The notes beneath the pieces were generated by a model. The model was not told the origin of the DNA, did not search any database, and saw only the letters and a program-made list of their open reading frames with translations. 45,125 nucleotides of DNA from a virus. Shown piece after piece: positions 1 through 45,125 of the stretch. The stretch's first letter is position 1. The number at the start of each line of letters is the position of its first letter. The translations under genes and the position numbers were made by a program. The DNA lies in IMG/VR virus record IMGVR_UViG_3300014166_000004, positions 1-45,125 of that record; one strand, written 5' to 3'.

Positions 1-123
1 TCGCCGGCGACGGTTCGCGGCGGCCCTTGAGGAGATCGGAGAGATAGGCGCCGGAGATCTCGAGCGCGTCGGCCGCGGCGCCCTGCGTCGGGTGTTTCGC
101 GACGAACGCCTGGAGGCGCGCGA
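1..123. repeat. Left copy of the 123-bp terminal repeat
   Basis: Identical to 45003-45125; see that entry. The unique genome length would be about 45,002 bp. Confidence 0.9.
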
Positions 124-142
124 TCGGATCGATTTCCTTCAT
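1..142 (-). CDS. Small Cro/CI-like HTH regulator (N-terminal part; gene cut by the window ends)
   Basis: This is the first 47 codons of a 62-residue protein that begins MKEIDPIARLQAF and runs off the left end. The rest is at the right end (44956-45125) because the first 123 bases of the window are repeated there. Residues of about 18-42 (TQGAAADALEISGAYLSDLLKG) read as a helix-turn-helix of the Cro/C1 or YdaS-like type: a helix, a Gly-containing turn and a recognition helix. Its ATG overlaps the stop of the preceding gene (ATGA), so translation is probably coupled. It lies three genes behind an operator-like palindrome at 479-498, which it may bind; that link is inference. HTH call fairly sure, exact role unknown. 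Confidence 0.8.
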   Translation of the reverse strand, partial: MKEIDPIARLQAFVAKHPTQGAAADALEISGAYLSDLLKGRREPSPA

Positions 143-279
143 GCGAGCACCTCGACGAGCTCGATCGTCCAATCGTCGAGCGCGTAGCCGAACGCGAGCG
201 CCGTGAGCGTCGCGGCCGTCATGCTCTCGAATCCGCCGACGTCGCCGAGCGTCCGGTGCCGGATCGTGTATTCGGTCAT
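139..279 (-). CDS. Small hypothetical protein (46 aa)
   Basis: The protein begins MTEYTIRHRTLGDVGGFES and ends DDWTIELVEVLA. It has no recognisable domain; mixed alpha/beta character, acidic C-terminus. The start codon overlaps the stop of the upstream 64-residue gene (ATGA), and its own stop overlaps the start of the HTH gene (ATGA). It therefore sits inside a tightly coupled three-gene unit that also encodes the likely regulator. Reading frame support is the coupling and the sensible composition; function unknown. Confidence 0.6.
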   Translation of the reverse strand: MTEYTIRHRTLGDVGGFESMTAATLTALAFGYALDDWTIELVEVLA

Positions 280-470
280 GCTGCCCTCCGCGCCATCATG
301 CGCGCTGTGATCCGCGAGTTGATTTCGTCGATCCGATCGGCGCCGGCGGGAACCGGGCGGAACGGGATCCGCGCGTTCTCGATCGCCTCGCGCCGGAACC
401 GCTCGACGAGCGCCGCGGCGGCGTCGACGTTGGTATCCCAAGGGCCGGCGGGCCGTTCGGTTGTCTGCAT
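276..470 (-). CDS. Small hypothetical protein, first gene of the early operon (64 aa)
   Basis: Protein MQTTERPAGPWDTNVDAA... with a predicted helical middle (AAALVERFRREAIENAR) and basic C-terminus (MMARRAA). It resembles no family I know. It is the first gene after the promoter/operator at 471-507. The ATG lies only about 3 to 10 nt from where transcription should begin, and no Shine-Dalgarno sequence precedes it, so the mRNA may be leaderless. The stop overlaps the next start (ATGA). No better start codon with a ribosome site is visible further in. Confidence 0.6.
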   Translation of the reverse strand: MQTTERPAGPWDTNVDAAAALVERFRREAIENARIPFRPVPAGADRIDEINSRITARMMARRAA

Positions 471-507
471 GGGCTATACGTTAGCGGATACGCTAACGCG
501 CTGTCAA
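471..507 (-). promoter_or_regulatory. Promoter with overlapping operator for the main (early) operon
   Basis: On the minus strand a consensus -35 box TTGACA lies at 507-502. The spacer contains the inverted repeat CGTTAGCG-tatc-CGCTAACG (498-479). A weak -10 (TAACGT, 18-bp spacing, 483-478) overlaps its distal arm. Placing a perfect palindrome between -35 and -10 is the classic layout for repression by a dimeric HTH protein, and a Cro-like gene is encoded two genes downstream. The -10 is poor, so the exact start site is uncertain. Confidence 0.6.
479..498. repeat. Perfect 8-bp inverted repeat, operator candidate
   Basis: Arms CGTTAGCG and CGCTAACG separated by GATA. I see no second copy in the window. 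It overlaps the only near-consensus promoter seen and is therefore best read as the binding site of a repressor, possibly the small HTH protein encoded across the window junction. Confidence 0.6.
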
Positions 508-548
508 GTGAGGGTAAAACAGGCGGGAAAACGCGCGATCGTGAGGAC

Positions 549-579
549 GGCGCCGGCGAGGAGCTCCCCCGCCGGCGCC
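549..579 (-). terminator. G+C hairpin at the end of the late operon
   Basis: Arms GGCGCCGGCG (549-558) and CGCCGGCGCC (570-579) form a perfect 10-bp stem with an 11-nt loop, 14 bases beyond the stop codon of the last late gene (593). There is only a short T run (TTTT) some 25 nt further on, so it would be an imperfect intrinsic terminator. It separates the end of the late region from the early promoter. Confidence 0.5.
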
Positions 580-592
580 AGGCGTGAACGTG

Positions 593-1117
593 CTAGGTGT
601 TCTCAGACGACGGCGCGTTGCCGTCAGTCGCGCCGGCGGAACCCGGCGCGGGCGGGAGGTTGTCGCTCGAGCCGTGCCCGTGCGACGCGCGGCCGCCGCC
701 GAGATCGCTCGAGCGCGGCGCGGTGTCGACGCCGGGAACGGAACCCGGCGCGGTGCCGGCCGCCGGCGAGGAGCTCGAGGAGCTCACGAGGCCGGCGCTC
801 GTCGGCTTCGCGCCCTGCACGACGTGAACGGCATCGATCACGGTATCGATCCCCTTCGACGCGATCGACGTGACGGTCGCGGGATCGAGCCCCTTGAGCC
901 CGGCATCGTGCGCGACGCCGGCGCCGATCCCGATCGTGTTGAGCACGTGCTGCTTTTTCTCCGCGCCGCTCGCGCCCTTGATCGCTTCCGCTTCCTTGAT
1001 CCCGGCGACGATCTTCGGAACGAACGGAGCGATCTTGTCGCCGCCCGGTACCACGGCGAGCACGGCCGGGCCCAGGCGATCGACGATTTCGACGAAACGA
1101 TCCAGATGGAACTTCAT
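593..1117 (-). CDS. Hypothetical protein with Ser/Pro/Gly-rich tail (174 aa)
   Basis: Residues 1 to about 105 are ordinary folded sequence (MKFHLDRFVEIVDRLGPAVLAVVPGGDKIAPFVPKIV... KKQHVLNTIGIGAGVAHDAG). From about 108 on the chain is low complexity: a run of six Ser, then Pro, Ala, Gly and Ser. The N-terminal half, with repeated small hydrophobic stretches and a KKQHVLN motif, vaguely recalls phage LL-H-type holins, but I cannot confirm this. The start has AGGAGG 11 nt upstream. It is the last gene before the terminator hairpin, downstream of a DNA methyltransferase. Confidence 0.65.
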   Translation of the reverse strand: MKFHLDRFVEIVDRLGPAVLAVVPGGDKIAPFVPKIVAGIKEAEAIKGASGAEKKQHVLNTIGIGAGVAHDAGLKGLDPATVTSIASKGIDTVIDAVHVVQGAKPTSAGLVSSSSSSPAAGTAPGSVPGVDTAPRSSDLGGGRASHGHGSSDNLPPAPGSAGATDGNAPSSENT

Positions 1118-1158
1118 ACGGTTCGGTGCCTCCTGAGCGAATGATACGCGATCGCCCC

Positions 1159-2001
1159 TCAGTCGAGGATCTGGAGTTGCACGCCGGCGCCGACGTCGGG
1201 AGTCCGCTCGACGGCGGCCGGCGGCGCCTGGCCGTCCTCGAGCTCCTCGAGCTCCTCGAGCGAGAGGCCCGGGAGCATCCCCTGGGAGAGCCGGCGCGCC
1301 GCGATCTCACACTGGCGCTCGTCGACGTCGACGCCGATCGCGCGGAGCCCGCGGCGCTTCGCGACGACGAGCGTCGAGCCGGAGCCCATGAACGGATCGA
1401 CGACGAGCGCGCCGGCGGGAACGTTCGCCATCGCCCATTCCATGACGGGGAGCGGTTTCTCCGCGAGGTGATGGCGCTTTGAAACCGGCGGCGGCGAGTA
1501 CTCGAATGCGCCGGCAGGATAGTTGCCGTTTTCAACGATCGGACCATTCGAGGCCCACGGGAGAAACTCACACGCGCTCGAGAACCCGCCGTCGCGCGGC
1601 CGGCCGAACTTCTTACTCCACACGCCGACGCCGCGCCATACCCAACCGCCGGCTTGGATCGCGTCGCTGATCGTCGGGAGTTGCCGCCAGTCGATGAACG
1701 TCGCGAACGTCGCGCCCTCGATCGACGCGCGCCAGGCGGCCGCCATCCAGAGCGAGCACCATGCCAGGAACGCCCGCTGATCCCGGTTGTCGCCGGTGAA
1801 CCCGATCCCCTGCTGCTGACTGCTATCGGAGCTCGCGTACTTGCTGAGCGTCGACGCCATCCGATCGCCGCGGAACGCGCCGCCGCTCGAGTACGGCACG
1901 TCGGTTACGAACGCGCCGACGCCCTCGAGCTCGTGTAACACCTCGAAACAGTCGGCCCGGTAGATCGTGATCCCGTCCTGCTGGTAGTAGGGCGGCCTCA
2001 T
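1159..2001 (-). CDS. DNA methyltransferase, beta-class (N4-cytosine/N6-adenine)
   Basis: A 280-residue SAM-dependent DNA methyltransferase. The catalytic motif is DVPY at 34-37 (a variant of DPPY). The SAM-binding motif DPFMGSGST is near residues 202-210 and is followed by GVDVDERQCEIAARRL. Catalytic motif before SAM motif is the beta-class order of N4/N6 amino-methyltransferases (N6_N4_Mtase family). The target-recognition part lies between. The C-terminal tail (EELEELED...) is acidic. No restriction endonuclease is next to it, so it probably protects phage DNA from host restriction. The ATG at 2001 overlaps the stop of a small membrane protein gene (ATGA); a longer in-frame start upstream would add only Arg/Pro-rich shadow sequence. 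Confidence 0.88.
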   Translation of the reverse strand: MRPPYYQQDGITIYRADCFEVLHELEGVGAFVTDVPYSSGGAFRGDRMASTLSKYASSDSSQQQGIGFTGDNRDQRAFLAWCSLWMAAAWRASIEGATFATFIDWRQLPTISDAIQAGGWVWRGVGVWSKKFGRPRDGGFSSACEFLPWASNGPIVENGNYPAGAFEYSPPPVSKRHHLAEKPLPVMEWAMANVPAGALVVDPFMGSGSTLVVAKRRGLRAIGVDVDERQCEIAARRLSQGMLPGLSLEELEELEDGQAPPAAVERTPDVGAGVQLQILD

Positions 2002-2105
2002 TCGCCCTCGCGGCGGGCGGCCAGGACGCCGACGACGCCGGCGACGAGGCCGGCCAGGAGGATCAGCGGGAACCCCAGGATCAGGCGGATCCGCGTGGTG
2101 AGCAT
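1998..2105 (-). CDS. Small single-pass membrane protein (35 aa)
   Basis: The peptide is MLTTRIRLILGFPLILLAG followed by LVAGVVGVLAARREGE. Residues 5-29 are one hydrophobic segment, with basic and acidic residues after it. It is coupled to the methyltransferase by an ATGA overlap. No good Shine-Dalgarno site precedes the ATG, and an in-frame TGA lies just upstream, so the start is fixed but expression is uncertain. It could be a small holin or membrane anchor; no family recognised. Confidence 0.5.
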   Translation of the reverse strand: MLTTRIRLILGFPLILLAGLVAGVVGVLAARREGE

Positions 2106-2171
2106 GGGAGGAGGGTATCACGGGCCCCAGGCGGCCCAGGCGGGCCGGGCCGGCGCCGGCGAGCGGTAGCG

Positions 2172-2202
2172 GCCGCCAGGAACGCCGGCGCGTCCTGGCG
2201 GC
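2172..2202 (-). terminator. Hairpin after the glycoside-hydrolase-like gene
   Basis: Perfect 9-bp stem GCCGCCAGG (2172-2180) and CCTGGCGGC (2194-2202) with a 13-nt loop, starting 12 nt beyond the stop codon at 2215. No T run follows, so termination would be partial or protein-assisted; the rest of 2106-2214 is G+C-rich with further short self-complementary runs. Confidence 0.35.
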
Positions 2203-2214
2203 CCCTGGCGGGCC

Positions 2215-3504
2215 CTAGCGGCGCCCGTGAATGACGTACGCGACGTCGGCCGTGAGCCCGCCGCCCGGGAGCTCGAGGACGTCGCCGGCGCCGTAGCTCC
2301 GATCGGTGAACCCGGGGAGCGGGTTCCGGGTGATCGGATCGTAGACCGTGACGCCGTTGAGCGCGTACGACGCCTTGAGCCGCACGACGCCGCGAACGCC
2401 GCACGGCAATTGGATCACGCGGCCGTCGCCGGCGAGCGCGGAATAGGCTTTGTTTACTCCGTCGCCGGTGTCGCCCTCCCAATGGTTGTGCGGTTGAAAC
2501 GGCGCGACGGGGTTCGGCGCCTGCCATTGCGTGTTCGCGAACTGCCAATTCGGGAGGCCGGCCGGCAGGATCGCCGCGATGCCTTGAACGGCGTCGACGA
2601 TCGCGTCGATGTTGTCGATCTCCCAAAAATTCGGCGGCCGCGGCGCGCCGGAGCTCGAGGGCCGGCCGTCGCCGTATACGCCGGTGCCCGTGTGGAGCGT
2701 GAAGATCGGCGCGCCGCAAATGATCGCGACCGCTCGCTTCATTGCCAGGCGGAGCGGATCCGTGAGCACCGATCCGCTCGAGCCCGGGCCCGGGCCCTCC
2801 CAATCGGCGCCGACGAGCCCGCGATCGTCGATGAAGTCTTTCGCCTGGCGAACGTCGCGCCATCCGTGATCGGCCGGGTTCCGCTCCGTGTTGCGGATGA
2901 ACACCTTCACGCCGGCGGCGGCCGCGGCCGCGTGGAGTTGCTCCGCCTCCGCCTCGCTGCCCGGCGTCGAGAACGCGAGGAGGTTCCGGATCAGCGGATC
3001 GATCTCGCGCGCCATCGCCTCGAGCGTCGAGAGCGGATCGCCGCCGTTGCTGTATTCGTTCTGCATCTCGACGATCAGCACCTTGTGCTCGCGGCCGTCG
3101 ACGATCACGCCGCCGACGTCGCGCGCCAGGCGCCGGAGATCGTAGCCGGTGCCCTTGCCGCTGAGCGTGATCCCGCTCCGGAGTCCGAGCGACCACGAGA
3201 GATCGAGATCGCGCGCGATCGCGCCCAGGTGATCGGGGAACGTCGCCGGGTTGATCTCGAGCGGCGGATTCCATGCGACCTCATAGAGCGGCCGCTTGTA
3301 GTCGAACCCCTTCCGCGCCGCCCATTCGAGGTTCGCGCGGTAGCGATCGGGTTCGTTCCGCGCGCCTTGAAGCGACCACATGAACGTCAATCCGAGCGGG
3401 TACCACTCGCCGCCGTCGTCGTGAATCGCGCGGCCGTTCGCGGCGGGAACGCCGGCGCGCGGGCCGCCGCCGCCGCCGCCGCCGATCTTGTGATGGGTTC
3501 TCAC
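2215..3504 (-). CDS. Glycoside-hydrolase-like (TIM-barrel) protein, putative surface-glycan hydrolase
   Basis: A 429-residue protein starting at a GTG that overlaps the upstream stop (GTGA). After a Gly-rich linker (residues 8-14, seven glycines) comes WYPLGLTFMWSLQGARNE, then alternating helices and strands typical of a (beta/alpha)8 barrel. VEMQNE at 145-150 resembles the strand-4 Asn-Glu acid/base pair of clan GH-A glycosidases. The C-terminal ~80 residues look like a small beta-sandwich (GRVIQLPCGVRGVVRLKASY... ADVAYVIHGRR), as in many GH-A enzymes. It stands in the tail/host-contact region beside a second large protein and a lytic transglycosylase, suggesting a virion-borne or late enzyme attacking host polysaccharide. 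Family assignment is by pattern only. Confidence 0.65.
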   Translation of the reverse strand: MRTHHKIGGGGGGGPRAGVPAANGRAIHDDGGEWYPLGLTFMWSLQGARNEPDRYRANLEWAARKGFDYKRPLYEVAWNPPLEINPATFPDHLGAIARDLDLSWSLGLRSGITLSGKGTGYDLRRLARDVGGVIVDGREHKVLIVEMQNEYSNGGDPLSTLEAMAREIDPLIRNLLAFSTPGSEAEAEQLHAAAAAAGVKVFIRNTERNPADHGWRDVRQAKDFIDDRGLVGADWEGPGPGSSGSVLTDPLRLAMKRAVAIICGAPIFTLHTGTGVYGDGRPSSSGAPRPPNFWEIDNIDAIVDAVQGIAAILPAGLPNWQFANTQWQAPNPVAPFQPHNHWEGDTGDGVNKAYSALAGDGRVIQLPCGVRGVVRLKASYALNGVTVYDPITRNPLPGFTDRSYGAGDVLELPGGGLTADVAYVIHGRR

Positions 3505-3944
3505 GAAATCACCTCGACGGCGAGCGGGAACCCGAAAAACTTGTGCCCGGGCCCGTCCGGGTGGTTTTCGTCCGTCGTCTGCTCGACCTGCGCTTCGATC
3601 GCGCCGTTCTCGTTTCCGTCGTAGACGCGCCACTGCTCGAGCTCGCCGGCGTCGGTGTTCCCCGTCGGTTTGTGGTACCCCTGCTTATCGAGGCCCGCGG
3701 AGTACTGCCCCGCGTCGGCGCCGGCGAGCGCGTCGGCCTCGACGTTCGTGAACGTGTAGCGGTTCGACGGGAGCTTGTGAGCGCGATACTTCGCGGCGCT
3801 CGAGTCCTGGCCGACGTAGAGCACGCCGCGCCACTCCGACGGTTTCCCGTCGAGCGTTCCCCAAATGCCGGTACCGGGCGCGTCGGGCGCGATCACTTTG
3901 CCGCCGGCGCCGCGGAGCCGTACGATCTTGCCGTCGATTTCCAT
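3501..3944 (-). other. Possible separately translated C-terminal domain (nested start)
   Basis: Met504 of the 650-residue protein (ATG at 3944) is preceded by AAGGAA at a spacing of 8 nt and by a Pro-rich linker. It would give a free 147-residue product starting MEIDGKIVRLRGAGGKV. The frame is open across the junction, so both a long fusion and a short product are possible. Confidence 0.4.
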
Positions 3945-5453
3945 GGTTAGTTTCCTTTCGTGTGAGCGGAACGGTTTCGGAGGTTTCGGAGGATCGATCG
4001 GAGGATCGGACGGGATCGGCGTGAGCGTCGCGGCGCCGGCGGCCGCGGCCGCGGCGACGAGGTTGTCGAACGCCTGGCGGAGCTCCGGATGCGCGACGAT
4101 GCCGTTCGCCCGATCGTACGCGAACGGCGCGACGATCTTGATCCACGTCGACAGGTTCGCGATCTCGTCGATCCGCTCGAGCGCCTCGAGCACCTCGCCG
4201 ACGGTCCAGAGCTCGTTCGGCGGCGCGCCGCCCTGGCAGTAGAACATCGGGATCACGCCGCAATCGCGCGGCCATTGCGCCAGGTACGATCGGGATTGCC
4301 GCTCCCATCGTGCGAACGTCGCCGCGAGCGGTTCGCCCTTCACGCGATAGAGCTCCCACAGCACGAGATCGTACGAACGGAGCACGCCGGCCGGGATCGT
4401 CCAGTCGCTCTCGCCGTCATGCGCCAGGAGGAGCCGGCCGGCCGGGAGCGGCGACGGCGGCGTCGGGTTCTCCGTGTAGGTGCCGAGCGTAAAGAGATCG
4501 GGCCGGCCGGAGCCCGCCGCCTTGAACGGGTACACGCTGATCGGATGCGTGAACCGGAACGTCGGGATCGGCGTCGGCGCCGGCGGGTTGATCTCCTCGA
4601 TCGGCGTGAGCGTGAACGTCCGCGGCGCGCCGCCAGGCCAGAACGGGAGCGGCGTCGCGGCGCCCGTGAGGACGTCGAGATCGTATCCCCATATGTCGCC
4701 GGCGCCCTCGCCCTCCGTCCTCGAGATCGCGATCCGGATCGTGTTCGCGCCGACGGCGGCGATCGCGTGCCATCCGTCGCCGACGGGGAGGATCGGGAAC
4801 GCGCGCGCGGCCGACTTGAACGGATGGAGCACGATCCCCTTCGCGCCGGAGTAGTAGCAGATCCACCATTGCCCGCCGGCGAACGCCGCCTGGGGTTTCC
4901 AGATCCCGCCGTCGGTAATGTAGGCCGGCGCCGGCAGGTTCGCGACGCGGACGACGAACCCTTCGATCCAGATCGCGCGCCTCGAGCCGAGGAGTTGTAA
5001 CGCGCCGGCGTGCCCGGGCGAGATCTCCCACTCGTCGCCGGCGAGCTCGCGGACGATGGACGGCCCGTTCGATTGGTACGACGGTTTGTAGCAGATCGCG
5101 CCGTCGGGCCCGACGCCGAGCAGGCCGGCGTCGAGGAGCCGGATCCCCGTCGTCGTGTAGAGCCCGCGCTCCGGCCCTCGAGCGCCGAGCCACGCGGCGA
5201 CGACGCCGCCGCCGGCGTATGCGGTGTTCGCCGACGTCACGAGCCCGCCGCCGAAATCCACGCGCGCGATCGCGCCGGTGCGCTTGTCGTACGTCGACAC
5301 GATCCAACCGTCGGCGCCGTTCGCGAACACGGCCCGATCGGGATCACGCCATCCGCCGGCGCCGCCTGGCGAGAATGCACGGTTGTTGATCGACGCGTTC
5401 CCGCCGCCGACGCCGTGCTCGACGTCGCCGCTTTCCGGTTCTATGAACGGCAT
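3501..5453 (-). CDS. Large putative tail-fibre/host-interaction protein (beta-propeller-like plus TIM-barrel-like)
   Basis: A 650-residue protein. Residues ~20-260 are beta-rich with repeated Gly-Trp and aromatic patterns (GADGWIVSTYD, GQWWICYYSG, GDGWHAIAAVG), suggesting a beta-propeller or similar sheet domain. Residues ~330-480 (RLLLAHDGES, YDLVLWELYRVKGEP, IPMFYCQGG, WIKIVAPFAYDRANG) look like a glycosidase-type barrel fragment. A Pro-rich hinge at ~485-495 leads to a C-terminal domain from Met504, which has its own ribosome-binding site. It is preceded by the transglycosylase gene and overlaps the glycosidase-like gene downstream. Probably a virion or late host-surface protein; exact role unknown. 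Confidence 0.6.
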   Translation of the reverse strand: MPFIEPESGDVEHGVGGGNASINNRAFSPGGAGGWRDPDRAVFANGADGWIVSTYDKRTGAIARVDFGGGLVTSANTAYAGGGVVAAWLGARGPERGLYTTTGIRLLDAGLLGVGPDGAICYKPSYQSNGPSIVRELAGDEWEISPGHAGALQLLGSRRAIWIEGFVVRVANLPAPAYITDGGIWKPQAAFAGGQWWICYYSGAKGIVLHPFKSAARAFPILPVGDGWHAIAAVGANTIRIAISRTEGEGAGDIWGYDLDVLTGAATPLPFWPGGAPRTFTLTPIEEINPPAPTPIPTFRFTHPISVYPFKAAGSGRPDLFTLGTYTENPTPPSPLPAGRLLLAHDGESDWTIPAGVLRSYDLVLWELYRVKGEPLAATFARWERQSRSYLAQWPRDCGVIPMFYCQGGAPPNELWTVGEVLEALERIDEIANLSTWIKIVAPFAYDRANGIVAHPELRQAFDNLVAAAAAAGAATLTPIPSDPPIDPPKPPKPFRSHERKLTMEIDGKIVRLRGAGGKVIAPDAPGTGIWGTLDGKPSEWRGVLYVGQDSSAAKYRAHKLPSNRYTFTNVEADALAGADAGQYSAGLDKQGYHKPTGNTDAGELEQWRVYDGNENGAIEAQVEQTTDENHPDGPGHKFFGFPLAVEVIS

Positions 5454-5468
5454 CCGGCCGCCTTTCGC

Positions 5469-6041
5469 TTAGAGGGTTGAGCGGAGCCGCCGGTACCGCT
5501 CGAGAACCTGATCCGCGTATGCGACGTTGCGGAGCGGGCCCGCGGGCGAGTTGCCGGCGCGGCCGCCATTGTACGCGGCCAGGCCGGCGCGCGTAGCGGC
5601 CGCCTGGCGCCCGCCCTCGAGCCCGACATACAGGCCCGCGGCCCACTTGATGTTGGCGGCCAGGTGCGCGGCGCCGAGCGCGAGATTCGCGGCGGGATCA
5701 GTGCAGAGCGACGGGAGGTACTTCGCGCGGTATCCGAGCTCGCGCGCGACGGCGCCCATGATCTGAGTGAGGCCCCACGAGGCCATCTGGCCCCACCATT
5801 CGTTGTCGGGATCGCCGGCGAGCGCGGGGAAATCTTTCGGCGGGAACCTGGCGTCGAGCTCGTGATCGCTCACGCGTCGGAACGGTTGCCCCGTGCGGAC
5901 GTTCCACAAGTAGCGGTACCGCGGTTCGGGGTTCCACGCCGACGCGTCGTAATTCGATTCCTGCTCGACGAGGGCGGCCAGGAGCGGGAGCTCGAGGCCC
6001 TTCGCCGCGGCCGCCGTCTCGATCTCGCCGCGGAACTCCAT
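5469..6041 (-). CDS. Lytic transglycosylase (SLT-like endolysin or virion-associated lysin)
   Basis: A 190-residue protein of the soluble lytic transglycosylase/lysozyme-like fold, which cleaves the MurNAc-GlcNAc bond of peptidoglycan. LLAALVEQESNYDASAW carries the catalytic Glu28 in the ES pair. WGLTQIMGAVARELG matches the GLMQI motif, and AAHLAANIKWA... GLAAYNGG matches the AYN-G motif near the C-terminus. An insertion (PRYRYLWNVRTGQPFRRVSDHELDA) lies between the first two motifs, a form seen in phage transglycosylases. No signal peptide, so it would need the nearby holin-like protein or delivery on the tail. The ATG overlaps the upstream stop (TGATG). Confidence 0.88.
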   Translation of the reverse strand: MEFRGEIETAAAAKGLELPLLAALVEQESNYDASAWNPEPRYRYLWNVRTGQPFRRVSDHELDARFPPKDFPALAGDPDNEWWGQMASWGLTQIMGAVARELGYRAKYLPSLCTDPAANLALGAAHLAANIKWAAGLYVGLEGGRQAAATRAGLAAYNGGRAGNSPAGPLRNVAYADQVLERYRRLRSTL

Positions 6042-7426
6042 CAGTACCCGGCGCCGCCGGCGAGGAGCTTGAACGTCGTCGGATCGAGGAGCGCCGCGAG
6101 CGCGCCCGCCTTGAGCACCTGGCCGGGCGCCGGCGGGAGCGCGATCGTCCGCTCCGGCGTCATCTCGATCACGTTGCCGGCGAATTCGACGATCGCCGTG
6201 TTCGCCAGGAGCGACGCGAGGCCCGGGCCCGTCGAGCCGTCGCCCATGATCCCGTACGAGCCGGTTCGGAGGACGTTTCGCGAGAACGTGATCGGCGTCC
6301 GCGGGCCGCCGCTGAATTGTAGGAACCGGCCGGCGATCTTCGGCCAGGTGTTATTCGTGATCGTGAGCGCGTCGGCGACGCCGTTGATCACTTGCACGCC
6401 GCCGCCGGCGTCGGCGAAAAGATTGTGATCGATCGTGAGCTTGCGGAGTTGACCCGACGGCCCGGCGTCGTCGCGCCCGAGCACGTTCACGGAGAACCCA
6501 TCCGGCGCGCGGCGAACGGTGTTCCCGCGGATCGTTACATCGTCGACGGTGCACCATGGGCAATTGCCTTGCCCGCGGACGGTGATCACGATCGTCGAGC
6601 CGGCCTGGCCGTCGGTCCAGTTGCCATCGATCGTATTGCCCTCGATCACGACGCCGATCCCGATCTTCGCCTCGACGGAATTCTTGACCGTGCCGAGCGT
6701 GCGGAACGACTCCGGCTTGCGGATCGTGTTCCCCTTGATCGTGATGTTTGCCGGGTTCATGCCGACGATCCCAGGCGTCGCGCCGCCGATCAGGATGTTC
6801 TCGCCCGTCGCCTCGAGTACGGAATCGAGCACGGCATAGGGCCCGGGCCCGTTGCAGATCCACACGGCCTGAGAGTCGCGGCCCTTTTCATAGAACCCCA
6901 GGACCGACACGCGCCGGAGCGTGATGTCGGCGCCGTGGAGCGCGAACCCGCGATGCCCGCCGCCCTCGAGCGACGGGAGGACGTTCACGTCCTCGAATAG
7001 CACGCCGTGCGGTTGCGCGTCGGCGCTCGTCGCCTCGAGTGAACCGACAACGATCGCATCGCGATCCGGTTTCCCCAGGCGAACAGAGAGCCCGCGAACC
7101 TCGACGCCGTTCGCCGCGACGGTGAGCGTCGGCTTGAACCCGTCGGCCGCGGTGAGAGTCGCGCCGGCGCCGGCGAGCTTCGTCGGTTTGCTGATCGTGA
7201 AATTGCCGGCGTAGGTACCAGGCGCGAGGGTGATCGATCCGCCGGCGGCGAGCGCGGCGCCGAGCGCGGCCGCATCGGTGACAGTCGCGCCAGGCGCCGG
7301 CGCGGTGAGCGACGCGCGGAGCTTGTCGAGCGTCGCCTGGAGTTGATCGAGGAGTTGCGCCGGCGTCGGTGACTGCGGCGCTTGCGCCAGGAGGAGGAGG
7401 ACGGCGATCGCGGCTTTGAGCTTCAC
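6041..7426 (-). CDS. Secreted right-handed parallel beta-helix protein (pectate-lyase-like fold)
   Basis: A 461-residue protein with a clear signal peptide (MKLKAAIAVLLLLAQA, cleavage likely after Ala16), a short helical linker, then a parallel beta-helix. The helix opens SLTAPAPGATVTDAAAL...GGSITLAPGTYAGNFTISKPTKLAGAGATL, the usual cap and first rungs of pectin-lyase-like proteins. Many rungs carry Asn ladders (ITIKGNTIRK, VVIEGNTIDGN, VTIRGNTVRR, LTIDHNLFAD, LTITNNTW). Polysaccharide lyase, depolymerase or glycan-binding roles are typical of the fold. A signal peptide is unusual for a phage tailspike and implies export from the cell. The GTG start overlaps the upstream stop (GTGA). Confidence 0.75.
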   Translation of the reverse strand: MKLKAAIAVLLLLAQAPQSPTPAQLLDQLQATLDKLRASLTAPAPGATVTDAAALGAALAAGGSITLAPGTYAGNFTISKPTKLAGAGATLTAADGFKPTLTVAANGVEVRGLSVRLGKPDRDAIVVGSLEATSADAQPHGVLFEDVNVLPSLEGGGHRGFALHGADITLRRVSVLGFYEKGRDSQAVWICNGPGPYAVLDSVLEATGENILIGGATPGIVGMNPANITIKGNTIRKPESFRTLGTVKNSVEAKIGIGVVIEGNTIDGNWTDGQAGSTIVITVRGQGNCPWCTVDDVTIRGNTVRRAPDGFSVNVLGRDDAGPSGQLRKLTIDHNLFADAGGGVQVINGVADALTITNNTWPKIAGRFLQFSGGPRTPITFSRNVLRTGSYGIMGDGSTGPGLASLLANTAIVEFAGNVIEMTPERTIALPPAPGQVLKAGALAALLDPTTFKLLAGGAGY

Positions 7427-7644
7427 TGTGTAACCCCTTCGGTGAGTCGGTTCGTCACGTGCTCGATTACCTTCGTTTGCATGTCGACGAGCTCGAGCCG
7501 GCGCTCGACGTCGGCCCGCTCCCGGGAGAACTCCTCATATTTCGCGCGGCCCGCCGGCGACACCTTTCGGCGATCTTCCGCCCCGTTGTCGCGGATTGAA
7601 TTCAACGGACACCTCCCACAGAGCCACCGAAAAAACGTTTTCAT
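7423..7644 (-). CDS. Small hypothetical helical protein (73 aa)
   Basis: The protein begins MKTFFRWLCGRCPLNS and continues as a charged helix (AGRAKYEEFSRERADVERRLELVDMQTKVIEHV) that could form a coiled coil. The N-terminus holds two Cys (CGRC) and an aromatic start that might touch the membrane. It is coupled to its upstream gene by ATGA and to the beta-helix gene by GTGA. Placement among holin-like and lysin genes is compatible with a lysis accessory (spanin-like) role, but nothing in the sequence proves it. Confidence 0.6.
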   Translation of the reverse strand: MKTFFRWLCGRCPLNSIRDNGAEDRRKVSPAGRAKYEEFSRERADVERRLELVDMQTKVIEHVTNRLTEGVTQ

Positions 7645-7895
7645 AGATCGTCGACCAATCGCGCGACCTTCATTTGCTCGAGATCCTGACGGTTGAGGAT
7701 GATCGCGCCGGCGTCCTCGACGCCCACGTAGATCTCGAAAATATGCCACTCGCGGCGGCCCGCGAACGCCGGCGGCCCCAGGTACCGGCCCGCCAGTGCA
7801 CGCGGTTTACCGTACTTCGGGTGCCCGACGTCCCAAACTTTCGCGGGGATATCCTCGAGGTAATAGGCGAACCCAGGCACGAGCCGCGGGAGCAT
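7641..7895 (-). CDS. Hypothetical protein (84 aa)
   Basis: MLPRLVPGFAYYLEDIPAKVWDVGHPKYGKPRALAGRYLG... EWHIFEIYVGVEDAGAIILNRQDLEQMKVARLVDDL. A compact, aromatic-rich alpha/beta protein without known motifs. It starts one base after the stop of the holin-like gene (TGAGATG). It lies in the lysis block between a membrane protein and a small helical protein. Function unknown. Confidence 0.65.
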   Translation of the reverse strand: MLPRLVPGFAYYLEDIPAKVWDVGHPKYGKPRALAGRYLGPPAFAGRREWHIFEIYVGVEDAGAIILNRQDLEQMKVARLVDDL

Positions 7896-7896
7896 C

Positions 7897-8223
7897 TCAC
7901 TTTCCGCCGAGTAGCTTTCGATTTACGACGCCGACCTGAGTCGCGACGTGCATCAATTGTTCCGTCTGACTCTCGAGGATCCCGGTGTTCCGGAGCGCGA
8001 CGTCGCGCCAGAACGTGATTTGCTCGTTGAGGAGTTTCGCCTCCGCCTCCGCGCGTTCGGTGTACTCCGATTTTTCGGCGGCGTGCCGCGCCTCGAGCTC
8101 GACGAGATCCTGGCCCCATCGCCAGATCCGGTACTTGTTGCCGGCCAGGATGATCACGAGGAGCGTCGCGAAGCTGACGCCTCCGAGCATGTTCGCGATC
8201 TTTGCGGCTTCGTCGATCGACAC
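7897..8223 (-). CDS. Holin-like protein with one membrane segment and coiled coil
   Basis: A 108-residue protein. A short N-terminal helix (SIDEAAKIANML) is followed by a single hydrophobic segment at about 13-28 (LGGVSFATLLVIILAG). After it come KYRIWRW and a long charged helix (LVELEARHAAEKSEYTERAEAEAKLLNEQITFW), and the protein ends LLGGK. This is the plan of many one-TM phage holins or membrane-anchored lysis proteins. The GTG start has GGGGAG seven bases upstream. It lies just after the tail-fibre gene and four genes before the transglycosylase, as expected for a lysis cassette. Confidence 0.6.
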   Translation of the reverse strand: MSIDEAAKIANMLGGVSFATLLVIILAGNKYRIWRWGQDLVELEARHAAEKSEYTERAEAEAKLLNEQITFWRDVALRNTGILESQTEQLMHVATQVGVVNRKLLGGK

Positions 8224-8261
8224 GCGTGATCTCCCCCTCGAGTGATGATACGCCGCGGCGC

Positions 8262-11200
8262 CTAGTTCAGGCGGATCACGGCGAGGATCCGATTCGAGAA
8301 CGTCGCCGTTCCCGTGCTCGCTTTGTAGCGGAGCGCGAACGTGTTCGATCCCGCGTTGACGGTGAGCACGACGCCGCGGCCGACGTGGTACGTCGACGTC
8401 GAGCAGATGTTCTTGGCGTTCGATACTCCATCGGCCGCGGCGATCGTCGTCGCGCCCGACACGTCGACGGCGACCGACGCGTCGAGCACGCCGGATCCGC
8501 CGACGTTGCACGAGAACAGCACGAGCACGGAGGTACCCGTGGTGAGCGTCACGCTATCGGCCGTGGTGAGCGCGCCGTATGCGGTGCTCGCCCTGGCCTC
8601 CGCCGTCGACACGGCGGAGATCCCGAACGTGACGATCGCGCCGCCGTAGGTTGCACGGAGCACGGCGATCCACCTGGCGTACCGCGTGTTGCTCCCGCCG
8701 TCGCTCGCGTACTGGAGCTTGAACGTCGTCGAACCCGACGCCAGGCGCGCGAGCATGAGCCCGCCCTGCAGGACGCAATTCTGCGCGCCGTTCGTCGACT
8801 GCCCGATAAACGTCGCCGCCGCGAGCGTGTTCGCGCCCGACACGACGACGCCCAGGCTCGAGGTTCCGGTCTGCACGCGGTTCTCTGAGTCGCCGGCGAT
8901 CACGGCGGCGAGGCCGTCGGATCCGATCGTGATCGTCGCCGACGGGCCCGCCGTCGCGAGATCCGCGAACGTGGCGGAGCTCGACGCCTCCGCCGTTTCG
9001 AGCGACGCTGCTTTCACCTCCGTTACTTGGTTCAGGCAGATCAAAAACGGTTGACCCGGGCCCGGGCCGCCGGCGAACGCCGCCGCGTTGACGCGCGCCT
9101 GGTAGGTGAGCGACGCGGCGTAGGTTTTCCCCGCGGTGAGTCCGGTTATGTGCACGAGGCCGAATAGATGCTGCCCGCCGAATGAGACGAGCGATCGATT
9201 CATGACGGCGCGATTGTCGTCGAGCGTGAGATCGGTTAGTTGCACGTTCGCGACGACGAGCGCGTCGCCGGTGCCGATGCTGCCGATCCCGACGATGAAC
9301 GTGAGCGTCGTTCCCGTCGGTTTCACGAGGAGCGGGCCCGCGGCGTACGTCGAGGCGCCAGGCCCGACGCCGAAAAATCCGGCATCGCCGACGCCGCCGC
9401 CGCCGCCGCTGACCTGAGCGTCGACGTATGCCTTCGTCGCGGCGTCCTGAGCGGAGCCCGGATCGGTAACGTTCGTGAGCTTGTGCGCGCCGAGCGATTG
9501 ATCGCCCGTGAACGCGACGGAGCCGTCCCGTTTGATGTAGTGATCGGCGGCGACGGCGGCCGCGGCCGCGGCGAGCGTGGTTACGTCGCCGGCGTCGCTG
9601 TAGGTGTGCGCGCTCGCGAGCGTCGCGGCGTCGCCGGCGGCCGCGGATGCCTTCGTGGCGGCGTCCTGAGCGGCGACGGGATCGTGTACGAACGTGAGCT
9701 TGTGACCGCCGAGCGATTGATCGGCGCGGAACGCGTTCCGGCCGTCGGTGTAGACGTCGCCGGCGGCCGACACGTCGCCAGGCACGACGGGCGCCGGCGC
9801 CGTGCTCGAGGATCCGCCGCCGCCGCCGCCCGACGTGAGCGCCTTCCATTGCTCGACGAACGAACCGGCGTACTCGTCGGCCTCTTGCGCGGTGATCGAG
9901 TACTCCCATAGTTCCGCGTTTACGAGCTTGATCCGCACGGCCGCGACGAGAAACTCGTCGATGATCCCGCCGCGGTACGTCGTGTCGATCGAGAGCTCCT
10001 GACCTGGCAGGAACCCGTCGACGTCGGTGAAGATCTCGAGCTCGCGCCGATCGTTGCTCTCGCGCGCGTAGATCCGTTGTGCGAGCTCGAGGCCCGTCGC
10101 GTAACTATCGATCTCCGGATGGTTCTCGCGGAACGTGATCGGCGCGACGCCGGGCCCGAGGCTCGCCGGGTATTTGACGTGGAACGGCATCACGGCGAGG
10201 TACTTGAGCTCGAGCGTCGTGCCCGCCGGCGGCGCCGTCGCCGCGGTGATCGTGCCGCGGCCCGCCGTGACGTCCCAGGTGTAGACGCCGGTCCCGATCG
10301 GCACGGCCGCGGATCCGTTCTCGAGAACGTATCCCTGCGTCCATCCGGCCGCGCCCGACGGATCCGATCCGAGTTGCATCGTCGTGATCGGGATCCCGCC
10401 CTCGCCGTACCACTGGCCGTGCCCCGTCGTCGCGAGCGCGATCGAGTTGCCGGCGACGCCGACGGTGAGCGCGTTCGCCGCGAGTTGATCGGGAAACCGG
10501 ATATACGCGTCGGCGGAGGTGTTCACGGGAGTCGACGGCGCGTAGACGCCGCCGCCGGCGCCGACGATCGCCGCGACGAGGTTCGCCAGGCTATGATCCC
10601 CGTCCGCTCCGATGAGCACCTCGCCGGCGACGTCGCCGACGAGCGCCGCGCGCCAGGTGTAGACGGAGGATCCGAGCGTGACGGTATCGCCGGCGGCGAA
10701 ATTGCCGGTCACGCCCAGGAACGCGTGCGACCTGGCGCCGGGCCAGTAGTCGCCGAGCACGGCCTGGATATCCACCTCGAATGCCGTCGCGTACCCGTCG
10801 GCCTCCCAATCCTGCGTGACGATCGCCGTTCCCGTCGGCCCACAGAGGAGATCGACCGTGTTCCGCGGGAGGTTCGGCGGATCCTGCCAGGTGAGATCGA
10901 ACGCGTTGATCTCCGCGTCGGTGATCGTGACGGGCGCCGCGTCGTCGAGCGGAACGAACACGTCGAGCGCCTTCCGCTCGAGCACGCCGAGCACGAGCCG
11001 CGGCCGCACGCGGAACACGACGCCCGTCGCATCGGTGATCCGCTTGAACGCGTCGGGAACGGTGATCGCCTGCCAGGAGATCGGCGGAACCGTTTTCCCC
11101 GTCGGCGCCGCGTCGTAGGTGATCCCGTAGACGTCGAGCGCCTGATCGACGATCTCCGCGATCACGTCCTCGAGGTATTGCGTCGCCGTCGAGACGATCG

Positions 11201-12377
11201 TGATCGGATCCGCGTCGTCGAAATAAATCGAGTAGTCGACGCAATCGACGTCCGTCCGATTGTTCGGCGAGCTCGCCGTCATCCCGACGACGCGCCGTAC
11301 GAACGTGAGCCCGCTAAAGAGCGGCGTTACGCCGTCGCGCGCGTAGATCAATACGTCGACGCCGCGGCCCGGGATCTCCTCGTCGCCGAACTCGAGGCGC
11401 GCCGACGCCTGGCGGTTCAGGGTGAGCTCGATCTCGACGGCCGCAATGTCGATCGTTCGATCGTCGCCGCCGACCTCGATCCGGAGCCCGTTCACGATCA
11501 GCGTGTATTCGCGCGTGCCGGTGAGCCCGAGATCATCCGTCGCCCGAACGGTGAACGTGTAAGTACCCGCCGTCGTCGGCAGGCCGGCGAGCACGCCCAG
11601 GCTCGAGAGCGCCAGGCCCGGCGGGAGCGTGCCGGCGCTTTTGTCGAACGTATACGGCGGCCCGTCGCCGCCCTCCGCCGTGAAGATCTGGACGTAGAGC
11701 CATCCGCGGCGCGCGTTCGCGATCGGCGGAACCGGGAGCACGACGATCGGATCGTTCACGACGGAGAGCGTGATCCGGAGCACGCCCGGGCAATTGTTCG
11801 CATCGATCGCGCGGAGCTCGACGACGGTCGCGCCGAGCGTCGTCGGCGTTCCGCTCAGCACGCCGGCGCTCGAGAACGCCATGCCGGCCGGGAGCGTGCC
11901 CTCCGCGAGATCCCAGGTGTACGGGCCGACGCCGCCGGCGGCCGCGAATGGGATCGCCTGGCCTCCGATGTAGGCGCCGCCCTGCTGTAGCTCGAGCGGA
12001 TCCGGCGACGGGTTCGGCGTGATCGTGATGAACGAACATCCGGCGCCGCCCGGGCCCGCCGGCGGCCCGACGAGCGCCACGGTGTGAACGCAATCGATGA
12101 GGAGGTGCGCGCCGTTGTCGAGGAGCCCGTCGACTTGATACGTGTAGACGCCGAGCGCCGCCGGCGTGCCGATCATGTAAAGCTGCGACGAGCCGCCCGG
12201 GCAAACGTACGGCGTCAGGCCAGGCGGCGGCGTGCCGCTCGAGATCGTCGCCGACACGAGGGTGATCGCCGGGCCCCACGTCGCCAGGTGCACGGATTGC
12301 CCCGTGAACGTGAGACACGCCGATCCCATGTTCGTTTTGTAGGAGAGCCCGAGTCTGATCGTGCGAACGTCGCTCAT
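8262..12377 (-). CDS. Tail tip / hub and fibre fusion protein with Ig-like domains
   Basis: A 1371-residue protein. Residues ~115-300 hold two He_PIG-type Ig-like repeats with the signature LPxGhxhSSxGVLxGxPTT (161-180 and 250-269). Residues ~300-845 resemble tail-hub/baseplate proteins (EIELTLNRQASARLEFGDEEIPGRG, then FKRITDATGVVFRVR, ending ITAQEADEYAGSFVEQW). A Gly/Ser/Pro linker follows, then fibre-stalk repeats DQSLGxHKLTxVxDP...AQDAATKA at about 880-990. The C-terminal ~380 residues contain two related beta-rich domains (each with STAEA..AT/AY and ending RYARWIAVLRA or FSNRILAVIRLN), likely the receptor-binding end. Placed directly after the tape measure, it fits the siphovirus tail tip. 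Structural role is confident; individual domain borders are estimates. Confidence 0.8.
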   Translation of the reverse strand: MSDVRTIRLGLSYKTNMGSACLTFTGQSVHLATWGPAITLVSATISSGTPPPGLTPYVCPGGSSQLYMIGTPAALGVYTYQVDGLLDNGAHLLIDCVHTVALVGPPAGPGGAGCSFITITPNPSPDPLELQQGGAYIGGQAIPFAAAGGVGPYTWDLAEGTLPAGMAFSSAGVLSGTPTTLGATVVELRAIDANNCPGVLRITLSVVNDPIVVLPVPPIANARRGWLYVQIFTAEGGDGPPYTFDKSAGTLPPGLALSSLGVLAGLPTTAGTYTFTVRATDDLGLTGTREYTLIVNGLRIEVGGDDRTIDIAAVEIELTLNRQASARLEFGDEEIPGRGVDVLIYARDGVTPLFSGLTFVRRVVGMTASSPNNRTDVDCVDYSIYFDDADPITIVSTATQYLEDVIAEIVDQALDVYGITYDAAPTGKTVPPISWQAITVPDAFKRITDATGVVFRVRPRLVLGVLERKALDVFVPLDDAAPVTITDAEINAFDLTWQDPPNLPRNTVDLLCGPTGTAIVTQDWEADGYATAFEVDIQAVLGDYWPGARSHAFLGVTGNFAAGDTVTLGSSVYTWRAALVGDVAGEVLIGADGDHSLANLVAAIVGAGGGVYAPSTPVNTSADAYIRFPDQLAANALTVGVAGNSIALATTGHGQWYGEGGIPITTMQLGSDPSGAAGWTQGYVLENGSAAVPIGTGVYTWDVTAGRGTITAATAPPAGTTLELKYLAVMPFHVKYPASLGPGVAPITFRENHPEIDSYATGLELAQRIYARESNDRRELEIFTDVDGFLPGQELSIDTTYRGGIIDEFLVAAVRIKLVNAELWEYSITAQEADEYAGSFVEQWKALTSGGGGGGSSSTAPAPVVPGDVSAAGDVYTDGRNAFRADQSLGGHKLTFVHDPVAAQDAATKASAAAGDAATLASAHTYSDAGDVTTLAAAAAAVAADHYIKRDGSVAFTGDQSLGAHKLTNVTDPGSAQDAATKAYVDAQVSGGGGGVGDAGFFGVGPGASTYAAGPLLVKPTGTTLTFIVGIGSIGTGDALVVANVQLTDLTLDDNRAVMNRSLVSFGGQHLFGLVHITGLTAGKTYAASLTYQARVNAAAFAGGPGPGQPFLICLNQVTEVKAASLETAEASSSATFADLATAGPSATITIGSDGLAAVIAGDSENRVQTGTSSLGVVVSGANTLAAATFIGQSTNGAQNCVLQGGLMLARLASGSTTFKLQYASDGGSNTRYARWIAVLRATYGGAIVTFGISAVSTAEARASTAYGALTTADSVTLTTGTSVLVLFSCNVGGSGVLDASVAVDVSGATTIAAADGVSNAKNICSTSTYHVGRGVVLTVNAGSNTFALRYKASTGTATFSNRILAVIRLN

Positions 12378-12380
12378 GGT

Positions 12381-15300
12381 CTATCGACTCCGAACGCCGA
12401 CGCGCGCGAGCTCGTTCGGCGTGTGTCGGATCTGATTGCGCGCGACCGTGCGGCCGTCGAGCTCCGACACGACGGTGATATCGATCGGCCTCGAGGCGAT
12501 CCCCGCCAGGCCGAACCCCTTCCCCTCGCCGCTGAATGCGAAGTCCTCATCCCCGCGCGAGTAGAACAGCGTCGGCCGGAGCACGCGCCCGAACCCGCCG
12601 CGCGCCATGGGAACCGCGCCCTCCGTCGGATCGCCGCCCTCCTCGTCGCCTGGCGCGTAGCCGGTGCGGCGGCCGCGGAACTCGAGATCGATCGTTTTGC
12701 TATTCGGGATCTTGTTGAGCGCGTCGGGAACGCCGCCGAGCGCCCGCGTCAATTCCTTGATCGCCGAAACGACCGACTGGAATCCCTCCGTCATCGTTTG
12801 CGCGAACGTGATCCCGCTGCCCTCGAGATCGGTGATCTTGTCGCCGTTCGCGTCGGTGAGCACGCCGAGATCGATCATTTTCTGGAGGAGCGGCCGCATA
12901 GCGGGCGGGATCTCCGTGCCAGTGCGGATCGCGTCCTGAATGTACGCGTTCACGCTCGCGCTCATCTTCGTCGTGATCACGTCGACGTCGACGCCGGCCC
13001 TCGAGAGATCGGCGAAGTCTTGGATCAGTTGCTTCGCTACCTCGTCGAGGCGCGCCTGGTTGACGGCCTGGCCGGCTTGCTCCCAGGCGATCCCGTACTT
13101 CTCGAGCACGCCGGGGAGCCGTTGCAGCCAATCGTCCTGATCCTTGAGGGCGGCGTTGATCGCCTCGATCGCTTTCGCGGCCGCTTTGGTGTCGCCCTTC
13201 GCTACCTTTTGCGTGAGATCGATCCATAGCTGCTCGCCGCCGGCGACCTTGAGGAGCTTCGCGTGGAGCTCGTCGAACCCGCTCCCCGCGGCCGCGGTGT
13301 CGAATGAGTCGGCGAACTTCACGACGGCGTCGCGGCCGGCGTTGAGGTTCCGGATTAGACCGACGAGCGCGCCCGCCACGGCGCCGATCGCGACTCCATA
13401 GGGCCCGAACGCGGCGCCGGCTTTCGCGCCCGACACGGCGCCGTGGAGCGCGCCGACGGCCTTCCCCGTTTTCTCGCTCGTCGCGGCCCACACGTCCATC
13501 GCGCCGGCGGCGATCGTCGCGCCGCTCGCGACGGCCGCGGCCGCCTTCTGGCCCTTCGTCGCCGTGTCGGAGAATAGCGGCGCCGCGACGCCGGCGGAGT
13601 TGCCCCACTGCTTTGTCGACGCGGCCGCGGCGTCGATCGATTTCGATATCGCGCCCAGGCCGGCGATCGCCGCGCCCATCGCGCCGGAGCTCCCGAACGC
13701 CGAGCCGAGGATTTGCGCGACCTGGCCGAGCGTCGCGCCCCAATTGACCACGGAGCCGCGCGACCGTTCGATCGCGTCCTGCATCCGCACGAACGCGGCC
13801 TGGATCTCCTCCGTGCTGTAGAGGCCCGACGCGCGCATCTGCTCATAGTCGCGAGTCGCCGCGTCGGCCGACAGTGCGAGATCCTCGCGGGTTGCCACGC
13901 CTTGCGCGCGCATCCGCTGCTCGATCGTCGACGCCGTTCCTTTCGCGAGATCGATCTGGTTCTGGTAGAACTTTTTGATCGCCGCGAGATCGCGCTCGTA
14001 GAGCGGGCCCCGCATCTCGCTTTCCGCGTCGAGGGCCGCGATCGTCGCGTCCCGCTCCCGCTCGATCTGCGCGATCGCGAGATCGGCGCCCTTGCGTTTG
14101 GCGTCGGCGTTCCGCGTCTCGAAATCGATCGTTTGCCGGAGCCGTTCGGTGATCACTTTCGCCGACGCGTCGGCGATCTGCTGCTGATCCTTTTTGAAAT
14201 CGTCGGCCGCTTTCCGTGAGAGCTTGCTCGTCTCCTCCGCCCATTTGGCGCGGGTTTCCGCCCACATTTTTTCGATTTCGGCGGCGTTCTTGATCCCCTC
14301 GAGGTACGTCGAGACGGCGGCCTCGCTGATCTTGAACGCCTTCGCCGTCGTGCCGGCGGAGATCCCGAGTTTCTCGTTCGCGACCGCGGCCGCCTTTTGC
14401 GCGTCGGTGAGCGGGATCGCGGCGCGCCGGATATCGTCGAGGGCCTCCGCTTGCTCCTTTAGAGCTTTCTTGTCCTCGTCGCTCACGATCGGCGGGAGCG
14501 CGCCGAGCTTTTTCCGTTGATCGACGGCGACCGTCGTCGTCGTCTCCATCGCCTTTGCGACGTTGCCGTACCAGACGGCCGACTCTTTCAAACCGGCGAC
14601 GAACGATTGATCGATCCCGAGCTTGCTCGCGCCGGGGAGCTTCGCCGCGAGCGCGGCCAGGCCGGCGGCGTTCTCGTACAGTTTCCCGACCATCGCGTAG
14701 ACGCCGGCGACGAGCTTGTCGAAAAACCCGCGCGCGTAGTTGTACGACTCCGCGGCCCACACCTTGAGCGTCGCGCCGAATTTGTTGATCGCGTCGCCGG
14801 CGGCGTCGAGGGCCTTCACGGTCCCGTCGCTCATGACGGGCGCTTCCTGGCCGAGTTGCTTGAAATTGGCGACGAGCGTCGGGAGGATTTCCGTTCCGGC
14901 TTTGCCGAACACCTCGACGGCGCGTTGCGCGCGGAGCGTCGGGTTCTCGATCTTGCCGATCGCCTCCGCGACGTCGCTCAGAGCGTCGTACGGCGACTCC
15001 TCGCGGATCTTTTTGAAGTTGAGGCCCAGGGCCTCGATCCCGGCTTTCGCTTTCCCGTCGGCGAGCCGTACTTGGAGCTTGGAGATCGAGCCGGCGAGAT
15101 CGTCGATCGAGTTGCCGGATTGCTCCGCGATGAATTGCAACCGCTGAACGTCGTCGGTCGCGAGGCCGGTTCGATCGGAAACCTTAACGATGTTATCGGC
15201 CAGATCGAGGACCGACTTCCCGAACGCGACGACGGCGCCGATCGACAGGCCGACGCCGAACGTCTCGAGGAGCCCGTTCACCTGGCCGAGCGATCCGCCG

Positions 15301-15425
15301 AGCCCTTTTACCGACTCGCCGACCTTCTGTACCTTTTTCGGTACGTCGGCCAGGCCGGTGTCGAGAGATTTCCCGTCCGTCGAGAGCTCGAGGACGGCGC
15401 GCCCGAGGGCCGCTTCGCCTGCCAT
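12381..15425 (-). CDS. Tail tape measure protein
   Basis: A 1014-residue protein that sets tail length and is ejected with the DNA. The N-terminus (AVLELSTDGKSLDTGLADVPKKVQKVGESVKGLG) and the segment FGKSVLDLADNIVKVSDRTGLATDDVQRLQFIAEQSGNS are typical of phage tape measure proteins. Residues ~330-560 are strongly helical and coiled-coil. From ~560 the chain is Ala/Gly-rich and hydrophobic (LAQILGSAFGSSGAMGAAIAGLGAIS; GPYGVAIGAVAGALVGLI), the membrane-active part. It follows the frameshifted chaperone gene and precedes the tail tip, the canonical order. Tail length would be of the order of 150 nm if the usual 1.5 Angstrom per residue applies. Confidence 0.92.
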   Translation of the reverse strand: MAGEAALGRAVLELSTDGKSLDTGLADVPKKVQKVGESVKGLGGSLGQVNGLLETFGVGLSIGAVVAFGKSVLDLADNIVKVSDRTGLATDDVQRLQFIAEQSGNSIDDLAGSISKLQVRLADGKAKAGIEALGLNFKKIREESPYDALSDVAEAIGKIENPTLRAQRAVEVFGKAGTEILPTLVANFKQLGQEAPVMSDGTVKALDAAGDAINKFGATLKVWAAESYNYARGFFDKLVAGVYAMVGKLYENAAGLAALAAKLPGASKLGIDQSFVAGLKESAVWYGNVAKAMETTTTVAVDQRKKLGALPPIVSDEDKKALKEQAEALDDIRRAAIPLTDAQKAAAVANEKLGISAGTTAKAFKISEAAVSTYLEGIKNAAEIEKMWAETRAKWAEETSKLSRKAADDFKKDQQQIADASAKVITERLRQTIDFETRNADAKRKGADLAIAQIERERDATIAALDAESEMRGPLYERDLAAIKKFYQNQIDLAKGTASTIEQRMRAQGVATREDLALSADAATRDYEQMRASGLYSTEEIQAAFVRMQDAIERSRGSVVNWGATLGQVAQILGSAFGSSGAMGAAIAGLGAISKSIDAAAASTKQWGNSAGVAAPLFSDTATKGQKAAAAVASGATIAAGAMDVWAATSEKTGKAVGALHGAVSGAKAGAAFGPYGVAIGAVAGALVGLIRNLNAGRDAVVKFADSFDTAAAGSGFDELHAKLLKVAGGEQLWIDLTQKVAKGDTKAAAKAIEAINAALKDQDDWLQRLPGVLEKYGIAWEQAGQAVNQARLDEVAKQLIQDFADLSRAGVDVDVITTKMSASVNAYIQDAIRTGTEIPPAMRPLLQKMIDLGVLTDANGDKITDLEGSGITFAQTMTEGFQSVVSAIKELTRALGGVPDALNKIPNSKTIDLEFRGRRTGYAPGDEEGGDPTEGAVPMARGGFGRVLRPTLFYSRGDEDFAFSGEGKGFGLAGIASRPIDITVVSELDGRTVARNQIRHTPNELARVGVRSR

Positions 15426-15428
15426 CGC

Positions 15429-15743
15429 TTACCCCTTCCGCGTCGGAACGCGGCGAACCGGGAGGCGCGCGAGCACCTCGTCGGAGAACAGAGCCGGCTT
15501 ACGTGGTGTCGCCGGCGCCGGCGCCGCGTCGCCGCGCGCCTGGCGCTCCCACTCGTCGGACACGGCCCGCGGATTTTTGAGCGCGCCCGTTCCGACGCTG
15601 ATTTCGTTCGCGCGGCGGATCGACTCCTCCGCCTGGAGCCGCGGGATCATTCGCAAGCATTCGACGACTATCCCCGTCGGCGTCCGCGCCGCCCAGGTTT
15701 CAAAAGTCCCGCCGTATGTGCGAATGAGCCGGGCGATCGCTTC
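15429..15743 (-). CDS. Tail assembly chaperone, frameshifted C-terminal part (gpT-like)
   Basis: This frame is open from far upstream of 15743 and carries natural-looking protein (WAEAIARLIRTYGGTFETWAARTPTGIVVE, then CLRMIPRLQAEESIRRANEIS) before any start codon. No ATG or GTG exists in the overlap; the first possible start is a TTG at 15656. It is -1 relative to the preceding chaperone gene (15668-16126), whose own last ~30 residues turn Arg-rich and unnatural. This is the G/GT arrangement of lambda-like phages, where a programmed -1 shift makes a minor G-T fusion that loads the tape measure. I found no classic X-XXY-YYZ heptamer; CTTTTGAAA (15706-15698) is the most slippery-looking stretch. 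Confidence 0.75.
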   Translation of the reverse strand, partial: EAIARLIRTYGGTFETWAARTPTGIVVECLRMIPRLQAEESIRRANEISVGTGALKNPRAVSDEWERQARGDAAPAPATPRKPALFSDEVLARLPVRRVPTRKG

Positions 15744-16126
15744 TGCCCAACCGATAGCGCCACGGCCATCTGATCCGATCCGATCGCTCTCGCCGCGAGG
15801 ATCAGCGTCGGCGTCAAGAGCTCCGTGAAAACCTTGAACACCATCACGCGCTGTACGTCGGTGAGCTTCGCGAGCACGGCGGCCGGCGCGTCGACGGCGA
15901 TCTTCGCGACTTCCTTGAGCCGAACGGTGAGCTCGTGGTTCTCCGCTTTCGTGAGCGTGCGGGTTCGCGTCATGAGATCCCCCGTGCGGATCGAAATCCG
16001 CTCGAGGTGCTTGAAATCCTGCAAGGTGAGATCGCGCGCCGTGCGGAGCGGGTACGCGATGCCGTCGATCGAGACGACGGGCCGATCGGTGTCAGTGGTG
16101 AGATCGAGAACGTTCTTGTCGGCCAT
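15668..16126 (-). CDS. Tail assembly chaperone (gpG-like / Mu gp41-like)
   Basis: A 152-residue protein (MADKNVLDLTTDTDRPVVSIDGIAYPLRTARDLTLQDFKHLERISIRTG...) that resembles phage tail-assembly proteins placed between tube and tape measure. An N-terminal beta part (VVSIDGIAYPLR) is followed by helices. The last ~30 residues (QKRSPGSFAH... GRRGRRRG) look like shadow sequence while the -1 frame looks coding, so most function in the fusion form depends on frameshifting. The ATG at 16126 has a weak AGG upstream; a GTG nine bases earlier is an alternative. The start overlaps the preceding gene by 35 nt. Confidence 0.8.
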   Translation of the reverse strand: MADKNVLDLTTDTDRPVVSIDGIAYPLRTARDLTLQDFKHLERISIRTGDLMTRTRTLTKAENHELTVRLKEVAKIAVDAPAAVLAKLTDVQRVMVFKVFTELLTPTLILAARAIGSDQMAVALSVGQKRSPGSFAHTAGLLKPGRRGRRRG

Positions 16127-16337
16127 GGTTTGCACCTACGCCTGCGGTTTCCGATTGGTTGATGATGGCGATTCCGCGCCGGCGACATTCGTCCTCGAGC
16201 TCGACGACGGCCGCCGCCGCGATGCCTAGAGCCTGGCGAGTTTCTTTCAGCGTGAGCTTGTGAGCGGCGACGCGAGCGCGCCTGGCGCGGAGCTCCTCGA
16301 GGATCTCCGGAACCGAGAGCGTCGACGTCGCCGCCAT
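16092..16337 (-). CDS. Small coiled-coil tail-region protein (81 aa)
   Basis: MAATSTLSVPEILEELRARRARVAAHKLTLKETRQALGIAAAAVVELEDECRRRGIAIINQ followed by a polar tail ending RSRSHH. Residues 8-54 are almost wholly helical and charged. It lies between the tube gene and the assembly chaperone, with 35 nt overlap into the latter. Function unknown; perhaps a tail assembly accessory. The reading frame is supported by composition and by its tight placement eight bases after the tube gene. Confidence 0.6.
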   Translation of the reverse strand: MAATSTLSVPEILEELRARRARVAAHKLTLKETRQALGIAAAAVVELEDECRRRGIAIINQSETAGVGANHGRQERSRSHH

Positions 16338-16344
16338 GGGAACC

Positions 16345-16953
16345 CTAGAGCGCGGCGTCCGTCTGCACGACGATCCGCCCGAAGTACTCCGACGGATCCG
16401 ACGCGTCGGGATCGACGAGCGCGGTCCACTCGATCGCGAGTTGCGCCGGCTTGTCCTTCGTGAAAACCGGCTTCGGTTCGCCGGTCTGCGCGGCGCGCGG
16501 ACATTCGTATTGCATCGCGCCGTCCTCCATCTCCGGCGACGGGCCGCGGAGGAGAACGGCGCGCGTGTCGACGGTGAACCCGCGCGACAGGCCGATCTTC
16601 TTCGTGCCGGGAACGCCCGACGCGGCCGGCGTCGTCGTGACGGTGTTCCCGTTGAGCGCGAACGAATACTGCTCGAGCGTCACGTCGACGAGCATGAGCC
16701 CGATCTTGAGATCTTCGCTCGAGCGGAACACCTTTCGCGATCCGGCGTCGCCGAGCGAGCGCCAGAACGCCATCGCCTGAGCGTGATCGACGTTGACGCC
16801 GGCCTCGTCATAGTTCAGCGGGCCCGCGGCGCCGATGAGCGTCCAGTCGCTCGCGTCGGGAACGGTGTCGACGTCGGGGAACGCCGTTCCGACGGGCGCG
16901 ACCCACATCGTAAACGGCGCGGCGAGTACCTCGAGCGGAACGGCATTCTTCAC
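16345..16953 (-). CDS. Major tail tube protein
   Basis: A 202-residue protein (MKNAVPLEVLAAPFTMWVAPVGTAFPDVDTVPDASDWTLIGAAGPLNYDEAGVNVDHAQ) with the plan of siphovirus tube subunits: an N-terminal arm with VAPVGTAFP, a core of beta strands (LKIGLMLVDVTLEQYSFALNGNTVTTTP), and a late strand PAQLAIEWTALVDP. It would polymerise into the hollow tail tube around the tape measure. The GTG start is preceded by GGAGG with six bases between. Its place two genes before the chaperone pair fits. No sheath gene is present, so the tail is non-contractile. Confidence 0.8.
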   Translation of the reverse strand: MKNAVPLEVLAAPFTMWVAPVGTAFPDVDTVPDASDWTLIGAAGPLNYDEAGVNVDHAQAMAFWRSLGDAGSRKVFRSSEDLKIGLMLVDVTLEQYSFALNGNTVTTTPAASGVPGTKKIGLSRGFTVDTRAVLLRGPSPEMEDGAMQYECPRAAQTGEPKPVFTKDKPAQLAIEWTALVDPDASDPSEYFGRIVVQTDAAL

Positions 16954-16964
16954 GGTCTACCTCC

Positions 16965-17552
16965 TCACGCCGCGTCACGAGCGGCGCCCAATGCAAAGCG
17001 GAACTCGCTCTGCAGGTTTTTGATCAATTGCTCTTTCCCGCGCTCGAGTCCGACGGCCTCGAATTTTTTGAACACCTGCCAGATCGACGCGCCGAACAAT
17101 TCGCGGATCGGCAGTTGCGATCGGTTCGGCGCCGGCCCGCGGCGGCCGCTCGAGCCGGCGACGCGTTGAAAGACGCCGCGGTGCCCGCTCCGCATGGTCG
17201 CGATGAACGCGTTCGCGATCGTGCGGCGGCCGCTCCCGGTTTTCACTGTGACGCCGCGGCCGCGGCCGCGCGACGGTTCCGGACCCTTCGCGCCGAAATC
17301 GATCAGCGGGATCCGTTTGGCGTTCGCGTAGAGCCTGGCGGTGAGCCGATCCGGCGTCGCCTGCTGGATCTTGATCCGGTCCCGAACGACGCCCTGCTTC
17401 ACGCCGAGATCGTTCGCGATCACGCGGACCATGGCGACGTTCGCCGACGCGATCGCGCGGTTGAGCGCGCGCACTTGCGCCGGCTTCGCTTTCGCGCGGA
17501 GCTTCGCGACCGCGGCCGGCGTCGTCGTCGTGAACCTGACTACCATCCCCAC
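16965..17552 (-). CDS. Tail completion / minor tail protein (gpZ-like)
   Basis: A 195-residue basic protein. The segment AVAKLRAKAKPAQVRALNRAIASANVAMVRVIANDLGVKQGVVRDRIKI is typical of the gpZ (minor tail protein Z) family, with a helical N-terminus of Arg/Ala-rich pattern. Then comes a small beta domain (RLTARLYANAKRIPLIDFGAKG) and a helical C-terminus. Such proteins act at the head-tail joining end. I chose GTG at 17552 (GGAGG ten bases upstream); an ATG at 17546 is an equally possible start. Confidence 0.7.
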   Translation of the reverse strand: MGMVVRFTTTTPAAVAKLRAKAKPAQVRALNRAIASANVAMVRVIANDLGVKQGVVRDRIKIQQATPDRLTARLYANAKRIPLIDFGAKGPEPSRGRGRGVTVKTGSGRRTIANAFIATMRSGHRGVFQRVAGSSGRRGPAPNRSQLPIRELFGASIWQVFKKFEAVGLERGKEQLIKNLQSEFRFALGAARDAA

Positions 17553-17554
17553 GG

Positions 17555-18025
17555 TTACGTCGCCTCCGGAACGCCGTACGACGGGTTGCCCCATTCGTCG
17601 ACGTAGGTACCCGAGTAGAAGATCCCGACGCCGATCGTCGTCGCGCCTGGCGGCCGCTCGAGCGAACGCGTCGGCCCGCGCTTCATGACGCCTTTGAAGA
17701 TCCCCGCGAGCGTCCGATCCTCGAGCTCGATCGCCGCCTTGATATCGCCCAGGAGGAGCTCGAGATTGATCCACGCGTCCGCGGCCGTCGCTTTCCCGAT
17801 CGCCTGAACGTCGACGGTGATCGTGTTATCGATCCGCCCTTGCTCCGTCGCGAGCTCGTCGCCAGGCACGACGGCGATCGCGTAGTCGGGATCGGAGGGC
17901 CCGAGCTCCGGCGCGACGCCGATGTAGACGGCCAGGCCGGCGTCGGTGTCGAACCCGTTCGCCTTCTGGATCGTGCCGATGAGCGCGCCCAGGCGTTGCA
18001 GGATGAGAACGCGGCGCGTGATCAT
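17555..18025 (-). CDS. Tail terminator protein (gpU-like)
   Basis: A 156-residue protein (MITRRVLILQRLGALIGTIQKANGFDTDAG...YIGVAPELGPSDPDYAIAVVPGDE). The pattern of an N-terminal helix, GFDTDAGxxVYIG, a beta sheet with central helix (WINLELLLGDIKAAIELEDRTL) and a final GVGIFYSGTYVDEWGNPSY is common in siphovirus tail terminators that cap the tube and join it to the head. It is coupled to the upstream connector gene by ATGA and stands just before the gpZ-like gene, the expected order. Confidence 0.72.
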   Translation of the reverse strand: MITRRVLILQRLGALIGTIQKANGFDTDAGLAVYIGVAPELGPSDPDYAIAVVPGDELATEQGRIDNTITVDVQAIGKATAADAWINLELLLGDIKAAIELEDRTLAGIFKGVMKRGPTRSLERPPGATTIGVGIFYSGTYVDEWGNPSYGVPEAT

Positions 18026-18390
18026 GTGGCCTCGAGCGGCGCGAGCACGAGCCGGATCCGGAGGTGATCGCTCTCGACGCCGGCGAACCCGTCGACCTGC
18101 CAGCGGAGGATCTCGCCAGGTGAGATCGGAGGCCCGACGAGATCGGTCGCGAACGGCGGGAGCGGCGCGTGCACGATCGTCGCGTGCGGAACCTCGAGGA
18201 GCGGAACGGCGAGCACGTACGAACGTTCGCGACGCCGGAGCTCGAATCCCGCCGGGTGATCATCAGTCTCCGGCGAGAGCCAAATTCCGCGCGTCGCGAT
18301 GGGATCCGGATCGACGTCGACCGTGATGTCGCAACCGTGCGCGCTGAAATTCAGGTTACGCACGAGCGAACGGAGCGACGAGAGATCCAT
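18022..18390 (-). CDS. Head-tail connector / joining protein (122 aa)
   Basis: MDLSSLRSLVRNLNFSAHGCDITVDVDPDPIATRGIWLSPETDDHPAGFELRRRERSYVLAVPLLEVP... The beta-rich body and the C-terminal phrase ILRWQVDGFAGVESDHLRIRLVL recall the small neck proteins that sit between capsid genes and the tail terminator. Overlaps the terminator gene by ATGA. Assignment is mainly by position and length; family not certain. Confidence 0.6.
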   Translation of the reverse strand: MDLSSLRSLVRNLNFSAHGCDITVDVDPDPIATRGIWLSPETDDHPAGFELRRRERSYVLAVPLLEVPHATIVHAPLPPFATDLVGPPISPGEILRWQVDGFAGVESDHLRIRLVLAPLEAT

Positions 18391-18403
18391 CGGGCGCCAG
18401 GCC

Positions 18404-18757
18404 CTAGACGATCCGAGGATCGCCGCCGCGGGCCAGGAGGACGGTTCCCGTCGTCTCGCCGGCGCCGGAGCCGACGGCGACGACCGCGTAACCGGCGAAC
18501 TTGTTCCCGCTCGCCGTCGTCGTGAACTTCTTCGTCGCGTCGTCCCAGTAGAGGCCCTGGCCCTCCGTCCACGCCTGCGACGCCGGCTTCGCGTGCGACA
18601 CGACGCCCTCCACGAGGCCGTTGAACCTGGCGCCCGCGGCGGCCGTGACGGTGGCGATCACGAGGAGATCCGTGATCAGGACGCCGACGCCGGAAGTAAC
18701 TCCGCCCGACGGCGCGGTGAATTCGACCGACTCGCCAGGCTGTACGAAAGTTTTCAT
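18404..18757 (-). CDS. Capsid decoration protein, DUF2190 family
   Basis: A 117-residue protein (MKTFVQPGESVEFTAPSGGVTSGVGVLITDLLVIATVTAAAGARFNGLVEGVVSHAKPASQAWTEGQGLYWDD...). The N-terminal MKxFVQPGExVxFTAP and the following SG..V..G.L phrase are hallmarks of DUF2190, beta-rich proteins found next to major capsid genes, and WTEGQGLYWDDATKKFTT is also typical. These are thought to decorate or stabilise the shell. GAGG lies about nine bases before the ATG. It follows the capsid gene after a 72-bp gap. Confidence 0.85.
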   Translation of the reverse strand: MKTFVQPGESVEFTAPSGGVTSGVGVLITDLLVIATVTAAAGARFNGLVEGVVSHAKPASQAWTEGQGLYWDDATKKFTTTASGNKFAGYAVVAVGSGAGETTGTVLLARGGDPRIV

Positions 18758-18829
18758 TGCCTCACTCCTCGAAAATGTTGACCGCTCGAGCTCCTACGCC
18801 TCTACGCCGCCGCCGGCCGCCCCTCCGGA
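18758..18829. other. Short intergenic gap after the capsid gene
   Basis: It carries the ribosome-binding site of the decoration gene. CCTCC-ggatta-GGAGG (18822-18837) forms a 5-bp inverted repeat over the capsid stop codon. No T run and no gene seen. Confidence 0.4.
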
Positions 18830-20827
18830 TTAGGAGGGTTCGTGTCCGACGTTCTTGTAGAGCCCGCGCCAGTCGAGCACCTTCGCCGCGAAGTCCTCGC
18901 GACACTTGATCTCGACGCCATCGACATCGAACCCGATCCGGGTTTCGATCGTCGGCCCCTCCTCGCCCTCGAGGTAGCCGTATTCGATGATGTCGATCTG
19001 CGCCGGATCCGCCGCCAGGAACCACGCGAGCGGTTCGTTGTCGAGCCGCGGTTCCGCGATCACGGTGAGTTTCCCGCTGAACGGGTTCACGGCGAGCACG
19101 GTCTGCGGCGTGATCGGCGTGACGATCGCATCGCCCTGCGTCTCGAGGGCGGAGCCCACGAGGAGATACTTCGGCGCGATGTTGAGCCGCTCGCCGTCGA
19201 GCGATACCTGCTGGCGCATCGCCGCGCGCGCCGCGCCGAGCGAGTCGACATCGATCACGGCGCCGCTCGAATCGATGTTGAGGTGCGCCGCGGAGAAGAG
19301 CGCGTTCCCGTCGCCCATCGTCGGGTTGCTCGTGATCTGATCCCACACGAGATCGCTCTCGAGGTTCCGCGCCGCGCGCCCGAACATCGTCGGCACGCGG
19401 CCGAACGCGTCGGCGTCGTCGTTCACGAGGGCCTTCCGCGTGATGGCGAACACGCGGCCGTACGTCGCAAGCTGGTACGTCTCGCGGCCCTCGCCGATCG
19501 TGCCCCGCTTGAACTCGCCGTGCTCCTTCACCTCGAGGAGCGCCGGCGCGTCGCCCATCTGCTGACGGTAGACGGGTTTGAAATCGGGGAGGTTGACCTG
19601 GCGCGCGATCGTCTTGAACGTCTGCGGCGCCTCGTCGTACGCCTTGCGGACGGTTTTGTTGGCGACGTCGGCCAGGAGGTACGCGAAATCGCTCGTCGTG
19701 TGGTAGCCGTGCCCGCTGCGCTGATTGAGCCCGAGCGCCGCGGCGGCGAGCTCCATCTTCGAGAGGCCCGACGTCCGCACGCCGGCCGCGTGGAGAAACG
19801 TCCGCGCCGTGTCGAGGAGCGTGAGCCCGCGATACGGCCGACTCTTGTCGTCGAGTTTGAAAAACTGCGGCGCGATCCGGTGCAGCAGGGCCGCCTCGAT
19901 CCCGCCCCGCACGTGCACCAGCGGATCCTCGCCGAGCGTGACGGAGGTACCGGGTTGCGGGCCGCGATCCTGCGCGCCGCGCGCCTGGAGCTCGACGAAC
20001 ACGAGGCGCGACACCTCCGCGAGCGGCGTCCGCTTCTCGATGTGGTGATCGATGAACTCCTGCGGCATCCGGCCGCCGCGGGCGGCGGTGATGATGCCCT
20101 GGACGCGGGCGGTTTCGTCGGCGGCGGCGCGTTCGGCGACCGTCGGTTCGGCCGCGGGAGCCGGTCGCGCGGCGGGTTCCGCCGGGTGGAGCCGGAGGGC
20201 CGCGGCGGCGGGATCTTCGGCGACAGTTTCGGCACGGCGAGCGGCATCGTTCACGGCAGGCTCCTTACGGATGATGAGACACGGATTGGAATCGGCGCGA
20301 TCGTTCTCGCCTTTGCGAGTCCGCGCGCCGGTGTCGGCCGGCATGGGAACCATTGAGATCTCGTAAGGTTCCCAATCGATCGCCGTACGAACAGGGATCG
20401 CGCCGGTGTCGTCCTGCTCGAATTTGTGGACGCGGTACCCGACGCTGACGTTTTGCAGGATGCGATCTTTGACGTCGTTCCAGATCGGCGTCACAGAATC
20501 GCGGTTGCTGAACCGAACCCGAACGATCGCCTTCCCGTTTTCGATCCGGAACGTGTTCGGCACGACGGTGCCGATCTGATCCTCGACCGACCACGCGGAA
20601 TGCGCGTTGAGGAGCGGAGCCGTTTGGAGGCGCGCGACGCGGATCGCGTCGGCGGAGATCTCGAGGGCCTCGAGGTACTCGCCGGTGTCCCAATCGAACC
20701 GGCGAACCTGCGCGCCCGTGGAGAAAATGAGCTCGATCGAGCGATCGGTTTCGTTGATCGTGTCGGCGGCCGCCCGCGCCAGGAGCGAGAGCGGCGGAAC
20801 ATCGATCGTCGTCGCGGCCGGTTTCAT
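18830..20827 (-). CDS. Prohead protease-major capsid protein fusion
   Basis: A 665-residue two-domain protein. Residues 1 to ~170 are a prohead protease of the HK97/U35 herpes-assemblin type: IELIFSTGA (32-40), LLNAHS with His76, then NVSVGYRV with Ser128 and DWEPYEISMVPMPAD (151-165) with Glu156. An Ala/Pro/Glu-rich linker (~195-240) follows. Residues ~260-665 are a Mu gpT-like major capsid protein (TLGEDPLVHVRGGIEAALLHRIAP, RGLTLLDTARTFL, TYGRVFAITRKALVNDDADAFGRVP, and a C-terminal IIEYGYLEGEEGPTIET). The protease would cut itself off during maturation, as in known fused systems. The gene follows the HTH gene after 74 bp that contain a hairpin. Confidence 0.9.
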   Translation of the reverse strand: MKPAATTIDVPPLSLLARAAADTINETDRSIELIFSTGAQVRRFDWDTGEYLEALEISADAIRVARLQTAPLLNAHSAWSVEDQIGTVVPNTFRIENGKAIVRVRFSNRDSVTPIWNDVKDRILQNVSVGYRVHKFEQDDTGAIPVRTAIDWEPYEISMVPMPADTGARTRKGENDRADSNPCLIIRKEPAVNDAARRAETVAEDPAAAALRLHPAEPAARPAPAAEPTVAERAAADETARVQGIITAARGGRMPQEFIDHHIEKRTPLAEVSRLVFVELQARGAQDRGPQPGTSVTLGEDPLVHVRGGIEAALLHRIAPQFFKLDDKSRPYRGLTLLDTARTFLHAAGVRTSGLSKMELAAAALGLNQRSGHGYHTTSDFAYLLADVANKTVRKAYDEAPQTFKTIARQVNLPDFKPVYRQQMGDAPALLEVKEHGEFKRGTIGEGRETYQLATYGRVFAITRKALVNDDADAFGRVPTMFGRAARNLESDLVWDQITSNPTMGDGNALFSAAHLNIDSSGAVIDVDSLGAARAAMRQQVSLDGERLNIAPKYLLVGSALETQGDAIVTPITPQTVLAVNPFSGKLTVIAEPRLDNEPLAWFLAADPAQIDIIEYGYLEGEEGPTIETRIGFDVDGVEIKCREDFAAKVLDWRGLYKNVGHEPS

Positions 20828-20835
20828 GATCGGCC

Positions 20836-20872
20836 GTAGCTTGCGGGAGGCGCGGCGTCGCCGGCAAGCTAC
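20836..20872 (-). repeat. 9-bp inverted repeat in the capsid gene leader
   Basis: Arms GTAGCTTGC (20836-20844) and GCAAGCTAC (20864-20872) flank a 19-nt G+C-rich loop. It ends nine bases before the ATG of the protease-capsid gene, where no GGAGG is visible. In the mRNA this would form a hairpin at the ribosome-binding region; it could also bind a dimeric protein. The HTH gene directly upstream is a possible partner. The rest of the 74-bp gap is featureless. Confidence 0.45.
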
Positions 20873-20901
20873 TACCGCCGCGAACGATCACGAAAAGCTA
20901 G

Positions 20902-21144
20902 TTACTCGACGGGTTTCCCGTAGGCGCGCGCGTCGCGGATCCGGATGCGAAGATCTCCGCCCGGGAGGCGATAGGCGCGGAGCGCGCCCTTCCGGATATC
21001 CCTGTAGATCGTTTGCACGCCGACGCCCCACTTCGCCGCGAGTTGCGCCGGCGAGATCGCCGACTCGAGGAACGGGCCGCCGCGGCGGCGCCGCCCCTCG
21101 TCGCGATCGTCGGGCCAGTGCACGGTGCGAGGAGGTTCGCCCAT
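20902..21144 (-). CDS. Excisionase/MerR-like HTH protein inside the head operon (80 aa)
   Basis: After a charged N-terminus (VHWPDDRDEGRRRRGGPF) the body reads AISPAQLAAKWGVGVQTIYRDIRKGALRAYRLPGGDLRIRIRDARAYGKP. This is the HTH_17/excisionase pattern: helix, turn (GVG), recognition helix (QTIYRDIRKG), then the beta-hairpin wing with RIRxxD. Proteins of this shape bind DNA. Its place between portal and protease-capsid is where a structural gene would be expected. Whether it regulates the late genes, or acts as a packaging or chaperone protein, cannot be told from sequence. The motif is clear; the role is open. Confidence 0.75.
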   Translation of the reverse strand: MGEPPRTVHWPDDRDEGRRRRGGPFLESAISPAQLAAKWGVGVQTIYRDIRKGALRAYRLPGGDLRIRIRDARAYGKPVE

Positions 21145-21148
21145 GGTT

Positions 21149-22768
21149 CTACCCCTCCGCGGCCGCTCCGTCGGCCGGCGCGTTTGGATCCGCCGGCGCG
21201 TTCGGATCGTTCGGTGTCGCCGGCGCGGCCGGGTTCGCCGGCGCGGCCGGGTTCGCTGATTGCGCCTGGCCGGCTTGCGTCATGCGCCGCGGATCGGAGT
21301 CGAGCACGACGCCGGCTTTGTCGAGCGCCTCGTTCCACGCCTTCATTTCGGCGAGCACCTTCGCCGGATTGAGCCCGCGCGCGCGGAGCTCCTCCTGCAT
21401 CGTCGTGATCCCCGATCGCACGTTGCGGAGGATCGCGAGGCCCTCCGACGCCGGATCGATGAACTGCGCCGGCGGCGGCGTCCAATCGACGGGCGGCGTG
21501 TCGACAGTTTTCAGCACGCCGGCGATCGCCGCGGCCTCCATCGCCCAGGCCCACACGGGATCACAGAACCCAGGGATCACGATCCGCCAGCGGTGATCGT
21601 CGATATCGGGTTGATGCGCGATCCGCTCCATCCGCGCCGCGGAGAATGAGAGATCGCGGAAATCCCCCGTCATGCTCGAGAACAGCACGCGGAGGCCGGC
21701 GGCGAGCCCGCGGAGCTTGCGATCCATGTAATCGCCGAAATCGTTCACGCGCGGAGGCTCGACGACGGAGATCTGGCGGCCGGCCGGGAGGTTGCTCACC
21801 ATGCCAGGCACGAGCGCGTCGATCGCCGGCGTCGGTTGATCGTTTGGTTCGCCGAGCGGCGCGCCGCCGCCGTCGAGATCGTCGCGGACGAACACGGCCA
21901 GGCACGCGGCGATCTTTTGCTTCACGAGCGTCGCGTCGTCGTAATCGTCGAGATCCTTCCACGCCAGGAGCGACGGCGCGAACCATGAAACCGCGCGCAC
22001 CTGGCCGGGCCGCTCGCCGCGGAACAGGTGGAGCACGCCCTCCGCCGGGATCCGAACCGACGGCGAGAACGATCCCGCGATCGATCCCGGGTGTTCGCGG
22101 AACATCCAGTAGGCGACGCGTTGACCGATCGGCGAGAACTCGATCCCCTGGATGATCCGGCCGCCGTTCGGCGTCGTGATCTGATCCTTTGCCGTGTCGA
22201 GGAAATCAGGCTCGACGATCTGTAGTTGCATCGGGATCGGGAGCGGCCGCCCGTTCGTGTCGACGTCGCCGGGGAGCCGGTAGCGCCGGCGGATCAGCAC
22301 CTCGCCCGACTCCGCGATCGTGCGGAGCACGAGCTTCTCGAGGCCGTAGAAATCGTGCCGGCCGTCGGCGTCGCATGCCGTCGACTCGCCCCAGGCGCGC
22401 CAGAGCGCCATCGCGCGCGCGTTCGTCGAGTCGGGAACGATCCCCCATCCGATCGTTTCGTTCACGATCGAGGCGAGCGCCGCGGCCGCGTATGGATTGT
22501 TTCGCACGAGATCGCGGACGGCGTTCCGGAGGTTCGCGGCCGCGGGCCCGATCGCCGCGTTCGCATCGGTGCCGGGTTTCTTCCAGCCCTGCGTCCGGTA
22601 TGTGCTCGCGGCGCCTTCATAGTGCCGCGCCAGGATCTCGCCGGCGTAGCGGGCCCGTTGCCGCTTGAGCGTCCATCGCGGAGCGACGGGCGCGGTGATC
22701 CGATCGAGCCGCTCGCCGAACGTGCGGCGCCGCGGCGGTTCTGATCTTTCGACTCTCTCGAATGCCAT
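21149..22768 (-). CDS. Portal protein (lambda gpB family)
   Basis: A 539-residue protein. YEGAASTYRTQGWKKPGTDANAAIGPAAANLRNAVRDLVRNNPYAAAALASIVNETIGWGI is the classic N-terminal signature of the gpB/phage portal lambda family. Then come ESGEVLIRRR, LQIVEPDFLD, GIEFSPIGQRVAYW, VLHLFRGERPGQVRAVSWFAPSL and LFSSMTGDFRDLSFSAARMERI, all expected in order. It forms the dodecameric ring through which DNA is packaged. The C-terminal ~40 residues are a Pro/Ala/Asn/Asp repeat (NPAAPATPNDPNAPADPNAPADG), mirrored by a tandem DNA repeat at 21175-21255. It follows the glycosyltransferase cassette, not gpW as in lambda. Confidence 0.93.
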   Translation of the reverse strand: MAFERVERSEPPRRRTFGERLDRITAPVAPRWTLKRQRARYAGEILARHYEGAASTYRTQGWKKPGTDANAAIGPAAANLRNAVRDLVRNNPYAAAALASIVNETIGWGIVPDSTNARAMALWRAWGESTACDADGRHDFYGLEKLVLRTIAESGEVLIRRRYRLPGDVDTNGRPLPIPMQLQIVEPDFLDTAKDQITTPNGGRIIQGIEFSPIGQRVAYWMFREHPGSIAGSFSPSVRIPAEGVLHLFRGERPGQVRAVSWFAPSLLAWKDLDDYDDATLVKQKIAACLAVFVRDDLDGGGAPLGEPNDQPTPAIDALVPGMVSNLPAGRQISVVEPPRVNDFGDYMDRKLRGLAAGLRVLFSSMTGDFRDLSFSAARMERIAHQPDIDDHRWRIVIPGFCDPVWAWAMEAAAIAGVLKTVDTPPVDWTPPPAQFIDPASEGLAILRNVRSGITTMQEELRARGLNPAKVLAEMKAWNEALDKAGVVLDSDPRRMTQAGQAQSANPAAPANPAAPATPNDPNAPADPNAPADGAAAEG

Positions 22769-22772
22769 TCGC

Positions 22773-23384
22773 TTACCCCTTTTCCGGAACGATCGGGATC
22801 CGCCGCGTCGGGTTCGGTTCGGGCCCGCGACACGGGCATCGCTTCGCCGTCGGAACCGTCGACGGGAGCGCGTCGCCGTGCGCCCGCCGCCAGTGATAGA
22901 CGTACAGACTCTCGAGGACGTAGACGCGGAGCCCGGCGCGCGCGATCGCGAAATGCATCATGTGATCGACGCACAACATACCGTCGACGAACCCGCCGGC
23001 GAGCTCCCAGGAGCGCCGCGAGAGCATCATGAGCACGCCGCCGATCCCCTTCGTCTCCGTGCAATCGAGGAGCGTTCGCCGCTCGAGGCGCGCCGCGCCG
23101 ATCTTCCGGTGGTACGCCATGTCGTGATTATCGTGATCGGCCTCGCGCGCCCGCTGCCACGGCGACGCGATCCGGTTCGTCGTCGCAGTGACGAGGCCGA
23201 CGTCGGGCCGGTGCTCGATCACTTCGTGCAATTGCCGGTACCACTCCCGCGTCGTCGGCATCGCATCATGATCGAACAGACACGCCCAACCGTCGGCCGG
23301 GAGCATCGCCATTGCGCGATTGTAGGCGCGCCCCAGGTTCGCCTCGAGATCGAACGGTATGAACGTCGTGAGCTCTATCGCCAT
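22773..23384 (-). CDS. Glycosyltransferase, GT-A fold (GT2-like)
   Basis: A 203-residue protein (MAIELTTFIPFDLEANLGRAYNRAMAMLPADGWACLFDHDAMPTTREWYRQLHEVI). The phrase NLGRAYNRAM followed by DGWACLFDHDAM is the strand-helix and DxD motif (DHD) of GT-A glycosyltransferases. KGIGGVLMMLSRRSWELAGGFVDGMLCVDHMMHFAIARAGLRVYVLESLYVYHWRR is the acceptor-side half with a catalytic-type Asp. It is the last of four sugar-handling genes just before portal. The start overlaps the preceding glycosyltransferase by 10 nt; ATG at 23396 is an alternative. Substrate unknown. Confidence 0.82.
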   Translation of the reverse strand: MAIELTTFIPFDLEANLGRAYNRAMAMLPADGWACLFDHDAMPTTREWYRQLHEVIEHRPDVGLVTATTNRIASPWQRAREADHDNHDMAYHRKIGAARLERRTLLDCTETKGIGGVLMMLSRRSWELAGGFVDGMLCVDHMMHFAIARAGLRVYVLESLYVYHWRRAHGDALPSTVPTAKRCPCRGPEPNPTRRIPIVPEKG

Positions 23385-24076
23385 TCGCTGACCCATGGAT
23401 AATGCGCGCTCTGCTCGAGCACCTCGAGATCGTCGGAGCCGAGCACGACGATCCGCGCGCCTCGCGGGAGGTGCGGATGGCCAGGACCGACGCCGCGGCG
23501 CTCGAGCCGCTCGTATCCCTTGCCGAAAAACGTCACGAGCCCGTCGGCCTCCGTCCACACGGCCGGCCGGATCGCCGGCGTCCGCGATAGATAGAAATTG
23601 AGCATCGCCTGATCGCTCCCGACGCCTCGAGGCGCCGCGCGCCTGGCGTAGCCGTCGGGATCCGCGTCGAACGCGCGCCAGAGCGGATCGAGCACGCCGG
23701 CGTCCATGAGGACGATCGAGCCGGAGAACACGCCCGCATATGCGACGCGCCAGCACACGAGCGGATCCGGCCGATCGACGAGCGGCGTTATGTCGTCGAC
23801 GATCACGACGTCGAGATCGAGCGACAGGATCCGATCGCCGATCGCGCGCGCGAACTCCCGATCGAACTGGCGCATCCGCCGCCGGCATCGCGGCGAGTCG
23901 GCATGGCGGGCCGGGAGCTCGAGCACCTCGATCGCGTCGTCGAGGCCGGCGCCGTCGTCGGTGACACAGACGATCCGGTGCTCGAGCTCGAGGCGCCGCG
24001 CGAGCATCGATCGGAGCGTGTTCACGTGGCGCGCGCCAAACTTCGATCCCCACTTCCACGTGAGGACGGTTAGCAC
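23375..24076 (-). CDS. Glycosyltransferase-like protein (nucleotide-diphospho-sugar transferase fold)
   Basis: A 233-residue protein opening VLTVLTWKWGSKFGARHVNTLRSMLARRLELEHRIVCVTDDGAGL. A first strand is followed by HVNTL and IVCVTDD, as in GT-A enzymes acting on NDP-sugars. GDRILSLDLDVVIVDDITPLVD carries the metal-binding DLD motif. GSDQAMLNFYLS is a further family-like motif, and the C-terminus is PRGARIVVLGSDDLEVLEQSAHYPWVSEWR. The GTG start lies over the stop of the triple-domain enzyme, with GGGAG upstream. Part of the four-gene glycan cassette; donor and acceptor unknown. Confidence 0.75.
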   Translation of the reverse strand: MLTVLTWKWGSKFGARHVNTLRSMLARRLELEHRIVCVTDDGAGLDDAIEVLELPARHADSPRCRRRMRQFDREFARAIGDRILSLDLDVVIVDDITPLVDRPDPLVCWRVAYAGVFSGSIVLMDAGVLDPLWRAFDADPDGYARRAAPRGVGSDQAMLNFYLSRTPAIRPAVWTEADGLVTFFGKGYERLERRGVGPGHPHLPRGARIVVLGSDDLEVLEQSAHYPWVSEWR

Positions 24077-25737
24077 TCCTCGTACTCCCGCTGACCGTCG
24101 AGGAAAAACGCGGCCGCTCGAGGATGGGTGAGTTGCGAGCGGTAGCACGCGAGCGCGCGGAGCTTGCGTTCGATCGAGTCGGCCGCCGGCGGCGAGAGCT
24201 CGAGGCCCTCGCGAATACGTTCGGCGCCGCGGTACGTCTGATACCGACGCACGATGGAACCGAACACCTCGCCGGCGGCCGCCGCGACCGCCACGTGATC
24301 CGCGTGCGAGGCGTTCGCCGACGGCGCCCATATCTCCGCCGGCATGCCGTGCTCGCCGATGAACGCGCGCATCTTGGCGGCGAGATCTCCGCCGGCCCAT
24401 TGCTCGACGGGCCCGGCGCCCAGGATGGCGGCCGCGGCGCGCGACTCCTCGAGGCGTTCCGACGTGTCGCCGTAGTCGCGGACGGACGGATAGCAGATCA
24501 CGATCCGCGGCCGCGCCCGTAACAGCGTGAACGCCGCGAACAGCGTCTCGTCGTCGGCGTGCGGCGCGAATAGAACCGCGTTCCGCTTCACGCCCTCGAC
24601 GAAAAAGACGTCGGGCGGCGCGCCGTGGAACCGCTGACAGAGCGACGCGTCGCGGTACTTCGTCTCGTCGGGCCCGACGTCGAACACGGTGAACCCGCCG
24701 GCCTCGAGGTGCTCGCGGACGAACGCCGGCGTCGTGAACGTGATCGCCGGTTGCGATCCCTTCCATCCGCCGACGCATCGCGACCGCGGATCCGCCGTCT
24801 CGTCCTCCGTGATCCGCACGACGCCGCCAGGCTCGAGCACGCGCGCGAGCTCGTCGACGAACGCCGGCCAGGCGTCGGCCGCGAGGTACATGAGCGCGTG
24901 TGAGATCGTCACGCCTGCGACGGTGCCCGCGGCGAAATCGCGCAGGCCGTCCTCGAATTTCCAACCGAGCGACTTATCGAGGTTCACGAGGCCGTCGAGC
25001 GGATGCCAGGATCGATCGTCGGGGTTTCCGCATCCGAGGTTCAGCCGGAGCGGCGAGCGGATCCCGCCGTGCGCCAGGCGCGCGATCTTCGGGAGTCGAC
25101 TCCGGCCCGTGACGCCGTGCCGGTACGTCGCGAGCACCTCCGGAACATAGCGGCATCGCGCGACCTCCGCGATCGCGATCCAGAAGTACCAGTCCTCCGG
25201 AACCTGGCGATCGTTGAACCGGATCCCGCCGATCGTCGCGCGTCGAATGAGCGGCGCCATGATCGGGATCAGGTTGCCGCGGCGGAGGAGCGGCGCGATC
25301 CATCCGCCGAGCTCGTTTCGATCGTACGAGTATTGTTCCGACGCCTTGATCGTGCGGCGCTTCGCCGCGTCGCGGATCTCGACGTCGCATAGAACCCAAC
25401 CGATAGTCGGATCGAACGCGCGCACCTGGCGATCGAGCTTCGTCGGTTCGATCGTGTCGTCGGCGTCGAGGAACATGAGGAACGCGCCGCGCGCCATCTC
25501 GATCCCGAGGTTCCGCGCCGACGAGGGCCCGCTGTGCGGTTGCCGCATGTAGCGAACCCGACGATCGCCGGCGAACGCGTTGAGCGCCTCCGGCGTCGCG
25601 TCCGTCGATCCGTCGTCGACGACGACCGCTTCGACCTCGACGCCGCCCGTCGACGCGAGCACGCTCGCGATCGCCTCGCCGACGACGGCGCCGTGGTTGT
25701 GCGTCGGAATGATCACGCTCACGAGCGGCGGCGTCAT
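24070..25737 (-). CDS. Triple-domain enzyme: GT2 glycosyltransferase + SAM methyltransferase + PIG-L deacetylase
   Basis: A 555-residue protein with three consecutive catalytic domains. Residues 5-225 form a GT2 glycosyltransferase: VSVIIPTHNHGAVVGEAIASVLAS, VVVDDGS (38-44), metal motif DADD (91-94) and VPEDW (179-183). Residues ~229-385 form a class I SAM methyltransferase: LRLNLGCGNPDD (230-241), and LARVLEPGGVVRITEDE as the post-strand-4 loop. Residues ~386-555 form a PIG-L/LmbE-type deacetylase: FAPHADDE (390-397) and HADH (478-481), both zinc-binding motifs. The plain reading is that one polypeptide transfers a sugar, probably an N-acetyl-hexosamine, and then deacetylates and methylates it; the substrate is inferred. 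The ATG overlaps the upstream stop (ATGA). Confidence 0.88.
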   Translation of the reverse strand: MTPPLVSVIIPTHNHGAVVGEAIASVLASTGGVEVEAVVVDDGSTDATPEALNAFAGDRRVRYMRQPHSGPSSARNLGIEMARGAFLMFLDADDTIEPTKLDRQVRAFDPTIGWVLCDVEIRDAAKRRTIKASEQYSYDRNELGGWIAPLLRRGNLIPIMAPLIRRATIGGIRFNDRQVPEDWYFWIAIAEVARCRYVPEVLATYRHGVTGRSRLPKIARLAHGGIRSPLRLNLGCGNPDDRSWHPLDGLVNLDKSLGWKFEDGLRDFAAGTVAGVTISHALMYLAADAWPAFVDELARVLEPGGVVRITEDETADPRSRCVGGWKGSQPAITFTTPAFVREHLEAGGFTVFDVGPDETKYRDASLCQRFHGAPPDVFFVEGVKRNAVLFAPHADDETLFAAFTLLRARPRIVICYPSVRDYGDTSERLEESRAAAAILGAGPVEQWAGGDLAAKMRAFIGEHGMPAEIWAPSANASHADHVAVAAAAGEVFGSIVRRYQTYRGAERIREGLELSPPAADSIERKLRALACYRSQLTHPRAAAFFLDGQREYEEC

Positions 25738-26468
25738 ACGGCGGCCGCCTCGAGGGCCTCGCGCTCGAGCGCGCGCCAGGTTTCGACGAGCGGGCGGAGC
25801 GTCGTCGACGCCATCCCACGGAAGATCGCGCGACGGAGATCGCTTTTCAGGTGAACGATCCGCGTCGACGACGGATCGAACCGCGTCCACGTGGAATCCT
25901 CGCAATTCCAGATCTCGCCGGGGAGCTTCGCGATCGCGCATCCGTTCCCCGCGCGCTCGAGCATGAACCCGAGCGCCGCCTGGTTGATGCCGGCGTACTT
26001 CATGCGCCAGGGCCGGAGCGCCGCGGCGTCGCCGAGAAACGACCGATTGACGGCGGCCCATTGCTCGACGAACGCGCGCGATCGCGGCGACACGCGAACG
26101 AACACCACGCCGGCGTTGAACGGGAGGCGCGACGCGGCCGCGGTGATCGCGAGATCGAACGGCCGATCCCAGGCGGGATCGAGCGGCCCGAGGATCATCG
26201 TGTCGACGTCGAGGAGGAGCACCTGATCGCCGTCGGCCGACGCGCGGATCGTGTCGCGCCAGGCGTCGAGCTTCGCGGAGTTGTGCTCATGCGCGGGAAC
26301 GCCGAGCGTCGAGCGGTAGGACGTCGGCGCCGGGAGCTCGAGGATCTGGCGGCGCCAGGCCGGCGCGTGACGGAGCGCCGAGTACTCGAGCGCGCGCGCC
26401 ATCCGACGGAACTCGCCGCCCGACGTGCCGGCCCCGAAGTAGACGGAGGCGAGGAGCGGCGCGGCCAT
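25734..26468 (-). CDS. Glycosyltransferase (GT8-like)
   Basis: A 244-residue protein (MAAPLLASVYFGAGTSGGEFRRMARALEYSALRHAPAWRRQILELP...). DQVLLLDVDTMILGPLD supplies the DxD metal motif (DVD) after a hydrophobic strand, as in GT8 and related GT-A enzymes. SRLPFNAGVVFVRVSPRSRAFVEQW, then GINQAALGFML and IVHLKSDLRR match the second half of that fold (the NAGV and H-K motifs). It is the first gene of the sugar cassette, 15 bp after gpW, so it is transcribed with the head genes. Confidence 0.83.
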   Translation of the reverse strand: MAAPLLASVYFGAGTSGGEFRRMARALEYSALRHAPAWRRQILELPAPTSYRSTLGVPAHEHNSAKLDAWRDTIRASADGDQVLLLDVDTMILGPLDPAWDRPFDLAITAAASRLPFNAGVVFVRVSPRSRAFVEQWAAVNRSFLGDAAALRPWRMKYAGINQAALGFMLERAGNGCAIAKLPGEIWNCEDSTWTRFDPSSTRIVHLKSDLRRAIFRGMASTTLRPLVETWRALEREALEAAAV

Positions 26469-26483
26469 GGTCGCGCGCGGCCC

Positions 26484-26693
26484 CTATACGCCCTTGCTCG
26501 TCGTCGCGACCCGGTACGATCGGCGCGTGCCGTCGGCGCCGGCGACCTCCGCTTCCATCACGGCGAGGAGCTTGAGCATGTCGTCGATCGAGTTGAACAC
26601 GACGGTTTGATTGTCGAATGTCATCGATCGAGCGCCGCGGCCGTCGGCAATCGCGCGGCGGAGGTTTTCGGCGTCCGTTGAGGTAAACGGCAT
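26484..26693 (-). CDS. Head-tail joining protein gpW-like (69 aa)
   Basis: MPFTSTDAENLRRAIADGRGARSMTFDNQTVVFNSIDDMLKLLAVMEAEV followed by a short polar tail. Length, a helix-beta hairpin-helix plan and the phrase (R)AIADGxxxxxF..xxVxFxSxxDMLxLLxxME are those of lambda gpW, which sits at the portal and is needed for tail attachment. In lambda gpW lies directly between terminase and portal, as here apart from the inserted sugar genes. It begins 248 bp after the terminase stop. Confidence 0.83.
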   Translation of the reverse strand: MPFTSTDAENLRRAIADGRGARSMTFDNQTVVFNSIDDMLKLLAVMEAEVAGADGTRRSYRVATTSKGV

Positions 26694-26941
26694 GAGCTTT
26701 GCCGGCAGGATAGCACGGCGGCGAGCGCGGCCGTTACTCCGTCGGGCGCCTGGCAGGCCCTACAATCGGCGCCGCCGGCGGGAGGGCCGGAGGGCCGCGG
26801 CGACGCCGGCGCGCCTACAGGCGGGCCGCCTGGCGCGAGCGCCGGCCGGTTTCGCGCGCCTCGAGCTCGCGGGCCGGTGTTCCACGTGGAACAATTCTGT
26901 AATCCTGCTGCCCGCGCTCCACTCCGGCCCACTCCGGCCCA
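26694..26941. other. Largest intergenic region: parS-like palindrome, tandem repeats, shared 12-mer
   Basis: 248 bp without a gene between terminase and gpW. From the terminase side it contains three 10-bp repeats (26919-26948), a 12-mer AATTCTGTAATC (26893-26904) that recurs reversed at 32581-32592, a perfect 16-bp palindrome (26878-26893) and a G+C-rich stretch with an 8-bp tandem repeat GAGGGCCG near 26792. Such density suggests a cis-acting site. No confident promoter for gpW is visible. Confidence 0.6.
26878..26893. promoter_or_regulatory. parS-like ParB-binding palindrome
   Basis: TGTTCCACGTGGAACA is a perfect 16-bp palindrome. The widely conserved bacterial parS is TGTTTCACGTGAAACA, and natural sites often have C at the fifth base or G at the twelfth. 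Here both changes occur symmetrically. The core GTTNCACGTGNAAC is intact. I see only this one full copy in the window, and no parA or parB gene. Confidence 0.6.
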
Positions 26942-26948
26942 CTACGGC
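26919..26948. repeat. Three tandem 10-bp repeats at the terminase 3' end
   Basis: CCACTCCGGC, CCACTCCGGC and CCACTACGGC in direct succession. The third copy holds the terminase stop codon (42-44 of 26942-26944). They lie 26 bp from the parS-like palindrome. Confidence 0.6.
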
Positions 26949-29032
26949 CGCGGCTTTTTCAACCAATCGGGCCGCGACGGAACCCAGGCCGGCCGGCCAG
27001 GCGGCCGCGGCGGCGCCGGCGCTGGACTAGTCGACGGCGCCGGCCGCGGAACTAGGCCAGGGCGGAGCGGCGCCGGCGGCGGAGCGGGCGGCGGCGCCGG
27101 CGGCGTCGGTTCCGGTTCCGGCGTCGAGCTCGAGGAGCTCGAGGAGCTCGCCGGCGGCGCCGTCCGCGGCCTGGCGGCGGCGGCGGCCGCGGCCTCCGTC
27201 TGACCGACGCCCAGGAATTTCTCGCGCGCCTCCCAATCGCGATCGTTCGTCCGATCGACGCCGGCGAGCACGGCGGCCGCTCGAGCGTAGACGCGCGCGT
27301 CGAGCGCGTGATTCTGGCGGCCCTTGATTACTTCCCATTCGAGCCGGATGTACCCGCGCCGCGTTTTGTGCGCGGTGAGTTGCTCCGCGGTGATCTGCCG
27401 AAACCACTCCTCCGGGTACTCCGGATACCGGACGTAGCCGGGCGGCGTCGTGCCGTCTTTCAGGAGCTCGAGCCGGAGCCAGCCGTATAGTTCCGACTTC
27501 ACGATCCCGACGGCGATCGGCCACTGGCGGCCGCCGCGTTTCCGTTTCTTCCCGCTGATCGTGACTTCGATCGCTTGCGGCGTGCCGATGATCGAGGCGC
27601 CGTGATCGACGCCGCGGATCGGGAACGCGCGGCCCGGGTATTTCTTCGCCCAGGTGTAGACCGTTTGCGTTCGGTACTGCGAGTCGACGGCGACGACGCG
27701 GATCGGTTGCTCGACGTCGGGCGCTTCCGCGTGCGGATAGGTGCGCGCCATCATCGCGTCGAGTTGCGGCCAGGGCCCGCGCTCGAGATCGTCGGTGTCG
27801 CCCGCGATCTCGCCGGCGTCGATCGACCATGACCGCTTGCCGCGGCCCCAACCGACGATCTCGTACACGAGGCGATCCTTCTGCACGTCGACGCCGGCGG
27901 TGAGCACGAGCGCGCCAGGCGGGATCATGCTCGTCGCGTACGCCTCGCGCCGGCGATAGAGGTTCTCCCATTCCGGCGCCTCGCCCTTTGATTTCCACAC
28001 CTCGCCCAGGACGGTGTTCACGAACACGCGGAATTTTTCGGGATCCTTTTCGACCTCGACGAACTCCGTCGCGATCTCGCCCCAGGAGATCCAACCGACG
28101 GGCGCGTAGAGCGCGTTGAGGTGATAGCTCCGGATCTTCCCGGCGCCGCGGCCCGGGTTCGTCGCGCGCCATTCGCCGGCGGCGAGCATCACGGATTTTT
28201 GATGGTTGCGAATGAACCCGCCGCACGCCTCGCACTCATAGACCGCGGCCGCGGGCGGGAGCTCGAGCTTCGTCCACACGAGGCGCGAGAACTCGAGCGT
28301 CTGGAACGCGCCGCATATGGGACACGGGACGAAATACTTCCGCGCGTCGCCGCGTTCGTGCGCGGCCTCGATCGCGGAGCGGCCGGCGATCGTCGGCGTC
28401 GAGAACTTCCCTCGCTTGCGGCGCGCGAACGTGCGCTGGCGCGCCTCGACGAGCGCGATCGGCGAGCCCTCCTCCTCGACGTCGATCGGCCAGGCGTCGA
28501 TCTCGTCCATGAGCGCGTATTGCGCCGGCATCGATCGCAGGGCCGCCGCCGATTGTGCGCCGGCGATCACGAGGTGCCCGCCGGTGAATGACTTCTCGAG
28601 GACGGTGTTCGCGGAGTCGCGCGACTTCGCCGGCGCGATCTTCTCCGCGATCTTCGGCGTGTCGGTGATCAGCGGGCCGACGCGTTGACGCGATCCGCGC
28701 TTCGCCGTTGTCAGATCGGGCCATACGAGCATGATCGGCCCGGGCGCGTGATCGATGAAATAGCCGAGCGCGTTGAGGAGCGCCTCCGTCTTTCCGATCT
28801 GCGCGGCGCTCATGAACACGACCTCCTCGACGTCGGAGCGCGAGGAGAAACAATCCATGATCTCGCGGAGGTACGGCGTGCGATCGGTGCGCCAGGGCCC
28901 AGGTTCCGCGCTCGACTTTTTCGGGAGCCGTCGGTGCTGATCGGCCCACTCGCTCACGGAGAGCACGGCATCGGGACGGATGCCGTCGGCGCGCGCCTTG
29001 CGGATCTCGCGGATGGCGGCCGCGTCGCTCAC
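26942..29032 (-). CDS. Terminase large subunit (gpA family)
   Basis: A 696-residue DNA-packaging ATPase and nuclease. The Walker A-type motif SAAQIGKTEA is at 75-84 and Walker B YALMDEIDAWP at 172-182. RSAIEAAHERGDARKYFVPCPICGAFQ and YECEACGG give two CxxC pairs, a zinc site typical of gpA-type terminases. The nuclease half contains VLTAGVDVQKDRLVYEIVGW and VVAVDSQYRTQTVYTWAKKY with acidic residues, then LEWEVIKGRQNHALDARVYARAAA, the characteristic end. A ~90-residue tail rich in Ala, Ser and Pro (eight Ser in a row, then PEPEPTPPAP) is longer than usual. The GTG start overlaps the small-subunit stop (GTGA). Confidence 0.94.
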   Translation of the reverse strand: MSDAAAIREIRKARADGIRPDAVLSVSEWADQHRRLPKKSSAEPGPWRTDRTPYLREIMDCFSSRSDVEEVVFMSAAQIGKTEALLNALGYFIDHAPGPIMLVWPDLTTAKRGSRQRVGPLITDTPKIAEKIAPAKSRDSANTVLEKSFTGGHLVIAGAQSAAALRSMPAQYALMDEIDAWPIDVEEEGSPIALVEARQRTFARRKRGKFSTPTIAGRSAIEAAHERGDARKYFVPCPICGAFQTLEFSRLVWTKLELPPAAAVYECEACGGFIRNHQKSVMLAAGEWRATNPGRGAGKIRSYHLNALYAPVGWISWGEIATEFVEVEKDPEKFRVFVNTVLGEVWKSKGEAPEWENLYRRREAYATSMIPPGALVLTAGVDVQKDRLVYEIVGWGRGKRSWSIDAGEIAGDTDDLERGPWPQLDAMMARTYPHAEAPDVEQPIRVVAVDSQYRTQTVYTWAKKYPGRAFPIRGVDHGASIIGTPQAIEVTISGKKRKRGGRQWPIAVGIVKSELYGWLRLELLKDGTTPPGYVRYPEYPEEWFRQITAEQLTAHKTRRGYIRLEWEVIKGRQNHALDARVYARAAAVLAGVDRTNDRDWEAREKFLGVGQTEAAAAAAARPRTAPPASSSSSSSSTPEPEPTPPAPPPAPPPAPLRPGLVPRPAPSTSPAPAPPRPPGRPAWVPSRPDWLKKPRP

Positions 29033-29583
29033 TCGCCGGCGGCCTCGAGCCGATCGGCGACGTCGCCGAGCGCCTGACGGATCGCCTCGTCGAGGAGCGC
29101 GAACACCTTCGCCGGATCGGTTTCGGCGGCGAGCTCCGCGGCGAGGCGCGTCGGTATGTTGAGCATCCCGTCGCGGATGATACGAGCGTCCTCGAATGCG
29201 GCCCGCTTGTGAGCGGCGACGTCGACGACGCGGCCCTCGCGGAGATCGTTCGCGAGTCGGAGCGCGCGATGGCGCTCGAGCGCGGTGAGCGTCGACGCCT
29301 CCGTGAGCGACTGGCGCGCGCCCTCGACGGCGGGCCCGTTTGGGAGCTTCGCGGCGTTCGCATCCCACGCCGCACGCGCGCCGGCGACGTCGGTGATCAC
29401 TTGCTTACGGCCGCTCGAGGACGGGCCCAGGCACGACGGCGGGATCCGTTGCGACGCGACCGCTTTCCGCACGGCCTTTTCGTCGACGTTCCGATCGCGC
29501 GCGAACGCGGAGAGCGTCATCACCTGGCCGGCCGCGGCCGCCGGTTTCCCCTTGCCTCGAGGAGCTCGCCGGCGCTTTTTCAC
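29029..29583 (-). CDS. Terminase small subunit (gpNu1-like)
   Basis: A 184-residue protein. A basic N-terminus (VKKRRRAPRGKGK) precedes a DNA-binding helix-turn-helix (VMTLSAFARDRNVDEKAVRKAVASQRIP), then SLTEASTLTALERHRALRLANDLREGRVVDVAAHKRAAFEDARIIRDGMLNIPTRLAAELA, which matches gpNu1/terminase small subunits in helical pattern and the IRDGMLNIPxRLAAELA phrase. It recognises the packaging site and guides the large subunit. The GTG start at 29583 overlaps the ASCH gene stop (GTGA). Confidence 0.88.
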   Translation of the reverse strand: MKKRRRAPRGKGKPAAAAGQVMTLSAFARDRNVDEKAVRKAVASQRIPPSCLGPSSSGRKQVITDVAGARAAWDANAAKLPNGPAVEGARQSLTEASTLTALERHRALRLANDLREGRVVDVAAHKRAAFEDARIIRDGMLNIPTRLAAELAAETDPAKVFALLDEAIRQALGDVADRLEAAGE

Positions 29584-29909
29584 AGGTACTCGAATTGGAT
29601 CCGCGTGACGATCTGATCCGCGGCGCCGCCGTTCGCGCGGCGATAGAGCTCGACGAACGCCGCCGGCGTCATGCCGGGGAACCCCTCGAGCTCGACGTCG
29701 GCCGCGGTGATCGCGTCGAGCGGTTCGCGCCGCACGTCGACGAACCGGATCGGGCCGCCGATCTGCTCGACGTGCTCGCCCTTCCGGAGCCCTTGCCCCT
29801 TCACGATCGGTTGTACGACCTGGCCGACGCGGGCCCGCTGCCATCCGTTCCGCCGCGTGACGGTTTTCTCACGTGCGCGAACCTGGCGCGTCGTGAGGTG
29901 AAAGGACAT
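29580..29909 (-). CDS. ASCH-domain protein
   Basis: A 109-residue protein (MSFHLTTRQVRAREKTVTRRNGWQRARVGQVVQPIVKGQGLRKGEHVEQIGGPIRFVDVRREPLDAI...MTPAAFVELYRRANG). The start F-x-L-T-x-x-Q-x-x-x-x-K-T-x-T-R-R and the later G-x-x-V and I-x-F-V-x-V-x-R-E-P-L are ASCH hallmarks. ASCH domains are PUA-like RNA-binding or nucleotide-handling modules found widely in phages. It is the gene just before small terminase. No catalytic claim can be made. Confidence 0.72.
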   Translation of the reverse strand: MSFHLTTRQVRAREKTVTRRNGWQRARVGQVVQPIVKGQGLRKGEHVEQIGGPIRFVDVRREPLDAITAADVELEGFPGMTPAAFVELYRRANGGAADQIVTRIQFEYL

Positions 29910-29911
29910 AT

Positions 29912-30100
29912 TCACGCGCGCGCCCTCGAGAGCCGGCGGCGGATCTGCTCGAGCACGTCGCGGCGCCAGGTGCGGAACCGCGTACGGATCGTCGGATAGC
30001 AGAGACACCTCGCCTCAGTGAATCCGCCAGGGCATCGCGCCGGCCCTCCGGAGGTGTAGCGCCGGCGGCCGTGCGGACAACGATCCGGAACCGGCATCAT
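29912..30100 (-). CDS. Small Cys-rich basic protein (62 aa)
   Basis: MMPVPDRCPHGRRRYTSGGPARCPGGFTEARCLCYPTIRTRFRTWRRDVLEQIRRRLSRARA. Four Cys and one His in the first 35 residues (CPHG, CPGG, CLC) suggest a small zinc site; the rest is an Arg-rich helix. It overlaps the upstream gene by ATGA. One of a series of small, probably zinc-binding proteins in this region. Function unknown. Confidence 0.6.
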   Translation of the reverse strand: MMPVPDRCPHGRRRYTSGGPARCPGGFTEARCLCYPTIRTRFRTWRRDVLEQIRRRLSRARA

Positions 30101-30507
30101 CGGAGGTTGACCTCGAGGCGCGCCGTCATGCGGCCGGCGGCGTCGATCGCGACGTCGCGGATCTTTCCCTCGAGCGGGCCCGCCAGGCGGGAACGCGCCT
30201 CGAGGCGCCGGGCGGCCTCCGCGGCGACGTCGGCGATCGCGTCGGCGATCCGCCGGAGATCTTCACTCCTCGCCAGGCGGAGCCGCGGGCCGGCGCCCTC
30301 GAGGGCCTCGATCAATTCGACGTCGGTGAGTGTTTCCGCTTTCATGGGTTGCCCTCGCGTCGCGAGAGGCTCGAGCGTGACGGGATCGAGGCCCTCGCGA
30401 CAGCAAATACACGTATCGTTTTCGGCGTGCGTTCGGTAGAAACCCGACGAGCGCGCGGCGCCCGTTCGGGTGAACGGAACGCCGCACGACGGACAAACCA
30501 CGATCAC
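30097..30507 (-). CDS. Zinc-ribbon protein with helical C-terminus (136 aa)
   Basis: The start is a GTG overlapping the deaminase stop (GTGA). Residues 1-40 (VIVVCPSCGVPFTRTGAARSSGFYRTHAENDTCICC) give C5, C8 and C33-C36, a likely zinc ribbon. From Met55 (MKAETLTDVELIEALEGAGPRLRLARSEDLRRIADAIADVAAEAARRLEARSRLAG) the protein is helical. The second half could be translated alone from Met55, though its ribosome site is weak. Function unknown. Confidence 0.6.
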   Translation of the reverse strand: MIVVCPSCGVPFTRTGAARSSGFYRTHAENDTCICCREGLDPVTLEPLATRGQPMKAETLTDVELIEALEGAGPRLRLARSEDLRRIADAIADVAAEAARRLEARSRLAGPLEGKIRDVAIDAAGRMTARLEVNLR

Positions 30508-31010
30508 GTCGATCGCGCCTCCGCGCGTCGCTTGCGGAGCCGTTCGTATTCGCCGGCGATCGAGAGCCGGTGAAACTCCTCGATCGGGTACCGGCGCCAT
30601 CCGTCGACGTGATAGAGCCACACGGCGACGACGCCGGCGAACCGGAGGAGCTTCGCGCATTCGATACAGTCAGGGCCGCCCGACACGGCGAGCTCGTCGG
30701 CGTACGATTTCACGTGGATCACTTCGACCGATCCGCCGCTCGCGAGATCGACGCCGCTGAGGATCAGAGCTTGTTCCGCGTGAACGGCCTCCCGCCTGCA
30801 TGTTGCCTTGCATCGATCGGAGCCGTCGCACGGGCCCGCCGGTTGCTGATTGAACCCGACGGCGACGAGCTCGTATCCCTCGAGCGCGCTCCCGGTGAAC
30901 GCGACGGCGCCGCGTTGCGACTGACACGACGACTCCGCCGCGGCCGCGAGCGCGATCGCGACGAAATCGTCGAATGTGATCGGCGGGCCCTTCGTGCCGA
31001 ACGGGATCAC
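30504..31010 (-). CDS. Cytidine/deoxycytidylate deaminase-like enzyme
   Basis: A 168-residue protein with the zinc-dependent deaminase signature: REAVHAEQALIL with His77-Ala-Glu79 and GGPDCIECAKLL with Cys115 and Cys118 as the other zinc ligands. SSCQSQRGAVAF near the N-terminus corresponds to the first strand of the fold, and an extra Cys cluster (CDGSDRCKATC) recalls ComE-type dCMP deaminases, which have a second metal site. It would hydrolyse (d)CMP or a related base; the GTG start overlaps the methyltransferase stop (GTGA). Confidence 0.8.
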   Translation of the reverse strand: MIPFGTKGPPITFDDFVAIALAAAAESSCQSQRGAVAFTGSALEGYELVAVGFNQQPAGPCDGSDRCKATCRREAVHAEQALILSGVDLASGGSVEVIHVKSYADELAVSGGPDCIECAKLLRFAGVVAVWLYHVDGWRRYPIEEFHRLSIAGEYERLRKRRAEARST

Positions 31011-31558
31011 GATCGAGCTCCCGGGATCAGGAGCGCGAACGCGCCGGAGAGCGGGCCCGTCTCGACGATCTCCACGCTCGCGTCGAACACGCCGGCCAGG
31101 CGATCGATATGCGGCCGGAGCGGCGGCGACGCGACCTTGTAATCCTCCGTCGGGATCAGGACCGCCCGGCATCGGTGCAGGCAGTACTCGAGCACGGCGG
31201 GCCGCCGCGGCGTGTCGTGCGGCCCGTCGATCAAACCGAGATCGTAGCGGCGCGGGTTGATCGTCGGGATCGTCAACGGATCCGCCCAGGTGTAGGCGTG
31301 GAGCTCGAGGAGGCCGGCGAACTTGCGGCCCATCCGCGAGCGGTGCACCTCGAGCCACTTCGGATCGTCCTCGCACGAGTCGATCGTCGTCGCCCCGCCT
31401 TCGATGAGCGCGAGCGTCGACGAGCCGGGCCCGAACTCGAGGATCACTTCCGCCGCGAGCGCGCGGACGGTTCCCAGGACGGCGCCATAGTCGGCCATGC
31501 TCCACCAGTGTTTCTCAGCCGGGTAGAGCGTGAACGGCGGCCGCGCGCGTTCGATCAT
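31007..31558 (-). CDS. SAM-dependent methyltransferase-like protein (class I fold)
   Basis: A 183-residue protein. VILEFGPGSSTLALIEGGATTIDSCEDDPKWLEVHRSRM contains motif I (EFGPGSST) and the acidic end of strand 2. YDLGLIDGPHDTPRRPAVLEYCLHRCRAVLIPTEDYK supplies motif IV (LIDGP) and the next strand. This is the Rossmann-like Methyltransf_24 pattern. It is coupled on both sides (ATGA, GTGA) to a zinc-binding protein and the deaminase, so it may modify a nucleotide or small molecule; the substrate is not visible. Confidence 0.68.
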   Translation of the reverse strand: MIERARPPFTLYPAEKHWWSMADYGAVLGTVRALAAEVILEFGPGSSTLALIEGGATTIDSCEDDPKWLEVHRSRMGRKFAGLLELHAYTWADPLTIPTINPRRYDLGLIDGPHDTPRRPAVLEYCLHRCRAVLIPTEDYKVASPPLRPHIDRLAGVFDASVEIVETGPLSGAFALLIPGARS

Positions 31559-31815
31559 CGTCGCGCCCTCCGCCGACGGCGCCGCGGCCGCGGTTCCGCG
31601 TCGACCGTGGCCAGGGCCTCGTCGGCGTATGTCGCCGCCGCCTCCGCCAGGGCCTTACGGCCGGCCGCCGTCCGGATCATCGTGTCGAGCGGAACGCATG
31701 CGGAGCACAGCGTCGCCGCCCGGTTCGCCCAGGAACAGCCGGCGCCGCACGCGTGATCCTCCGTGCATCCACACCACCGACACTTCCCGGGCCGCTCCGT
31801 GATCGTGATCGTCAT
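31555..31815 (-). CDS. Small Cys-rich (zinc-finger) protein (86 aa)
   Basis: MTITITERPGKCRWCGCTEDHACGAGCSWANRAATLCSACV followed by a helical, Arg-rich end. Cys at 12, 15, 17, 23, 27, 37 and 40, with Cys-x2-Cys-Gly-Cys, ACGxGCSW and LCSAC phrases, a pattern recurring in many phage genomes. Probably a zinc-binding DNA/RNA- or protein-interaction module. ATGA overlaps with both neighbours. Confidence 0.7.
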   Translation of the reverse strand: MTITITERPGKCRWCGCTEDHACGAGCSWANRAATLCSACVPLDTMIRTAAGRKALAEAAATYADEALATVDAEPRPRRRRRRARR

Positions 31816-32165
31816 GTTCGGAGCTCGCACGTCGGCGCCTCCTCCGTAACCCAGGCCGATCGCGGGTTGTCGCCGTCGACCTCGACGTGAGCGCCGATCG
31901 CCCATCCGACGAGCGACGGTGATCCGATCGGGATCATGGCGTTGCGGTAGTCGGTGAGGATCCGCCGGCATCGCGTGCATAGCTGCAGGCCGTTCTCGTC
32001 GAGCACGTCGGCGACGTGGATCCCAGGGATCACGGGAACGGGTTCGCCGAGCGTGTCGCGCGCGCCGACGTGATCGAACGTGTCGACGTTCGGATCTCGC
32101 GACCATTGATCCGCGTCGCCGCTCACGTCTGTTACTTCCGGAGCTTGCGGTTGATCGTCGCTCAC
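31812..32165 (-). CDS. Hypothetical protein (117 aa)
   Basis: GTG start overlapping the upstream stop (GTGA). Acidic N-terminus (DDQPQAPEVTDVSGDADQWSRDPN), then IPGIHVADVLDENGLQLCTRCRRILTDYRNAMIPIGSPSLVGWAIGAHVEVDGDNPRSAWVTEE. One CxxC (CTRC) suggests half of a metal site. No family recognised. Confidence 0.6.
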   Translation of the reverse strand: MSDDQPQAPEVTDVSGDADQWSRDPNVDTFDHVGARDTLGEPVPVIPGIHVADVLDENGLQLCTRCRRILTDYRNAMIPIGSPSLVGWAIGAHVEVDGDNPRSAWVTEEAPTCELRT

Positions 32166-32434
32166 GGTTGCCTCCGCGCCTGGCGGCCCCGCTCCGTTTC
32201 CGCTTTCGACTCCTCGACGAGGTTCCCGATCTTCCGATCGGCGATCGACGTGCCGGCGTGCGCGTTCTCCGCCGCGGCCGCCTCGACGATCCGATCGACC
32301 TTATCGCCGGCCGCCGGCGCCGCCGCCAGGCGATCGATCGCTTGCTGCGCCATCTCTCGAGCTCGATCCGTCGCGCCGGCGAAATCGCGGATCTCCTCGA
32401 GCCACACGACGACGGGATCGCGTTCGGCGTTCAC
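32162..32434 (-). CDS. Hypothetical helical protein (90 aa)
   Basis: GTG start overlapping the upstream stop (GTGA). VNAERDPVVVWLEEIRDFAGATDRAREMAQQAIDRLAAAPAAGDKVDRIVEAAAAENAHAGTSIADRKIGNLVEESKAETE with a basic end (RGRQARRQP). Predicted almost fully helical, acidic core. No motif known. Supported by coupling at both ends. Confidence 0.6.
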   Translation of the reverse strand: MNAERDPVVVWLEEIRDFAGATDRAREMAQQAIDRLAAAPAAGDKVDRIVEAAAAENAHAGTSIADRKIGNLVEESKAETERGRQARRQP

Positions 32435-32565
32435 AAGCGGCCGCCTTTCCCCGCGGCGAGCTCCGCGGCCGCCGCGACCGCGATCGTCGTGAGGGCCTCG
32501 AGTAACTTCGTCGCCGCGTCGAGCGTTCGGACCTTCGCGGCGTTCACTTCGTTTTCCGTTGCCAT
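32431..32565 (-). CDS. Small helical protein (44 aa)
   Basis: MATENEVNAAKVRTLDAATKLLEALTTIAVAAAAELAAGKGGRL. The ATG has GGGAGG five bases upstream, one of the best ribosome sites in the window. The stop overlaps the next GTG. One Ala-rich helix; function unknown. It is the first gene after a 104-bp gap. Confidence 0.6.
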   Translation of the reverse strand: MATENEVNAAKVRTLDAATKLLEALTTIAVAAAAELAAGKGGRL

Positions 32566-32669
32566 CGCTACCTCCCAACCGATTACAGAATTCGGACCCA
32601 AAACCCGATCGAGAACTGGCGCTCGTTTGCGCCTCGCTCGCCCGCCGTCGCGGCGTTGCTGGAAAGAAC
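32566..32669. other. 104-bp AT-richer intergenic gap, possible internal promoter
   Basis: Contains GATTACAGAATT (32581-32592), shared with the terminase-gpW gap. On the minus strand this reads AATTCTGTAATC, in which TGTAAT could be a -10 box in front of the 44-residue gene; no good -35 box stands 16-18 bp upstream of it. AAAACCC lies at 32601. No gene seen. Confidence 0.4.
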
Positions 32670-33083
32670 CTAAGCGCCCCGCCCCTCCTCCCTCCTCCTC
32701 GCTTGCGTGATCGATGCCGACGTCCCTCGACGTTCGATCCACGTGGCCGTCCGCTCGAGCTCTCGTATCGATCGAGCTTGCCAGGTATCCCCACCCAGGC
32801 CCTCGCGCGCGACCGTCGCCATGAGGGCCCGGCGTCGACGAGCAGGCTCGCGTGCGTAGTCGAGCGCCTCCGCCAGGCTGTACGCACGGTGAGCGATCGT
32901 GATCCTCCGCCCTACCCCAGGCCGGCCGATTGTTGGCGCGAGACGTTTCACGACGAACGGCGCGTCGAACCTCATCCCCTCGAGCTCCCATGTTGCGCCG
33001 AGCACGGAGCGCCAGGCGTCGACGACGAACACGGCGTCGCACCTGGCGCAATCGTTCCCGTTGCCGTGCGACGGTAGAGCCAT
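32670..33083 (-). CDS. Hypothetical protein with CxxC (137 aa)
   Basis: MALPSHGNGNDCARCDAVFVVDAWRSVLGATWELEGMRFDAPFVVKRLAPTIGRPGVGRRITIAHRAYSLAEALDYAREP... then a basic helical tail. N-terminal CARC may bind metal. It overlaps the preceding winged-helix gene by 112 nt, a large overlap for this genome, so either the start is further in (Met37, MRFDAPFVVKRL) or the upstream gene ends early. Function unknown. Confidence 0.5.
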   Translation of the reverse strand: MALPSHGNGNDCARCDAVFVVDAWRSVLGATWELEGMRFDAPFVVKRLAPTIGRPGVGRRITIAHRAYSLAEALDYAREPARRRRALMATVAREGLGGDTWQARSIRELERTATWIERRGTSASITQARRREEGRGA

Positions 33084-33289
33084 CGCACCTTGTGACCATC
33101 ACGCGTGCGCCGGGCCTCGATCGTCCCTTCCGACTCGAGCCGCATGAGGGCGGCGACGATCAGGAGTTGCGACCACGGCCATACCCGGCGCCGCTTGCCG
33201 ATGTAGTCGACGATTGCCCGCACGGTCGGAACCGCGAGGGCCTCGATTGCGTCGAGCGCCAGGAGCTCGAGCCGCTGTATCTCGCGCAT
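32972..33289 (-). CDS. Winged-helix-like DNA-binding protein (105 aa)
   Basis: MREIQRLELLALDAIEALAVPTVRAIVDYIGKRRRVWPWSQLLIVAALMRLESEGTIEARRTRDGHKVRWLYRR followed by a low-complexity end. The helix-helix-helix plan with LESEGxIEARRxRDGHKVRWLYRR as strand-wing-strand is a typical winged helix. It may regulate phage or host transcription. The last ~35 residues overlap the next gene and may not be important. Probable call from pattern, not from a family match. Confidence 0.62.
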   Translation of the reverse strand: MREIQRLELLALDAIEALAVPTVRAIVDYIGKRRRVWPWSQLLIVAALMRLESEGTIEARRTRDGHKVRWLYRRTATGTIAPGATPCSSSTPGAPCSAQHGSSRG

Positions 33290-33304
33290 GTAGGGCCCCC
33301 CCTG

Positions 33305-33592
33305 CTATTCGTCGTCGTCCTCGTCGCCCTTGCCTTTGATCTTGACCTTGACGTTCTCCGACTCCGGAACCAGGCGGATCTCTATCCCGTGTCGCGTGTA
33401 CGTCGTCTTGCCGTGCTGGTGCATTAGCTTGATCAGGTTCTCTTTCAGGCTCGACTCCTCCCGATTGAGCTCCATCCGCTCGTCGCGGATCCCCGCGTAT
33501 CGCTTCGCCGCTTTCTCGAGCGGCGCGATCGCGCTGTCCTCCGTTCCCGGGAGATCCGCCTGTTCCGGTTTCTTTCTGCGACCCTTTGCCAT
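33305..33592 (-). other. Likely independently translated C-terminal product (95 aa)
   Basis: The in-frame ATG at 33592 is preceded by GAGGAGG with eight bases between, far better than most starts here. It would give MAKGRRKKPEQADLPG..., a charged coiled-coil protein with a beta tail (KTTYTRHGIEIRLVPESENVKVKIKGK). Confidence 0.55.
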
Positions 33593-33781
33593 GCTGCTGT
33601 CCTCCTCGCCCGCTCCCGGGCAATCGTCGCCGACGAGGGCCGCCGGCGAGTACTTCGGTTTGTCTTTCGTCGTCTCACGACGCCAGAGCACGGCGCCGCA
33701 ATTTTTGCAGGCTTGCACGTCGAGCGCGTCGCGCGTCGCGCGATCCTCCGCCCGGTACCACGGGATCACGTGCGCGCTCAT
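33305..33781 (-). CDS. Zinc-binding N-terminus fused to a phage helical protein (158 aa)
   Basis: Residues 1-63 (MSAHVIPWYRAEDRATRDALDVQACKNCGAVLWRRETT... DDCPG) hold a CKNCG pair. From Met64 (MAKGRRKKPEQADLPGTEDSAIAPLEKAAKRYAGIRDERMELNREESSLKENLIKLMHQHGKTTYTRHGIEIRLVPESENVKVKIKGKGDEDDDE) the sequence is a helical protein common in phages, usually free-standing. That Met (33592) has GGAGG at eight bases, so a separate 95-residue product is likely. The ATG at 33781 overlaps the upstream stop (ATGA). Confidence 0.65.
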   Translation of the reverse strand: MSAHVIPWYRAEDRATRDALDVQACKNCGAVLWRRETTKDKPKYSPAALVGDDCPGAGEEDSSMAKGRRKKPEQADLPGTEDSAIAPLEKAAKRYAGIRDERMELNREESSLKENLIKLMHQHGKTTYTRHGIEIRLVPESENVKVKIKGKGDEDDDE

Positions 33782-34065
33782 CGTTTCACCATGGGGAACG
33801 CGGGAACGATCGCGGCGCCGCGGATCACGCGGTTCGCCGGGAACGTCGGCCGCGCGCCTGGCGAGCTCGCCGCGGGAACGGTTGCGCCGCATCCCTCGCA
33901 TTGAGTGAGCTCGACGCCGCCGCGGCGACAGTATTCGCACCTGGCGCGCCGCGGCGTCGACGTTCCGCCCTGGCCTGGCGGGTTGAAATCGGGCCGCCTC
34001 GAGGGCGGCGCCGGCGGCGGGTTCGGCCGATACCCTCGAGGCCCGTCGGGAGTCGTGCGGCCCAT
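33778..34065 (-). CDS. Zinc-finger protein with Pro/Arg-rich N-terminus (95 aa)
   Basis: MGRTTPDGPRGYRPNPPPAPPSRRPDFNPPGQGGTSTPRR, then RCEYCRRGGVELTQCEGCGATVPAASSPGARPTFPANRVIRG. CEYC and CEGCG form a four-Cys zinc ribbon at about 44-60. The start has GGGAG nine bases upstream. Function unknown. Confidence 0.6.
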   Translation of the reverse strand: MGRTTPDGPRGYRPNPPPAPPSRRPDFNPPGQGGTSTPRRARCEYCRRGGVELTQCEGCGATVPAASSPGARPTFPANRVIRGAAIVPAFPMVKR

Positions 34066-34067
34066 GC

Positions 34068-34340
34068 TCAATTGCTCCCGTGCGGGCCGCGGCCCATGAT
34101 CGCGGCGCCCTCGTCGAGCGCCGCCATATACATTTCGGCCGCGGCGACGAACGCCAGGCCGACGAGCCACGCCGGCAGGCCCGATCCCGCCGTGCTCTCG
34201 ACGATCGTCTGCGAGAGCTCGAGGAGCGATCGATACTCCTGATCCGTGAGGCCCTGGCGGAGATCGTCGAGCACGGGAACGCGCATCCGTGCGGAGATCG
34301 CTCGACTGATCACGTCGCGGCCGCCGTGTTCGTTGTCCAT
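34068..34340 (-). CDS. Hypothetical protein (90 aa)
   Basis: MDNEHGGRDVISRAISARMRVPVLDDLRQGLTDQEYRSLLELSQTIVESTAGSGLPAWLVGLAFVAAAEMYMAALDEGAAIMGRGPHGSN. Two helical parts; the segment GLPAWLVGLAFVAAAEMYMAAL is hydrophobic enough to be a buried helix or weak membrane span. The start overlaps the upstream stop (TGATG). No family recognised. Confidence 0.6.
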   Translation of the reverse strand: MDNEHGGRDVISRAISARMRVPVLDDLRQGLTDQEYRSLLELSQTIVESTAGSGLPAWLVGLAFVAAAEMYMAALDEGAAIMGRGPHGSN

Positions 34341-34528
34341 CAGGCGGGCCTCGAGGTGTTCGCCGGCGGCCGCGCGATCGCTCCCGTGCGGATCGTGTGG
34401 CGCGTCTCGCGAATGTCGGCCGGCGTGATCTGCCGATCGCGGAGGAGTTGAACCGCGGCCGCCGGCGAGAGATCGGAAATGTCGATCTCGTCGCCGGTTG
34501 CCAGGATCACGACGATATCGCCCTTCAC
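34340..34528 (-). CDS. Hypothetical protein (62 aa)
   Basis: GTG start overlapping the metallopeptidase-like stop (GTGA). VKGDIVVILATGDEIDISDLSPAAAVQLLRDRQITPADIRETRHTIRTGAIARPPANTSRPA. An N-terminal beta hairpin is followed by one helix. Unknown function; supported by coupling at both ends. Confidence 0.58.
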   Translation of the reverse strand: MKGDIVVILATGDEIDISDLSPAAAVQLLRDRQITPADIRETRHTIRTGAIARPPANTSRPA

Positions 34529-35187
34529 GACGCCGCGCGCTCCGCGGTGTACTCCTGGCGTCGTTCGTTCCATGCGTTCCAGCACTCGCACCGAGCTTTC
34601 CGCGTGACGCCGCCCTCGAGCACGTCGATCCATCCCGGCGTGAGCGAGCACCGATCGCAATTGACGAACGGGCCGGCGCCCTGCTTTCGGAGCGCGTCGG
34701 CGATCCGCTCGACGTCGCGCGAGTAGATCCCGTGTCGCTCGATCACTTCCGAGAATTCGATGATGTCGGGTTTGCGGGTTCGCCACACGGCGCGGCCGCG
34801 TTCGTCCGTCGCCTCGACGCCGGCTTTGTCGGTTGCGCGTTCGGCGTAGCAGAGCGCGTGATCCATGAGCGCGCGCCGGTGCTCGTCGGTGAACCGCTCG
34901 TCCTTCCACGTCGAGCGACGGATCAGGATCACGAAATCCCACGGCGCGAGCTCGCGCGCGAGATCGTTCGCCCGAACGCATGCGACGAGCTTTACGCGGC
35001 CGTCGGCGTCGGGTTGCCACGTGAGGTTCCACGCGGCGACGATCCGCGCGTCGCGGAGGTGCTCGTGGTGTTCCCGTACGAGCTCGCCCATGAGCGAGTA
35101 AACCGGGTGGCTCTCGACGTGATCGCGCGGGATCAATTCATAGCCGACGCGTCGCGCCCGGGTGTTCCCCTTTTTCCCTTTTGCCAT
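34525..35187 (-). CDS. Phage metallopeptidase-like protein with degenerate active site
   Basis: A 220-residue protein resembling the putative phage metallopeptidase family (PhageMetallopep). Matching parts are ARIVAAWNLTWQPDADGRVKLVACVRANDLARELAPWDFVILIRRSTWKDERFTDEHRRALMDHALCYAERATD and KPDIIEFSEVIERHGIYSRDVERI. In the family the zinc motif is HExxH within DHELCH. Here it reads DHALCY (109-114), lacking both the catalytic Glu and the second His, so the protein is probably not a peptidase. A C-terminal extension adds CDRCSL and CECW, a possible zinc site. GGAGG precedes the ATG. Confidence 0.72.
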   Translation of the reverse strand: MAKGKKGNTRARRVGYELIPRDHVESHPVYSLMGELVREHHEHLRDARIVAAWNLTWQPDADGRVKLVACVRANDLARELAPWDFVILIRRSTWKDERFTDEHRRALMDHALCYAERATDKAGVEATDERGRAVWRTRKPDIIEFSEVIERHGIYSRDVERIADALRKQGAGPFVNCDRCSLTPGWIDVLEGGVTRKARCECWNAWNERRQEYTAERAAS

Positions 35188-35196
35188 CGCTGCCTC

Positions 35197-35724
35197 CTAC
35201 GTGAATAAGGGCGGCGCCGCCGGATCGGCGACGGTCGCTTCGGTGATCGTGATTGTGACGCCGGCGCGCTCGCCGATCGGCGCGTATTGTTTCGTGAGTC
35301 GCATCGCGACGACCTGGCCGTCGTCTTTGTAGACGACGCCGGTGAGCCCGTCGAGAATGCACCTCGCGAGCTTGTCGACGTCGGGCCGCGTCGTGTGCGA
35401 GACAACCGAGCTCCGGATCTTCTGCGGCCGCTCGAGCCGGAACGCCAGATCGACGACGACGGCGCCGGCCATGAGCTCGCCGGCCAGGAGCGGGCCGCGG
35501 CGCCGCGCCTCGATCGCCGCGTCCATGACGGTTTCCTGCCAGGCTTTCGCGTTCGGATTGTCGTTTGTGATGAACGCGCGCGGCGCGATCCGCTTGCCGG
35601 TTTTGCGGAACTGATCGACGGCCTCGAGGACGGAGCCGAACGGAATGAACGCCGTCGCGGATCCCTTCGTCTGAGCGTCGCCCTCGACGACGAACGTGAG
35701 CGATCGCGCGCCCGCGGTGATCAT
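35197..35724 (-). CDS. rusA: RusA-like Holliday junction resolvase
   Basis: A 175-residue protein. LTFVVEGDAQTKGSATAFIPFGS is the RusA N-terminus (the TKGS phrase). TTRPDVDKLARCILDGLTGVVYKDDGQVVAMRLTKQYA carries the catalytic acidic residues (DVDK, LDGL, KDD) and the closing K-x-x. RusA is a dimeric, structure-specific endonuclease that resolves four-way junctions made by phage recombination before packaging. The ATG overlaps the stop of the replication gene (ATGA), a common phage pairing. Confidence 0.9.
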   Translation of the reverse strand: MITAGARSLTFVVEGDAQTKGSATAFIPFGSVLEAVDQFRKTGKRIAPRAFITNDNPNAKAWQETVMDAAIEARRRGPLLAGELMAGAVVVDLAFRLERPQKIRSSVVSHTTRPDVDKLARCILDGLTGVVYKDDGQVVAMRLTKQYAPIGERAGVTITITEATVADPAAPPLFT

Positions 35725-36665
35725 CGTCGAACCCTCGCGCGTTCGCCGGCGCGCCAGGCGTTCCGGTTTGCGTCGACGCGTCCGACGTTCGCGGAGAACC
35801 GATCGATCGCGAGCGCCGCCTGCTCATGGAAATCGTCGAGCCCGTAGATCAGGCCGGCGCGCGCCGCGGTGCACTTGAGGTGCTCGAGCACGTCGCCGGG
35901 ATCGAGCGGCCCGCAATCGGCCAGGGCGGCGACTTCGCGCCAGATGAGCGCGCGGAGCACCTTCACGGCCTCGACGGGTTCCCGGCGAGCTCGTCGCGGG
36001 TTTTCCACAGGATTTCCGCCGTTCGCCGTGCGGAGCGCGGCGTGATCTTCGTCCCCTGTACGGACGGGATCAGGATCAGGACGGGATCGCGCGCGCGCGA
36101 GCGCCGCGGAATCCGGCCGGAGTCCGTCCGGACACGCGGCCTCGTGTTCAATAGAATCAACGGTTTCCGCGGATCGATCGAAATCTGTAACCGATGAAAG
36201 GAAGGCGAACCCGCGATCGATTTCCGATCGATTGGCGACCGATTCGTGATCGATTGGCGATCGATCGGAGCCCGATCGGCCCCGCCGCCCGCCGTTTTTC
36301 GCCGCCTCTTTGGCGGCCCGCTCCTCCCGCTTCCGGTCCCGATCGGCGGCGAGCTTTTCCTTCACGTCGGCCGCCTTCGGGTTGAATTGGTGGTAGTCGT
36401 GAATCCGCCAGCCGCCGGCGACGACCTCCCATAGTTGGATCTCCGGAAACGACAGAACGGCCGCGACCTCCGTCGGTTTCGTGTCGATCTTGAATGAGAG
36501 CACGACCGACTCCGCGAGGAATCCGTCGGTGAGGTGCCCGTTCGCGTAGCAGAGCCCCGCCATGTAGACGCCGAACGCGCGCGCGTGCCCGCGGCGGCCC
36601 AGGTGCCGAGCCGCCGCGAACATTTTCGGATGATCCACAATCCGATCGTCGATCTTGAGCCACAC
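35721..36665 (-). CDS. Replication initiator-like protein (DnaD/replisome-organiser type) with internal repeats
   Basis: A 314-residue protein. The N-terminus (MWLKIDDRIVDHPKMFAAARHLGRRGHARAFGVYMAGLCYANGHLTDGFLAESVVLSF, then LWEVVAGGWRIHDYHQFNP) is the winged-helix start seen in phage replication initiators and replisome organisers. Residues ~105-205 are a charged, low-complexity linker, and the C-terminal third is helical (VKVLRALIWREVAALADCG... EQAALAIDRFSANVGR). The linker DNA holds iteron-like repeats (36215-36268), as in the lambda O gene. The GTG start has GGGG upstream. It would bind the origin and help load helicase; no helicase gene was seen. Confidence 0.68.
   Translation of the reverse strand: MWLKIDDRIVDHPKMFAAARHLGRRGHARAFGVYMAGLCYANGHLTDGFLAESVVLSFKIDTKPTEVAAVLSFPEIQLWEVVAGGWRIHDYHQFNPKAADVKEKLAADRDRKREERAAKEAAKNGGRRGRSGSDRSPIDHESVANRSEIDRGFAFLSSVTDFDRSAETVDSIEHEAACPDGLRPDSAALARARSRPDPDPVRTGDEDHAALRTANGGNPVENPRRARREPVEAVKVLRALIWREVAALADCGPLDPGDVLEHLKCTAARAGLIYGLDDFHEQAALAIDRFSANVGRVDANRNAWRAGERARVRR
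36215..36268. repeat. Iteron-like repeats, candidate replication origin
   Basis: GATCGATTGGCGA occurs exactly at 36226-36238 and 36248-36260, a 22-bp period. Degenerate copies flank them (GATCGATTT from 36215, GATCGATCGG from 36259). An AT-richer stretch for this genome (36145-36195) adjoins. All lie in the linker of the initiator-like gene, which is the lambda-type origin layout. Confidence 0.55.
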
Positions 36666-36677
36666 GATCCCGGGCCC

Positions 36678-36944
36678 CTACTCGCCGCCGCCCTGGCGCG
36701 TCACGTCGGCGCCTGGTGCCCCGCCCTCCGGCGTCGACACCTCGCCGGGCCCGACTTCCCTCGAGCGCCTGGCGGGCCGCCTGGCGCCCTCCGCGGCCGC
36801 GTGGACGGCCGGCGCCTTTGCGAGCTCGCGGCGCCGGCGCTCGACCGTGCCGCGGCAGACGTCGAGGATCGCGCCGGCGGCGTTGATGTCGGCGCTTTGG
36901 AAAAAGGCGACGGCCTCGTCGGCCGGGTTGCGTTTACGTGCCAT
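36678..36944 (-). CDS. Hypothetical basic protein, possible HTH (88 aa)
   Basis: MARKRNPADEAVAFFQSADINAAGAILDVCRGTVERRRRELAKAPAV, then an Arg/Pro/Gly-rich tail. Residues 10-40 could form a helix-turn-helix (INAAGAILDVCRGTVERRRR). GGAG lies ten bases before the ATG. It directly precedes the initiator-like gene. Function unknown. Confidence 0.55.
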   Translation of the reverse strand: MARKRNPADEAVAFFQSADINAAGAILDVCRGTVERRRRELAKAPAVHAAAEGARRPARRSREVGPGEVSTPEGGAPGADVTRQGGGE

Positions 36945-36971
36945 GGTTTCGATCTCCTCGTGTGAATGGGT

Positions 36972-37205
36972 TCAGATGATCAACCGTGCCGGGATCGCGT
37001 CGACGGCCGGCGTCGCCCGCCGGTGCTCGACGAGCTCCCGCTCGAATTCAGACGCGTCGAGGCCGTCGGCGACGGCGATCCGCGTGATGTAGGCGTGACA
37101 CGGGATCCCGCTTTCGGTCTGCCCCTCCCATATCCGCGCCGGTACCTCGCGGCCCTCGACCATCAGGCGAACGATCTTCGTCGTGCTCTCGAGCGATACC
37201 CTCAT
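36972..37205 (-). CDS. Hypothetical protein (77 aa)
   Basis: MRVSLESTTKIVRLMVEGREVPARIWEGQTESGIPCHAYITRIAVADGLDASEFERELVEHRRATPAVDAIPARLII. A beta-rich first half followed by one helix, the size of small phage proteins that follow the DUF5131 gene. The ATG overlaps that gene's stop (ATGA). No family recognised. Confidence 0.6.
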   Translation of the reverse strand: MRVSLESTTKIVRLMVEGREVPARIWEGQTESGIPCHAYITRIAVADGLDASEFERELVEHRRATPAVDAIPARLII

Positions 37206-37957
37206 GCCCTCGCCTCCGTCGTGTAAGTGGGAACCTCGAGCCACTGGCGGCCGTCGAGCGTGTTCCCGTTCGCCGTCGGGGTTCGGCCGCCCCATTGTTT
37301 GAAGTAGAACGCGACGCCGGCGGCGATCGCCTGATCACGCGCCGAGCGGATGATCGCCGGATCGGCGCCGGCGGGAGCTTTCGGCGAGCTCAGTCCTCCG
37401 GCGATCAACCAATCGATCCCCTCGAGGTTCCATCGCACGTCGGCGATCGCGGGTTCGTAGGAAATGAACCGGCGCGCGGCCGGCGTCGCGCGGAGCTCCT
37501 CGAGGCGCCAGGTGTAATCGGGAGTTTCGACCGTGACGCCATACCAGACGTTCGGCCGCGGCCGCTCGAGCCACGCGGCCGGAACCCGCCGGCGGATCTC
37601 ACGCGCGCGTTTCGTGAGGAGGAGCCAGGTGAGGTTCGGCGTCGCCTCGATCAGATCGAACAGCCGGCGCCGCGGCGCCTCGAGCTCCTCGCGCGCCTCG
37701 AATACGTCGGCCATGGATGCACAAAACACGCGGGCCCGTTTCGCGTCGCGCGCGGCCGCGGCGTTCCATCGGACGGGATCGTGCCAGTGGTGATCGCCGA
37801 AAAAGCGACGCGGCGCGTCGGCGCCCCAAATGCCGAACCCGAGACGGTGAGCGAAGATCCGCGCGTAACACTCGTCGCACGCCGGCGACACCTCGACGCA
37901 TCCCCACCATGGGTTGAACGTGTGATCGGTCCAGCCGATCGCGGAGTCTTTCCCCAC
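37202..37957 (-). CDS. Phage Gp37/Gp68 family protein (DUF5131)
   Basis: A 251-residue protein. SAIGWTDHTFNPWWGCVEVSPACDECYARIFAHRLG is the family signature, with three Cys (GC...CDEC) in radical-SAM-like spacing. Further matches are RVFCASMADVFE, TWLLLTKRAREIRR, NVWYGVTVE, RFISYEPAIADV, IDWLIAGGLS and VAFYFKQWGGR. The biochemical role of this common phage family is not established; the Cys pattern suggests an iron-sulfur or radical-SAM relationship. GTG start; the upstream stop overlaps it (TAGTG). Confidence 0.88.
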   Translation of the reverse strand: MGKDSAIGWTDHTFNPWWGCVEVSPACDECYARIFAHRLGFGIWGADAPRRFFGDHHWHDPVRWNAAAARDAKRARVFCASMADVFEAREELEAPRRRLFDLIEATPNLTWLLLTKRAREIRRRVPAAWLERPRPNVWYGVTVETPDYTWRLEELRATPAARRFISYEPAIADVRWNLEGIDWLIAGGLSSPKAPAGADPAIIRSARDQAIAAGVAFYFKQWGGRTPTANGNTLDGRQWLEVPTYTTEARA

Positions 37958-38031
37958 TACGCCCGCCGCCAGGCGCGGAGCCGCTCGAGGACGATCCGGC
38001 AGAACTCGATCGGAATGACGATGTACTTCAT
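37957..38031 (-). CDS. Very small peptide gene (24 aa)
   Basis: MKYIVIPIEFCRIVLERLRAWRRA, a hydrophobic and basic helix. It is framed by an ATGA overlap with the nuclease gene and a TAGTG overlap with the DUF5131 gene. Exact coupling at both ends argues that it is translated, or at least kept as a linker cistron. Function unknown. Confidence 0.45.
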   Translation of the reverse strand: MKYIVIPIEFCRIVLERLRAWRRA

Positions 38032-39086
38032 GATGTTCGCTCCTCCGGCGGCGCCGCGGGCCCGTCGAGCCGAACGATCTCGAGTCGGAACGAGCCCTTC
38101 GGATCCGTCGTCGTGTATTTCTTTTTCACGTCGGCCGGGAGATCCGTCGTCGTTTTCTTTTGCCACTTGCCATTGATCACGAACGGCCCGGCGATCCCCT
38201 CCTCGATCCCGCGGAGTTGCCCCTTCACCTCGCGATCGAGCTTGTCGAATTCCTTCGCCGCGGCCGCGAGCTCGTCGCGCCTGGCGAGGAGCTTGATCAG
38301 GGCGGGATCGGTGAGCACGACGGCGCCGCGCGACTCGAGCGGCGGATTGCATTCGGTGCCGTACCACGCGCACCTCTTACACTCCGCGGCGTCGCCCTCG
38401 AGAAACGGCGGGAGCGTTTTCGCCTCGAGGTGATCGATCGCGCGCTCCGCCTTTTGAAGGAACTCCTCCATCCGATCGACGTGTTGATCGAGCTCCACTG
38501 GTAAGAGTTTCGGCAGGCCGGAGCGATCGAGGAGGAGAAATCCGAACGGTTCGCCGGCGCCCCACAAGTACGCGAGTAGCTGGTGCGCGCCCGATCGCGT
38601 CCATGGATTGTCGAATAGATCCTCGAACGTCTCGATCCGATCGACCATCATCGGCGACCACGCCTTCACCTCGAGCGGCGGCGCCGCGCCGGCGATCTCG
38701 ACCCGCGCGTCGACCTTGCCGGAGATTGCGACGCGGCCCTTCCGATCCTTGAGTTGAAACCGTTCCTGCTGCCCGATCAGTTTGAACGGCGGATCGGCGT
38801 CGCGGCCGACGCGTTGAAGATCCGAGAGGAGATCGCGCTCGCGATCGTCGCCGCGGCGGAACCTGGCGAGCACCTCCGCCGGCCAGGGCGGGAGCTTTTG
38901 CGGCCGGTCCATCTCGTACACCATGCGACGCACGCACGTGCGAAACGCCGACGCGTAGGCGTACGGGTGTGGAGTCTGCGGACGGGCGGAGCGCGCGACG
39001 TGCGCGCCCCATGCCGTTTCGATCCCCTTTGCGAGCGCCGTCGGCGTGAGCGGCGCCGGCGTCGTGTCGATTGCCGGCGCCGTCAT
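38028..39086 (-). CDS. Cas4/RecB-like PD-(D/E)XK exonuclease with Fe-S cluster motif
   Basis: A 352-residue protein. Cys51 (AFRTCVRRMVYE) and C236-x2-C239-x6-C246 (CKRCAWYGTEC) are spaced like the four-Cys Fe-S cluster of Cas4/AddB-type nucleases. ISGKVDARVE (Asp126) and PLEVKAW (Glu139-x-Lys141) form the PD-(D/E)XK active site, and GAHQLLAYLWG the QxxxY motif. No cas1/cas2 or repeat array is near, so it is a phage recombination exonuclease, not an adaptation enzyme. The partner annealing protein is probably the gene two upstream. Confidence 0.82.
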   Translation of the reverse strand: MTAPAIDTTPAPLTPTALAKGIETAWGAHVARSARPQTPHPYAYASAFRTCVRRMVYEMDRPQKLPPWPAEVLARFRRGDDRERDLLSDLQRVGRDADPPFKLIGQQERFQLKDRKGRVAISGKVDARVEIAGAAPPLEVKAWSPMMVDRIETFEDLFDNPWTRSGAHQLLAYLWGAGEPFGFLLLDRSGLPKLLPVELDQHVDRMEEFLQKAERAIDHLEAKTLPPFLEGDAAECKRCAWYGTECNPPLESRGAVVLTDPALIKLLARRDELAAAAKEFDKLDREVKGQLRGIEEGIAGPFVINGKWQKKTTTDLPADVKKKYTTTDPKGSFRLEIVRLDGPAAPPEERTS

Positions 39087-39583
39087 CGTCCACCTACGAT
39101 CTTGTCGATCGTCGCGACGTCGAGCGCGTCGAGCGCGCCGGCCTCACGTGCGGCGCCGTCGCCGTCGCCGGCGTGCGCTCGAGCGTCGAGCGGTTGCCGC
39201 TGCCGTTCGTAGATCGCCCGCTGAGCGAACCTCCCGAGTCGATCGAGAACGTCGGGCGTGAGCACGATCCGCGCGCCGGCTTGCGTCGAGAGCGCGACCG
39301 TGAGCGTCGCCGCGTCGAACGCGGCGTATACGTCCTCGCCGAGAAACTCGAGATCCTCGAGCGCGAGCCCGGCGTTGCGGAGCATCACGATCGCGGCGCC
39401 CTCGTCGCCGGGAGTCGGCGGGATCGGCGTGACGGGAGCCGACGACGATCCGATCCGCTTCGTCTCGATCCTCGAGTAGTCGCGCCGTCCCGTTTTCGTC
39501 CACACGTGGCCGGAGTCGGCATCGTGATCGAACTTGAACCGGGCGCCGGTTTGGAGCTCTGAGAACATTCGCTGCGAGTCCAT
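39083..39583 (-). CDS. Hypothetical protein (166 aa)
   Basis: MDSQRMFSELQTGARFKFDHDADSGHVWTKTGRRDYSRIETKRIGSSSAPVTPIPPTP, then a central helical/beta part (VMLRNAGLALEDLEFLGEDVYAAFD...). The N-terminus (GARFKFDxDxxxxVWTKTGxRxYS) resembles small phage proteins of unknown role that occur beside recombination genes. TAATG overlap with the upstream gene and ATGA with the nuclease gene indicate tight coupling. Confidence 0.6.
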   Translation of the reverse strand: MDSQRMFSELQTGARFKFDHDADSGHVWTKTGRRDYSRIETKRIGSSSAPVTPIPPTPGDEGAAIVMLRNAGLALEDLEFLGEDVYAAFDAATLTVALSTQAGARIVLTPDVLDRLGRFAQRAIYERQRQPLDARAHAGDGDGAAREAGALDALDVATIDKIVGGR

Positions 39584-40632
39584 TAGCCCTCCTCGCCGGG
39601 TTCACGTTGCGGCGGCGGCGTGCGGCGCGTGCCATGCGCGGGCCCGAACACGTCGTCGGCGTGGAGCTCCTGACTCACGCGGCCGGCGGGCGGGCCCGAC
39701 GGCGCCGGCCTGGCGTTCGTCGTGCCCTGCGGCGCCTGGCCGGCGCTCGCCCCTCCGGCCGGCGAGCTCGAGGCCGTCGCCGGCGTCGGCGCCGCGGCGG
39801 CCCGTTTGGCGGCGTCGGCGACCCATTGAGGCCCGTCGACGATCCACCGTTGCGACTCGTGCGTCTTGTACTTCGGGCATCCGTAGAAACCCGGGCGGCC
39901 GTTCTTGCCCTCGCGGAACACGCCGGTGCTCCCGCAATGAGGACAAACCGGCGGATCGACGTCGGGAGCTTTTTCCGACCTGGCGCCCAGGCGTTCGTCG
40001 CGCGTGCCGAACCCGCGGCCGTGTCGACACGCCTCGATCTTTTTCGGCGTGCCTTCCCAGGCGGCCGCGATCTCCTCGACGGGAACCGACTTCATACCCG
40101 CGAGCTCGCGCGTCACGCCGCCGTCGAGGTTCGCGCGCGCCGCTTTCCGCACGAGCACCTCGAGCGCGACGCCGGTTACGCCGCGGCAGAAATCATCCGT
40201 GCTCGAGCGCGCGCCTTCGATCTGCTCGAGCGTCTGACCCGTGATCCGGCATCGGCCCGAACCGCGAACGATGTACGTGAACACGTTCGCGTCGTTCCCG
40301 GTGATCTTCTCCGGATCGCTCACGTCGAACACGTCGATCCCCCACAGATCGCGGAACCGCTCCGCGCCGGAGTCCTGGCAGTAGCCGACGATCTGCCCGC
40401 CCTGATCGTCGGGCGCCTTGAACAGGAGCCAATCCGCCGGCGACGTCAACCGGATCGACGCGCGGCGGAGCGTCTCGACGACTTGAACGCGGGCCTCGAT
40501 GATCTCGACGGCCTCGCCCTTACGGCCGGCGAGCTCGTTCAAATTCGTCGGCGCGCCAGGATGGCGGATCAGGTGTTTCGGTTCGGCGTCGACGACTTCG
40601 GCGTCGACGGGTTTCGTGTTGCCGGTGCTCAT
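39583..40632 (-). CDS. Putative phage recombination protein (ssDNA-annealing type?) with zinc ribbon
   Basis: A 349-residue protein. The core (VVETLRRASIRLTSPADWLLFKAPDDQGGQIVGYCQDSGAERFRDLWGIDVFDVSDPEKITG, then TGVALEVLVRKAARANLDGGVTRELAGMKSVPVEEI) belongs to a conserved phage protein type next to Cas4-like nucleases. CPHCGSTGVFREGKNGRPGFYGCPKY is a zinc ribbon at ~230-255, and the last 80 residues are Ala/Pro-rich. Exonuclease plus annealing protein is a standard phage pairing, hence the proposal; no RecT, Erf or Sak motif is certain. Confidence 0.6.
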   Translation of the reverse strand: MSTGNTKPVDAEVVDAEPKHLIRHPGAPTNLNELAGRKGEAVEIIEARVQVVETLRRASIRLTSPADWLLFKAPDDQGGQIVGYCQDSGAERFRDLWGIDVFDVSDPEKITGNDANVFTYIVRGSGRCRITGQTLEQIEGARSSTDDFCRGVTGVALEVLVRKAARANLDGGVTRELAGMKSVPVEEIAAAWEGTPKKIEACRHGRGFGTRDERLGARSEKAPDVDPPVCPHCGSTGVFREGKNGRPGFYGCPKYKTHESQRWIVDGPQWVADAAKRAAAAPTPATASSSPAGGASAGQAPQGTTNARPAPSGPPAGRVSQELHADDVFGPAHGTRRTPPPQREPGEEG

Positions 40633-40853
40633 GCTTTGCCCTTTCGTTTGCTGCCAGGATTGCGGACGGTGATCGATACGCGGCGGCGGCCGCGCGCGGG
40701 TTTCTTCTGGCGCTCCTCGAGCTCTCGCTGCATCCCGTCTCGAATGCCCTCGAGCGCGTCGACGGGGAGCCCGTTCGCCATGGCGGCGACGACGGCCGCG
40801 GGTTCGCCGCGGAGCGTGAGACTCACGGTGATCAGTGCTTTCGCTTTTGCCAT
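40629..40853 (-). CDS. Small basic protein (74 aa)
   Basis: MAKAKALITVSLTLRGEPAAVVAAMANGLPVDALEGIRDGMQRELEERQKKPARGRRRVSITVRNPGSKRKGKA. One beta strand, helices and a very basic end that could bind nucleic acid. Coupled by ATGA to the recombination gene, and adjacent to the upstream stop. Unknown. Confidence 0.55.
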   Translation of the reverse strand: MAKAKALITVSLTLRGEPAAVVAAMANGLPVDALEGIRDGMQRELEERQKKPARGRRRVSITVRNPGSKRKGKA

Positions 40854-41054
40854 CTATCCCTCGTGCTGATCCGGATCGTGCTCGAGCACGCGCGCCGGAT
40901 CTGCGAGCGTGATCGTCGGCGCGTCGGTTTCGACGGCCTCCGCGAGGAGTCGATAGGCGCGGAGCGCGGCGGCCCCTTGCCCGTTGTAGCTGAAATGTTC
41001 GCGCGCGAACGCGGCGACGAGCGCGGCGAGATCGGATCGTTCGATCGTGATCAT
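40854..41054 (-). CDS. Small hypothetical protein (66 aa)
   Basis: MITIERSDLAALVAAFAREHFSYNGQGAAALRAYRLLAEAVETDAPTITLADPARVLEHDPDQHEG. Two helices and an acidic tail. ATGA overlap with the upstream gene. No motif recognised. Confidence 0.55.
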   Translation of the reverse strand: MITIERSDLAALVAAFAREHFSYNGQGAAALRAYRLLAEAVETDAPTITLADPARVLEHDPDQHEG

Positions 41055-41359
41055 GGGTTCGGGAGGCCCTCGCCGCCGTCGTCGTGATTGCGCGGCCGAT
41101 CGATCTTCCCGCCGGCGGCCAGGTGAGCGCGGCCGGCCTCGAGGAGCGTCGGCCGGTCGCGCGGGCGGAGATCGTCGAAATCGCGGAGCGGGATTATTGC
41201 CGGCCGGATCGTGTGCGCCTCGACGATCGTCGACGCCATGATCGCGGCCTCGCGGATCTCCGTCGGTGTGTAGCGGGCCGCGTAGATCTGTGACGCGAGC
41301 ACGTCGACGAGCGCGCGGAACTCCGGATCCGTCTGGTACCGCTCGACTACGCTCCTCAT
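41051..41359 (-). CDS. Hypothetical protein (102 aa)
   Basis: MRSVVERYQTDPEFRALVDVLASQIYAARYTPTEIREAAIMASTIVEAHTIRPAIIPLRDFDDLRPRDRPTLLEAGRAHLAAGGKIDRPRNHDDGGEGLPNP. The middle (QIYAARYTPTEIREAAIMASTIVEAHTIRP) is a helical module seen as small early proteins in some phages. ATGA overlaps with both neighbours. Unknown function. Confidence 0.58.
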   Translation of the reverse strand: MRSVVERYQTDPEFRALVDVLASQIYAARYTPTEIREAAIMASTIVEAHTIRPAIIPLRDFDDLRPRDRPTLLEAGRAHLAAGGKIDRPRNHDDGGEGLPNP

Positions 41360-41775
41360 CGTCGCCCCCTTCCGCGGATCCACTTGTGCGAGTTGCCGGC
41401 GGGCCGGCGCGGCGCCGCGGCGTCGATCGCGTGATCGGCCTCCGATCCGAACGTCTCGTCGTTGTGGCGCTTGCAGAGGAGCCCGTCGCCGGGTTTGTCG
41501 GTCATGAACCGGCCCTCGCCCATCTCGCACACGGCGACGATCGCGCCGGGCCCGTCGAGGATGAGAACGTCGGGCCATCGCCACTCGCCCGCGTCGGTTT
41601 TCACCTTGAAGTACTTCCCGCTCCCGTCGCGTTTCTCACACTCGAGGAGTCGGCCCTTCGCGCGATCGGCGCCGACGAGCACGCGATCGTAATGGCGGAA
41701 ACAGGACGGGAGCGGCGCGCGGCCGCTCGAGCTCGAGGAGCGGAACCCGCCGAACGTTCCGCGGAACCGCGTCAC
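41356..41775 (-). CDS. Hypothetical protein (139 aa)
   Basis: GTG start overlapping the upstream stop (GTGA). VTRFRGTFGGFRSSSSSGRAPLPSCFRHYDRVLVGADRAKGRLLECEKRDGSGKYFKVKTDAGEWRWPDVLILDGPGAIVAVCEMGEGRFMTDKPGDGLLCKRHN. Beta-rich with four scattered Cys and a LLCKRHN motif that could be half a zinc site. No family recognised. Confidence 0.55.
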   Translation of the reverse strand: MTRFRGTFGGFRSSSSSGRAPLPSCFRHYDRVLVGADRAKGRLLECEKRDGSGKYFKVKTDAGEWRWPDVLILDGPGAIVAVCEMGEGRFMTDKPGDGLLCKRHNDETFGSEADHAIDAAAPRRPAGNSHKWIRGRGRR

Positions 41776-42071
41776 GCCTCGCACCTCGCGAGGATCCCGG
41801 CGACGTCGGCGACGCCCGTCGATCGCGAGAGCCTGGCGGCGCGGCCGCATCCGGTGCACGCGAGGAGCTCGACGTCGGCCGCGGCCGGATCCTGGCGCCA
41901 GGTGCCGAGCTCGTGACGGTTCGCCCGCCCGTGCATCCGGACGGCGATCCGCTCGAGCACGATCGCCTGCTCGAGCGACGGGCCGGCGCCGTCGCGCGCG
42001 ATCGCGATCGCCGCCCGCGCGTGCTCGCGGTAGTGAGGATTACGGTTTCGTGTAGAATTGCCATCGCTCAT
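41772..42071 (-). CDS. Small protein with CxxC (99 aa)
   Basis: MSDGNSTRNRNPHYREHARAAIAIARDGAGPSLEQAIVLERIAVRMHGRANRHELGTWRQDPAAADVELLACTGCGRAARLSRSTGVADVAGILARCEA. A helical first half and a CTGCG zinc-knuckle-like second half. The leader is unusual: AAAGGA in front of the ATG and a long perfect hairpin further up (42097-42133). Function unknown. Confidence 0.6.
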   Translation of the reverse strand: MSDGNSTRNRNPHYREHARAAIAIARDGAGPSLEQAIVLERIAVRMHGRANRHELGTWRQDPAAADVELLACTGCGRAARLSRSTGVADVAGILARCEA

Positions 42072-42096
42072 TCGGTTCGGTCCTTTCGTGCTGGCG

Positions 42097-42133
42097 AACG
42101 CCGGCGGATCCCTTGCCAGGATCCGCCGGCGTT
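42097..42133 (+). terminator. Perfect 15-bp hairpin with a T run on the plus strand
   Basis: Arms AACGCCGGCGGATCC (42097-42111) and GGATCCGCCGGCGTT (42119-42133) with a 7-nt loop. On the plus strand they are followed by TTCGTTTTT, a textbook intrinsic terminator. On the minus strand no T run follows. All genes run on the minus strand, so it either stops antisense transcription or acts as a leader hairpin for the gene at 42071. Confidence 0.6.
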
Positions 42134-42148
42134 TCGTTTTTCAGAATC

Positions 42149-42769
42149 CTACTCCGCTCCCCGTCGCACCTGGCCGAACGCGCCGAACACCTTCGCGAAC
42201 CGCGCCGGCGCCGGGCCCAGGTACGTAACGTAGTTGCCGTGTGACGGTTGCGCGCATTCCTTGCGAGGCCGGAGCTCGAGGCCCTCGCGCCGGCGGCCGC
42301 GGTTCTCCTCGTCGATCGCCTTGAACCGGAGCCGGCGCTTTTCCGTGCTCTCGACGAACGCGATCCGCCGCGACGGAATACAGATCGGGAACTCGATCGG
42401 CGAGCTCACGCGCGGGAGATCCTCGAGCTCGTGCCCTTGCAGGGTTTGAAGCTGCTCGAGCGAGTACCCGATCCAGATCGCCGATCGGATCTCGCGGAGG
42501 TGCCACGCAAGCATCAACCGACACCAAAACGCCGGTACGAGCCCGCCGGGCGGGTTGATGAACACGCGGCCGCGCCAGGGCCGGCGGAGCCCGTTCTGTT
42601 TCTCCGAGTAGAACCGGCGCGCGCGGACGATCCGGTTCGCCTCCGCATGCGACGCGGGATCGAGATCGATCGCGCCGAGCACCTCGCGCGCGGCCTCGAC
42701 GTAATCGGCCGGCGTGAACCATTCGGGCGAGTCGCACGAGTGACGGGAGGCCGTTCGCGTGCGCGTCAT
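42149..42769 (-). CDS. dam: Phage DNA N-6-adenine methyltransferase (Dam family)
   Basis: A 206-residue protein of the phage Dam family. EWFTPADYVEAAREVLGAIDLDPASHAEAN (16-45) and FINPPGG (70-76) give the characteristic DLDPAS and NPP(G) motifs, with WFTP and RFYSEKQNGLRRPWRGRVFINPP in order. AIWIGYSLEQLQTL follows, and a basic C-terminal part (RRIAFVESTEKRRLRFKAIDEENRGRR). It methylates adenine N6, plausibly at GATC, which is very frequent in this genome. The ATG overlaps the upstream stop (ATGA). Confidence 0.88.
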   Translation of the reverse strand: MTRTRTASRHSCDSPEWFTPADYVEAAREVLGAIDLDPASHAEANRIVRARRFYSEKQNGLRRPWRGRVFINPPGGLVPAFWCRLMLAWHLREIRSAIWIGYSLEQLQTLQGHELEDLPRVSSPIEFPICIPSRRIAFVESTEKRRLRFKAIDEENRGRRREGLELRPRKECAQPSHGNYVTYLGPAPARFAKVFGAFGQVRRGAE

Positions 42770-43080
42770 GCTCGCGCCCTCGCGATCGCCTTGACCTGGC
42801 GCCGGGCCTCGCGGAGTCGCTCCGCCAGGCGAACGGCCTCGATCGCGTTCGCGGCGCCGCGGAGGAGCTCCGCCAGGCGGGCCCGCTCCTCCCGCGGCGC
42901 CGGCGTCTCGAAACGTCCCAGGAGGCCCTCGACGCGGCGCGCGAGGGTTCGGGCGGCGCTCACGTTGAACGGGCCCGACTCGCCGCATACGCCGCACGTG
43001 ACATAGATCCGCCGGCGACGGATCGCGACGGTGTACCCGCCGCACGGGCGGCGACAGAGCCGGCGGGCCTTAGTTGCCAT
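42766..43080 (-). CDS. Zinc-ribbon-containing helical protein (104 aa)
   Basis: MATKARRLCRRPCGGYTVAIRRRRIYVTCGVCGESGPFNVSAARTLARRVEGLLGRFETPAPREERARLAELLRGAANAIEAVRLAERLREARRQVKAIARARA. C9, C13, C29 and C32 form a zinc ribbon; the rest is a long basic helix. Overlaps the upstream membrane-protein gene by 11 nt and the Dam gene by ATGA. Unknown. Confidence 0.62.
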   Translation of the reverse strand: MATKARRLCRRPCGGYTVAIRRRRIYVTCGVCGESGPFNVSAARTLARRVEGLLGRFETPAPREERARLAELLRGAANAIEAVRLAERLREARRQVKAIARARA

Positions 43081-43231
43081 CGCGCGGCCTCACGTGGCGG
43101 TGAGAGTCGACGGTGCCCAGACTCGAGAGCCGGCGCCGTTCGCGCGTCGCCTGGCGGCCGACGATCACGCGCGCGAGGAGATAGAGGCCGGCGAGCGCGA
43201 ACCCGCCGGCCAGGAGGATCAGCGGAGCCAT
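43070..43231 (-). CDS. Small single-pass membrane protein (53 aa)
   Basis: MAPLILLAGGFALAGLYLLARVIVGRQATRERRRLSSLGTVDSHRHVRPRDGN. Residues 3-24 are a hydrophobic span followed by a basic cytoplasmic tail. It overlaps both neighbours (13 and 11 nt). It could be an early membrane-targeted host-interaction protein; no family recognised. Confidence 0.58.
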   Translation of the reverse strand: MAPLILLAGGFALAGLYLLARVIVGRQATRERRRLSSLGTVDSHRHVRPRDGN

Positions 43232-43488
43232 AGACACTCGAATTCCGGATTCTGGTAGAACCTCGAGTCGAGCGCCGCGAAAATCACGCCGTCCGACTTG
43301 CGTCGCCCGATCGACCAGATCCATTGTTCCGTCGATCCGACACAGTAGTCGCGATCGTCGACGAACCGATCGAGCGCGAACGTTCCCCGATAGAGATCGC
43401 CCTGCTGCGGCGCGACGAGGGCGGCCATTTGCTCGACGTCGAGGGCCTCGCCCTTTTCGAGCTTCCGACGCATCGCGAGGTTTCTCAC
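43219..43488 (-). CDS. Hypothetical protein (89 aa)
   Basis: GTG start overlapping the upstream stop (GTGA). VRNLAMRRKLEKGEALDVEQMAALVAPQQGDLYRGTFALDRFVDDRDYCVGSTEQWIWSIGRRKSDGVIFAALDSRFYQNPEFECLWLR. The second half is an aromatic-rich beta sheet. The GTG is preceded by GGAGGTGCGATC, a site repeated before the gene at 43898 to 43485. Unknown function. Confidence 0.6.
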   Translation of the reverse strand: MRNLAMRRKLEKGEALDVEQMAALVAPQQGDLYRGTFALDRFVDDRDYCVGSTEQWIWSIGRRKSDGVIFAALDSRFYQNPEFECLWLR

Positions 43489-43898
43489 GATCGCACCTCC
43501 GATCGTTCACGCCGCTCGAGCTCCTCTATCGCCTGGCGCGCGATCGCCTGGTAGAACCCGACCCAGTACGGCGGATCCTCGCCGCCGCGATCGTTGCGGC
43601 CGTGTCGCTCCTCGCCATCCGTGAGCGTCTGACGGAGGCGCGCGACGAGCGTCGACGGAACGGGCGGCGCGAGCTCGCGCGACGTCCTCGAGGGCCGCCA
43701 GTATCTCTCGACGGCGCGGCGGAGCGCCGGCCGGATCCACGTCTCGAGCCACAGGTGCACGCGATCGATCCGCTGACTCTCAGCCGGCGACCACGGCCCG
43801 AGCTCGCGCCCGATGAGCGTCGCCGGCCATCCGGAGCCGGGCCCGCGATCGATGAGCTCGAGCACCTGGCGGAGCTCGTCGGCCTCCCGCCGGTTCAC
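43485..43898 (-). CDS. Hypothetical helical protein (137 aa)
   Basis: GTG start overlapping the upstream stop (GTGA) with GGAGG six bases before it. VNRREADELRQVLELIDRGPGSGWPATLIGRELGPWSPAESQRIDRVHLWLETWIRPALRRAVERYWRPSRTSRELAPPVP... ending AIEELERRERSEVRS. The mostly helical, Trp-rich core is unlike known families. Its last residues (SEVRS) repeat those of the upstream gene because the ribosome-site sequence is duplicated. Confidence 0.6.
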   Translation of the reverse strand: MNRREADELRQVLELIDRGPGSGWPATLIGRELGPWSPAESQRIDRVHLWLETWIRPALRRAVERYWRPSRTSRELAPPVPSTLVARLRQTLTDGEERHGRNDRGGEDPPYWVGFYQAIARQAIEELERRERSEVRS

Positions 43899-44326
43899 GA
43901 TCGCACCTCCGACGGTTTGCACGTCGCACACGGACACGGCCGGCCGGTGATCTGAGCGGTGGCGTGCCATACGCCCTCGCCGGTGTCGACGATGCGCTCG
44001 ACTACGGCCGCCAGGATCTCGAGTTGCCGGCCGTCGGAGGGTTTCCACGCGACGTACGATCGTACGAGCTTCTCGACGTCGGCATACGCGCGCCGCCAGT
44101 TGGGACGGTTGTCGTCGGAGAGCATCGCCGTGTGGAACTTGATCGCGTGCTCCTGATAGGCGATCGCGGCGTCGGCGTTCGTCTCGTCGAGGACGGGGAA
44201 CACCTCGCGGCGATCCTCGATCGCGAGCTCGCCGGCGACGATCCGGACCCGGCGCGCGCGTTGCTCCGCCGGCGTGTCGGGCCGTTGCTGCGCGCGTTGC
44301 GACGCGCGGATGGTGCGCGCCGTCAT
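43895..44326 (-). CDS. Hypothetical protein (143 aa)
   Basis: MTARTIRASQRAQQRPDTPAEQRARRVRIVAGELAIEDRREVFPVLDETNADAAIAYQEHAIKFHTAMLSDDNRPNWRRAYADVEKLVRSYVAWKPSDGRQLEILAAVVERIVDTGEG, then PCPCATC near the C-terminus (three Cys, possible metal site). ATGA overlap with the upstream gene. No family recognised. Confidence 0.6.
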   Translation of the reverse strand: MTARTIRASQRAQQRPDTPAEQRARRVRIVAGELAIEDRREVFPVLDETNADAAIAYQEHAIKFHTAMLSDDNRPNWRRAYADVEKLVRSYVAWKPSDGRQLEILAAVVERIVDTGEGVWHATAQITGRPCPCATCKPSEVRS

Positions 44327-44706
44327 GAGCGGCCGCCCTTCCGGCCGCCCTTGCCACGGATCGCGGCCGCGGGATCGATCCCGCGCTCGCGCTTCGTCTC
44401 GAGGGCCTTCGACGCGGCGCGCCGGCGCGTGACTTTGTTCGCGCGCTCCCGCTGACCGATGATCGCGGCCATGACGCGCGGCGGGATCACGAGTCGGATC
44501 GCGCGCTCGTCGCCGGTGATCCGCTGCAGCAGGATCTCGTCTTTCCCGTCGTAGCGGTAGCCGTCGACGACCCACGTCGAGGAGTTGCCGTACGCGTCGG
44601 TGATCGTGATCGTCGTGCTTTTGTGGATCGCCGCGACATTGTTCCCGAGCTCGCGGAGTCGCGTAGAGAATTCGTCACGCGGCAGTACTTCGGACGGGTT
44701 GCTCAT
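44323..44706 (-). CDS. Hypothetical basic protein (127 aa)
   Basis: MSNPSEVLPRDEFSTRLRELGNNVAAIHKSTTITITDAYGNSSTWVVDGYRYDGKDEILLQRITGDERAIRLVIPPRVMAAIIGQRERANKVTRRRAASKALETKRERGIDPAAAIRGKGGRKGGRS. A beta-rich middle (TTITITDAYGNSSTWVVDGYRYDGKDEILLQRI) and a Lys/Arg-rich tail suggest nucleic-acid binding. AAAGGA precedes the ATG, in a leader related to that of the gene at 42071. Confidence 0.6.
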   Translation of the reverse strand: MSNPSEVLPRDEFSTRLRELGNNVAAIHKSTTITITDAYGNSSTWVVDGYRYDGKDEILLQRITGDERAIRLVIPPRVMAAIIGQRERANKVTRRRAASKALETKRERGIDPAAAIRGKGGRKGGRS

Positions 44707-44787
44707 GATCGTCGGTCCTTTCGGTTGTGTGCTGGTGAACGTGGCGGGCCGGTGCTCAATCGGCCGCCGTGGATCTTACGCCGGCCG
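44707..44787 (-). promoter_or_regulatory. Leader region with hairpin and duplicated ribosome-site sequence
   Basis: 81 bp. Next to the gene is TCGGTCCTTTCG (44712-44723; CGAAAGGACCGA in the mRNA), then GTGCTGGTGAACG, both nearly as in the leader at 42077-42100. Further up an imperfect hairpin (44743-44751 with 44761-44768) is formed. The two leaders appear to be copies of one regulatory module. Confidence 0.45.
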
Positions 44788-44940
44788 TCAGTCCTCCGGC
44801 CCGTAGATGATCACTTCGTAGTACCCGGCGGCGTTCGCCGGCTTCGACTCGAAACCGACGCCGGCTTTCGCGAGGCCGGCGCAAAACGTGGCGAGCTCGT
44901 CGACGTCGCGGAACATGGCGGTTTTTGAGAGGTTGCTCAT
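44788..44940 (-). CDS. Small hypothetical protein (50 aa)
   Basis: MSNLSKTAMFRDVDELATFC, then AGLAKAGVGFESKPANAAGYYEVIIYGPED. A helix then two strands, with a pattern common in tiny phage proteins (AGYYEVIIYG). The ATG has AGGAG eight bases upstream, just beyond the stop of the HTH gene. No family recognised. Confidence 0.6.
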   Translation of the reverse strand: MSNLSKTAMFRDVDELATFCAGLAKAGVGFESKPANAAGYYEVIIYGPED

Positions 44941-44955
44941 TTCGGGTTGCTCCTG

Positions 44956-45125
44956 TTACTTCGCTTCGACGACGACGCGGCGGAGGCCGAGCCGCTCGAG
45001 GATCGCCGGCGACGGTTCGCGGCGGCCCTTGAGGAGATCGGAGAGATAGGCGCCGGAGATCTCGAGCGCGTCGGCCGCGGCGCCCTGCGTCGGGTGTTTC
45101 GCGACGAACGCCTGGAGGCGCGCGA
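44956..45125 (-). CDS. Small Cro/CI-like HTH regulator (C-terminal part; repeats the left-end copy)
   Basis: Stop TAA at 44956-44958. The last residues read REPSPAILERLGLRRVVVEAK, the end of the 62-residue HTH protein whose start is at 142. Bases 45003-45125 are the same as 1-123, so the recognition-helix part appears twice in the window but is one gene in the circle. Genes on both sides keep the same direction. Confidence 0.8.
   Translation of the reverse strand, partial: ARLQAFVAKHPTQGAAADALEISGAYLSDLLKGRREPSPAILERLGLRRVVVEAK
45003..45125. repeat. 123-bp exact direct terminal repeat (identical to 1-123)
   Basis: The last 123 bases equal the first 123. Because a single intact gene reads across the joint, this is most simply the overlap of a circular or circularly permuted assembly, not a true genomic terminal repeat. 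Confidence 0.9.

Follow-up and report, generated by a model that had tools for sequence, protein, structure and literature searches.

An accessory beta-helix protein with an export signal-like N-terminus in the lysis cassette of an uncultivated tailed phage

A 45,125-base IMG/VR virus record (IMGVR_UViG_3300014166_000004; this whole stretch is hereafter the window) carries an accessory gene (6041..7426, minus strand) that starts with GTG and encodes an exported-type right-handed beta-helix protein of 461 amino acids. The sequence displays a signal-like N-terminus and kinship with bacterial proteins, the structure model gives the fold, and comparison with sister phages marks the gene as accessory. 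The explanation towards which we lean, which bears out the initial interpretation in part, is that the product is an accessory protein of bacterial descent that is exported to the periplasm, set free when the cell lyses and active on a polysaccharide.

Portal and head genes in the window identify the virus as a tailed phage. The genes are ordered as tape measure, Ig-containing tail protein, transmembrane (TM) protein, small genes, beta-helix gene and SLT transglycosylase, which bears out the initial annotation in placing the beta-helix gene in a lysis and tail region, with the tape measure and the Ig-containing tail protein upstream and the transglycosylase after it. The TM protein (7897..8220, minus strand) has one TM segment plus a coiled coil; it is holin- or spanin-like by topology only and had no match in a PHROG search. 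It is followed on the same strand by a conserved 84-aa gene (7641..7895) and by a conserved small gene (7423..7644) upstream of the insertion point. The GTG start of the beta-helix gene overlaps the stop of this upstream gene (GTGA at 7426-7423), and the sequence upstream contains a ribosome-binding-site-like GAAGGGG (7434..7440, minus strand). At the other end, its stop overlaps the start of the SLT-domain transglycosylase (5469..6041, minus strand; Pfam E 4e-11), which is endolysin-like and has no signal. GC content by codon position in the beta-helix ORF is 0.66/0.52/0.87, a coding-like composition. A tRNA-Ala (cgc) called by ARAGORN at 6050-6134 overlaps conserved coding sequence of the gene and is probably a false positive. 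Two large genes after the endolysin (3501-5453 and 2215-3633) are conserved in sister phages and had no Pfam or PHROG match at 0.01; by eye they resemble beta-propeller-like and TIM-barrel glycosidase-like proteins.

The N-terminus of the beta-helix protein reads VKLKAAIAVLLLLAQAPQ and is export signal-like, the signal-like segment occupying residues 1-16 (7379..7426, minus strand). We scored it with a home-made rule requiring a positive n-region, an uncharged hydrophobic core and an A-x-A-like site. By this rule the positive n-region and hydrophobic core of a Sec signal peptide are present and the score is 35.1; a score of at least 31 was reached by 81 of 20,000 fragments drawn at random from the interior of the window's proteins and by 166 of 20,000 shuffles of the protein's first 45 residues. 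Three of the 54 called genes in the window have a signal-like N-terminus under the same rule, and the beta-helix protein ranks top. A search for in-frame ATG, GTG or TTG between codons 1 and 142 found none, so that the signal is always made; this also ruled out a mis-called start masking a signal-less form. The initial annotation had described a clear export signal ending in LAQA. The signal-like start stands, but the cleavage point was given imprecisely: AQA is followed by P17, which makes the cleavage site uncertain. Proline after an A-x-A site blocks signal peptidase I, and cleavage after LAQA is therefore doubtful. LLA|Q is a possible site, and judging from the residues cleavage at A14|Q15, or none, would be as likely as cleavage after LAQA. 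The ortholog L001 starts with MNTRTALLALLLLAQSQTPAQL; charge and hydrophobic core are kept while the letters have diverged (43% identity over 14 aligned codons, dN 0.49, dS 0.35). L001 has AQS without a proline after it, and either protein might be cut at A14|Q15.

The beta-helix fold proposed initially was confirmed by structure prediction and by a match to PF13229 (Pfam Beta_helix) at 31.6 bits, above the curated cut-off of 25.9. An AlphaFold model built with 43 sequences is a right-handed beta-helix with a pLDDT of 93.4 and a pTM of 0.88; with two sequences only the pLDDT was 59, and the fold search from that model was set aside. The model shows a helix at residues 2-13, a 19-residue helix at residues 22-40 (7307..7363, minus strand), whose sequence is common to the signal-less relative L043, and then the beta-helix at about residues 47-421 (6164..7288, minus strand), to which fold matches and conserved residues also point. 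VIA-align placed AlgE6 (Z 33.1, rmsd 2.2, 312 aligned) and the Sf6 tailspike (Z 33.1, rmsd 2.5, 330 aligned) beside AlgE4 (Z 32.3), the RbmB polysaccharide lyase (30.5), NosD (30.2) and a PL6 lyase (30.2) near the top, and searches with Foldseek and a viral library gave the same fold class. The matches span residues 43-453 only. Likeness to the AlgE C-5 epimerase modules, PL6 lyases and RbmB is one of fold, with 11-18% identity in structural alignments. Many of the fold matches bind polysaccharides or act on them; the matches also include NosD and the adhesin PfbA, and the fold alone is therefore no proof of such action. R159, N192, E209, K237, K248, N249, K254, W270, Q274 and W291 are invariant in all 43 aligned rows, and E205 and E252 are kept in 42 of the 43; invariant polar residues across these rows suggest that a functional groove has been retained. 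A polysaccharide target would fit the modelled fold and these residues. Three other assignments were discarded: a GH110 galactosidase was the only sequence match among solved structures and too weak (E 5e-4), matches to IspD and NosD lay under curated cut-offs, and a secreted endolysin was rejected with Beta_helix alone passing its Pfam cut-off and no peptidoglycan-degrading domain present.

Five phages with the same gene order were traced via relatives of the neighbouring endolysin, and in four of them (L003-L006) the beta-helix gene is missing at the locus: the stop of the small gene lies 13, 73, 73 and 31 nt from the aligned endolysin, as against 1,859 nt in L007 and 1.38 kb in the window. 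When the records of L003-L006, L008, L009 and L011, several of which are fragments, were searched whole, no copy was found elsewhere, and the gene is thus present in one of eight records searched (that of L007, also termed G005). Most core genes are 60-90% identical among the collinear phages, a few lower. With four collinear sisters devoid of it, the beta-helix gene is not a core tail gene. Its only close viral ortholog is L001, 80% identical (L001, L051 and L007 are the same phage). Against this ortholog dN/dS is 0.34 for the whole gene, 0.23 for the helix and 0.29 for the beta-helix, and the sequence comparison indicates that the gene as a whole is under purifying selection. In L009, two signal-like proteins (4711-6972 and 7394-7693), one of 753 aa, are encoded in the tail-lysis region.

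More distant relatives differ in whether they carry a signal. A first genome scan yielded no relative of the beta-helix protein; relatives were found in a scan with a pattern from the invariant NGPGPY...EA.GE stretch, which matched 12 viral and 71 bacterial stretches, and an A3 profile of the viral set confirmed a relative at 83 of 83 pattern loci. In INPHARED phages, no relative turned up for the protein at E 0.01 or for the endolysin at 1e-5. Among bacterial ORFs with a complete 5' end a signal is found in 61 of 69 (shuffles give 24.8), under a version of the rule that allows any upstream start and is looser than the stricter one. With this looser rule, two of the 11 complete viral ORFs other than the window's have a signal (L051 and L047), or three of 12 with the window included, the equal-scoring L048 and L052 being counted separately. 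L047 (3990-6314; MNEDRTIKAIAWGMFIVCVIAVAFAIASAQ) belongs to another part of the tree than the window, and its signal passes the looser and fails the stricter rule. Its beta-helix gene is the second after a LydA-type holin (PF16083, E 3e-8); provided that its 65-kb contig does come from a virus, viral records show at least two origins of a signal-bearing copy close to lysis genes. The viral relatives L040-L043, from profile scans, show 48-53% identity in the part that matched, and none has a signal. Five signal-less viral relatives in the window's clade share the beta-helix and begin with a helix; L043 starts at the counterpart of the window's post-signal helix (QLQTILDQLKAEV versus QLQATLDKLRASL). 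Two of the signal-less viral relatives are encoded just after tail genes, L040 and L041 lying at the end of a tail module. In L053, a small signal-like protein (3695-4216; MNRREMMTTTVLGAAGFATGTAFTAPACPGG) comes directly after a signal-less beta-helix relative.

A tree of 76 rows pairs the window with L051 (100/100) and places both in a clade of seven members, all viral (100/96); three proteins of one Vicinamibacterales genome form the sister group of this clade (100/100). These three proteins are also the nearest rows to the window, at 40-43% identity; two have signals and one is 5'-truncated. The contig of two of them has peptidase- and symporter-like neighbours, from translations read by eye. 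Matches occur in 39 of 162 genomes of the order Vicinamibacterales, some of them short and weak. Viral rows are also found elsewhere in the tree, which needs six label changes, all six forced by starred branches. The nearest known system is an exported bacterial PF13229 family (Acidobacteriota, Rokubacteria, Bacteroidota and others), with L058 and L109 of Vicinamibacterales closest. The Vicinamibacterales relatives resemble the window protein in domain sequence, conserved polar residues and export signal, and differ from it in lying in a bacterial genome, in the BACON and PKD domains of one sister protein and in the phage helix: in our sample only phages have the helix that separates signal from beta-helix, which is missing from both bacterial sisters whose 5' ends are complete. 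Two routes to the window's signal follow from this, either a phage ancestor with signal and helix from which most lineages lost the signal, or a regain of the signal in the window lineage. The sister group suggests that the host belongs to the Acidobacteriota.

We infer the following course for export, cleavage, timing, activity and substrate. The gene would be a moron-like accessory insertion into a tailed phage's lysis cassette, with its origin in a large bacterial family of beta-helix proteins that are exported, and its product would be targeted to the Sec pathway. In a diderm host, as the Acidobacteriota sister group implies, Sec export would end in the periplasm and not in the medium, so that lysis or a further secretion step would be required for a protein described as secreted. 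The product may reside in the periplasm, either free or tethered through a signal that stays uncleaved, and be released in bulk once the neighbouring lysis proteins open the cell. It would then bind, and probably cleave or modify, an envelope or extracellular polysaccharide, which could ease escape and spread of the progeny or alter the host surface.

The protein could also be a tail-associated or virion-bound depolymerase whose hydrophobic start is a packing helix and not an export signal, a reading we regard as possible if rather improbable. It agrees with the PHROG match to tail spike (E 7e-8; profile annotation would label the protein a tailspike, as PHROG does), with the Sf6 tailspike among the top fold matches (Z 33.1) and with the phage-specific helix after the hydrophobic segment, which could be a virion or trimer handle. 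The Sf6/HK620 tailspike depolymerases are like the window protein in their right-handed beta-helix (Sf6 Z about 33) and polysaccharide-acting class. Unlike them, it begins its beta-helix at residue 47, the 46 residues before it being, in the model, signal plus one helix, and it is optional, missing from four collinear sisters whose tail genes are otherwise conserved. The hydrophobic segment, moreover, fits a signal, and the bacterial relatives are exported. All this favours the initial view that the protein is not an ordinary tailspike, but signal-less relatives adjoin tail proteins, so that it may yet be attached to the virion.

Two further readings keep the signal and change its role. As an uncleaved anchor, it could hold the protein on the periplasmic side of the inner membrane, there to hold or block an exported polysaccharide or a receptor, for example to exclude other phages. 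The proline after AQA and the short core with a helix directly after it would suit such an anchor, but in the ortholog AQS is not followed by proline and both proteins could be cleaved at A14|Q15, and we think an anchor unlikely. That the signal is a relic of host-gene capture with no role in the phage appears very improbable: the sister group is bacterial and exported and most related phage copies lack a signal, as a relic would have it, yet both signal-bearing phages keep a good signal despite divergence to 43% identity, and since the phage helix stands between the signal and the beta-helix, the former was not simply carried over.

The window protein has a parallel in lysis-module phage proteins with their own export signal. 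Lys44 is an exported phage endolysin with a Sec signal, and SAR endolysins are likewise exported, as described in PMC6116005; the window protein differs in having no peptidoglycan-degrading domain and an SLT neighbour without a signal. Soil viruses are described as carrying auxiliary carbohydrate enzymes, among them a chitosanase (PMC9485262), with mangrove soil viruses as a further case (PMC6460857), and these resemble the window gene as carbohydrate-related accessory genes in uncultivated phages; the term 'signal peptide' is absent from the main text of both papers. A literature search of open-licence papers found no exported phage beta-helix protein. Should export hold, phage lysis modules can include a soluble protein that acts on polysaccharides and does not belong to the particle, and the occurrence of one domain in related phages, with a signal in some and none in others, offers a clean natural comparison of virion-bound and exported use.

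A glycan cassette lies between portal and terminase in the window. It comprises a frame without a family match (22773-24059), a GT2-methyltransferase-PIG-L protein (24070-about 25755) and a 244-aa protein without a family match (25734-26468). G005 holds all three genes at 76-81%. G001 and G002 cover the same place with another set that includes a methyltransferase and a relative of the 244-aa protein at 51-52%; the G001 cassette has a GT1 enzyme and that of G002 a look-alike. Four of the collinear genomes span both loci, and in all of them presence of the beta-helix gene tracks cassette type: the window and G005 (with the gene) share one type and G001 and G002 (without it) another; with four genomes, this link is only a lead. 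The window is 76% identical to G005 in the portal versus 81 and 83% to G001 and G002, and 71% versus 75 and 78% in the endolysin; in several core genes the window and G005 are no closer than the window and G001 or G002, and in others they are closer. Within the dying cell, an exported beta-helix might act in concert with the variable glycosyltransferase cassette that the phage itself carries (22.8-26.5 kb), remodelling the host surface or an exported polysaccharide in the periplasm, blocking competing phages and freeing progeny, although we hold this scenario to be decidedly unlikely. AlgG-like epimerases and AlgL-like lyases are models for remodelling a polysaccharide in the periplasm. Elsewhere in the window, a single protein (18830-20827) matches both head protease and major head families, annotated as 'major head and protease protein' (E 3e-215).

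Follow-up and report, generated by a model that had tools for sequence, protein, structure and literature searches.

A glycosyltransferase cassette in the head operon of uncultured soil phages and its predicted role in virion glycosylation

In the virus record analyzed here (45,125 b; hereafter the window), four genes for putative glycan-modifying enzymes, labeled A to D, separate the gene for a gpW-like head-tail adaptor from the portal gene. This arrangement raises the question of which molecule the enzymes modify. Knowledge of phage virion glycosylation so far rests on a handful of mycobacteriophages. We find it probable, without glycan data, that the cassette serves virion O-glycosylation late in infection and acts on the C-terminal serine or threonine of the capsid protein and, in most relatives, also on that of the tail tube. 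The location and coupling of the genes, the folds or families of the enzymes, the replacement of one cassette by another at a single site, and the link to capsid and tail proteins that end in Ser or Thr are direct observations.

Arrangement and exchange of the cassette

The cassette and the head genes all lie on the minus strand, in the order terminase, gpW-like adaptor, A, B, C, D, portal, a small HTH protein and a protease-capsid fusion. The insertion site is bordered on the left by the adaptor (positions 26484-26693, minus strand; PHROG 2545, head-tail adaptor Ad1, E = 1e-10) and on the right by portal (21149-22768, minus strand; Phage_portal_2, E = 4e-96). Gaps of 15 b between gpW and A and of 4 b between D and portal flank overlaps of 4-10 b at the A/B, B/C and C/D junctions. 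A first-pass annotation had described four consecutive, coupled genes that interrupt the gpW-portal pair and would be produced along with the head proteins. The spacing bears out the coupling, and gene order in relatives agrees with insertion: in outgroups, including the cultured Bordetella phage PBb001, gpW adjoins portal and A is absent. Production with the head proteins is also in keeping with gene order, overlaps and relatives, with expression itself being inferred. A scan of 22500-27100 detected no sigma-70-like promoter, and the two terminator-like sites in this interval equal the shuffled expectation. A module of the type found in mycobacteriophages Corndog and Che8 should reside in a structural operon, and the window conforms to this expectation, with four coupled cassette genes between gpW and portal and no internal promoter detected (expression again inferred). 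The gap between terminase and gpW also contains a perfect palindrome, GTTCCACGTGGAAC (26879-26892), that is a possible regulator site.

Three further distinct phages carry A-B-C-D in the same order at the same site, with protein identities of 71-89%. Equally close phages (portal 80-84% identical) have an alternative set there, which consists of a methyltransferase, a glycosyltransferase, a homologue of A (about 52%) and a GT4 enzyme, along with a 77-aa gene in some. A third version of the cassette has eight genes, including one for a nucleotide-sugar epimerase. In more distant phages, B, C and D are located either upstream of terminase or in the terminase-portal interval, and A is right after portal. 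Judged by these comparisons of gene content, whole cassettes are exchanged at one genomic site, a pattern suggesting that a changing virion surface is selected for, much as in bacterial capsules and O-antigens. Neither the window nor its close relatives yielded an integrase.

Gene A is the member that persists. In all 44 distinct phages that have both A and a recognizable portal gene, A is on the portal strand and less than 3.4 kb away; for most of the 44, up to 10 kb on either side was in view. By this survey, A is the constant member of otherwise variable cassettes. A yielded zero matches in 50,697 cultured phage records. Because an A profile also found no relative in the genomes of 84,980 species, we propose no host.

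With 32 changes among the 79 rows of a portal tree, cassette content turns over frequently, as would be expected if the cassette were a moron that hitch-hikes on head genes as passive cargo without a role in the virion. We give this possibility very little weight, as the cassette genes evolve under purifying selection, their catalytic motifs are conserved, and A stays near portal over deep divergence. Estimates of dN/dS for the cassette genes are 0.2-0.6; portal and capsid span 0.23-0.31, so the cassette values fall within this range or exceed it somewhat. PADLOC reported no defense match among the cassette genes.

Enzymes of the cassette

Gene A (25734-26468, minus strand) encodes a GT8-like glycosyltransferase of 244 aa. 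Curated profiles do not recognize it above cut-off (the only match is PF03407, with 14.4 bits against a cut-off of 22), and its assignment is based on the DxD motif and the predicted fold. The motif reads DVD, and both aspartates (87 and 89) are invariant in 9 homologues, together with other residues. An AlphaFold model (pLDDT 90) adopts a GT8-type GT-A fold and matches Skp1 galactosyltransferase (6mw5, Z 17.5), glycogenin (Z about 17), the capsid glycosyltransferase of chlorovirus PBCV-1 (2p6w, Z 17.0) and LgtC (Z 16.0). As modeled, A thus meets the expectation of a GT-A fold plus a DxD motif for the GT8 family. The modeled fold does not reveal the acceptor, because LgtC, a lipid-sugar enzyme, scores almost as high as protein glycosyltransferases.

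Gene B (24070-25737, minus strand; 555 aa) combines GT2, class I methyltransferase and PIG-L deacetylase domains. GT2 is matched in Pfam at 6e-29, PIG-L is just under cut-off (4e-6), and Methyltransf_11 is under cut-off (0.002). In cultured phages, B finds matches only through its GT2 part. In the related record L011 (7995-9697), the GT2-methyltransferase and PIG-L are separate, adjacent genes, which are fused as B in the window. Gene C (23375-24076, minus strand) has a GTG start and encodes a GT8-like glycosyltransferase of 233 aa (phrog_1962, glycosyltransferase, 1e-8). Gene D (22773-23384, minus strand; 203 aa) is GT2/GT-A-like (phrog_14179, glycosyltransferase, 2e-18); its model has a pLDDT of 79 and resembles polypeptide GalNAc-transferase 2 and further GT-A enzymes most closely, though only weakly. 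The domain assignments proposed from the sequence at first pass therefore hold for all four genes: the three domains of B, phage glycosyltransferase families for C and D, and a GT8-type model for A.

The count of four requires amendment. Four genes do occupy the gpW-portal site, but the set is larger. A methyltransferase-like gene (31007-31558, minus strand; 183 aa), for which Pfam gives only a sub-threshold match, precedes the terminase genes both in the window and in its nearest relatives. Its homologue resides between the PIG-L portion of B and C in several more distant relatives (L078, L081, L143, L156 and L034/L087), and on the basis of this gene order it probably belongs to the cassette set.

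The first-pass annotation also raised the possibility that the enzymes remodel a host glycan, so that a late change in a host surface sugar blocks superinfection or re-adsorption of progeny. Family resemblance is the only positive support for this idea: the GT2 part of B matches GtrB-like families of O-antigen conversion, and lipid-linked and capsule enzymes are among the solved structures that it matches best. Like the cassette, gtr clusters (GtrA/GtrB/Gtr) are phage-borne and contain GT2 enzymes. However, they include a membrane flippase and a membrane glucosyltransferase, whereas no membrane-type hydrophobic segment occurs in A-D (maximum 19-residue hydropathy 1.65). Moreover, gtr clusters are expressed in the lysogenic state, whereas the window genes are in a late head operon and would come late. 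Host remodeling also fails to account for capsid and tail proteins that terminate in Ser/Thr, and we regard it as unlikely.

A different target would be DNA, in which sugars are put on hydroxymethylated bases as protection against restriction. Viral glycosyltransferases that act on DNA do exist (Pyle 2024, as cited in PMC12619734), and 4 of 15 relatives encode C5-cytosine methylases. Yet a thymidylate-synthase-type enzyme is absent from 15 records in which controls worked, and the window has no C5 methylase. No Tet/JBP match was obtained either, though the controls for that search were equally silent. The cassette genes, moreover, track the head operon and not replication genes, and we consider DNA hypermodification highly improbable.

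Terminal residues of capsid and tail proteins

Modification of virion proteins, which we favor, calls for an acceptor. The protease-major capsid fusion (18830-20827, minus strand; phrog_4523, 3e-215) ends in ..NVGHEPS. Comparison of terminal residues predicts glycosylation at the last Ser (18833-18835), within the codons for GHEPS (18833-18847, minus strand). Fusion capsids end in Ser or Thr in 20 of 20 A-carrying relatives, compared with 5 of 57 that lack A (Fisher 4e-14). The residues that precede the last one vary among A-carrying phages (HEPS, DENT, EGTS, DQVS, VSDT, ELVS and others), while the last remains S or T; fusion capsids of A-less relatives end in ..NAGA, ..NVGA or ..NPGA. The major tail protein follows the same pattern, with a Ser/Thr end in 23/24 A-carrying and 4/17 A-less phages (Fisher 2e-6). 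It is also found for a lambda-gpE-like capsid, an unrelated protein of a deep sister group (18/18 versus 21/48; Fisher 1e-5). Because Ser/Thr ends are common in gpE-like capsids without A, this last result is insufficient evidence on its own. Portal exhibits only a weak difference (9/43 versus 1/31, p 0.04), and differences between phages with and without A are not significant for gpW, TerL, neck, HTH or tail terminator proteins.

Among the A-less records, A was found in 0/45 in which a positive control was detected and in 0/21 without a positive control, and no GT2 family member scored over cut-off in 97. One record, L347, has a capsid that ends in Ser and no detected A; this record is a fragment in which no portal is present upstream. 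Just upstream of its capsid gene (3812-5854), L347 encodes a 680-aa protein that consists almost entirely of Gly/Ser/Ala/Val-rich repeats.

Within the close clade, capsid tails also correspond to cassette type: all four phages with BCD cassettes have the tail NVGxExS, and all five with a2 cassettes have NAGDENT. Tail-protein ends likewise differ between the cassette types. Only nine phages underlie this covariation, and support is weak for the trees in which they intermix.

The window phage is an exception with respect to its tail. Its major tail protein (16345-16953, minus strand), which corresponds to the predicted acceptor in most A-carrying relatives, ends in ..QTDAAL, and a near relative with a similar capsid tail also has Leu. 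Since this protein ends in Leu, only the capsid is a predicted acceptor in the window phage. Thus, of the two terminal residues expected of a Corndog/Che8-type module, the capsid Ser is present (..HEPS) and the tail-tube Ser/Thr is not. The initial suggestion of capsid or tail glycosylation is accordingly supported for the capsid, by the association of terminal Ser/Thr with A and by published phages with the same layout (PMC4351075), but not for the tail tube of this phage.

The counts above are not independent, because A changes about five times on the capsid tree. In independent pairs, 3 agree, 0 oppose and 1 has no difference; a sign test is not significant. This scarcity of independent contrasts leaves room for the Ser/Thr ends to reflect shared ancestry, with glycosylation directed at another virion protein such as a fiber or the 1371-aa Ig-domain protein at 8262-12377. 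The latter (putative Ig domains, He_PIG 8e-17) has a Ser/Thr content of 17%, which locally rises to 13/30, and is a possible second acceptor; among Ser/Thr-rich stretches of window proteins, it is the only clear alternative. Shared ancestry does not readily explain Ser/Thr ends in two unrelated capsid families and a tail protein, as well as in Che8 and Firecracker, nor capsid tails that follow cassette type within a close clade. We therefore doubt that another virion protein is the target in place of the capsid.

Known glycosylation systems and the proposed mechanism

Among the closest parallels are cluster O (Corndog-group) mycobacteriophages, which have an O-methyltransferase and three glycosyltransferases between portal and protease; a 2015 proposal was that these act on the capsid (PMC4351075). 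Later papers report glycosylation of the Corndog-type capsid and tail tube (PMC11600133, PMC12363180), located in mycobacteriophages at the C-termini of these proteins (PMC12619734); results of Freeman 2023 are taken from papers that cite it. For comparison we used Firecracker (a Corndog relative in cluster O) and Che8; KF017927, which is Odin, was left out. Firecracker has a capsid ending in ..LVGS and a tail protein ending in ..KGDS, and those of Che8 end in ..KTGS and ..SDGS, so that all four terminate in Ser. As in the window, cluster O phages have a methyltransferase and several glycosyltransferases inside the structural operon beside portal. However, the cluster O enzymes are at portal-protease, whereas the window cassette is at gpW-portal. 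Corndog/Firecracker and Che8 also belong to another phage lineage, their enzymes have no clear sequence relation to those of the window, and a PIG-L domain and exchangeable cassettes are features of the window. Within a set of ten sequences, D gives only a weak score of 10.8 bits against gp35 of Firecracker. Corndog-type virion glycosylation is already known; what is new here are the enzymes, their exchangeability and the tail rule. By analogy, and with no glycan data, the window cassette appears by all indirect signs to work like the Corndog-type module, with other enzymes, at another site and in other phages.

Other viruses offer partial parallels. The PBCV-1 capsid glycosyltransferase (2p6w, 2p72, 2p73), which according to its PDB entry title glycosylates the major capsid protein, shares the GT-A fold of A (Z 17.0, rmsd 3.0, 196 residues). 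It is only 12% identical to A, however, and comes from a eukaryotic virus, and nonviral GT8 enzymes score similarly. Tetraselmis viridis virus S20 has glycosyltransferases and a methyltransferase among its head genes, and one enzyme of its cluster is related to C (34%). In contrast to the window, S20 has no A, its cluster is between capsid and head closure genes, and its capsid and tail proteins lack a Ser/Thr end, which counts against the Ser/Thr reading. The S20 cluster (L068, 3125-8708) includes annotated sialyltransferases, and the host given in the S20 record is a green alga, yet this virus is a tailed phage.

The mechanism that we infer for virion O-glycosylation begins with a soluble GT8-like enzyme, which would add the first sugar to the Ser/Thr at the end of freshly synthesized capsid protein. 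This starter is probably A, because A is the constant cassette member. In most relatives, the tail-tube protein would also receive a first sugar at its terminal Ser/Thr. Extension of the glycan would then fall to B, C and D, and trimming to the methyltransferase and deacetylase domains. The virion would thereby acquire a sugar coat whose type is set by the cassette. The benefit is a matter of guesswork, and could be altered surface recognition, for example in binding to host or environment, or protection.

These comparisons suggest that phages with the cassette attach sugars to their own coat, a behavior known from a few mycobacteriophages. They connect virion glycosylation with a large group of uncultured soil phages, and name a constant enzyme and a likely acceptor residue. 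They also provide a simple rule that is testable in any phage collection: a last residue of Ser or Thr in the capsid and tail proteins, and a glycosyltransferase in the head operon. A broader proposal, which is quite possible but falls a little short of being probable, is that soil phages have a "glycotype" system. In it, an exchangeable glycosyltransferase cassette at the portal site and matching C-terminal tags on capsid and tail tube, read by the cassette's own enzymes, switch together, and several capsid lineages, those of mycobacteriophages among them, came to the terminal Ser/Thr rule independently.

Elsewhere in the window, a tRNA-Ala (cgc) call at 6050-6134 is probably spurious, as it is inside a protein-coding beta-helix gene. 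A DUF5131 protein (Pfam 4e-63) is encoded at 37202-37957, and also matches the PADLOC candidate defense models PDC-M41B and PDC-M30B.

Follow-up and report, generated by a model that had tools for sequence, protein, structure and literature searches.

A tailed soil phage carries a single ORF in which a GT2 glycosyltransferase, a class I SAM methyltransferase (MT), and a PIG-L/LmbE de-N-acetylase follow one another on one polypeptide. This tri-domain protein is probably a trifunctional phage enzyme that tailors a virion glycan and is expressed late, within a virion-glycosylation cassette. The DNA analyzed here (the window) is an entire IMG/VR record of 45,125 bases, with a lambda-family portal and a GpA-type terminase. 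The coordinates of the features discussed are collected in Table 1.

Table 1. Features of the tri-domain ORF, the cassette, and its borders in the window
Feature	Coordinates	Strand	Residues	Basis or remark
Tri-domain ORF, GT2-MT-PIG-L	24070..25737	-		555 aa, no internal stops (translation)
GT2 domain (GT-A fold)	25063..25737	-	1-225	PF00535, E 6e-29; Foldseek
GT2 motif DDGS	25606-25617		41-44	
GT2 motif DADD	25456-25467		91-94	
GT2 motif ED			181-182	
Class I SAM MT domain	24580..25062	-	226-386	Methyltransf_11; Rossmann-type strand/helix order in model
MT motif I LNLGCGN	25027-25044 (LNLGCG)		232-238	
PIG-L/LmbE de-N-acetylase domain	24073..24579	-	387-555	PF02585; BshB1-type profile matches
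PIG-L motif PHADDE	24547-24564		392-397	
PIG-L motif HADH	24295-24306		478-481	
P2, GT-A glycosyltransferase-like	25734..26468	-		Stop overlaps tri-domain ORF start; profile match to 6mw5
P3, glycosyltransferase-like	23375..24076	-		GTG start overlaps tri-domain ORF stop; phrog_1962, E 1.4e-8
P4, glycosyltransferase-like	22773..23396	-		5 bases short of portal; phrog_14179, E 1.8e-18
MT2, methyltransferase-like	31007..31558	-		Homologs at the cassette in relatives
Small gene at gpW position	26484..26693	-		Upstream cassette border; position and conservation
Portal protein	21149..22768	-		Downstream cassette border; PF05136, E 4e-96
Terminase large subunit (TerL)	26942..29368	-		GpA_ATPase, E 1e-86; GpA_nuclease, E 6e-84; longest ORF, true start probably internal

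Domain composition and conservation of the ORF

A preliminary description of this DNA had claimed a single polypeptide with three sets of motifs in order, belonging to a GT2 glycosyltransferase, a methyltransferase, and a PIG-L deacetylase. The translation, the positions of the motifs, and the profile matches bear out this claim. In Pfam scans of the whole protein, Glycos_transf_2 was matched at residues 7 to 134 with 101.5 bits against a cut-off of 23.3 bits (E 6e-29), PIG-L at residues 389 to 490 with 27.8 bits (E 4e-6), fractionally below its cut-off of 28.2 bits, and Methyltransf_11 at residues 267 to 307 (E 0.0018). When the domains were scanned alone, both of the latter passed, PF02585 with 31.2 bits versus 28.2 and Methyltransf_11 with 21.6 bits versus 21.2. 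All 10 of the family members examined matched PF02585 (best E 1.5e-13), and all 10 matched Methyltransf_11 at E <= 0.01 (best E 1.5e-8). Across the aligned relatives, the catalytic motifs show little or no variation.

The first domain belongs to GT2, with PF00535 above its cut-off and DDGS, DxD, and ED motifs that are invariant in the family. The third domain belongs to PIG-L/LmbE by its profile and by the metal-binding residues PHxDDE...HxDH, with de-N-acetylase activity as the predicted function. The profile of this domain matches the solved deacetylase BshB1 (6p2t, E 7e-7), whose PHxDD and HxDH residues line up with its own, and an LmbE-related protein (2ixd, E 1.3e-6). The middle domain likewise belongs to the class I SAM methyltransferases by the Methyltransf_11 profile and the glycine-rich motif I LNLGCG, with methyl transfer from SAM as its predicted activity. 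The residue that opens this motif is not the usual acidic one, and the domain is compact; its activity or substrate could accordingly be unusual.

Structure prediction, which had been proposed as a check, gave a three-domain AlphaFold model of the full-length protein with a mean pLDDT of 89.6 and a pTM of 0.64 (57-row alignment with the domain register checked). Values of pLDDT below 50 are confined to a short loop at residues 210 to 215. An earlier run with five closely related rows (pLDDT 49.7) was set aside. The pTM indicates that the relative placement of the domains is less certain than the domains themselves. With the whole model as the query, the best Foldseek matches in the PDB were GT2 enzymes (E 1e-14). 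Because the whole chain was submitted, GT2 matches dominate and the MT and PIG-L folds get no independent confirmation from this search; the identity of these two domains therefore rests on the profiles and the predicted order of secondary structure.

According to the family profiles, about 11 distinct lineages of viruses, at 54 to 81% identity, carry GT2-MT-PIG-L as one ORF (the window group, L099, L100, L101, L103, L104, L105, L109, L121, L124/L125/L126, and L127). The dN/dS ratios of the three domains, which are approximate owing to the GC bias of these genomes, lie between 0.13 and 0.45 in each (Nei-Gojobori), and by this sequence-based estimate purifying selection is acting on all three. 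The preliminary description had noted that the ORF might be an assembly fusion of separate genes. The same single-ORF order in about 11 lineages of independent contigs rules out such a fusion and is the product of neither chance nor a chimera. In two relatives (L106 and L107), the PIG-L part is a separate gene that overlaps a GT2-MT gene, which indicates that covalent fusion is not essential. This split could be taken to favor a chimeric assembly or an accidental read-through of separate genes, but given the recurrent fusion, the invariant catalytic motifs, and the purifying selection, such an artifact has practically no chance of explaining the ORF.

We additionally searched for the architecture elsewhere. 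Among 50,697 phage records, there was no match over most of the tri-domain protein and none for its MT-PIG-L part. A capped number of candidates per genome was scored in 95, 296, 398, and 297 genomes sampled from four phyla (about 1,090 in total), and none of these candidates was a fused MT-PIG-L; the PIG-L matches in this sample lacked the phage-family MT, and some were PIG-L-GT2 fusions. The surroundings of the 80 top-scoring cellular GT2 loci contained no MT or PIG-L of the tri-domain family. The arrangement had been put forward as unfamiliar for a described phage enzyme, with the proviso that it might turn out to be common already. No phage with it was found among the catalogued records searched, and the partial sample of cellular genomes gave no sign that it is common. 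Taken singly, the enzymes are ordinary and the domains familiar, and every pairwise fusion has been seen either here or in published work; it is the three-way combination that catalogued phages are not known to have.

Four viral contigs (L129, L130, L132, and L198) encode a reversed PIG-L-MT fusion with GT2 absent from the ORF. The PIG-L domains of the three reversed-fusion contigs placed on the tree fall in a different clade from the tri-domain PIG-L, so this pairing probably arose separately. By eye, PIG-L-MT lies between two glycosyltransferase-like ORFs in L132 and L198, with a terminase-like ORF downstream, and an upstream glycosyltransferase-like ORF lies beside it in L129. Sampled Pseudomonadota and Acidobacteriota encode PIG-L-GT2 fusions with the deacetylase at the N terminus (L225, L228, L230, L233, L234, and L238). 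Bacterial proteins of this kind (e.g., L225, L228, L230, and L234) resemble the phage protein in carrying a deacetylase and a GT2 on one polypeptide, but the order is reversed and the phage-family MT domain was not detected in those ORFs. Since all three domain pairs recur as fusions, one shared substrate is likely. The PIG-L or MT domain might instead act on a small molecule, such as a nucleotide sugar or a thiol precursor, with the fusion only co-expressing unrelated activities. The nearest solved relatives of the PIG-L domain are BshB-type small-molecule deacetylases, and L106 and L107 encode PIG-L on its own. However, PIG-L has been joined repeatedly to MT and to GT2, as would be expected if the activities share a substrate, and we give the small-molecule explanation little credence.

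Genomic setting of the cassette

The tri-domain gene and three glycosyltransferase-like genes (P2, P3, and P4) form a cassette, which in most relatives includes a second methyltransferase gene. In the window, P2 comes before the tri-domain gene and P3 and P4 come after it, and the starts and stops overlap. The P2 family profile resembles Skp1 alpha-galactosyltransferase (6mw5, E 1.2e-5). P3 and P4 match PHROG glycosyltransferase families (phrog_1962 and phrog_14179, respectively), and profile searches against solved structures gave no credible relative for either. P3 follows the PIG-L-bearing gene in those relatives whose locus reaches that far. Seven relatives (L103, L104, L109, L121, L124, L126, and L127) have an MT2 homolog directly after the tri-domain gene and before P3; the match of MT2 to Methyltransf_24 is weak (best E 0.007). 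In the window, an ORF at 30504-31010 shows deaminase-like His-Ala-Glu and Cys-x-x-Cys patterns and has no Pfam match, and a DUF5131 protein is encoded at 37202-37957 (E 4e-63).

The cassette belongs to the packaging/head module and in the window lies between the gpW-like gene, which has no Pfam match, and the portal gene. In all 14 placed loci, some of which are short contigs with TerL alone visible, it runs in the same direction as the packaging/head genes. The order is TerL, cassette, portal in most placed loci, and the cassette directly precedes TerL in L106, L107, and L109. Bordetella phage PBb001, the nearest cultured relative by portal (42%), keeps the order of TerL, small gene, and portal with nothing between the small gene and the portal, which indicates that the cassette is an insertion. 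When distant relatives are compared, similarity is mostly higher for the proteins of the cassette than for TerL or portal, a pattern consistent with either exchange between phages or stronger constraint. Elsewhere in the window, a capsid protein at 18830-20827 is fused to a weak prohead-protease-like N-terminal segment.

This position bears on what the cassette might modify. One possibility is the host surface polysaccharide, with seroconversion or superinfection exclusion as the outcome. Among the matches listed, the closest cellular GT2 (47%) comes from a Rokubacteria contig, where its neighbors are of exopolysaccharide type, two relatives encode an integrase, and the GT2 domain has GtrB-like PHROG matches. 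However, no integrase was detected in the window and the genes are embedded in a late packaging/head operon, so that modification of the host surface is possible but distinctly unlikely. Modification of phage DNA against restriction, in which a glycosylated hydroxymethylated base would be tailored by the deacetylase and the methyltransferase, is less likely and in our judgment improbable. Glycosylated phage DNA is in general an established phenomenon, and the window carries an N6/N4 DNA methylase gene (1159-2121, E 7e-17). However, no thymidylate synthase-family gene was found in the window or in 11 relatives, in searches whose controls worked, and the cassette lies among late packaging/head genes rather than replication genes. 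The lack of a Tet_JBP match argues weakly in the same direction, as the control for that search was silent.

Proposed tailoring of a virion glycan

Tailoring of a virion glycan is the reading that we favor. The GT2 domain would extend a growing glycan with a sugar, in all likelihood an N-acetylated hexosamine. De-N-acetylation of an N-acetylhexosamine in that glycan would fall to the PIG-L domain, and the MT domain would methylate the same or a neighboring sugar, on nitrogen or on oxygen. PIG-L enzymes of known substrate deacetylate N-acetylglucosaminyl compounds, which suggests an N-acetylhexosamine in the product. From this specificity we infer that transfer of an N-acetyl sugar followed by de-N-acetylation and methylation, the chemistry put forward in the preliminary description, is plausible. 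P2, P3, and P4 may build the remainder of the glycan chain, and MT2 may methylate it a second time. The acceptor would probably be a protein of the head or tail synthesized concurrently. The position of the genes suggests the timing of expression rather than the target, and a virion acceptor is favored by the genomic setting of the cassette.

Phage virion glycans are little explored, and the phage examples cited below involve glycosyltransferases to which no tailoring enzyme is fused. If the proposal is true, a de-N-acetylated, methylated glycan would give the particle a sugar that is capped or positively charged, which would affect how the virion adsorbs, how stable it is, and how it is recognized. 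The pairing of PIG-L, MT, and GT2 in varied orders makes the shared substrate a concrete, testable prediction.

Comparison with known systems

In rhizobia, GlcNAc transfer, de-N-acetylation, and N-methylation are carried out by the separate proteins NodC, NodB, and NodS. NodB is a CE4 polysaccharide deacetylase and NodS belongs to an MT family of its own. The reaction logic proposed here is alike, but the Nod proteins are separate and of different families. Pfam matches of the tri-domain protein down to the E 1 level include none of the NodB or NodS type, the protein scores 29.8 against 550 bits with the NodC model, and it was rejected as a member of the Nod-factor enzymes. A more specific proposal, tentative and on balance unlikely, is that one phage polypeptide transfers a sugar, de-N-acetylates it, and N-methylates the amine thus freed, so that the virion would acquire a charged N-methyl-hexosamine cap by a Nod-factor-like route that uses unrelated enzyme families.

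The Stenotrophomonas phages DLP3 and DLP5 carry a PIG-L deacetylase and a methyltransferase among the sugar genes of one phage (PMC7326821), but these are all separate genes with no GT2 fusion. Mycobacteriophages use glycosyltransferases of their own, such as Che8 gp110 and Corndog gp38, to decorate proteins of the capsid and the tail tube; a fused deacetylase or methyltransferase is not described for them there (PMC12363180). Foldseek hits of the tri-domain model include a Che8 glycosyltransferase (E 2.9e-9). In Tetraselmis viridis virus S20 (L201), a glycosyltransferase/methyltransferase cluster lies just upstream of head-closure Hc1 and includes a P3 homolog (34% identity) and genes annotated as sialyltransferases.

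The chlorovirus PBCV-1 protein A064R is a three-domain GT-GT-MT enzyme that acts on the capsid glycan, and a second methyltransferase, A061L, is separate (PMC9614988). A064R differs from the tri-domain protein in lacking a deacetylase, in its domain order, and in coming from another class of virus. In architecture, however, the soil phage protein likewise fuses a glycosyltransferase and a SAM methyltransferase in one viral polypeptide of three domains, with a second methyltransferase encoded by a separate gene.
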